This document shows, piece after piece, positions 1 through 33,056 of a stretch of 33,056 bases of DNA. The stretch covers positions 1 through 33,056 of the forward strand of contig NZ_JAJDJU010000024.1 in the NCBI RefSeq assembly GCF_020567705.1, read 5' to 3'. How positions within the stretch are numbered: position 1 is the stretch's first letter; each line of letters starts with the position of its first letter. The stretch comes from Acidocella sp. KAb 2-4. Lineage in GTDB: Bacteria > Pseudomonadota > Alphaproteobacteria > Acetobacterales > Acetobacteraceae. The notes under the pieces are model-generated. The model saw only the letters and a list, made by a program, of their open reading frames with translations. It searched no databases and was not told the origin of the DNA. A program made the position numbers and the translations under genes.

Positions 1-338
1 AAATATCCGGTGAGGCATGGCTATTGCCGTCTTCACTAATACTCCGACATCGCACTGATTGGATGCTTAGTGGCGATGTGTTATCAATTTTTTGGCTATC
101 TCCAACTCGCATAAACAAGATATGCTTACGATCGATGATTTTGCACCGATGATGTTTTAATGATTTACAGATAATAAGAGAATATACCTTTAAGTTTTAG
201 ACGATTTATATTCAGCCTTTTGATCTATAGATAGATTATCTGGGATCGTTGGAGTTTTCGGTCTGCACGTATTTTCGGCCGGTCACACAAAAATCATACC
301 CACTTAAATTCCGATTCGACGTCGGAGGTCTGGCCCCG
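1..338. other. Gene-free, AT-rich left edge
   Basis: This stretch is clearly richer in A and T than the rest of the window and holds no reading frame I can defend. Short open stretches, for example around positions 40-114 and 71-157, do not resemble any protein I recognise. The only structured element is a small inverted repeat at 310-326, listed separately. It may be the downstream flank of the minus-strand glycosyltransferase operon or old, decayed DNA. Confidence 0.5.
310..326 (-). terminator. Weak hairpin after the minus-strand glycosyltransferase operon
   Basis: TCCGA (310-314) and TCGGA (322-326) pair around a 7-nt loop. The hairpin lies 12 bp beyond the stop codon of the glycosyltransferase that ends at 339, and read on the minus strand it is followed by AATTTAAG. 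The stem is short and the T-run weak, so this is only a candidate terminator. Confidence 0.25.
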
Positions 339-1400
339 TTAAGATTTCGTCCTTGGCAGTAATTCGGCATATACGCGCTCCATATCCCGACAAAGGCGCT
401 CAACATAAAAGCGCTCAGCACCGCGCTGCGACCGCGCCGCATAACTTTGTCGGAGAGATGCGTCGTTGAGTAAGGTACGCAAATGTTCCGCTATAACGTC
501 CGGCCTGTGCGGCGGCACCAGTATACCCGCCTCACCATAATCGAGCATTGCGGGGATGCCGTCGACGGCCGTTGCTACAATTGGCAAGCCGGCTGCGCGC
601 GCCTCCGCGATTACCAATGGCCCAGGGTCCGCGTGCGAGGCGAGAACGAAGAGGTCGGCTCCGGCGAGATACTCCCGCGGATCTTCGCAAAAGCCAAGAA
701 AAAACGTGGATTGTCGGATCCCGAGGGATGTCGCAAGCATCTTGTATTGCCTAAGCATAGGCCCCTCACCAGCAAGATAGAGTGTCGCTTCCGGGTGAGT
801 CTGCATCAAAATCGAAAATGCATTCAGCAGGTCGACAACGCCCTTGCGCGGATGCATGCCGCACACCGTGAGGATGGCCGGATGCAACATGGAGGCGGAT
901 CTAAAATTCGGCTTTAGCCGCGGCGAACCTACCGGTCCATTTTCCACAAGATGAAGCTTTTCTGAGGGAGTGCCACGACGCCGCATGGCGTTGTAACCCG
1001 TCTTTCCAACGGTTACGACACGGTCAGCCAGCGACATCAGCCAAGCGGAGCGATCGAACTCATTGTGGAGCGTCGTCACCAAGGGATAGCCCAGCGGGCG
1101 ATAGGGCTGCATGAGTACACTCTGAGCGGCCATATGCGCGTGTACGACATCTGGTCTAAAATCGCACAGCGCCAGCCACAACTGCCGATTGGCACGCAGG
1201 AATCCGGTCATGTTCCGATGCGGTTGCTCGATGCGGTAAAGCTGAATACCGGCTTCCACCAGCAGGCTCTCGAAATCACCGCCTGCGCAGCCATAGCCCA
1301 CAGTGTGGCCCATCCGCACCTGGCAGCAAGCAAGATCAACCGAGACATTCACGTGCCCGTTGGCTTTGTTGCAATGATTTAAAAGGTGCATGATCCGCAT
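339..1400 (-). CDS. GT4-family glycosyltransferase
   Basis: A 353-aa GT-B fold glycosyltransferase of family GT4, predicted to transfer a sugar from a nucleotide donor onto a lipid-linked polysaccharide intermediate on the cytoplasmic side of the membrane. The N-terminal acceptor half contains the PDVVHAHMA segment typical of the family. The C-terminal half has the donor-binding fold, with ILTVCGMHPRKGV (loop after the linker), YLAGEGP, and a DPGPLVIAEA segment. In that segment the first glutamate of the usual E-x7-E motif is Asp, a conservative oddity. ATG at 1400 is preceded on the minus strand by AAGG at suitable spacing; a second in-frame ATG at 1391 is possible. It is the last gene of a minus-strand operon with the GT at 1493-2533 (92-bp gap) and the Wzy-like gene. 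Sugar specificity cannot be read from sequence. Confidence 0.9.
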   Translation of the reverse strand: MRIMHLLNHCNKANGHVNVSVDLACCQVRMGHTVGYGCAGGDFESLLVEAGIQLYRIEQPHRNMTGFLRANRQLWLALCDFRPDVVHAHMAAQSVLMQPYRPLGYPLVTTLHNEFDRSAWLMSLADRVVTVGKTGYNAMRRRGTPSEKLHLVENGPVGSPRLKPNFRSASMLHPAILTVCGMHPRKGVVDLLNAFSILMQTHPEATLYLAGEGPMLRQYKMLATSLGIRQSTFFLGFCEDPREYLAGADLFVLASHADPGPLVIAEARAAGLPIVATAVDGIPAMLDYGEAGILVPPHRPDVIAEHLRTLLNDASLRQSYAARSQRGAERFYVERLCRDMERVYAELLPRTKS

Positions 1401-1492
1401 GTCGGTCGCCTTGTACCAATCTCAATTCTACTTCCGTAGACAAGCCAGCCTCACGCGCCCCCGCCCCCAAGCTTTGGTGATTACAGCGCCCA

Positions 1493-2533
1493 TCAATTCA
1501 ACAGCTTGTCTTTTGCGATCGCGTCAAGCACTGCAGCGCCCCGCGCCCATGTTAGGTTCGAAGTGTGCGCCGTGCCTGCCTCGCGGAATTCTTGCTGGCA
1601 GGATGGTGCTTCCAGCACGGCCAATACGCGAGCCGCGATATCCTCCGGAGAGAACGGATCGCAGAAACATGCGGCCTGACCGCATGCTTCGCGCAGGGCG
1701 GGAATGTCTGAGGCCACAACAGGGCAACAGCAGGCCATCGCCTCCAATGTTGGCAGACCAAAGCCCTCATACCACGACGGAAAAACAAAACAGCCAGCAC
1801 CTTGATAAAGTGCCTTCAGCTCAGCATCTGTAACGCGCCCGGTGCAGTGCGCCGGCTGAGGTAGCACAGCCGTCCTAAATGCCCTGCCCCCCATACCTCC
1901 GACCAACACAAGGGGGATTCGGCGCTCACATAAACGCTGCGCAAGCAATCCCAACGCCGCCAAATTCTTATGCGCCGCCAGGGTGCCAACAGCCAAAACA
2001 TAGCGGCCTGGCTCCAGCTCATGGCGGGTGAGGATGGCGTTATCCGCGGCGATTTCGGACAGGTGATTGGCGCCTTCCGGAATCACCAGAACCTGCGCTG
2101 GCTCCGCGGGCAGGTGGCGCAAAATTTCCGCACGCGCGAATTCGGAAACAGTGACGATAATCGCCCCTCTTCGTATGAGCACGCTCTGCATGAGTTTATA
2201 CCAAAGTCGGAATTTGCGCGAATAGGCTTCAGGCGTGCTGAATACGCCCGCGTCGTGAATCACCACCAATTGTCGGCGCGCCAATAATGGCCCGGTGTTT
2301 CCGAGATTAATAAGCGGCCCATCAACGGCGCGAGGGAGGTCGAACTGCTCCCATCCCTGTCCTTGGTGAGCACCGACCTCCCGTGCCCCCAGCCATGCCG
2401 TCCCACCGCCGCGTGGCGTGAGCAACGCGTACCCCGGATCCCGCGTCTGCAGCGCGCGGGTGATCTCAACGGCAAAGCGCTGCACGCCTGAGAGCGGCTG
2501 TGTGGTGAAGCGGCCATTGATGCAGAGATTCAT
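1493..2533 (-). CDS. GT4-family glycosyltransferase (mannosyltransferase-like)
   Basis: A 346-aa family GT4 glycosyltransferase. The N-terminus has the GVQRFAVEITRAL helix seen in WbdA/MtfA-type mannosyltransferases of O-antigen and exopolysaccharide loci. The middle has VIHDAGVF and VTVSEFA. The C-terminal donor domain has YVLAVGTLAAHKNL and an intact E-x7-E motif in EGFGLPTLEAM, followed by the unusual ACCCPVV in place of the more common GCPVV. The start ATG overlaps the stop of the upstream Wzy-like gene (ATGA, 2530-2533), which implies translational coupling. It probably adds one sugar of the repeat unit assembled with the neighbouring GT4. The family call is firm; the mannose assignment is only a resemblance. 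Confidence 0.9.
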   Translation of the reverse strand: MNLCINGRFTTQPLSGVQRFAVEITRALQTRDPGYALLTPRGGGTAWLGAREVGAHQGQGWEQFDLPRAVDGPLINLGNTGPLLARRQLVVIHDAGVFSTPEAYSRKFRLWYKLMQSVLIRRGAIIVTVSEFARAEILRHLPAEPAQVLVIPEGANHLSEIAADNAILTRHELEPGRYVLAVGTLAAHKNLAALGLLAQRLCERRIPLVLVGGMGGRAFRTAVLPQPAHCTGRVTDAELKALYQGAGCFVFPSWYEGFGLPTLEAMACCCPVVASDIPALREACGQAACFCDPFSPEDIAARVLAVLEAPSCQQEFREAGTAHTSNLTWARGAAVLDAIAKDKLLN

Positions 2534-3960
2534 GCGCGCATCCGCCGTGGCTGCATCGCGCGCCTCTCGGTATTCGGGGCATGACGCAACGTGCCCGCCT
2601 CGCGCTGTGCGCGCGCGGTCGCCGCCACTAGCATGGCCAACAACAGATAAAAATCAGGCGAAGAAATCGTTGGACCGGACAACAAGGCCGAGATCAAGCT
2701 GGAGAGCAAGGCCGCACCGGTTCCGCGCATCGTATAGCGCAACACAGGATCATTGGTTAGCCTAATGGCCCGGCGCGCCTGCCAACTCAGCGTGCCCCCA
2801 AACCAGCCAAGCCCGGCGACGCCCCACAGACCGATGGTGGCGCACAGCCCCGGCAACAGGCTGGATGAGCGGTTGCTGCCCCATCCCACGCCAAACCCAT
2901 AGGTCGCCCCCATTTCCGCCAAACTGTCCCGGTCGTCGGTGGTGCGCGCCTGGTAAGAGGCTGACTGTGTTTTGTCGACCGTCCCGTCCAACACGAGCGC
3001 TGCTTCCTTGGCCACGCTGGGCGCGAGGGAAGGTACACCCCCGATCAAAAGTCCACCCAGCACCAACGCTACACCTGCGCCAGCCGCCGTGCGCCGCCGC
3101 ACCGCCATATTTCCAGCAATGACTGTACGCAGCACCAATAACGCCCCCATGGCAAGCAAGGTTATGTAGCCGGTTGACGCCGTCGTCAGCAGCGCCACGG
3201 CAAGCCCGCTCCAGAATGTGAGTTGCGGCAGCATGCGGCGGTCGCCGTTGATAATCGCCCAGCCTGCTGCGCTGACGGGCGCACAAATATATCCTGCCAG
3301 CGCCGCCGGCTCGCTAAACGGGCCATCGAGACGGGTGAGCCAGCCCATCTTCTGGTCCGAAAGCTGCGCCCACCCCGGATTTGAGAGAAAGAAGCCGCTC
3401 GGATAAGGGAAATGGAGCAAGTCCCCTGAAAACTGCCACAGCGACACGACCACCGCCACCAGCGCGCTGAGAAAATAAACATCCATCAGCCGCATAAGCA
3501 GCCCTCCCGCCCTGGCAAGGTATAATGCGGCTGTCACCGTTAGTAAGGCGTCCGCCAGCAAATACATGTCCTGCGTGAAATTGCCGGCGCTCGGCGCGAG
3601 GGGTGAACGAACAAAAAAAGCGGTCACTTTCTGCGGCCAGACCAGAACCTCGCCCTCAAACAAGCGCGGCATAATGAACGAACTCACCAATGCTCCACAA
3701 ACGACAAGGATAAAGGGAAACAGTAACAATAACGCTTGACGCTCCGCTGGGTAGTGCTTCCCGTTGAACAAGCTAAGAAGAAACATTCCGATAAACAGCG
3801 CGGCGGGTAGCAATGCCGGGGTAAGACCAAACCCACCAGCGACTACCAGCGCCGCCGCGGCAAAGACTGAATAAACCAGCACCAGCATCAGCAACACGGC
3901 AGGGCGGCGCCAAAACCACAGGCAAACTGGAATCAGCAAGCCGCCAATCGCGGTGATCAT
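2530..3960 (-). CDS. O-antigen ligase / Wzy polymerase-like membrane protein
   Basis: A 476-aa polytopic inner-membrane protein with about ten or more hydrophobic segments from the N-terminus (residues roughly 5-60, 75-100, 150-190 and onward to 440) and a long periplasmic loop. This topology, plus the context of glycosyltransferases, Wzc and Wzx, fits the Wzy/WaaL superfamily, which polymerises lipid-linked repeat units in the periplasm. The stretch around residues 210-230 (GWLTRLDGPFSEPAALAGY) resembles the FxEPSxxAxY-type segment of exopolysaccharide polymerases. ATG at 3960 has a good ribosome site, GGAGGG, about 8 nt upstream on the minus strand. It is first in its operon; its stop overlaps the next gene. 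The C-terminal tail after the last membrane segment is Arg/Met rich. Polymerase rather than ligase is favoured by the linked Wzx and Wzc but is not proven. Confidence 0.75.
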   Translation of the reverse strand: MITAIGGLLIPVCLWFWRRPAVLLMLVLVYSVFAAAALVVAGGFGLTPALLPAALFIGMFLLSLFNGKHYPAERQALLLLFPFILVVCGALVSSFIMPRLFEGEVLVWPQKVTAFFVRSPLAPSAGNFTQDMYLLADALLTVTAALYLARAGGLLMRLMDVYFLSALVAVVVSLWQFSGDLLHFPYPSGFFLSNPGWAQLSDQKMGWLTRLDGPFSEPAALAGYICAPVSAAGWAIINGDRRMLPQLTFWSGLAVALLTTASTGYITLLAMGALLVLRTVIAGNMAVRRRTAAGAGVALVLGGLLIGGVPSLAPSVAKEAALVLDGTVDKTQSASYQARTTDDRDSLAEMGATYGFGVGWGSNRSSSLLPGLCATIGLWGVAGLGWFGGTLSWQARRAIRLTNDPVLRYTMRGTGAALLSSLISALLSGPTISSPDFYLLLAMLVAATARAQREAGTLRHAPNTERRAMQPRRMRA

Positions 3961-4318
3961 GGAGACAGCCCTCCAGGCAACGCGGCAGGCAACGCTCGGC
4001 GAAGCCGCCAGAATGACATAATGACGTTAAAACCGCCGAAGAAACGGAGCAACACCCTCATTCACCCGAACCGTATACCCCATTAGGGCCTAACATTACG
4101 GCTAATGGGCGATTGTTTTATCGCATCCGTCTCCGGTATTAATCCAAGAGCCTCCCTTCGGCTTCCAGCGGCTAAGTGCGCAGAAATAATCAGGAGTTCG
4201 CCGACATCGTCATTCAATTTCCGCGAGATACGAACCACCATGCGCAACGCGCCCAATGGCGGATCACGTTCACTCACCGCCCCCCTGCAAAAGGATCGGC
4301 GTCAATAAGGAGGTCGCG
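3961..4318. promoter_or_regulatory. Divergent intergenic region of the two polysaccharide operons
   Basis: About 358 bp separate the minus-strand wzy-like gene from the chosen start of the wzc-like gene. It must contain both promoters. Besides the inverted repeat at 4079-4109 I see no confident -35/-10 pair. The strong ribosome site AAGGAGG at 4307-4313 decides the wzc-like start at 4319; the longer open frame from 4256 has no such site. Confidence 0.5.
4079..4109. promoter_or_regulatory. Perfect 8-bp inverted repeat, candidate operator
   Basis: CCCATTAG (4079-4086) and CTAATGGG (4102-4109) are exact inverted repeats whose half-sites start 23 bp apart, about two helical turns. They lie between the divergent wzy-like (start 3960) and wzc-like (start 4319) genes. 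A dyad of this spacing in a divergent promoter region is what a dimeric repressor or activator would bind; a transcript hairpin is the alternative. Confidence 0.4.
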
Positions 4319-6772
4319 ATGGCATCGCAACTACCGGCAATTGGCATTCAAGAAGCTTACGACACTGCCGACATCAGCCAATTCCTCCGCACACTTCGCC
4401 GCCGGAGCCGCACGATCGTGCTCTTTACAGGTTTGGCCGGTGGCGCGGCGTTGCTTTACACGCTGTTCGCCACACCACAATTCACGGCCCGCGGCGCGCT
4501 CTATCTCGGTGACACCCAGCAGGCCGCCCCAGGGACAGGCGATAGCGACGGCACCGTTAACCTCTTGGCGTATTCAACCCAGAGCGACGTCGAGACGCAG
4601 ATCGAGCTATTAACGACCGGCACCCTGGTCGAACGGGCCGTGCTGGAGAGCGGCCTCAACGCCACTCTGCGTCCCGCCGGAAAACCGCCTCTCACCTATT
4701 GGCGTTGGCTCGTCTTTCATGGCGGCAATACGCGCACCTTCCTACCTGGCCCACAATCCCTGCAAGTCGTTGATGCAACTCTGACCGGGCGTTACCGGCT
4801 AGAGATCGGCCCCAATAATACCTATAAACTTTATGTCAATAGCGGATTGTTCGGTTCCTCAAAGCCGGTACTCACTGGCACCATCGGCGAATTGGCCCGC
4901 AACGCGGACGGAGCGCTCCTGGTACGCTTTCCGGCACCGGTTGAAGACGACGCCGCACCAGAAGACCTCTCAGCCCCCACGGCGCCCCCAACGGCGCTGA
5001 AACCGGGCCTTACCTATCAGCTCAACATCGCGCCCCCTGACGCCCTCGCCGATAAGCTGGTCAATGGTGCATTCAGCGTCGATACCGGAGGCAGCCCGAC
5101 CCAGCCGACCAAACTCGCGACATTGCAGTTTCATTGGTCCGACCCCTATCAGGCGAAAATCTTTGTGAACCAGATGATGCAGGATTATATCGCCACGCAA
5201 CTGCAATGGAAAACAGAGGCCGCGTCCGTAACCGAAAGCTTCGTCACCGACCAGATCTCCAAAGTTTCTCAACAACTAGCTCAAGCCGATCGCAGCCTGT
5301 CCACCTACCAAGCAGAGACGGGGATCGTTGATCCGCAACAAAGTGCGCAGGCGGCGGTTACTGAGATGTCCGAGCTTCAACAACAGCGTGCGGCGCTCCA
5401 ACTGAAGATGCAAGCCCTACGCCAGCTTCACCGCACACTCGCTACAAATGCCGGCACGGTCAACCAATTCCTGATTACCGAGGCGGATGACAACCTGCTC
5501 TCCTCTCTTGGCACATCACTCGCGCAGGCGGAGGTGAAGCTAAGCCAGTTGGAGGCCGAATATACGCAAAACTCGCAGGACGTACAAATACAGGAAGCGC
5601 AGGTCGCGGAGTTGCGCAACTCGATCAGCTCGCTGATCAGGAACGACATGGAAGCCGCCGCCCAAGGCTTGACCGACATTGACAACCTAATCGGGACATA
5701 CCGCGATCAACTGAGAGATCAGCCGGCCGAAGCGCTCAAGGTGCAATCGCTCAAACGCAACTCCGATCAGCTCGGCCAACTATATAACCTGCTCACCCAG
5801 AAAGCCGAACAGGCCGAGATCTCCAAGGCCGCAACCATCATCGATACACGCGTCGTCACCCCATCGCAACTGCCGCTACGCGCCACATCCCCACGTCCGG
5901 TGATTACCATCATTGCAGGAGCACTCTTTGGATTTCTTTCCAGTCTTGCGCTGATTTTTGCCCAACACGGCTTCTCAGGGCGGTTTGAGAGCGAGGAACA
6001 GATCCGCCGCAGCGTGGCTCTACCGATATATGGTGCCGTTCCCCGCCAGGCACCCGCGCTCACCAGCGCCACGCTCCAGGCCAGATTAGCCGGACCATGC
6101 AGCTTCAACGCCTTCTCTGAGGCATTTCAGTTAATTAAGCGCAATATTTACCGACAGATCGATCCCAGCCATGCTGCCGCCATCTTGGTGATCTCCGCCA
6201 ATCCGCAAGATGGCAAAACGACCATTGCCGCCAATCTGGCCAAGAGCCTAGCCGATGATGGTAAGCGGGTGCTGCTGATGAATTGTGATATATATGCCCG
6301 CCGCCCGCATGGCCTAGCGAGTTTCGTTGGCCTTCACGGGCTGACCGATTGGGTGCGGACCGGCATCCGTCCGCAATTAGCGTACTGGCCTGGCGGAGGC
6401 TTCAGGGTACTACCTGCCGGGACCACCAAACCACATCGCGGCGCAAGATTGGACGAAGCCGCACTTGCTGGAATTATTGATACCCTTTCCAATGAATTCG
6501 ACTATCTCATCCTCGACAGCCCCCCTTTGCCTATTGTCTCCGACGGCTTGTTGCTTGGCAGCTTTGCCGACCTTATCCTTTCCGTCGTCAACGTATCGCA
6601 CACCATGCGCCGTGCCTTCGAACTGCATAACGAATTGATTGAGGCGTTGGACAAGCCACACGGCCTAGTCATCAACGGCGCCGACATCGCCAGTTACGGC
6701 GATGCAGACGCCTATTTCCTCGGAACCGTCCGCAGACCAAAATTCACCGGCTGGTTCCAGATCGATGGATAA
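4319..6772 (+). CDS. Wzc-type polysaccharide chain-length regulator / tyrosine autokinase
   Basis: An 817-aa inner-membrane protein that combines the Wzz co-polymerase and BY-kinase modules which control polymer length and export. Residues about 20-60 hold the first membrane helix, residues 300-500 are long coiled coil, and residues about 545-570 hold the second membrane helix. The cytoplasmic kinase has Walker A around NPQDGKTT (K633, T634), Walker A' VLLMNCD (D657) and Walker B YLILDSPP (D733). The usual C-terminal tyrosine cluster is thin: only Y793 and Y799 lie in the last 25 residues. ATG at 4319 is chosen because AAGGAGG lies just upstream. It is first in the operon with the acyltransferase, flippase and GT8. 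The Asp in NPQDGKTT, where EGK or GGK is common, is a mild deviation. Family assignment is firm; full autokinase activity is inferred. Confidence 0.92.
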   Translation: MASQLPAIGIQEAYDTADISQFLRTLRRRSRTIVLFTGLAGGAALLYTLFATPQFTARGALYLGDTQQAAPGTGDSDGTVNLLAYSTQSDVETQIELLTTGTLVERAVLESGLNATLRPAGKPPLTYWRWLVFHGGNTRTFLPGPQSLQVVDATLTGRYRLEIGPNNTYKLYVNSGLFGSSKPVLTGTIGELARNADGALLVRFPAPVEDDAAPEDLSAPTAPPTALKPGLTYQLNIAPPDALADKLVNGAFSVDTGGSPTQPTKLATLQFHWSDPYQAKIFVNQMMQDYIATQLQWKTEAASVTESFVTDQISKVSQQLAQADRSLSTYQAETGIVDPQQSAQAAVTEMSELQQQRAALQLKMQALRQLHRTLATNAGTVNQFLITEADDNLLSSLGTSLAQAEVKLSQLEAEYTQNSQDVQIQEAQVAELRNSISSLIRNDMEAAAQGLTDIDNLIGTYRDQLRDQPAEALKVQSLKRNSDQLGQLYNLLTQKAEQAEISKAATIIDTRVVTPSQLPLRATSPRPVITIIAGALFGFLSSLALIFAQHGFSGRFESEEQIRRSVALPIYGAVPRQAPALTSATLQARLAGPCSFNAFSEAFQLIKRNIYRQIDPSHAAAILVISANPQDGKTTIAANLAKSLADDGKRVLLMNCDIYARRPHGLASFVGLHGLTDWVRTGIRPQLAYWPGGGFRVLPAGTTKPHRGARLDEAALAGIIDTLSNEFDYLILDSPPLPIVSDGLLLGSFADLILSVVNVSHTMRRAFELHNELIEALDKPHGLVINGADIASYGDADAYFLGTVRRPKFTGWFQIDG

Positions 6773-6804
6773 AACCTGTCATCCACTCATCTAGGAGCGA
6801 TGAA

Positions 6805-7161
6805 TTGGGCGATTTCGGGCACCGCGTCACCGACACTCTCCTGCGCAGCGAATTCCTGCCCGTAAGATTCCGCACCCGCCTGATGCGGGCGGTGGGATAC
6901 GACATCGATCCATCCGCCTGCTTATGGGCAGGCGCGATTCTGCGATCAAAAAAAACCAAAACCGTCATCAATGTATTCATAAATATCGGTTTCGTCACAA
7001 TACTCCCCAGCGTCACCGTGGCTAGTGGTTGCGTTATAGCAGCTAGTGCGGTCGTCACACGCCAAACGCAACCAAACGGCCTTTACGCGGGCACACCGGC
7101 GCGCGTGGTCCGCACCTTACCTTCATTTGCCGGGTCCGTGTGTCCGGAATCTGTATGTTAG
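6805..7161 (+). pseudogene. Left-handed beta-helix acyltransferase with an internal in-frame deletion
   Basis: A 118-aa frame whose two ends match WcaF/serine-acetyltransferase-like hexapeptide acyltransferases. The N-terminus has RTRLMRAVGYDIDPSACLWAGA and the C-terminus has VTILPSVTVASGCVIAASAVV followed by GLYAGTPARVV. Family members are about 180-190 aa. Here NVFINIGF-like sequence (VFINIGF) joins directly to VTILP, so the central coils that normally carry the catalytic His are missing, with no frameshift. TTG at 6805 is the likely start: AGGAG sits at 6793-6797, while the ATG at 6800 is out of frame and stops after 21 codons. It would have O-acetylated a sugar of the polymer; without the central coils it is probably inactive. 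The stop overlaps the ATG of the flippase, so translational coupling may have kept the frame open. Confidence 0.75.
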
Positions 7162-8636
7162 CCCATAAAGCAGCGCTGAGCAGTTCGTTAATGGTAACAG
7201 CCCGCCTGGCGACGCGCGCTGTTGACCTCTGCACGATGCTGATCCTCGCAAGACTTCTATCACCACTCGATTTCGGCCTTATTGCTATCGCAATGACTTT
7301 GATAACGCTCCTGGAAGCCGCGCTAGAACTTCCACTCAGTCAGGCGCTCGTTCAACTGCCCAGAATAGAGCCCCACCATTTCCACACTGCCTTCACGATC
7401 GGGCTTCTGCGAGGCGTTGCACTCTGCGTCATCGCCATGAGCCTCGCCCTGCCCTTCGATCGTTGGTATGGCCATCCCGAACTTACACCACTGATCCAGG
7501 CCCTGAGCCTCGCCCCTGCCTCACGCGGACTGCAAAACCCCCGCCTCGCCGAATATGCCAAAGAATTGAATTTCAAATACGAATTCTATCTTGAAATCAG
7601 CGGCAAGGCTCTGGCCTTCCTGGCGGGTAGCCTCACCGCCTATTTCTTACACACATATTGGGCCATCGCTCTCTGCACCATCGTCGCTCCCGCCAGCACG
7701 ACGCTAATGGGATACATCATCCTTCCTTACCGCCCCCGCCTATCACTACGCGATTGGCGGCTGTTCAGTGATTTCCTCGGCTGGTTCAGCCTTTCCCAAA
7801 TAATCATGGCGGTGAACTTCCAATCAGACCAGCTATTGCTGGGCAAACTCCTTCCTCCAGCGAAACTCGGACTGTTCAGCACCGCCAATAGCCTAACTTA
7901 CATTCCCCTTACAGCCCTATTTGGTCCTGTCCTGCGCCCGCTGCTCTCGGCGTTCACGGTACGACGCGACGACATAGCGCGACTGGGCCAGAGCTATCAA
8001 CACGCCGCCAGTGGAATCGTTTCCATAGGTCTACCGTTTCTCGTTGGGCAGGTCATCATCGCGCAACCGCTGATCATGGTTCTGCTCGGGCCAAAATGGC
8101 TGAGTGCCGCCTCCCTCTTCGAGTGGCTATCAATTAGCCTGATTCCTTATCTCTTTGGCCTGCTCCTAACACCATTAAGCATGGCGCTCGGACAAACCCA
8201 CGAAATCGCGACACGCAATATGTTACAGATCATGGTCAAACTACCTCTGGTGATCATCGGAGCGATTAATTATGGCTTTGCGGGCGTGATTGTAGCGCGA
8301 TTAATCTCCGAGTCCGTCACAGCGCTTTATTGCATGCTCAGTATCCGCAAGCTCTGCGGCCTATCACTTACCAGGCAATTTACAGTTAACCTGCGCGCCA
8401 TTATGTCCTGCGTCGCAATGCTGATTGTGGTATTGTCGTTGGATAGGACGATGTATTTTCCGCTCTCTCCATCATGGCAGCTACTTCGTCTAACATTGCT
8501 CATCGGCAGCGGGGTTATAAGTTACGCTGGATGTCTTCTGTTATCCTGGCGTTTAGCGGGGTACCCTGAGGGCCTGGAAGCCTTTGCCGTGCGTCTTCTG
8601 TGGCGACGCTCCTTGGCAAAACGGCGTATCGCCTGA
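7155..8636 (+). CDS. Wzx-type polysaccharide flippase (MOP superfamily)
   Basis: A 493-aa (498 from the GTG at 7140) membrane protein with about 12-14 hydrophobic helices across its length, of the lipopolysaccharide biosynthesis protein / oligosaccharide flippase family (MOP exporters). It would move undecaprenyl-pyrophosphate-linked repeat units across the inner membrane. The N-terminal pattern LATRAVDLCTMLILARLLSPLDFGLIA is characteristic of this family. ATG at 7155 overlaps the stop of the acyltransferase frame (7159-7161); the GTG at 7140 would add five residues. It lies between the chain-length regulator and a GT8 glycosyltransferase, consistent with a Wzx/Wzy-dependent pathway together with the polymerase-like gene on the other strand. 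Confidence 0.9.
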   Translation: MLAHKAALSSSLMVTARLATRAVDLCTMLILARLLSPLDFGLIAIAMTLITLLEAALELPLSQALVQLPRIEPHHFHTAFTIGLLRGVALCVIAMSLALPFDRWYGHPELTPLIQALSLAPASRGLQNPRLAEYAKELNFKYEFYLEISGKALAFLAGSLTAYFLHTYWAIALCTIVAPASTTLMGYIILPYRPRLSLRDWRLFSDFLGWFSLSQIIMAVNFQSDQLLLGKLLPPAKLGLFSTANSLTYIPLTALFGPVLRPLLSAFTVRRDDIARLGQSYQHAASGIVSIGLPFLVGQVIIAQPLIMVLLGPKWLSAASLFEWLSISLIPYLFGLLLTPLSMALGQTHEIATRNMLQIMVKLPLVIIGAINYGFAGVIVARLISESVTALYCMLSIRKLCGLSLTRQFTVNLRAIMSCVAMLIVVLSLDRTMYFPLSPSWQLLRLTLLIGSGVISYAGCLLLSWRLAGYPEGLEAFAVRLLWRRSLAKRRIA

Positions 8637-8712
8637 TGCTTAGGTGCTCACAGAAGACCACCATGGTATCCGGCGGACATAACTTGCCCACCGCAATCGG
8701 GAACGAGCGGGC

Positions 8713-9675
8713 ATGACACCTCATCGCTGTATCTGCTACACGACCGACACAGGTTATCTGTTTCCTACATTTGTAAGCGCCATACAGGCGCGGACGCACA
8801 CACCATCCGAGCTAGCCGATATCGCAATCTTCTGCATCGGCATTTCCTCAGAGCAAGAGAAGCATTTCAGTGCGGCCTGTGCCTCCGAAGACATTCGCCT
8901 GCTGCCTGTGGCGTCGGACAAGCTTGAAGGTGCAAACGCGATGCTTGCACGTCTTTTTCTTGACCGGCTAGTCCCCGATGAATACCACGACCTTTTATAT
9001 ATTGATGGTGATACGCAGATCAAAAATCTGTTGACACCGTTGCTTCTCGCCGAAGTTCCCGCCGGGCGTTTCCTCGCCGCCACCGACCCACTGAGTTTTT
9101 CGCTGCAATCAAGCGACTACAAAAGCAAGAGGCTGACCAGTTATTTTTCTGCAATCGGGCTAAATCCAGATAGACACAAGGAGTATTTTAATAGCGGCGT
9201 ATTGCGTATCAATCGGGCTGGATGGGACGCAACTGGCCGTGAAGCCTGGGCATTATATAAGACGTTACGCGGCCAATCACGTTACCCGGATCAAGACGCT
9301 CTCAATCTTGTGGCCATGGACCGCCGCATCCCCATGTCCCTCACATGGAATTTCCCCGTATTCCTTCGCAACGCCGGGTTGGAGCCGGAAATTGCTCCCC
9401 GGATCATCCATTACATGGGCAACCCGAAACCATGGCATGGCCAGTTCGCGCCCTGGTCATTCAGCGAATACGAAACCTATCTCCAGGCCATCAGGCGTTA
9501 TCCCGAACTCGCGCCTTACATCCCCAACATTCCGTGGCTGAAGAAGCTGAAATATTCAGCCCAGCAGAGCTACAAAAAGGTACTGGAAACGGCAACCTGG
9601 GGCTCTCAGAGCTTCCGTGGCGGGATCCTGCGTTACGAGCGTAGCCTTCTCCAGTCATCCACCGCTACGCCATAG
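8713..9675 (+). CDS. GT8-family glycosyltransferase
   Basis: A 320-aa GT-A fold glycosyltransferase of family GT8 (lipopolysaccharide galactosyl/glucosyltransferase type). The metal-binding DxD is D98-G-D100 in LLYIDGDTQI. The family motif FNSGVLRINRAGW follows at about residues 158-170, then YPDQDALN, and the C-terminal HYMGNPKPWHG segment carries the conserved His and Lys-Pro-Trp of GT8 enzymes. The last ~60 residues are basic and probably membrane-peripheral. The start ATG has only a weak upstream purine stretch and lies 76 bp after the flippase. It is last in the plus-strand operon, followed by a hairpin at 9677-9691. It probably adds a hexose to the repeat unit; which one cannot be told. 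Confidence 0.9.
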   Translation: MTPHRCICYTTDTGYLFPTFVSAIQARTHTPSELADIAIFCIGISSEQEKHFSAACASEDIRLLPVASDKLEGANAMLARLFLDRLVPDEYHDLLYIDGDTQIKNLLTPLLLAEVPAGRFLAATDPLSFSLQSSDYKSKRLTSYFSAIGLNPDRHKEYFNSGVLRINRAGWDATGREAWALYKTLRGQSRYPDQDALNLVAMDRRIPMSLTWNFPVFLRNAGLEPEIAPRIIHYMGNPKPWHGQFAPWSFSEYETYLQAIRRYPELAPYIPNIPWLKKLKYSAQQSYKKVLETATWGSQSFRGGILRYERSLLQSSTATP

Positions 9676-9676
9676 T

Positions 9677-9691
9677 CGCTGCACCGCAGCG
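9677..9691 (+). terminator. Hairpin directly after the GT8 stop codon
   Basis: CGCTGC (9677-9682), loop ACC, GCAGCG (9686-9691) form a perfect 6-bp stem beginning one base after the TAG of the GT8 gene. No T-run follows, so if it ends the polysaccharide operon it would be a non-canonical terminator or a 3' stabilising hairpin. Confidence 0.4.
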
Positions 9692-9744
9692 GAAAGCAGC
9701 CACCGCCCCCATCCGTGCATACTTTGCCAATCATCAAACTAACC

Positions 9745-9789
9745 GCCATGGCTGCATTATGTTTGCCATGTGCGCATGGGTGCTATGTT
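9745..9789 (+). promoter_or_regulatory. Repeated GCCATG half-sites upstream of the first NCS1 permease
   Basis: GCCATG occurs at 9745-9750 (as part of palindromic GCCATGGC) and again 20 bp later at 9765-9770. An inverted copy, CATGG, lies at 9775-9779. Downstream, TATGTT at 9784-9789 could be a -10 element; TTGCCA at 9763-9768 is the nearest -35-like hexamer, with a short 15-bp spacer. The pattern suggests an operator overlapping the promoter of the permease gene. The promoter assignment is weak. Confidence 0.3.
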
Positions 9790-9820
9790 TTTTCCATTAA
9801 CGTCAAAACCTGGAGGAAAT

Positions 9821-11272
9821 ATGGTAACGCTCGCTGATACCGAGGCCGGAGGTGTCCGCAATGGGCCACGGCTGGGCATAGAGACCCGCTCCATCGACTA
9901 CGTGCCCGAGGCTGAGCGCCACGGGAAAGTCTCCACTCAAGGGCCATTCTGGTTCCTTGGCAATTTCCAATTTTTCACCATCGCCATCGGCTTCATCGGA
10001 CCCGGCATGGGCCTCGGCCTCGGCGCAACCACCTTGGCCTCGGTACTTGGTATCTTGTTCGGAACGCTGTTCATGGCCTTCCACGCGAGCCAGGGTCCGG
10101 ATCTTGGTCTGCCGCAGATGATCCAGTCTCGCGCGCAGTTCGGTTATCGCGGCGTTATCATCCCACTCCTGGGCACGTTGTTCACCTTCGCGGGTTTCAA
10201 TGTGGTAGACACGGTGCTGATCTCCCAAGGCCTCAATCACCTGTTCGGCTGGGGCATCCCCATTGTGGTGCTCGCACTTGGCGTTCTCGCGGCGGTCATC
10301 GCCATCTTCGGGCATGACTGGCTGCACATCATCTTCCGCGTTCTGTTTTGGGCCAGCCTGCCGCTTTACCTCATCATTTCTGGCGCCATCCTGCTCGGAC
10401 ATGTCGTGCCCAGCACCACGCCGCATACCTCGTTCGGCTGGGTTGCCTTTGCCGCGCAATTCGCCGCCTGCGCTAGCTACAACATCACCTACGCTCCGTA
10501 TGTGTCGGACTATACGCGCTACCTGCCGCGCGGACGTAGCCGCAGCGCCCTGGTCTGGAATGTGTATATCGGCGCGTCGGCCTCGGCCATCTGGCTCACC
10601 GTGCTCGGCGCGTGGCTCGCCACCTATTTCGGCGCCTCCGACGGCATGGTCGCCACAAGCACTGCAGGCAATGCCGTGTTCCCGCATCTGGGCACACTCA
10701 CAGTGCTGGTCTCCGTCGCGGCGCTCACGGCGACCATGGGGCTGAACGCCTATTCCGGCATGCTCACACTTGTTACTGGGCTCGATTGTTTCGCCGATGT
10801 CCCCTTCTCACGTGGTGTGCGCGTGGCCGGAGTGCTGGCGTTGGCGGCGCTGTGGCTGGCGGTATCGCTCGCGCTGAACGCCAATGCCATCAACGCGCTT
10901 TATGATGCCCTTTCCGTCATGCTCTATCTGCTTGTGCCGTGGACGGCGGTGAACCTGATGGATTATTTCTTCGTCCGCAAAGGCCATTACGCCATTAGGG
11001 ATTTCTTCTCCCTCACCGGCATTTATGGCGCCTGGGCGTGGCGCGGGTTGCTCGCCTACATCATTGGCTTCGCCGCCAGCGTGCCCTTCTTCAATCTTGC
11101 CGGCGTGTATGAAGGCCCAATCGCGCATGCCCTTGGCGATGTCGATATCTCCTGGGCTCCGGGGCTGCTGGTTGCGGGCGTGGTGTACTACCTTATTACT
11201 CGCAATCTCGATCTCGCGGCTGAGCGCCCAGCCATCGATGCGAGCGACAAAGCCTTCGGCATCAACCTTTGA
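9821..11272 (+). CDS. NCS1-family nucleobase/cation symporter
   Basis: A 483-aa inner-membrane transporter of the NCS1 family (cytosine, purine, allantoin, hydantoin, thiamine permeases), with about 12 membrane helices. Supporting motifs are the N-terminal RSIDYVPEAER, HASQGPDLGLPQMIQSRAQFG after helix 2, and YAPYVSDYTRYLP in the middle, all typical of NCS1. ATG at 9821 is chosen because GGAGG is placed about 5 nt upstream; the open frame from 9770 lacks a site. It is followed by a convergent LysR gene and then gbuA, so the substrate may be a guanidino or nitrogen-rich heterocyclic compound, but NCS1 specificity cannot be read from sequence. A second, distinct NCS1 gene lies at 26058. Confidence 0.92.
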   Translation: MVTLADTEAGGVRNGPRLGIETRSIDYVPEAERHGKVSTQGPFWFLGNFQFFTIAIGFIGPGMGLGLGATTLASVLGILFGTLFMAFHASQGPDLGLPQMIQSRAQFGYRGVIIPLLGTLFTFAGFNVVDTVLISQGLNHLFGWGIPIVVLALGVLAAVIAIFGHDWLHIIFRVLFWASLPLYLIISGAILLGHVVPSTTPHTSFGWVAFAAQFAACASYNITYAPYVSDYTRYLPRGRSRSALVWNVYIGASASAIWLTVLGAWLATYFGASDGMVATSTAGNAVFPHLGTLTVLVSVAALTATMGLNAYSGMLTLVTGLDCFADVPFSRGVRVAGVLALAALWLAVSLALNANAINALYDALSVMLYLLVPWTAVNLMDYFFVRKGHYAIRDFFSLTGIYGAWAWRGLLAYIIGFAASVPFFNLAGVYEGPIAHALGDVDISWAPGLLVAGVVYYLITRNLDLAAERPAIDASDKAFGINL

Positions 11273-11277
11273 GCCGA

Positions 11278-11307
11278 TTGGCGCGGGAGTTACCCCTCCC
11301 GCGCCAA
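11278..11307. terminator. Bidirectional hairpin shared by convergent NCS1 and lysR genes
   Basis: TTGGCGCGGGAG (11278-11289) and CTCCCGCGCCAA (11296-11307) are perfect 12-bp inverted repeats around the 6-nt loop TTACCC. The hairpin starts 5 bp after the NCS1 stop. It contains the last codons and the stop of the LysR gene (Leu-Ala-Arg-Glu-Gly-stop), so part of the terminator is coding. No clear T-run follows on either strand, but the stem is strong and could stop both transcripts. Confidence 0.65.
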
Positions 11308-12195
11308 CATCTCCGCCGCCAGCGTGGTGAATAGCCGCACGGACGGTAATGCCAGTTTGGCCTGGTCATAAGCCATCTCGAATGGCGCGGCGTAAGTGAG
11401 TTCCTCGGCCAGTAGCCGCTTCAACTCGCCGGCCCCTTCCCATCTTCTGGCGTAATGCGCGGGTAGATATCCCATATAATCGCCCGATAAAATCAGCTGC
11501 GCCGCCGCCTCCATATTATTCACCGTCGCCACCGGGCGGTCACTCCGGATATGCTTGGTGTCCCGCGCCCCCCAATACCCGCGTGAGATCAGCCTTTGCT
11601 GCGCGATCATCTCCTGCGTCACCTGTCCGTCTCGCAGACCAAAGAACGGATGCCGCCGCCCACAATAGAAGAAATGCGGCTCGTCATATAACCGCGTATA
11701 GTTCAGGCCGAGCAGCATCTTTGGAAAACTCCCGATCGCGACATGAAGCTTTCCTTCTATAAGATCTCGCAGCAACTCGTTGGGCGGCTTCACCTCAACC
11801 GACAGTTGCACGTCTCCCCGCGCGCTGGTGAATTTATGCAACAACGCGTTAAGACCAGCATTGGCATCCGTAATAGTGTTGTCGATTAGGCCAATGGACA
11901 GCGTGCCACGCACCTTAGCCCGCAGGGCGCTGGCGCGCATATCAAACCCGTCTATGGCCGAAAACAGCTTTTGTGTTTCAGAGAAGATCGTCTCCCCATC
12001 CTCGGTGAGTTTGAATCCCGCCCGCCCACGCTGGCAGAGCTTCACGCCCAGGCGCGTCTCCAGCGCGGCAATCTGATTGCTGATCGTCGAGGCGCTGACA
12101 TTCAGCACCGTTTGGGCCGCCGTAAATCCGCGCGCCTCCACCACCGTGGCGAAGACACGCAGCAGCCGCAGGTCAACCGTATCGAGCCTTGCCAT
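11290..12195 (-). CDS. LysR-family transcriptional regulator (likely regulator of gbuA)
   Basis: A 301-aa LysR-type regulator. Residues about 8-67 form the winged helix-turn-helix, with LRLLRVFATVVEARGFTAAQ and ASTISNQIAALETRLG. Residues about 90-300 are the type 2 periplasmic-binding effector domain. ATG at 12195 has GGAGAAGGA upstream on the minus strand. The gene is divergent from the guanidinobutyrase gene across a 198-bp region, the usual arrangement of a LysR activator and its target. In Pseudomonas aeruginosa, guanidinobutyrase and guanidinopropionase are each controlled by a neighbouring LysR protein (GbuR, GpuR), so a GbuR-like role is likely here. That role is inferred from synteny, not from effector-domain residues. 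Confidence 0.9.
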   Translation of the reverse strand: MARLDTVDLRLLRVFATVVEARGFTAAQTVLNVSASTISNQIAALETRLGVKLCQRGRAGFKLTEDGETIFSETQKLFSAIDGFDMRASALRAKVRGTLSIGLIDNTITDANAGLNALLHKFTSARGDVQLSVEVKPPNELLRDLIEGKLHVAIGSFPKMLLGLNYTRLYDEPHFFYCGRRHPFFGLRDGQVTQEMIAQQRLISRGYWGARDTKHIRSDRPVATVNNMEAAAQLILSGDYMGYLPAHYARRWEGAGELKRLLAEELTYAAPFEMAYDQAKLALPSVRLFTTLAAEMLAREG

Positions 12196-12297
12196 GTCGC
12201 CATCCTTCTCCGCAACAACCTGCCCGTTTCATCAAAAAGAAAATAACGCGGTATGCGGCCTCAATGCCAGGGCCTTGCATTGCATGGCGATCATTGT

Positions 12298-12313
12298 TTT
12301 GACTGGCATCAAA
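12298..12313. promoter_or_regulatory. Dyad TTTGA-N6-TCAAA, candidate LysR binding site
   Basis: TTTGA (12298-12302) and TCAAA (12309-12313) are inverted around six bases and include a T-N11-A arrangement (12299 to 12311), the consensus layout of LysR regulators. The dyad lies in the 198-bp lysR/gbuA divergent region, about 80 bp before the gbuA start. TTGACT inside it also looks like a -35 hexamer, but no good -10 lies 16-18 bp downstream. Confidence 0.4.
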
Positions 12314-12393
12314 GTGAATGCCCGCGCCCCGTTATGTAAGCCCCCGCGGCGGCGCAGTAAACCCTGCCAAACACCAGCCGGGAGAGATGCGCC

Positions 12394-13341
12394 ATGAACC
12401 ATTCCGATTTGCCCCAGCCCCTGAGCGGCAATGTGATGCCCCGCTGTGGCGGCATCGCTTCGATGATGCGCCTGCCGGTGTATGAAAGCGCCGCCGGGCT
12501 GGATGCCTGCTTCGTCGGCGTGCCGTTCGATCTGGGCACCTCCAACCGCACCGGCACACGCTTCGGGCCGCGCCAGATCCGCGCCGAATCCGTCCTGCTG
12601 CGCCCCTATAATGTCGCCACCCGCAAAGGGCCGTTCGAGCACTTGCGCGTCGCCGATATCGGCGACGTCGCCGTAAACCCATATAATCTTCACGACTCCA
12701 TCGCGCGGATCGAGGCTAAATACGACGAGCTTCTGACCCACGGCGCCAAGCCCATCACACTCGGCGGCGACCATACCATCGCGCTGCCAATCCTGCGCTC
12801 TCTGGCGCGCAAATACGGCAAAGTCGGGCTCGTCCACGTCGATGCCCATGCCGACATCAACGACACCATGTTCGGCGAGAAGATCGCGCACGGCACCCCG
12901 TTCCGCCGCGCCGTCGAGGAAGGGCTGATCGAACCCGCGCGCACGGTGCAAATTGGCCTGCGTGGAACCGGCTATGCGGCTGACGAATTCGATTGGGGGC
13001 GCGCCCAGGGCTTCACCGTAGTCGAGGCGCAGGAATGCTGGAACAAATCCATGGCGCCGCTGATGCGCGAGATCAAGACCAAGCTCGGCGCCGGCCCCGT
13101 CTATGTGAGTTTCGATATCGACAGCCTCGACCCCGCCTACGCCCCCGGCACCGGCACACCGGAAATCGGCGGCCTGACAGTGCCGCAAGCGCTGGAGATC
13201 ATCCGCGGGCTCGACGGGCTTGAGATCATCGGTGGCGACGTAGTGGAAGTCTCGCCACCTTACGATCCGCAAGGCACCACGGCGCTGGTAGCGGCCAACA
13301 TCGCGTTCGAAATTCTGTGCATCCTGCCGGGCATCGGCTGA
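12394..13341 (+). CDS. gbuA: Guanidinobutyrase / agmatinase-family ureohydrolase
   Basis: A 315-aa Mn-dependent ureohydrolase, close in length and sequence pattern to P. aeruginosa 4-guanidinobutyrase, which hydrolyses 4-guanidinobutyrate to GABA and urea. The N-terminal PLSGNVMPRCGGIASMMRLP resembles that enzyme. Binuclear metal ligands are all present: H127 (GGDHT), D150, H152 and D154 (VDAHAD), D241 and D243 (SFDIDSLDP). The segment MFGEKIAHGTPFRRAVEEG is also shared with GbuA-type enzymes. GGAGAG lies 7 nt before the ATG. It is divergent from a LysR gene; its last 82 bp overlap the convergent radical SAM gene antisense. Guanidinobutyrase is preferred over agmatinase or guanidinopropionase from overall resemblance and from the aldehyde dehydrogenase and amine dehydrogenase further right. 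Confidence 0.85.
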   Translation: MNHSDLPQPLSGNVMPRCGGIASMMRLPVYESAAGLDACFVGVPFDLGTSNRTGTRFGPRQIRAESVLLRPYNVATRKGPFEHLRVADIGDVAVNPYNLHDSIARIEAKYDELLTHGAKPITLGGDHTIALPILRSLARKYGKVGLVHVDAHADINDTMFGEKIAHGTPFRRAVEEGLIEPARTVQIGLRGTGYAADEFDWGRAQGFTVVEAQECWNKSMAPLMREIKTKLGAGPVYVSFDIDSLDPAYAPGTGTPEIGGLTVPQALEIIRGLDGLEIIGGDVVEVSPPYDPQGTTALVAANIAFEILCILPGIG

Positions 13342-15065
13342 ACGGTCCGTCCGAGCGCCAGCGGCGGGGTTTGCGCAAGACCGCTGCTCCATAGCATGGC
13401 GATCAACCCCGCCATTAGCGGCTCACGCCAATATCCATCCGCGCCGGCCAAGCCGGCGAAGTCTTGCCATGCCGCGAAATGCGCTGCCGCCGCCGGCGTG
13501 AAGCCGAAGCACGACGGATCGGGAAGTTGCCAGTCCGGCGCAATGACGTCGACACCGAACGCGCAGAACAGCGCCTCACGAGCATGGCCACACGGACCAG
13601 CACAACCGCAGCGCACCAGAGAGGGCGAGGCGTCGTCAATAGTCTCGCCCAAAGCCGCGAAGTTTAGCGGCGGGATGAAATCTGAAAACAACTCATCCAC
13701 GTCATGATGCGGTGGCGCCACATTTGGCGTGAGAAAGACGAAGCGCTCTCCCCGCCCCCCCTGCGGAACGGCACAAAGCCTTAAAGCGGATCCAGAATCG
13801 TTTGCGACGTCCATCACATAATCATGCGGTAGACGGCGCCCGCCAGCAGCCTGCGCCACCACAATCCGGGCCTTGGAAAACCGTTTCAGAAAATGCAGGG
13901 TGATGCTCCCCAGATCAGCAGCATGTTCATCCTCGATCCCCAGGATGAACACATCCCGCGACGCCGGGGCTGCGAGCGGCGCGGGCGTTTCGATCGATGC
14001 CGCCTCAGCCTTGCGGCGCAGACGCTCAAACTCATTGAACCACACCGCCTTGTTCAAGCCCAGGCGCGGCGCCACGTCCACGGCTTGGCGCTCCATCGCG
14101 GCCACCACCTTGCGCAACTCCCCAGCCGGCAAGGTGTAAAGCGACAACCCCGGTGGAAAGCGTACAGTATTCACGCTCACGCGCACGTTCCACTCATCAG
14201 CCATGGCGCAGTATTCGCCAAACTCCTCCCAATTCGGCCGCATCAGACAGAAGGTCAGCGAGAGCGTCGTGCCCCGCTCAAGCGCATAGTCACGAAAGCG
14301 GCGCACATTGCGCATCACTTCATCATACCGCGTATTCAGGCGGATACGCTCGATCGTTTCCTTGCGCGCGCCATCCAGCGACACCGCGAAACTGAACGGC
14401 AGACGCCCAAGCAACCCTTCGATACGCGCATCATATTGCGTGCCGTTGGTGGTGACATGGCAGGGCGTCTGCAGTCCATCTTGCAACATCATGTCCCATA
14501 TCTTGTAATGCTCAACAGCAAGAAATGGCTCCCCGCCGAGAAACTTCGCCTGGCTGAGATGCGGCAGATATTTTCTGAACTGCTCCAAAACATCGTCGCT
14601 ATACGGGCGCGCCATCGGCGGTCGCGCCTCGCGCCTGGCACGGATGGCAGAGGAAAAGTCGCCATCGCACATCACGCATTCAAGATTGCATGAATTGCTG
14701 ATCGAGAACTCAATCCGTCGTGGCCAGCGCGGTGGAGTTTCGCTAACGTCGAAGCGGTCGAATTGGCGCATCACCGCCCCGCCGAACCAGCCTTCCAACG
14801 ATTGGAACCGGCAAAAACCGCAGCTCTCCGGCAGTTCGTAACGCTCCAGCGACGCGCGCAGAGATACCGCCTGCGCACTGCTCCAGATCTCATCAAGCGT
14901 CTGTTGCGTGATATTACCCGCTGGCTGCGACCAGTTATGGCAGCAGACACGGGCATTCCCGCGCCGATCAAAATACAGATTGGTGTGCGGGGCATAACAC
15001 AAAGACCGCACTGCCTTGCGCGAAAAATCCCGCCCCTGATCGTAAGTGGAGAAATCCTGCGTCAC
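13260..15065 (-). CDS. Radical SAM/SPASM protein fused to a degenerate glycosyltransferase domain
   Basis: A 601-aa cytoplasmic protein. Residues 1-90 look like an N-terminal SPASM-type auxiliary cluster domain, with C23, C41/C42, a GNI segment at 50-52, and C82-x2-C85. Residues about 115-350 are a radical SAM barrel with the C126-x3-C130-x2-C133 iron-sulfur motif and a KFLGGEPFL segment typical of these enzymes. Residues about 370-575 align without gaps over at least 40 residues to the glycosyltransferase encoded at 19737-20573, but the DxD is replaced by T446-P-N448. The cysteine motif C486-x-C488-x3-C492-x8-C501 is kept. GTG at 15065 overlaps the stop of the upstream gene. It is last in the operon, and its final 27 codons overlap gbuA antisense, suggesting that the original stop was lost. 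Reaction and substrate are unknown; the operon suggests modification of a glycan or of the exported proteins. Confidence 0.85.
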   Translation of the reverse strand: MTQDFSTYDQGRDFSRKAVRSLCYAPHTNLYFDRRGNARVCCHNWSQPAGNITQQTLDEIWSSAQAVSLRASLERYELPESCGFCRFQSLEGWFGGAVMRQFDRFDVSETPPRWPRRIEFSISNSCNLECVMCDGDFSSAIRARREARPPMARPYSDDVLEQFRKYLPHLSQAKFLGGEPFLAVEHYKIWDMMLQDGLQTPCHVTTNGTQYDARIEGLLGRLPFSFAVSLDGARKETIERIRLNTRYDEVMRNVRRFRDYALERGTTLSLTFCLMRPNWEEFGEYCAMADEWNVRVSVNTVRFPPGLSLYTLPAGELRKVVAAMERQAVDVAPRLGLNKAVWFNEFERLRRKAEAASIETPAPLAAPASRDVFILGIEDEHAADLGSITLHFLKRFSKARIVVAQAAGGRRLPHDYVMDVANDSGSALRLCAVPQGGRGERFVFLTPNVAPPHHDVDELFSDFIPPLNFAALGETIDDASPSLVRCGCAGPCGHAREALFCAFGVDVIAPDWQLPDPSCFGFTPAAAAHFAAWQDFAGLAGADGYWREPLMAGLIAMLWSSGLAQTPPLALGRTVQPMPGRMHRISNAMLAATSAVVPCGS

Positions 15066-16042
15066 GGCGTACAGGTCTGCCGCGCCTGAAAGTCCCGCTG
15101 GTACTTGGCCTGCATAAGCCCCGCGGCACGGGCGAGTTGTCCGGCATTCTGGTCGGCCTGATCAGCGCTCTTGGCGGCAAACCACAGCTCGAGATCAGCA
15201 TATGCCCCATCGATGACAAAGCTCGTATACGTAATGGTCGGTCCGGTAATCTCAGTGGAATCAGCGAGAAATTTCGCGTTATCTGCAACCACAGACAGTG
15301 CCGCCTTCAGCGCATCAGCCATCGTATCGTAACGAATACTGTGCGTATCTGCTTCTTCCCCGAACAGTGCGGTCTGGAACTTCGGATCGTTCAACTCCGT
15401 GGCGAGTTGGCCGTTGAACGCTGCGGCTGTCACAAAGCCATTATTCATCGTATCCCGCGCCAGCACCCAACTCGCCGGCCCTTCTGACGCGATAATCTTC
15501 TTGGCCTGCGTGAACTTTACCGTCCGCAGTTCGGCCGAAGTCCGCTTCAGCAATTGCAAATCCAGGTAGCGGTCTGGATTGTATTTCAGTGTGTTAACGC
15601 CCTCGGCATAAATCTCCGCTTGTTGTTCAAGCTTATCGACCTGCCGGTTCACCTCATTCGCATTTTGGCCATAGCGATCAGCGGAAAATTGAGCCGCCGC
15701 CTTCAGCAAATCTGTCAACCCCTTGGTACCCAACCCATGAGCATCTGCCAATTGCGCCTGATTTTTGGCCGCAAGATCACGCTGTTGCTGGATTTCCCTG
15801 AGATCGGCATCAATCCGCGCTTGCGCCACGGTGCAACTCAGCGGTGCCGGCGCATCCGGTACACAGGCGCCGCCACTGGCATGATAACCCGCGACGCAGC
15901 GGCAATGGATAATGGTCGCATCCGCCGTTTCTTCTGTCTTATACGGCGCGGCATGGGCGGGGCATGACGCAGACTGCGCCCGCGCCACACCGCCAGCGGC
16001 CACCGCCGCGAACGCCGCAACCAATATAAAACGCGCCCTCAC
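15062..16042 (-). CDS. Exported cysteine-motif protein of unknown function
   Basis: A 326-aa protein I do not recognise. Residues 1-22 are a Sec signal peptide (ARA-QS cleavage at about 22/23). The mature N-terminus has a small cysteine module, with C27, C47-x-C49, C60 and C70, and the pattern CRCVAGYHASGGACVP, which resembles an EGF-like or similar disulfide-bonded loop. C324 near the C-terminus makes six cysteines. Residues about 75-140 are predicted coiled coil rich in Gln, Ala and Lys; the remainder is mixed helix. The GTG start overlaps the stop of the preceding exported protein (GTGA), and its own stop overlaps the GTG of the radical SAM gene. Position in the operon suggests a periplasmic or surface substrate or partner of the glycosyltransferases or radical SAM protein. 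That is inference. Confidence 0.75.
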   Translation of the reverse strand: MRARFILVAAFAAVAAGGVARAQSASCPAHAAPYKTEETADATIIHCRCVAGYHASGGACVPDAPAPLSCTVAQARIDADLREIQQQRDLAAKNQAQLADAHGLGTKGLTDLLKAAAQFSADRYGQNANEVNRQVDKLEQQAEIYAEGVNTLKYNPDRYLDLQLLKRTSAELRTVKFTQAKKIIASEGPASWVLARDTMNNGFVTAAAFNGQLATELNDPKFQTALFGEEADTHSIRYDTMADALKAALSVVADNAKFLADSTEITGPTITYTSFVIDGAYADLELWFAAKSADQADQNAGQLARAAGLMQAKYQRDFQARQTCTP

Positions 16043-16749
16043 TTGCTGCCGCCACCCGCATCGAGCACAGAAATCACCTGCTTGGCGCGCTGCTGCTTCG
16101 CATCGTCGGCCTGCTGGGCTTTATAAGTCGTCCAGGTTTTTTGCGACTCCGCCTGTTGCAGCTGGTTATACGTATTTGTCAGTGTCTGTGACGACGCGTT
16201 CGGATCGCTTTTCACAGCATCCCATTGCTGCTGCGCCTGTTGCGCCTGCTGCGCGGCCGCGCTGGCGGCGGCATCAGCCTGATCCGCCTGACTCGAAAGC
16301 TGTTGATATTGCTGGTCATTGAGCACGGCGGCTGGTTCCTGCTCCACCGGCTGGGCCTCCGGCGTGGGCGGCTCCGGTGTCGGCGCATTCACTGTGGTAT
16401 CATCGGGTCCGCGGCCATTGTCATAACCCTGCCCCGTGGTCTCTGAGCCATTGGTCAGATTTTGCAACTGCTGAAAGGCCGAACCCGCCGGCGCCGCGCC
16501 GCCGCCCTGCGAAGGCGCGAACTCGGGCCCGGTGGCATTTTGCGCACCAGGGTTAAGCTGCACCGGCTGCTGCCCACCATTTTCGGCGCCCCCCGTGGGC
16601 TCGCCATTATTATCAACCGGCCCGCTCTCACTATTATAAGCGGTCGGCGCGGCATCCTGCGCGGCGGCGCTCTGCACAAAGCTGACCGGCAGCGCGAACC
16701 CGGTGCCCAGCAGCACACGCCTCGTCAATCTCAATTTCGGGTCCGTCAT
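16039..16749 (-). CDS. Exported Gln/Ala-rich low-complexity protein of unknown function
   Basis: A 236-aa protein with a signal peptide at residues 1-30 (AAA-QD cleavage). The twin arginine at R10-R11 (LTRRVLLG) is compatible with Tat export but not decisive. Residues about 31-145 are low complexity, rich in Asn, Gly, Pro, Gln, Ser and Thr, with a PEPPTPEAQP stretch. Residues about 145-230 are a Gln/Ala-rich coiled coil. There are no cysteines in the mature part and no domain I recognise. AGGAGG overlaps the stop of the upstream triple glycosyltransferase and serves this ATG, so translation is coupled. The Ser/Thr/Asn-rich segment would be a plausible acceptor for glycosylation by the operon's transferases; nothing in the sequence proves it. 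Confidence 0.75.
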   Translation of the reverse strand: MTDPKLRLTRRVLLGTGFALPVSFVQSAAAQDAAPTAYNSESGPVDNNGEPTGGAENGGQQPVQLNPGAQNATGPEFAPSQGGGAAPAGSAFQQLQNLTNGSETTGQGYDNGRGPDDTTVNAPTPEPPTPEAQPVEQEPAAVLNDQQYQQLSSQADQADAAASAAAQQAQQAQQQWDAVKSDPNASSQTLTNTYNQLQQAESQKTWTTYKAQQADDAKQQRAKQVISVLDAGGGSK

Positions 16750-16758
16750 TGCCGCCTC

Positions 16759-19740
16759 CTAGCCGCCGAACAAAACGCTATCATAGCGTTCCGCCATCGA
16801 CAAAACAGAAAAACTCCGTACCGCATGGGCCCGGGCCGCGGCGCCCATGCGCGCGCGCTGCGTCTCGTCGCGCAACAGGGTCGTGACGCGGCGTGCCATC
16901 GCCTCGGCGGTGTCCGCCAGATAGCCGGTTTCGCCGTGGATAACCTGCTCCGCCACGCCGCCATCGGGTTGGGCGACCACCGGCAAGCCCATGGCCATGG
17001 CCTCCGACGAGGCGTTAGGGCACCCCTGGCGGCGCCCAGTGAGCAGGAAAACCCGGAACAGGCGCAGAAACGGCCAAGGATCGTCGCAAGGTCCCGTAAA
17101 GCGCAGGCCAGGAACCGCCTCCCCCATTAGCGCCTGCGCATAAGGCACCGAGCGCGCATCAGGTCCGCCCACCACCATCAGCGTGGCCCCTGGCACGCGC
17201 GCATGCAGCTTGCGCGCGACCTCGACGAGCATCTCCACGTTCTTATCCGGCACCAGACGGCAGATGGTGCCAACCACCAGCGCCGGGTTAAAGCCGCGTG
17301 GCGGCAGCGTCCAGGGAGCGGGCAACGGCACGAAGCTCGGCGGCACGGGCGCCGCGAGCGGAGCCACGATGTTCTTCGCGCCCCGCGCCTCTCCGCCTTT
17401 ATATAGACTGACGAAGCGATCCATCCGCGCGAAATATTGGGCGGGAGACAGGGCAACGCGCCGCCCAACCCCCTCAGCCGCCGCCAATTCGTCGAACAGC
17501 ATCGGCCCCGGGCTGACATCGATCAGCCGGATGGGCGAGGTTTCCAGCAGTTTGGCGAGCAGCAGCTTGAGTTCCGGGGCGACATTCCAGAAGCACACCG
17601 CGCGCAGCCGGTAGCGCGCCAGCCAGCTCAGCACCGCCTCGGCCTGGGCCGCCAGCGGCAACCCCGCGGCGGAAAGCAGCTTCGCCCCGGCCAGGGCGCG
17701 GACATGCATGTCCAACGCCGCGCCAAAAACCCCCACGCACAGCTTGCGCCCCGGCGCCAAGGCCGCGGCCAGGCGGACCAGCGACGTGGCCGGGCCGCCA
17801 TGCTCCAGCGCCTGGGTGAGGATCAGCGCGCCGGTCCAGCTTTCATCCAGCCCCCGCGGCACCGCGCCAAGCAGCCGCCATAGCTGCGGGATCAGTCGCG
17901 GTTCCAGCGCTTCGCCGGGGAGCACCCGCGCACCGCCCGCCGCGCGGTCGAGAATCGCCTCGGCATAGGCGGCGGCATCATCGGGCGCCGCGATCAACGT
18001 CACGCCCTCCGGCATTTCGCGCGCCCCGCCAACATCCGACGCCACAACCGGGCAACCGGCCGCCAGCGCTTCCAGCATGGCAACACTATAGCCCTCATAG
18101 GCCGAGGTGTTCAGCAACACGTCGAAGGCGGCGTAATACCCGGCGGCGGCATCCAGCGCGCCGGGGCAGATGACGTCGGCCACCACATCAGCCTCCACCG
18201 CCGCGCGCATGAATGCCTCATAAGCCGCGCGGCCCGAGCCCCATTGGTGGTCCCAGCCGCCCAACACCAGCAGCCGCGCCTTCACCCCCGCTGCCTTCAC
18301 CGCGGCCAGCACGCCCACCGCCCGCTGATACGCCTTTTGCAGCTTGAACTGCCCCACCATGCCGATCAGCAGCGTGTCGGCGCTGATCCCATGTTGGCGG
18401 CGCAGCGCGGTGCGGGACTTGGCCAGTTCCTCGGCCGAGGGGCGGCTCTGCAACTCGTGACGGATCACGGAGAGCGGCCGGGTGAGCCCGCTCTCCCGCG
18501 CCTGCGCCGCCACGGCATCGGCACAGGCCACCACCAGCGGCACCATCGGCGTGTTATAGCGTACCACCGAATCCTGCCACCCTGGGCGGGCATTATGCAG
18601 CACCGGGATGGTGCGCACCCCCTGCGCCCAGAAAAACGCCAGATCCTCCGCACTGATGAGATGGGTGTGCAGCATCGTGCCCGCCGCCAACACCTCCAGC
18701 GCAACGGAGCGCAGCTTCTCCACCCGCCCGCCTCGTGGCCGATGCAGCGAAACACCGTGCGGCAGGGGCAGTTCCATCGGCGCTTCGCCGATGACATGCA
18801 GGCGGCACACCGCCTCCGGCGCCAACGCCCCGAGCACATCGAGCACAATCCGCTCGGCCCCGCCGGGGGCAAGCGCGGGCAACAACACATCCAGCCTCGA
18901 TTTATGCGCCGCCGGCTCATGCCTCAGCGCCGCCGGGCGGGCGGGCGGCACCACGAAGGGCTCGTAGATATCGGCCAGCCCATGGGCGCGATACAATTCG
19001 TGCAGCGTCGATCCCACTGGCGGGGCATCCTTGTCCAACGCCAAGCCGGTTAGAGGCTCGCCATTGAGCTGGCCATTCTGCGCGGCCAGCGTGCGCCACA
19101 CCTCGTTCATCCAATGCACGGCGTACCACGCGCGCGGGAATTCCCGCCGCCCCTCGATGAACGGGCGAATCTCGTTCCAGTGATCGAGATTGGTCATTTC
19201 CGGCACGATCGCGCCCTGCAGCCCGGCCGCGGCAATATGCTCGTTCAGCAGATGGATCGGCAGCAGCCAGGGCGTGTCCGGCCCGGCCACCGCCTCGGTC
19301 GCCTCATACAGGCCCGCCAGAAACCGGCTGCCCTTGGGGCATTGCATCACGCTGCCCACCGCGCCGAGCCGGTGCGGGCGAAAGGCGTAATCCTGGTTGA
19401 AGTCGAGCGGCTTCAGCGCCGTCACATCCATGTCGGCCCAGATGCCGCCATGCTCATACAACACCTTGTAGCGGAACAGATCGGAGAACACGCCGCCGAC
19501 ACTGCCCTTGCCGATGCCAAAGCCCGGCTCCGCCGCGGCCTTGGGGATGATGCGCGCGCGCGGAAAAATCTGCTCGGCATCGCGCAGCACCACCCCTTTC
19601 GGCACCTGCCCGGTCAAATCGTCATAAGCCCACAGGGTTACGCGATGCCCCTGGGCCTGAAAGGAGGCGAGGGCGAGTCGCTCCAGTCCCGAAAGTTTTT
19701 CACCCAGCCACATGGCATGGACCGGCGGCAAATGGCTCAT
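16759..19740 (-). CDS. Triple-domain glycosyltransferase (GT32-like + two GT4)
   Basis: A 993-aa protein with three glycosyltransferase units. Residues 1-270 are GT-A with the sugar-binding DxD motif of GT32/capsular-type enzymes: FSDLFRYKVLYEHGGIWADMD, with D103 and D105. Residues about 278-610 are a GT4 unit starting at LLPALAPGGAERIVLD, with an intact E-x7-E in YEGYSVAMLEAL. Residues about 630-993 are a second GT4 unit with GTICRLVPDKN and RRQGCPNASSEAM, where the first Glu of E-x7-E is Gln. ATG at 19740 is chosen because it overlaps the stop of the upstream gene as ATGA; the frame remains open upstream to 20055, but that part is a shadow of the upstream gene. It could build an oligosaccharide of up to three sugars in one polypeptide. 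Acceptors and donors are unknown. Confidence 0.88.
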   Translation of the reverse strand: MSHLPPVHAMWLGEKLSGLERLALASFQAQGHRVTLWAYDDLTGQVPKGVVLRDAEQIFPRARIIPKAAAEPGFGIGKGSVGGVFSDLFRYKVLYEHGGIWADMDVTALKPLDFNQDYAFRPHRLGAVGSVMQCPKGSRFLAGLYEATEAVAGPDTPWLLPIHLLNEHIAAAGLQGAIVPEMTNLDHWNEIRPFIEGRREFPRAWYAVHWMNEVWRTLAAQNGQLNGEPLTGLALDKDAPPVGSTLHELYRAHGLADIYEPFVVPPARPAALRHEPAAHKSRLDVLLPALAPGGAERIVLDVLGALAPEAVCRLHVIGEAPMELPLPHGVSLHRPRGGRVEKLRSVALEVLAAGTMLHTHLISAEDLAFFWAQGVRTIPVLHNARPGWQDSVVRYNTPMVPLVVACADAVAAQARESGLTRPLSVIRHELQSRPSAEELAKSRTALRRQHGISADTLLIGMVGQFKLQKAYQRAVGVLAAVKAAGVKARLLVLGGWDHQWGSGRAAYEAFMRAAVEADVVADVICPGALDAAAGYYAAFDVLLNTSAYEGYSVAMLEALAAGCPVVASDVGGAREMPEGVTLIAAPDDAAAYAEAILDRAAGGARVLPGEALEPRLIPQLWRLLGAVPRGLDESWTGALILTQALEHGGPATSLVRLAAALAPGRKLCVGVFGAALDMHVRALAGAKLLSAAGLPLAAQAEAVLSWLARYRLRAVCFWNVAPELKLLLAKLLETSPIRLIDVSPGPMLFDELAAAEGVGRRVALSPAQYFARMDRFVSLYKGGEARGAKNIVAPLAAPVPPSFVPLPAPWTLPPRGFNPALVVGTICRLVPDKNVEMLVEVARKLHARVPGATLMVVGGPDARSVPYAQALMGEAVPGLRFTGPCDDPWPFLRLFRVFLLTGRRQGCPNASSEAMAMGLPVVAQPDGGVAEQVIHGETGYLADTAEAMARRVTTLLRDETQRARMGAAARAHAVRSFSVLSMAERYDSVLFGG

Positions 19741-20573
19741 GGCGTTGTCTCCAGAAAGCGGGCGATATTGTCCCAATGCGGCCAGCCAGCGCGCCCCACG
19801 CCGCCATTGATGAGATGCGCCGCCACCGCTTGGGGCAATGGCAGGTGGCGGGCGGATATGGCCAGCTGCGCCGGGCGCGCGCCCGCGCGCAGGCCGGGCG
19901 GCAGACCGGCATAGCAGTCGAGAATGGTGTTGAAGCGCGCGGGCAGCATCGGCGCCGCCCGCCAGCCCGCGCGCCACACGGCAGCGGCCAGCGCGGCCTG
20001 GTCCCGCGTCGCCCAATAGGGGCGCGTGAACATCGTCGTGGCGAGGGCGTGCCAATCATCCAGCAGGGTTTCCGCCCCGGCGCGGGCGACAAAGACCCCG
20101 CCATTCCACAAGCGGAAATCGCCAGGCACATCCACGCCAAACTCGCAATACAGCGCCTCGCGCAGATGCCCGCACGCACGCCCGCAGCCGCAACGCACGG
20201 CATAAGGCGAAAACTGGTCCAGCGTGGCATGGTCGGGCGCAAACGCCACCGGCGCGGACACCGCGGCAAACACCGCATCCATCTCAGGCGTCAGCGCGAT
20301 CACATCGGAGTCAAGATAGCAAAACGGCGCCGCCAGCCCCACGATCCGGTGCAGCCCCGTCTTCAACCAGATCGCGGCCTGATGCGCCGACAAGCCCTGC
20401 GGCACCTCCACCGCCACGCGGTCATCATGCGGGGCGGGCGGGTCTCCGGCACGCTGCACCACCAGCACACGCTGGCGCGTAACCCGCCGGAGCGCGGCCA
20501 AAGCCGGCGCAAGCAACGCCACATGCGCCGCCCCAGCAACTGCAAACACGAAACGCGGCGCCCCTGTTGACAT
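19737..20573 (-). CDS. GT-A glycosyltransferase-like protein with a four-cysteine motif
   Basis: A 278-aa protein with a GT-A-like layout: an N-terminal nucleotide-binding half, a DxD motif at D88-S-D90 in FCYLDSDVIAL, and a WNGGVFV segment at about 156-162 like the NxG motif of GT8-like enzymes. Between them lies C128-x-C130-x3-C134-x8-C143, in VRCGCGRACGH and REALYC, which I do not know from standard glycosyltransferases and which could bind zinc. The same motif, but not the DxD, recurs in the radical SAM protein at 13260-15065. ATG at 20573 has no clear Shine-Dalgarno sequence. It is first in the minus-strand operon, and its stop overlaps the next gene. Being a sugar transferase is likely from the fold signs; substrate unknown. 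Confidence 0.75.
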   Translation of the reverse strand: MSTGAPRFVFAVAGAAHVALLAPALAALRRVTRQRVLVVQRAGDPPAPHDDRVAVEVPQGLSAHQAAIWLKTGLHRIVGLAAPFCYLDSDVIALTPEMDAVFAAVSAPVAFAPDHATLDQFSPYAVRCGCGRACGHLREALYCEFGVDVPGDFRLWNGGVFVARAGAETLLDDWHALATTMFTRPYWATRDQAALAAAVWRAGWRAAPMLPARFNTILDCYAGLPPGLRAGARPAQLAISARHLPLPQAVAAHLINGGVGRAGWPHWDNIARFLETTP

Positions 20574-20622
20574 TCTGGGTACAAGCTAGCCGCGCCGCCG
20601 CCGCATTGCCAAGAGGGTCCGA

Positions 20623-20650
20623 TTCCCGGCCATCGGGGGCTGTTCCCGGC
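20623..20650. repeat. Tandem TTCCCGGC repeats, 20 bp apart
   Basis: TTCCCGGC occurs at 20623-20630 and exactly 20 bp later at 20643-20650, followed in both copies by a further partly matching TC. The copies lie 50-80 bp upstream of the first gene of the minus-strand glycosyltransferase operon. Two-turn spacing fits an activator or regulator binding the same face of the helix. In a GC-rich genome chance is possible. Confidence 0.35.
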
Positions 20651-20819
20651 GGTCAGGCAAGTCTTCCTATTTCGCCCCCCCAAGCGGCTGGAAAACCCGA
20701 CATCCCGCATCCGCCGAAAAAATGGCGATTTAATCAACACGTCTTTTGCGATTCCTAAGCAGAACCTACTTAAATCATTATTTTCCCGAGGCACGCGCTT
20801 CAATAGAGTTCGCCTCAGA

Positions 20820-20838
20820 GTCAGCGATCCAAGCTGAC
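20820..20838 (+). promoter_or_regulatory. Leader hairpin before the flavin monooxygenase
   Basis: GTCAGC (20820-20825) and GCTGAC (20833-20838) pair perfectly around a 7-nt loop, 32 bp upstream of the ATG at 20871. It could be an operator dyad or a small hairpin in the 5' leader; it does not cover the ribosome site AAAAGGGA at about 20855-20862. Confidence 0.3.
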
Positions 20839-20870
20839 GCCATTGGGGAACCGCAAAAGGGATACCGCGC

Positions 20871-22094
20871 ATGTCAGTTGAAAACGTGGAAACGCTCGTC
20901 ATTGGCGGCGGCCAGGCCGGGATCGCGATGAGCGAGCATCTGGGCGCGCTGGCGTTGCCGCATCTGGTGGTCGAACGCAACCGCATCGCCGAGCGCTGGC
21001 GCTCCGAGCGCTGGGATTCCCTGGTGGCCAATGGTCCAGCCTGGCACGATAGATTTCCCAACAAACAATTCGAGCGAACCGGGCCTGACGGCTTCGCCCC
21101 CGCGCGCGAAATCGTGGATTATCTCTTGGGCTACGCCGCCCAGGTCAAAGCTCCGCTGCGCACCGGCGTCGAAGTCAAGGCGCTGCGCAAGCATGGCGAT
21201 CTCTTCATCGCCGAAACTTCGCTCGGCCAGATCGAAGCAAAAAATGTTATCGCCGCCACCGGCCCCTTCCAGCGCCCGCTCATCCCCACCGTGGTGCCCG
21301 AGGCGGCGGGCCTCATGCAGCTCCACTCCGCGCATTACCGCAACCCGGCACAACTGCCCGAAGGCGCGGTAATGGTGATCGGCGCTGGCTCCTCAGGCGT
21401 GCAGATCGCCGATGAGCTGCGCAAGGCCGGGCGTCAGGTTTATCTCTCCGTCGGCCCGCATGACCGCCCCCCGCGGCGCTACCGCGGCAAGGATTTCGTC
21501 TGGTGGCTCGGCGTGCTGGGCATGTGGAATGCCGAAGCCATAGAACCGGCGATGGCGCATGTCACCATCGCGGTGAGCGGCGCCGATGGCGGCCATACCG
21601 TCGATTTCCGGCGCCTCGCGGCGGACGGCATCACGCTGGTCGGGCGTACCGGCGCCTATGAAAACAGCGCCCTGCATTTCGCCTCCGATCTCGCAAAAAA
21701 CATCACTTTGGGCGACGCGAATTATCTCAACATGCTCGACGCCGCCGATGCCTACGCCGCGCGCGAGGGGCTGGACCTGCCCGAGGAGCCCGAGGCGCGG
21801 CGCATGGAGCCCGACCCGGATTGCGTCACCAATCCGCTGCTTAAGCTCGATCTGCGGCAGGCGGGCGTCAACACGATCATCTGGGCCACGGGCTATGCGC
21901 TCGATTTCGGCTGGATGCAGTTCGACATTTTCGATCAGCAGGGGAATCCACGCCACCATCGCGGTGTTTCCGCGGTGCCGGGGCTGTATTTCCTCGGCTT
22001 GCCGTGGCTCTCGCGCCGCGCTTCCGCCTTCATCTGGGGCGTATGGCACGACGCCAAATATCTCGCCGAACACATCGCTACACGGAGGTCGTGA
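20871..22094 (+). CDS. CzcO-type FAD-dependent monooxygenase
   Basis: A 407-aa flavoprotein of the flavin-containing monooxygenase / CzcO group. It has two dinucleotide-binding motifs: GGGQAG at residues 12-17 for FAD and GAGSSG at about 171-176 for NAD(P)H. Between them is LHSAHYRNP, at the place of the FMO fingerprint His. Such enzymes transfer an oxygen from a C4a-hydroperoxyflavin to a soft nucleophile (amine or sulfur) or a carbonyl. AAAAGGGA precedes the ATG. It starts an operon with a cupin (ATG immediately after this TGA) and a RidA-like protein (ATGA overlap). This context points to oxidation of a nitrogen-containing small molecule with an unstable imine-type product, which is inference. 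The substrate cannot be named. Confidence 0.85.
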   Translation: MSVENVETLVIGGGQAGIAMSEHLGALALPHLVVERNRIAERWRSERWDSLVANGPAWHDRFPNKQFERTGPDGFAPAREIVDYLLGYAAQVKAPLRTGVEVKALRKHGDLFIAETSLGQIEAKNVIAATGPFQRPLIPTVVPEAAGLMQLHSAHYRNPAQLPEGAVMVIGAGSSGVQIADELRKAGRQVYLSVGPHDRPPRRYRGKDFVWWLGVLGMWNAEAIEPAMAHVTIAVSGADGGHTVDFRRLAADGITLVGRTGAYENSALHFASDLAKNITLGDANYLNMLDAADAYAAREGLDLPEEPEARRMEPDPDCVTNPLLKLDLRQAGVNTIIWATGYALDFGWMQFDIFDQQGNPRHHRGVSAVPGLYFLGLPWLSRRASAFIWGVWHDAKYLAEHIATRRS

Positions 22095-22475
22095 ATGCTC
22101 TCTTTCAAACTGGATATGGACCGCATCCCCCTCGATGACTGGGGCAAACCCGAGGATATCGGCGCCGCGACGGTCGAAGGCGGCGTGCGGGTCTCCGGTA
22201 AGCTGCTGTTTGGCAGTTTCACGAGCCCCGTCTCCGGCGGCCTGTATGCCGCCACCCAGGGCAAATACCGCGTCACCTATCCGTTCCACGAACACGCCAC
22301 GCTACTCGACGGCATGCTTGCCATCACCGATGAAACCTCCGGCAAGACCGTGATTTACGGCCCCGGCGACAGCTGGATCATCGCCAAAGGCACGACGGTG
22401 CTGTGGGATATCCGCTCTCCCCATATCCGCAAGAGCTACCTGGCCGTCACCACCGCCAACGAGGACAAGCCATGA
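22095..22475 (+). CDS. Small cupin protein (DUF861/EutQ-like)
   Basis: A 126-aa single-domain cupin of the DUF861 (cupin_3) type, related to the domain of EutQ and ureidoglycine aminohydrolase. The metal site is suggested by YPFHEHATLLDGM (His-Glu-His) at about residues 58-70, followed by the second cupin motif in YGPGDSWIIAKG. GGAGG lies 7 nt before the ATG, which directly follows the monooxygenase stop. Its stop overlaps the RidA-like ATG. Members of this group often act as small isomerases, lyases or binding proteins in amine and sugar-acid pathways. The exact role is unknown. Confidence 0.8.
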   Translation: MLSFKLDMDRIPLDDWGKPEDIGAATVEGGVRVSGKLLFGSFTSPVSGGLYAATQGKYRVTYPFHEHATLLDGMLAITDETSGKTVIYGPGDSWIIAKGTTVLWDIRSPHIRKSYLAVTTANEDKP

Positions 22476-22879
22476 TCCATAAGCGCATCCGCCCCTTCAA
22501 CACCAAGGACACCTACCCCGAGCAGAAGCTCGACAACGATCTCTGCCAGGCCGTGGTTGCGGGCAAGACGATCTATCTGCGCGGCCAGGTGGCGCAGGAC
22601 CTCGACACGCGCGAGAACGTCTCTGTGGGCGACCCTGCCGGGCAAGCGGAGAAGGTGATGCAAAACATCGCCCTGCTACTCTCCGAGTGCGGCGCCGGGC
22701 TGGAGAATATTTGCAAAGTCACCGTCTATCTCACGGATATCCGCTACCGCGAAACCGTGTACCGCGTGCTCGGGCGCTGGATGAAGGGCGTGTATCCCGT
22801 CTTCACCGGCCTCGTCGTGGTTGCCCTCGCCCGTCCGGAATGGCTGGTCGAAGTCGATGTAATCGCCGAATTCGAATAG
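22472..22879 (+). CDS. RidA-family protein lacking the catalytic arginine
   Basis: A 135-aa protein of the YjgF/YER057c/UK114 (RidA) family, normally a trimer that hydrolyses reactive enamine/imine intermediates. The family pattern is clear: the YLRGQVAQD strand, QAEKVMQNIALLLSECGAGLENICKVTVYLTD, and WLVEVDVIAEF at the end. In RidA proper, a conserved Arg follows the Pro of the FPAR-type segment; here the segment is YPVFTG, so F111 occupies that place. That excludes the classical deaminase and puts it in an Rid subgroup of other function. ATG at 22472 overlaps the cupin stop (ATGA). It converges with the DUF1028 gene, with 7 bp between. Confidence 0.88.
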   Translation: MIHKRIRPFNTKDTYPEQKLDNDLCQAVVAGKTIYLRGQVAQDLDTRENVSVGDPAGQAEKVMQNIALLLSECGAGLENICKVTVYLTDIRYRETVYRVLGRWMKGVYPVFTGLVVVALARPEWLVEVDVIAEFE

Positions 22880-22893
22880 GATTGGGTTATTCG
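22873..22893. terminator. Weak inverted repeat spanning the convergent stops
   Basis: CGAATA (22873-22878) and TATTCG (22888-22893) are inverted around 9 bases and include parts of both stop codons of the converging RidA-like and DUF1028 genes. The stem is short and AT-rich, so termination here is only possible. Confidence 0.25.
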
Positions 22894-23564
22894 TCCCCCG
22901 GCACACCATAGCTGGGGGCCGCCACCGGGTTGAGCGCGCGGGTGACGTAATCATACATTTGCGGCGCCCAAACCTCCCACAGCCGGGCGAGTTCCGCCAG
23001 CGGCTCATCGTGCCAATCCACCCGCAAATCCGCCAGCGCCCAGGCTTCGCGGTCCACCACCAGCAGCCCGGCGGAACGGATCGGCCCCGCCTCGCCCCCC
23101 GCCGCCAACCCTGCCTGCATCGCGCCGATCACCCGCGCCCCCAGTTCCCGCGCCGGATCGGTGGCGTTAAACGCCGCCAGCACCGCCGCCGGAACACCTG
23201 TATGGGCAAGCAGATTTCCGGCCGACACCGCGCCCTCCCCCAATGCCTGGGCATGCACGCCCAACGTATTCTCCCCCGACCACGCCGCCGTGCGCCCAGC
23301 CGCATCCACCACCGTCAATTGCCGATAAGCCGGAAAATGCGCCGCGCCGCGCACGCGGACGAGGGCGGCTTCCGCATCCAGCCCCTCCGCCAGCGCCGAA
23401 AGTAAAGCCGGACCCAGGCGGGGATCGGTGACATTCTGCGTCGTCACCGCCCCCACCCCGGCGCGGGCGAAAGCACAACGCGCCGCCACCGCTGGAGATG
23501 ACGAGGTAACCGCCACGGCGAATTGGCCGGTGCGCACGCAGCGGACGGCAAGCGAAAAGGTCAT
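22887..23564 (-). CDS. DUF1028 family protein
   Basis: A 225-aa protein of the DUF1028 family, from the N-terminal MTFSLAVR and the TSSSPAVAARCAFARAGVGAVTTQN and WSGENTLGVHAQALGEGAVSAGNLL segments that mark these proteins. They resemble N-terminal nucleophile hydrolases in layout, but their activity is not established. ATG at 23564 is chosen over the GTG at 23573, because GGAG lies 8 nt before it and the family normally starts at this point. DUF1028 genes are often found beside RidA-like, M20 deacylase and hydantoin or amine catabolism genes, as here. It is divergent from a LysR gene, which may regulate it. Confidence 0.85.
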   Translation of the reverse strand: MTFSLAVRCVRTGQFAVAVTSSSPAVAARCAFARAGVGAVTTQNVTDPRLGPALLSALAEGLDAEAALVRVRGAAHFPAYRQLTVVDAAGRTAAWSGENTLGVHAQALGEGAVSAGNLLAHTGVPAAVLAAFNATDPARELGARVIGAMQAGLAAGGEAGPIRSAGLLVVDREAWALADLRVDWHDEPLAELARLWEVWAPQMYDYVTRALNPVAAPSYGVPGDE

Positions 23565-23662
23565 CAGCGGCACTCCATTGTGTGTTTTGCTAACATCTTG
23601 CCGGCCACACTGGTTCTGTAAAATAAAATCTGCTAAGGCTTTGCTTCGGAAAGATATAACCC

Positions 23663-24580
23663 ATGCGCTTCACGCTCAAGCAGATCGCCTATTTCGTCGC
23701 CACCGCGGAAACCGGCAGCATCACGCAGGCGTCGGAGCGTGTGAACATCTCGCAGCCCTCCATCTCCTCGGCCATCACGGCGCTGGAGGAAGCCTACGGC
23801 ATCCAGCTTTTCATCCGCCACCATGCGCAGGGCCTCTCGCTCACCGCCGAGGGGCAGCGTTTCCTGCGCGAGGCCCGCGCCCTGTTGCTACAAGCCGAAG
23901 AGGTGGAGAGCGCCGCCATGGTCATCTCCTCGCGCGTCGCCGGGCCGCTGGAGGTTGGTTGCCTGTCCACGCTGTTCCCGCTGGTGATCCCCGAGCTGCT
24001 CTCGCAGTTCCGCCGCCGGCACGAGGCCGCGCGCGCCTCCGCCATCGCGGGCAGCCAGGCTGAGCTGTTCGAGCATCTGCGCACCGGCCATATCTCCCTG
24101 CTGCTCACCTACGACCTCGCCATCCCGCCGGATTTCGATTTCCTTCCCTTGGCGCCGGTGCCGCCCTATGCCTTCGTCGGCGCGACGCACCCCTTCGCCC
24201 GCCGCCGCTCAGTGCTGTTGCGCGAACTGGCCGAGGATAATTTCCTCCTGCTCGACCTGCCGATGAGCCGTGATTATTTCCTCTCTCTATTCCGGCAGGC
24301 CGGGGTCAGCCCGAACATCACAGCGCGCTACGCATATATCGATGTCATCCGCAGCCTAGTCGGCCGTGGCGAGGGGTACAGCCTGGCGAACGCGCAGCCG
24401 AAGAATCTCTCCACGCTCGATGGCCGCAAACTCACCTATCTGGCGCTCGAAGACACGCTGCGTCCACTCAATTACGGCATCGCCCTGTTCCGCGGCCTGC
24501 GCCGCACGCCAACCACCGAGGCATTCATCGCACTCTGCCAGGAATTGCTGCTGGGCCAGCCGCTGCCCGGCACACGCTAG
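23663..24580 (+). CDS. LysR-family transcriptional regulator
   Basis: A 305-aa LysR-type regulator. Residues 1-60 hold the winged helix-turn-helix, with TLKQIAYFVATAETGSITQASE and QPSISSAITALEEAYG; residues about 90-295 are the effector-binding domain. The 98-bp divergent region towards the DUF1028 gene includes the repeated pentamer GCTAA at 23589 and 23632 but no dyad I would call an operator. The stop TAG shares a CTAG with the convergent ArgE-like gene (24577-24580). Likely targets are the DUF1028 gene and neighbouring catabolic operons. The effector is unknown. Confidence 0.9.
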   Translation: MRFTLKQIAYFVATAETGSITQASERVNISQPSISSAITALEEAYGIQLFIRHHAQGLSLTAEGQRFLREARALLLQAEEVESAAMVISSRVAGPLEVGCLSTLFPLVIPELLSQFRRRHEAARASAIAGSQAELFEHLRTGHISLLLTYDLAIPPDFDFLPLAPVPPYAFVGATHPFARRRSVLLRELAEDNFLLLDLPMSRDYFLSLFRQAGVSPNITARYAYIDVIRSLVGRGEGYSLANAQPKNLSTLDGRKLTYLALEDTLRPLNYGIALFRGLRRTPTTEAFIALCQELLLGQPLPGTR

Positions 24581-25710
24581 TAAAGCGTGGCGATCACCCG
24601 GTCTAGAAACGCATCGCAGGCCGCGAGCTCGTCGCGCGTGACATATTCATCCGCCTTGTGCGCGCGGTCGATGCTGCCTGGTCCGCAAATCACCGTCTGC
24701 ATGCCAAGCGCCTCGGCAAACAGCCCGGCCTCTGTGCCAAAACCGATCTTGCCGGTTTGCGCCGCCCCCGCAGCTACCAATGCGATTTGCGCAATGGCCG
24801 CGTCACGCGGCGTTTCCACCCCCGGATAGGCGTTGGTCACCCGCACCTCCACCGCCCCGCCATCGGACGAGGCGGCGAGACGCCGCCCCGCCGCACCGAG
24901 CCGGGCCAGCAGCGCATCCGTATCCTCGCCCGCGAGATGGCGGATCTCAAACTCGATTTCACAGAGATCAGGCACGATATTGAGCGCCACGCCGCCTCTG
25001 ATGGTACCCGCATGCAGGCTGGTGAAGGGGAACGGATAGGCATCATCGCGCCGCCCGCGCGTCAATTCCTCCTGCACCACCCGCATTTCCTGTAACATAT
25101 CGCTGGCCAGCATAATCGCGTTGCACCCCAGCGCCGGGTTGGCCGAATGCGCGGCCCTGCCCTGGCAGCAGATGCATCCCGCGATCTTGCCCTTATGCCC
25201 GGTAATCACCCGCTGTTCCGTCGGCTCACCAATAATGCAGCCCTGCGCCTGGAAGTTTTCCGCCCGTAGCCGGGCCAGCAAATCCCGCACACCTACACAG
25301 CCGATTTCCTCATCATAGGAAAAAACCAGATGCAGCGGCCGCGTCAGTTTTGCTGCATCGCAGCGCCCGGCGGCGGTGAGCATGGCGGCGAGAAACCCCT
25401 TCATGTCAGATGCCCCGCGCGCATAAAGCCGCCCGTCTTTCTCCGTTAGTGTGAACGGATCCGAGTGCCAATCCTGCCCCGCCACCGGCACCACATCGCT
25501 ATGCCCGGAGAGCACGATTCCCGCCCCCGTGGCGGGGCCGAAACTCGCCAGCATGTTGAATTTCCCAGGCTTCGCACCTGCGAGAATATGAATCCGTCCA
25601 CCCGCTTCGGTAATCCTCTCAGCAGCATGACGGATCAACGCCTCGTTGCTCTCAGCACTGATGGTCGGAAAAGCGGCCAGCTCGGCCAGCGTGGCGACGG
25701 TATCGGACAT
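24577..25710 (-). CDS. ArgE-like M20 deacylase (acetylornithine deacetylase family)
   Basis: A 377-aa zinc-dependent M20 amidohydrolase of the ArgE/DapE type. Metal and catalytic residues are visible: H70 and D72 (SGHSDVVP), D102 (GASDMKG), the Glu pair E134-E135 (SYDEEIG), GEPTEQ around 160-165, and the C-terminal His in DRAHKADEYV. The dimerisation (lid) domain with AAHSANP is present. It would remove an acyl group from an amino acid or amine such as N-acetylornithine. Being embedded among guanidino/amine catabolism genes rather than arginine synthesis genes, it may act on an acylated catabolic intermediate. It converges with the LysR gene and diverges from the NCS1 operon at 26058. Confidence 0.88.
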   Translation of the reverse strand: MSDTVATLAELAAFPTISAESNEALIRHAAERITEAGGRIHILAGAKPGKFNMLASFGPATGAGIVLSGHSDVVPVAGQDWHSDPFTLTEKDGRLYARGASDMKGFLAAMLTAAGRCDAAKLTRPLHLVFSYDEEIGCVGVRDLLARLRAENFQAQGCIIGEPTEQRVITGHKGKIAGCICCQGRAAHSANPALGCNAIMLASDMLQEMRVVQEELTRGRRDDAYPFPFTSLHAGTIRGGVALNIVPDLCEIEFEIRHLAGEDTDALLARLGAAGRRLAASSDGGAVEVRVTNAYPGVETPRDAAIAQIALVAAGAAQTGKIGFGTEAGLFAEALGMQTVICGPGSIDRAHKADEYVTRDELAACDAFLDRVIATLY

Positions 25711-26057
25711 TGCTCCGTTCTAGCAAAACATCCAGCCCTGTCCACGCATCAAAAAACGCCTTCGTTTTGAGCAGGATCGCCGCGACGATTGCCTTATCTT
25801 TCACCATAGCTACGGGGAACGCTCTCCCCTGCTTCAGGAAATTCGATGCAACGCCTCGACAAGTTCGTGTAAGCATTGTGTCAAGAAATTCAAGTGGAGT
25901 GTTCCGTTCATGCCGCGTGCTTCGCGCTATGATGGTTTATCAAAATTTCAGCACACCCCGCCGGGCCCTGCGCGGCGGCGGCAACCAGTCGCCCAGTCCT
26001 TCCCCTTCACCCCAGGCGCCATTCCGGCGCGATAAGTAAAAGATAAGGAGGCCGTCC
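25711..26057. promoter_or_regulatory. Long structured leader/promoter region before the NCS1 operon
   Basis: This 347-bp gap separates divergent argE-like and NCS1 genes and holds no credible gene. It contains several short hairpins: AAAACG-CCTT-CGTTTT near 25753-25768, GGGGA/TCCCC (25814-25818/25825-25829), CCGCCG/CGGCGG (25958-25963/25973-25978) and GCGCC/GGCGC (26016-26020/26026-26030). The last lies just before the strong ribosome site AAGGAGG (26045-26051). I do not recognise a known riboswitch, and specifically not a guanidine-I pattern. Confidence 0.4.
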
Positions 26058-27440
26058 ATGGCTACCGAACGTCCAGGTGCTGTCGAGCAGCACACCATTT
26101 ACCAAATTCCGACGGATCAGCGTCACGGCACGTTCCGCGATCTTTTCACCATCTGGTTCGGCTCGAACATCATGATGCTGACCATCGTGACCGGCGCGCT
26201 CGCCACCACGGTATTCAAGCTAGACCTCGTCTCCTCCATCCTCGCCATCGCCATCGGCAACTTCGTTGGCGCCATCTTCATGGCCTTGCACGCCGCCCAA
26301 GGGCCGCAGCTTGGCGTGCCGCAGATGGTGCAGACGCGCGGGCAATTCGGCTCCATGGGCGCGGTGCTGGTGGTGGCCATCGTCATCATCATGTATGTCG
26401 GCTTCCTCGCCTCCAACATCGTGCTCGGCGGGCAATCGCTGCACACCATCACCCCTGGCATCAACCAAAACCTGCTGATCGTCCTGATCGCCGGTGTCAG
26501 CGTCATTGCCACCATCTTTGGCCACGACCTGATTCACGCCTATGCCCGCGTCCTTACCTATGGCTCGGGCGCCGCCCTGGTGCTCACCTTCGTCTGGATG
26601 GTGTTTATCCATGGCCTGCCCGCCGGGGTCATGCATCTGAACAGCTTCAGCCTCGCGGGATTCTGTTCGATGATCTCCGTCGGCGCGCTTTGGCAGATCG
26701 CCTACGCCCCCTATGTTTCCGATTATACCCGCTACATGCCGCACGACACGGGTGCCGGCCCGGCCTTCTGGGCCTCCTATTGGGGCTGCACGCTCGGCTC
26801 CATCCTGCCCATGATTCTGGGCGCGCTGCTCGGCCTCGTCGCCGCCAATGGCGATCCGGTCGGCGGGCTCACCACCTTCACCGGCGCCGCCGCGGTGCCG
26901 ATCATCGTCATCTTCTCCATCGGCATCGCCGGCACCAACGCCATGAATCTTTATTGCGGCGTGCTCTCCACCATCACCCTGTTCCACACCTTCATCCCGT
27001 CCTGGAAGGCGGGGCCGATGGCGCGCATCGTCACCGCGATCGTCATCACCCTCATCGGCCTAGCCATCGCGCTGTTCGCGGCTGGCAACTTCCTCACCAA
27101 CTACACCAACTTCATCCTCCTGCTGCTCTACGTGCTGGTACCGTGGACAGCAATCAACCTCGTCGATTTCTACCTCGTCCGCCATGGCGATTACGATGTG
27201 GACTCGTTCTTCACCGCCGAGGGCGGCGTGTATGGGCGCTACAACAAGCTGGCGATTGGCTGCTACCTGTTCGGCATCCTCATCCAGCTCCCCTTCGTCG
27301 ACACCACGCTCTACACCGGGCCGATCGCCAATATGCTTGGCGGCGTCGATATCTCCTGGATCGTCGGCCTCGCGGTGATCAGCCCGGTTTATTACCTGCT
27401 GGCCAAGCGCCGCGCGCCCAAGCTGGCCGGAGCCGCCTGA
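26058..27440 (+). CDS. Second NCS1-family nucleobase/cation symporter
   Basis: A 460-aa transporter with about 12 membrane helices, of the NCS1 family. It shares the family landmarks with the permease at 9821: HAAQGPQLGVPQMVQTRGQFG, YAPYVSDYTRYMP and PWTAINLVDFYLVRHGDYDVDSFF. AAGGAGG is 6 nt before the ATG. It heads a tight five-gene operon; the amidase starts 2 bp after its stop. In this setting it probably imports a nitrogen compound (amide, ureide, nucleobase or guanidino compound) for the enzymes encoded downstream. It differs enough from the first NCS1 protein to suggest a different substrate rather than a recent duplicate. Confidence 0.92.
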   Translation: MATERPGAVEQHTIYQIPTDQRHGTFRDLFTIWFGSNIMMLTIVTGALATTVFKLDLVSSILAIAIGNFVGAIFMALHAAQGPQLGVPQMVQTRGQFGSMGAVLVVAIVIIMYVGFLASNIVLGGQSLHTITPGINQNLLIVLIAGVSVIATIFGHDLIHAYARVLTYGSGAALVLTFVWMVFIHGLPAGVMHLNSFSLAGFCSMISVGALWQIAYAPYVSDYTRYMPHDTGAGPAFWASYWGCTLGSILPMILGALLGLVAANGDPVGGLTTFTGAAAVPIIVIFSIGIAGTNAMNLYCGVLSTITLFHTFIPSWKAGPMARIVTAIVITLIGLAIALFAAGNFLTNYTNFILLLLYVLVPWTAINLVDFYLVRHGDYDVDSFFTAEGGVYGRYNKLAIGCYLFGILIQLPFVDTTLYTGPIANMLGGVDISWIVGLAVISPVYYLLAKRRAPKLAGAA

Positions 27441-27442
27441 CC

Positions 27443-28240
27443 ATGCGGCTGGCGCTGTGGCAGACACAGGGGCACGGGGCCGACAAGGCGGCAAATCTCG
27501 CCGCCCTGTCCGGCACCGCCCGCGCCGCCGCCGCTGCCGGGGCCACGCTGCTGCTCACGCCGGAATGCTGGCTGAGCGGCTACAACGTCGAGGGCGCCGC
27601 CGGTGCCGAACCGGCGAACGGCCCCGCCTTCACCGCCATCGCGGCGCTGGCGCGCGAGAGCGCCATCGCCATCGCCTATGGTTATGCTGAGCGCGACGGC
27701 GGCGCGATTTACAACAGCGCCGCGGTGGTTGGGCCAGATGGCGCGCGCCTCGGCCATTATCGCAAAACGCATCTGTTCGGTGATTTCGAACGCCGCGCCT
27801 ATGCGCCGGGCACCTCCTTCTGCCGCCCGTTCTCCCATGCCGGTTTCCAGATCGCCCTGCTGATCTGCTACGATGTCGAGTTCCCCGAGGCGGTGCGCGC
27901 CACCGCCCTGGCGGGAGCGGATCTCATTCTCATCCCCACCGCGCTCACGCCGGAATACGGCGCCGTGCCCAAATTCATCGTTCCCGCGCGGGCCGTGGAG
28001 AACCAGATTTTCGTCGCCTATTGCAACCATGCCGGGGTCGAAAACGGCCTCACTTATCTCGGCGGCTCCTGCATCGCCGCCCCCGACGGCCGCAAGCTCG
28101 CCGAGGCGGGCACAGGCGACGCCCTGCTCATCGCCGATCTCGACCCCGCGCTGATTTCCGCCTGCGCCGCCACGTTTCCCTACCGCGCCGAGCGGCGCCC
28201 CGCGCTTTACGCCCGTTCTCTGCTTGGAGGTTCCGAATGA
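27443..28240 (+). CDS. Nitrilase-superfamily amidase (DavA-like)
   Basis: A 265-aa carbon-nitrogen hydrolase. The catalytic triad is E41 (LLTPECWLSGYN), K108 (YRKTHLFGDFE) and C142 (LLICYDVEFPE), the last in the IC-Y-D-x-E-F-P-E context of 5-aminovaleramide amidase (DavA) and related aliphatic amidases. It would hydrolyse a carboxamide to an acid plus ammonia in the cytoplasm. ATG at 27443 lies 2 bp after the NCS1 stop; its stop overlaps the APC permease ATG. One fitting substrate is 4-guanidinobutyramide, the product of arginine 2-monooxygenase, which would feed the guanidinobutyrase at 12394; 5-aminovaleramide is the alternative. It lacks the sequence features I associate with N-carbamoylputrescine amidase. 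Confidence 0.88.
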   Translation: MRLALWQTQGHGADKAANLAALSGTARAAAAAGATLLLTPECWLSGYNVEGAAGAEPANGPAFTAIAALARESAIAIAYGYAERDGGAIYNSAAVVGPDGARLGHYRKTHLFGDFERRAYAPGTSFCRPFSHAGFQIALLICYDVEFPEAVRATALAGADLILIPTALTPEYGAVPKFIVPARAVENQIFVAYCNHAGVENGLTYLGGSCIAAPDGRKLAEAGTGDALLIADLDPALISACAATFPYRAERRPALYARSLLGGSE

Positions 28241-29631
28241 CCCATAGCCTGCGCAAAGACTCGCTCTCGTTCTTCGAATCCCTCACCCTCGGCGTGGCGG
28301 GCTCCGGCCCCGCCAACGCCATCTCGCTGGCCATGGGCGCGCTCATCGGCACGGCGGGGCTGCGCAGCCCGCTTTACGTCCTCATTTTCGCCGTGCCCAT
28401 GCTGGGCATCGCGCTGGCCTACAAGGCGCTCAACAAACGCGTGACCCATGCCGGCGCCGCCTTTAACTGGGTCGGCCTCACCTTCGGCAAATTCCACGGC
28501 TTCATGTCCGGCTGGGCGCTGATCACGGCGCAGATGATCTTCATCATCTCCGGCGTGGTGCCGCTCTCCACCGCGGTGCTGGACTTCATCAATCCCAACC
28601 TCGCCAATAGCGTGCCGCTCACTACCGGGTTATCCGCCGTCTGGTTCCTGGCCATCGTCGGCGTCATCATGTTTGGCATCAAAACGACCAGCTACCTGCA
28701 GATCCTGATGGTCGCCTTCGAGATGCTGGTGCTGCTTGCCGTCGGCGCCGCCGCGCTGGTGCATGCGCATGGCATGGCTTACGCCAATCCCTGGTCGTGG
28801 CACGCATATTCGCCGGGCTATTTCTTCTCCAGCGCCACCATGCCCGAATTCTCCGCCGCCGCGCTCAGCGTCATCTTCCTCTATTGGGGGTGGGACGTCA
28901 CCGCCAATCTTGGTGAAGAAACCGCCAATGGCGAGCATGCCGCCGGCAATGGCGGGCTGTCGGGCGTGTTCGTCACCATCTTCCTGTATTCGCTCTACGC
29001 CATCGCCACGCTGATGCTGCTCACCGCGGCGCAGACCTCCAACGATTCCAGCAACCTGCTCTACAGCATCGCGCTTGCCGCCGGGCTTGGGCGCACGGGC
29101 GGGCTGATCGTCTCCATCGCCGTCATCTTCTCCTCCGCCGCCACGGTGCAAACCGGCATGCTGCAAGTCACGCGCACGCTCTTCGCCATGGGGCGCGATG
29201 GTGCCCTGCCCTTCAACTTCGGCAAGGTCAGCCCACGCACGCAAAACCCCAGCACCGGCACCTGGTGGCTCATAGGCACTGGGCTGGCGGGCATCCTCAT
29301 CACGGGCTTCATGCCCTCCGTCAGCGCCATCCTCTCCGACGCCGTGGCCGCCAGCGGCCTGCAAGTGGCGTATTATTTCGGCATGGCCGGGCTGGTCTGC
29401 TTCTGGGTGCATCGCAAGGCTTACCGCACTTCCTGGGGGCAATATTTGCTTTACGGCGTATATCCGGGCCTCAGCGCCGTCGGGCTGATCGCCACCGGGC
29501 TCTACGCCATCACCACCTTCAACCGCACCACCGCCGCCGTGGGCATCGGCACGCTGCTGGCCGGTGTGCTGTTCTTCCGCCCGCGCCGCTACGTGGTCGA
29601 GGGTGAACTCGCCGCCGTCACGACCGAATAA
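28237..29631 (+). CDS. APC-superfamily amino acid/amine permease
   Basis: A 464-aa inner-membrane protein with about 12 helices, of the amino acid-polyamine-organocation superfamily. Helix 1 carries GVAGSGPANAISLAMGALIG at about residues 19-40, which resembles the unwound GSG substrate-binding segment of APC transporters. The middle has YWGWDVTANLGEETANGE, similar to helix 6 and the following loop in this family. ATG at 28237 overlaps the amidase stop (ATGA). It lies between an amidase and an aldehyde dehydrogenase/amine dehydrogenase pair, so amines such as putrescine, agmatine or histamine, or an amino acid, are reasonable substrates. This is inference from context. Confidence 0.9.
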   Translation: MTHSLRKDSLSFFESLTLGVAGSGPANAISLAMGALIGTAGLRSPLYVLIFAVPMLGIALAYKALNKRVTHAGAAFNWVGLTFGKFHGFMSGWALITAQMIFIISGVVPLSTAVLDFINPNLANSVPLTTGLSAVWFLAIVGVIMFGIKTTSYLQILMVAFEMLVLLAVGAAALVHAHGMAYANPWSWHAYSPGYFFSSATMPEFSAAALSVIFLYWGWDVTANLGEETANGEHAAGNGGLSGVFVTIFLYSLYAIATLMLLTAAQTSNDSSNLLYSIALAAGLGRTGGLIVSIAVIFSSAATVQTGMLQVTRTLFAMGRDGALPFNFGKVSPRTQNPSTGTWWLIGTGLAGILITGFMPSVSAILSDAVAASGLQVAYYFGMAGLVCFWVHRKAYRTSWGQYLLYGVYPGLSAVGLIATGLYAITTFNRTTAAVGIGTLLAGVLFFRPRRYVVEGELAAVTTE

Positions 29632-29640
29632 GGATCCTCC

Positions 29641-31101
29641 ATGACCGAACAGACCCATGCCGGCTGGCAGTCACGCGCCGCCAGCCTCCGGCTGCCGCAT
29701 GCCGATGGCGGCGCCACCTACACCAAGCGCAACCCCGCCACGGGCGCGGCGCTGGGCCAGATATCGCGCGGCGGCGAGGCGGAAATCGACCGCGCTGTTG
29801 CCGCCGCGCGCGCGGCGTTTGACGACAAGCGCTGGCGCGGCAAGCCAATGGCCGAGCGACAGGCGATCCTGCTCAAACTGGTGGCGCTGATCGAGGCCAA
29901 TACCGAGCGCCTCGCCCTGGCCGAAAGCCTGGACATGGGCAAGCCCGTGGCCGAGGCCGCCGCCATCGACATCCCCGGCGCCGCCGCCGTTTGGCGCTAT
30001 TACGCCGAGGCGCTGGACAAATTCTGCGGCGAGGCCGCACCCGCCAACCCCGGCAACCTGGCGGTGGTCACGCGCGAGCCGCTGGGCGTGGTCGGCGCCA
30101 TCGTGCCCTGGAATTTTCCGTTTGACATGGCGGCCTGGAAATCCGCCCCCGCCCTGGCGGCGGGCAATTCTGTGGTGCTGAAACCCTCCGAGCGTTCGCC
30201 CTACACCGCGCTGATGCTGGCCGAGATGGCGCGCGAGGCGGGTATCCCCGAGGGCGTGTTCAACGTTGTCACCGGCTTCGGCGGCGAGGCCGGCAAGGCC
30301 CTGGCGCTGCATCCAGATGTCGATTGCCTGGCCTTCACCGGCTCCACCCGCACCGGACGCATGCTGATGGGCTATTCCGGCGAGTCCAACCTCAAACAGG
30401 TCTGGCTGGAGCTGGGCGGCAAGAGCCCCAACCTCGTCTTCGCCGACGCCGATCTCGACGCCGCCGCCCAGATGGCCGCGTTCGGAATCTTCTTCAATGC
30501 TGGGCAGGTCTGTTCGGCCAACTCCCGCCTGCTGGTGGAGCGCTCGATCCACGCCGCCTTCGTCGAGCGCCTCGTGGCCCAGGCCGCCGTCTACCAGCCC
30601 GGCGACCCGCTCGATCCGGCAAGCAAGATGGGCGCGCTCGTCGACGCCGCGCATCAAGCGCATGTGCTGGGCGCCATCGCGGCCGGCAAGGCCCATGCCC
30701 GCCTCGTCTGCGGCGGCGCCGCGGCCGAGGTGCTGCCCGGCGGCGCCTTCGTGCAGCCGACGATCTTCGACCATGCCGATCCGGCCTCGCCGCTGGTGCG
30801 TGACGAGATTTTCGGCCCGGTGCTGGCGGTGGTGCCGTTCGATACCGAAGACGAGGCGATCCGCATCGCCAATGATTCCGAATACGGGCTCGCCGCCTCG
30901 GTCTGGACGCGCGACATCAACCGCGCCCTGCGCGTCTCGGCGGCGCTCAACGTCGGCACCGTGTCGGTGAACACGGTCGACGCGCTCTCCCCGCAAACCC
31001 CGTTCGGCGGCACCAAGCGCTCCGGCTTCGGGCGCGATCTCTCGCCCCACGCCCTGGACAAATTCTCCAGCCTCAAAACCACCTGGATCAAATACGCATG
31101 A
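29641..31101 (+). CDS. PuuC/KauB-like aldehyde dehydrogenase
   Basis: A 486-aa NAD(P)-dependent aldehyde dehydrogenase. The catalytic nucleophile is C291 ([13 protein letters not shown]) and the general base E257 ([10 protein letters not shown]). The cofactor-binding FTGSTRTGR and [12 protein letters not shown] motifs are intact. The overall pattern, with [32 protein letters not shown] and EIFGPVLAV, fits PuuC/KauB, which oxidise 4-aminobutyraldehyde derivatives, including 4-guanidinobutyraldehyde. It begins 9 bp after the APC permease, and its stop overlaps the ATG of the flavin amine dehydrogenase. That pairing implies that the aldehyde formed by the dehydrogenase is its substrate. Confidence 0.92.
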
Positions 31102-33056
31102 CCCGGCCCGCCGCCTATGACATCCTCTTCGAGCCGGTGAAAATCGGCCCACTCACCGCCCGTAACCGCTTCTACCAGGTGCCGCATTGCAACGGCATGG
31201 GCTATCGCGACCCCACGGCGCTCGCCCATATGCGCGGCGTGAAGGCCGAGGGCGGCTGGGCCGTGGTCTGCACCGAGCAGGTGGAGCTGCACCATTCCTC
31301 CGAGATCACCCCCTTCATCGAGCTACGTCTGTGGGATGACCGCGACATCCCCGCCCTGGCCCGCATGGCCGAGAAGATCCACGAGCACGGCGCGCTGGCG
31401 GGCATCGAGCTGGCCTATAACGGCATGAACGGCCCCAATCTCTACTCGCGCGAAGTGCCGATGGGGCCGGCGCATTTGCCCGTCGCCACCTTTACCTACG
31501 ACCCCGTGCAGGCGCGGCGCATGGATAAGAGCGACATCGCCAATCTGCGCCAATGGCATCTGGCGGCGGTGCGGCGGGCGCAAAAGGCAGGGTTCGACCT
31601 CATCTATGTCTACGCCGCGCATGCGCTCGGTTTCCTGCACCATTTCCTCTCCCGCCGTTACAACGACCGCACCGACGAATATGGCGGCAGCCTGGAAAAC
31701 CGCGTACGCCTGCTGCGCGAGATCACCGAGGAGACCAAGGCGGCGGTTGGCGATGTCTGCGCCGTGCCGATCCGCATTTCCGTCGATGAACTGCTCGGCG
31801 AAGGCGGGCTGGAAAAAGCCGAGGTGGAGGACATGATCGGCCTGCTCGCCGACCTGCCGGATTTGTGGGATGTCACCCTCGCCGGCTGGGAAAACGACAG
31901 CCGCACCTCCCGCTTCGCCGAGGAGGGCGCGCAGGAGCCCTTTATCTCCGGCATCCGCCGCCTCACCAGCAAGCCGGTGGTGGGCGTGGGGCGTTATACC
32001 TCGGTGGACCGCATGGCCTCACTGGTGCGCAAGGGCGTGCTCGACCTCATCGGCGCCGCCCGCCCCAGCATCGCCGACCCCTTCCTGCCCAAAAAGCTGG
32101 AAGAGGGGCGCATCGAGGATATCCGCGAATGCATCGGCTGCAACATCTGCGTCTCCGGCGATTTCACGCAATCGCCCCTGCGCTGCACGCAAAACCCGAC
32201 CATGGGCGAGGAGTGGCGCAAAGGCTGGCACCCCGAGCGCATCCGCGCCAAGGAAAGCGACAAGCCGGTGCTCATCATCGGCGGCGGCCCGGCGGGGCTT
32301 GAGGCCGCGCACGCCCTGGGCAAGCGCGGTTACGAGGTGGCGCTGGCCGAGGCCGGCACCCAACTCGGCGGGCGCGTCACCCGTGAGTCCAAACTTCCCG
32401 GCCTCGCCGCCTGGTCCCGCGTGCGCGATTACCGCATCGGCCAGCTGCACAAACTGCCCAATGTGCAGATCTATCTCGACAGCCGCCTCACCGCCCAGAA
32501 TGTTCTGGAATTCGGCTTCCCGCGCATCGCCATCGCCACCGGCGCGGCATGGCGGCGCGATTTCGTCGGCCACCAATACACGGCGCCGCTCCCGGTTGCG
32601 CCCGGCACCACGGTCATCACGCCGGACGACATCATGGACGGCGCCTACCCCGCCGCGCAACATGTGCTGGTTTGGGACGACGACCATTATTACATGGGCG
32701 GCGTGATGGCCGAAGCCCTGGCCGCGAGGGGCTACACCGTCACCTACGCCACGCCCGCCTCCGAAGCCTCCACCTGGACACGCAACACCATGGAGCAGCA
32801 TTTCATCCAGAAACGCATGCTGGAGGCGGGGGTGAACATCATCGTCTCGCACACCCTCACCGCTGCCGCGCCGGGGCGGGTGACGCTCGGCTGCGTGTTC
32901 ACCGGGCGCGCGCGCGTGGTGGAGGCCGACGCGGTGCTGCCCGTCACCGCCCGCCTGCCCCAAGAGGCGCTGCTACACGAGTTGCGCGCACAAAACCTAG
33001 CCGAGGCGGGCATCGAGAGTGTGATGGCGATCGGCGACGCTCTGGCCCCCGCCACC
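31098..33056 (+). CDS. Trimethylamine-dehydrogenase-family flavoprotein, histamine/agmatine dehydrogenase-like (3' end cut by window)
   Basis: The first 653 residues of a protein with the three-domain layout of trimethylamine dehydrogenase: an FMN TIM barrel, a 4Fe-4S site, and an ADP/FAD-like domain. C31 in FYQVPHC is the covalent 6-S-cysteinyl-FMN residue. Y172, H175 and D267 match the catalytic Tyr169-His172-Asp267. C345, C348, C351 and C363 bind the cluster. The substrate bowl differs from TMADH: Tyr60 is Gln61, Trp264 is kept, and Trp355 is D355. Gln-Trp-Asp is, as I recall, the set in Nocardioides simplex histamine dehydrogenase, which also oxidises agmatine and putrescine. Dimethylamine dehydrogenase also has Gln but, as far as I know, keeps the last Trp. 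It overlaps the aldehyde dehydrogenase stop (ATGA). The electron acceptor is probably an ETF; the product is an aldehyde plus ammonia. The last ~30-40 residues lie beyond the window. Confidence 0.9.

Follow-up and report, generated by a model that had tools for sequence, protein, structure and literature searches.

Five genes on the minus strand of a contig from Acidocella sp. KAb 2-4 look like a probably undescribed system that would build an unusual surface glycan or glycoprotein. The stretch of DNA analysed here, called the window, is one entire contig of 33,056 nucleotides from a 3.1-Mb genome. The 16S of this genome shows 93.3% identity to an rRNA copy carried by an Acetobacter aceti plasmid, the best among 549 matching plasmid records, in line with a place in the Acetobacteraceae. 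The cassette, at 13260..20573, runs in the order GT1 (a glycosyltransferase), GT2 (a three-domain glycosyltransferase), a Tat-signal protein, a Cys-module protein and a radical SAM protein. A first-pass annotation of this DNA had described five same-strand genes joined by ATGA or GTGA overlaps or a 9-bp gap, and both the coordinates and the junctions were confirmed: GT1 and GT2 overlap by ATGA (4 bp), 9 bp separate GT2 from the Tat-signal gene, and GTGA overlaps (4 bp) form the Tat/Cys-module and Cys-module/radical SAM junctions. The features are as follows.

19737..20573, minus strand: GT1, 278-aa glycosyltransferase of predicted GT-A type (sequence and model)
20166..20192, minus strand: CxC..CxH motif of GT1 (C128, C130, C134, H136), from an alignment of GT1-family domains
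16759..19740, minus strand: GT2, 993 aa, with ATG at 19740; assigned by Pfam domains
16039..16749, minus strand: Tat-signal protein, 236 aa, no family; assigned by its RR, relatives and searches
16342..16500, minus strand: Tat-signal protein, conserved island at residues 84-136 (TNGSE inside), from pairwise identity
15062..16042, minus strand: Cys-module protein, 326 aa, signal peptide judged by eye; an EGF-like module with four Cys precedes a long helix-like part
15863..15964, minus strand: four-Cys module (C27, C47, C49, C60), Cys invariant in 5 relatives; partial model
13260..15065, minus strand: radical SAM protein of 601 aa, made up of a twitch module at the N-terminus, the radical SAM core, a degenerate GT1 domain and a tail that runs antisense
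14811..14999, minus strand: twitch module (C23, C41/C42, C82, C85), Cys invariant in 4 relatives
13350..13958, minus strand: degenerate GT1 domain, fused behind the core of the radical SAM protein (about residues 394-569), from similarity to GT1
13260..13349, minus strand: radical SAM tail, residues 573-601 with the stop codon, lying antisense to agmatinase

Judged by their conservation, the five reading frames are genuine, because the same set, just as closely packed, is present in further genomes of this genus. Pairwise dN/dS was 0.18-0.49 in all cassette comparisons but three, values that are rough given that many dS exceeded 1; the exceptions were two comparisons of the Tat-signal protein with its G008 homologue (0.69 and 0.73) and one undefined comparison in which dS was saturated. 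For GT2, a TTG-initiated frame reaching 20055 was judged too long, and the ATG at 19740 was preferred. No exporter, flippase or lipid-carrier gene was found among the five cassette genes in Pfam and NCBIfam searches.

GT1 matched nothing in Pfam (E up to 1, including the GT8 family PF01501), NCBIfam or PHROGs, and its profile matched none of the sequences of solved structures at E up to 1. The nearest folds of its low-confidence model were GT8/GT24-type GT-A enzymes, namely glycogenin and the catalytic domain of UGGT. A hydrophobic stretch at residues 8-26 is placed by this model in the first strand and helix of the fold. The CxC..CxH motif, retained in all aligned GT1-family domains (6 GT1 and 3 degenerate) and also in the viral-collection contig L035 described below, is a candidate metal knuckle. 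In the same Pfam search, the window neighbour at 8713-9675 does match PF01501.

GT2 is a single protein that comprises a GT32-like domain (about residues 7-260), a GT4 domain (about 280-600) and a second GT4 domain (about 636-990). It scored 31.4 bits against PF04488 (gathering cut-off 23) and 142.6 bits over two stretches against PF00534 (gathering cut-off 26.4). A DMD motif stands at residue 103 and one full EX7E at 549; in the second GT4 domain, Q replaces the first E of EX7E.

The radical SAM protein matched PF04055 at residues 121-285 with 55.4 bits (gathering cut-off 29.5) and, above cut-off, PF13186 at residues 23-85 with 35.5 bits. The cysteines of its CX3CX2C motif (C126, C130 and C133) are invariant in 4 relatives, and the twitch module precedes the core. 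Its best NCBIfam match was NF033640 (N_Twi_rSAM), and membership is not claimed since the score, 151.2 bits, fell below the family cut-off of 170. In a profile search, the protein matched the BtrN structures 4m7s and 4m7t (E 9e-6 and 1e-5), best over this module, and no stretch passed alone.

Fused behind the core is a domain 32% identical to GT1 over 183 aa (E 2e-18), in which LDSDV (the DxD), WNGGVF and RDQA are lost and CxC..CxH is retained. This domain is an open frame in the window, G007 and G020 and is missing from G008, so that it occurs in three of the four genomes with the radical SAM gene. Between G007 and G020, dN/dS was 0.48 for the degenerate domain and 0.24 for the radical SAM core. 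By its lost motifs, the fused domain is a clear case of a predicted pseudo-enzyme put to a new place. Beyond it, the radical SAM gene overlaps a convergent agmatinase gene (12394-13341) by 82 bp; its final 28 or so residues are antisense to agmatinase, and the stretches that match them in G007, G029 and G005 fall at the 3′ ends of agmatinase genes.

Neither of the two exported proteins reached a family cut-off in Pfam, NCBIfam or a further family search. In the Tat-signal protein, the RR pair, which we take to be a twin-arginine motif, is invariant across 5 relatives; the signal itself was judged by eye, and TatC is present in the window's genome. In the G008 homologue, some 195 residues of the open frame precede the RR. 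The signal is followed by a variable linker, the conserved island and a helix-like end, and mean pairwise identity over five sequences is 0.59 in the island versus 0.24 in the preceding linker. For the Cys-module protein, the model (pLDDT 42) is usable only at about residues 24-62, the remainder being helices at low confidence. Between the window and G007, the enzymes are 67-69% identical and the exported proteins 45-46%, a difference that is expected if exported parts diversify under conserved enzymes.

The distribution of these genes was surveyed in 38 genomes of the genus, the window's own included; six of them carry any of the set. All five families stand side by side in 4/38. This bears out the co-occurrence looked for in the first-pass annotation, which would have been contradicted had the families rarely been found together. 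A close radical SAM relative was likewise found in 4 of the 38, other genomes showing weaker, distant radical SAM matches; the Cys-module protein was found in 5, the Tat-signal protein also in 5, with G034 adding a fragment of 43 positions, and GT2 in 6. Both exported-protein genes lie downstream of GT2 in all five genomes whose contig runs on past GT2; in the sixth, G016, the contig stops 85 bp past GT2. The close packing of GT2 with these two genes is maintained at 45-60% protein identity. GT1 and the radical SAM gene are jointly present in 4/38 genomes and jointly missing in G009 and G016: G009, which has the GT2, Tat-signal and Cys-module genes, showed no radical SAM or GT1 gene adjoining them or elsewhere at the thresholds used, and no match to either was found in G016. 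On this pattern of presence and absence, the core of the cassette is GT2 with the Tat-signal and Cys-module genes, and GT1 with the radical SAM gene is a putative add-on.

In wider draws, 397 genomes of the family from 102 genera gave GT1 in 3, the Cys-module protein in 4 and the GT32 domain (E up to 1e-35) in 4, all from this genus, and in a draw of 398 genomes from the phylum GT1 (E up to 1e-10) was found solely in the window's own genome. The cassette, found in few genomes of a single genus of Acetobacteraceae, is therefore conserved but narrow.

Gene order differs among the four complete cassettes. The window, G007 and G020 share the series GT1, GT2, Tat-signal, Cys-module and radical SAM, the last ending in the degenerate GT1 domain. 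In G008, radical SAM instead stands ahead of GT1, GT2, Tat-signal and Cys-module, a circular permutation of that series, and the radical SAM protein has 375 aa without the GT1-like end. The degenerate domain thus occupies the spot where GT1 stands in G008. A tandem duplication and a later loss would account for both arrangements. A tree of GT1-family domains gave no clear joining point for the degenerate domain among the GT1s, and because the joining point is unsettled, its origin by tandem duplication is put forward tentatively. On the GT1 side, the window and G007 share a flank of ArgE-, LysR-, DUF1028- and RidA-like genes; the flanks of G020, G008 and G009 differ (by eye).

Three relatives of GT1 were found beyond the genus, on a plasmid of Methylomagnum ishizawai, on the IMG/VR contig L035 and in an Acidobacteria MAG (L034). 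The Methylomagnum relative (38.8% identity) is fused to two GT4 domains, and two genes away stands a radical SAM gene of the twitch kind, its product 38% identical to that of the window. On L035, the fusion partner of GT1 is a GT32 domain that shares 41-44% identity with the one in GT2, and a radical SAM gene (33%) adjoins GT1. No such radical SAM gene was found within the 18.7 kb examined of L034. In all, 6/7 loci with GT1 relatives have a twitch radical SAM gene nearby. These fusions and neighbours tie the radical SAM, GT1, GT32 and GT4 domains into one predicted glycan route. In the viral-contig collection, scans with a first GT1 profile and with the Cys-module profile found no relative, and a scan with a second GT1 profile found none except L035. 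Twitch radical SAM relatives numbered 100 in one scan of this collection; a general link of such enzymes with GT32 was rejected, the two sharing a locus, on one contig, in just 1/80 and 1/38 viral-collection loci.

Taken together, these data tentatively suggest a self-contained glycoconjugate system, whose enzymes build a glycan and whose Tat-signal protein serves as the acceptor. The twitch radical SAM enzyme would work with GT1 and GT2 as one cytosolic line that builds the glycan, and would itself alter one sugar of that glycan. The acceptor would most likely be the co-made Tat-signal protein, which, once glycosylated, would leave through the Tat pathway (a route read by eye); the Cys-module protein, exported by Sec, may be its partner beyond the inner membrane. 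A minimal version would consist of GT2 and the two exported proteins, the radical SAM and GT1 add-on changing the glycan. The gene set, its packing and co-occurrence, the domain fusions and the motifs are observed directly; the acceptor, the sugar chemistry, the order of the steps, the export routes (both read by eye) and the partner role we infer. For this system speak the core trio, found together in 5/5 genomes at differing flanks, and the gain or loss of radical SAM and GT1 as a pair, together with the twitch radical SAM genes near GT1 relatives, the fusions of GT1 to GT32 and GT4 domains, the stronger divergence of the exported proteins and the presence of TatC. The Tat-signal protein is the best candidate acceptor because it belongs to the tightly packed GT2-Tat-Cys-module core, because neither an exporter nor a lipid-carrier gene was found in the cassette, and because of its Tat signal, Tat being a route taken by proteins completed in the cytosol. 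Against the system stand the enzyme modules outside the genus, which come without the exported proteins, at two of these loci beside ABC transporter and UbiA-type genes; the nearby exopolysaccharide cluster, the hydrophobic stretch of GT1, the rare radical SAM-GT32 pairing and the small number of genomes (six) also count against it. Our confidence is kept below even because the acceptor step is conjectural; a lipid-linked glycan is a close competitor. A fuller version, in which a carrier protein is loaded in the cytosol with a glycan bearing a sugar that the twitch radical SAM enzyme, steered by its fused dead GT domain, has altered, and then passes through Tat to a disulfide-bearing partner from the same operon, is improbable as a whole.

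The competing possibility, to which we give a somewhat lower likelihood, is that the product or target of the enzymes is a surface glycan linked to lipid (exopolysaccharide or LPS), which the exported proteins, themselves unmodified, hold, anchor or present. The Methylomagnum locus has annotated UbiA and ABC transporter genes, and the Acidobacteria MAG has similar genes by eye; such neighbours suit a lipid-linked glycan. The window also has exopolysaccharide-type genes at 339-9675, with 3.6 kb between them and the cassette. This cluster was set aside as a part of the system because none of the five proteins tried has relatives (E up to 1e-10) in the other loci of the genus, which weakens the lipid-linked reading as well. 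Moreover, the cassette has no exporter, and to our knowledge a protein that merely binds glycan does not require a Tat signal.

It is unlikely that the radical SAM enzyme instead acts like a maturase of ribosomal peptides and modifies the Tat-signal protein itself, for example at the conserved island, with the glycosyltransferases glycosylating the same protein. The first-pass annotation had likewise proposed, as one reading, that the exported proteins are glycosylated and/or radically modified. The island would offer a target, and the TNGSE serine is kept in the 4 genomes with radical SAM and GT1 and lost in G009, a single contrast. However, the island is still present in G009, whose exported pair and GT2 occur without a radical SAM or GT1 gene. 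Likewise, two outside GT1 relatives lie near a twitch radical SAM gene at loci that showed neither exported protein: with those of the window and G008 as queries, the three outside loci gave no match at E up to 1e-4. The enzyme route thus occurs apart from the exported proteins, and GT2 with the exported pair occurs apart from radical SAM and GT1, which makes a sugar or glycan the more likely substrate of the radical SAM enzyme. That the genes are mere neighbours in a block inherited or moved together, with enzymes and exported proteins in separate processes, would fit a set found in part or whole in only six genomes and at several places, as a mobile block might be, and is doubtful given the enduring GT2-Tat-Cys-module packing, the joint loss of GT1 and radical SAM, and the fusions of GT1 to GT32 and GT4.

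Judged from titles and abstract openings, no published description of the five-gene set was found in the open-licence literature, in keeping with the earlier remark that no such system was known; the gene combination, the GT1 type and the fusion of radical SAM with a dead GT domain were likewise not found described there. Most of the enzyme parts are of known kinds, and the whole is, in our assignment, a dedicated glycoconjugate locus. If the proposed system is correct, one five-gene locus joins radical SAM chemistry, a familyless GT-A glycosyltransferase type and Tat export, and protein glycosylation ahead of Tat export becomes testable. Even if this were a plain surface-glycan system, twitch radical SAM enzymes would gain in GT1 a concrete partner for tests of sugar chemistry.

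Several known systems resemble parts of this cassette. Flagellin FlmG (PMC7591256) is reported as a dedicated cytosolic glycosyltransferase that O-glycosylates cell-surface proteins; by comparison, the cassette has other substrates and another export route, and its glycosylation is a proposal. GT8/GT24-type enzymes resemble GT1 in modelled fold, whereas GT1 has no sequence family match and has the CxC..CxH motif, a comparison made from the GT1 side. The TIGR04157 (glyco_rSAM_CFB) peptide cassettes hold both enzyme types in one locus, a radical SAM and glycosyltransferase pairing that we take from the family name. GT2 matched this family with 29.5 bits, far under its cut-off of 400, and the cassette has no short precursor peptide among the frames of at least 80 aa listed, the exported proteins having 236 and 326 aa. 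NF033640, the name borne by the Methylomagnum relative, shares the twitch module placed before the radical SAM core; the cassette protein differs in scoring under the 170-bit cut-off and, in 3/4 genomes, in its fused degenerate GT1 domain. BtrN, a radical SAM enzyme of aminoglycoside biosynthesis, shares the twitch auxiliary-cluster module by a weak profile match (E about 1e-5), with the module C-terminal in BtrN and N-terminal in the cassette protein.

In the window, an exopolysaccharide-type cluster was found on one flank of the cassette, at 339-9675.

The cluster encodes two GT4 proteins and one GT8 protein, along with one protein that is Wzz/kinase-like and another that resembles a polysaccharide transporter.

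At 13260-13341, the radical SAM gene of the cassette and the convergent agmatinase gene overlap by 82 bp, and the final codons of the radical SAM gene are the antisense of agmatinase.

Individual genes of the cassette were also examined in other genomes of the genus. In G008 (cassette locus L023), the frame of the Tat-signal protein has a stop-free upstream extension of about 190 residues (6778-7340), for which no Pfam match was obtained at E values up to 1; this extension may be a domain fused to the protein, or the frame may have been drawn too long. The match to the Cys-module protein in the same genome contains one stop. Directly after the Cys-module gene, and joined to it by an ATGA overlap, lies a gene (L023 8825-9610) whose 261-aa product begins with a signal-like sequence and likewise had no Pfam match at E values up to 1. 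In G034, 43 positions (L129 8682-8810, corresponding to G034:C4:30681-30809) matched the C terminus of the Tat-signal protein; the frame carrying this match is 73 aa long, and the match is perhaps a remnant. In G009, the gene divergent from GT2 (L128 13583-14347) showed a Stf0 sulphotransferase match, and a gene judged by eye to resemble it occupies the equivalent position in G016 (L141 6035-6913).

One scan of the IMG/VR viral-contig collection for the twitch radical SAM protein yielded 100 relatives, of which 80 were retained (L035-L114). Twitch radical SAM enzymes are common in this collection. On the viral contig L035, beside the gene in which GT1 is fused to a GT32 domain, a cluster at 4606-12441 includes three twitch-type radical SAM genes, together with two more genes that, judged by eye, resemble radical SAM proteins.
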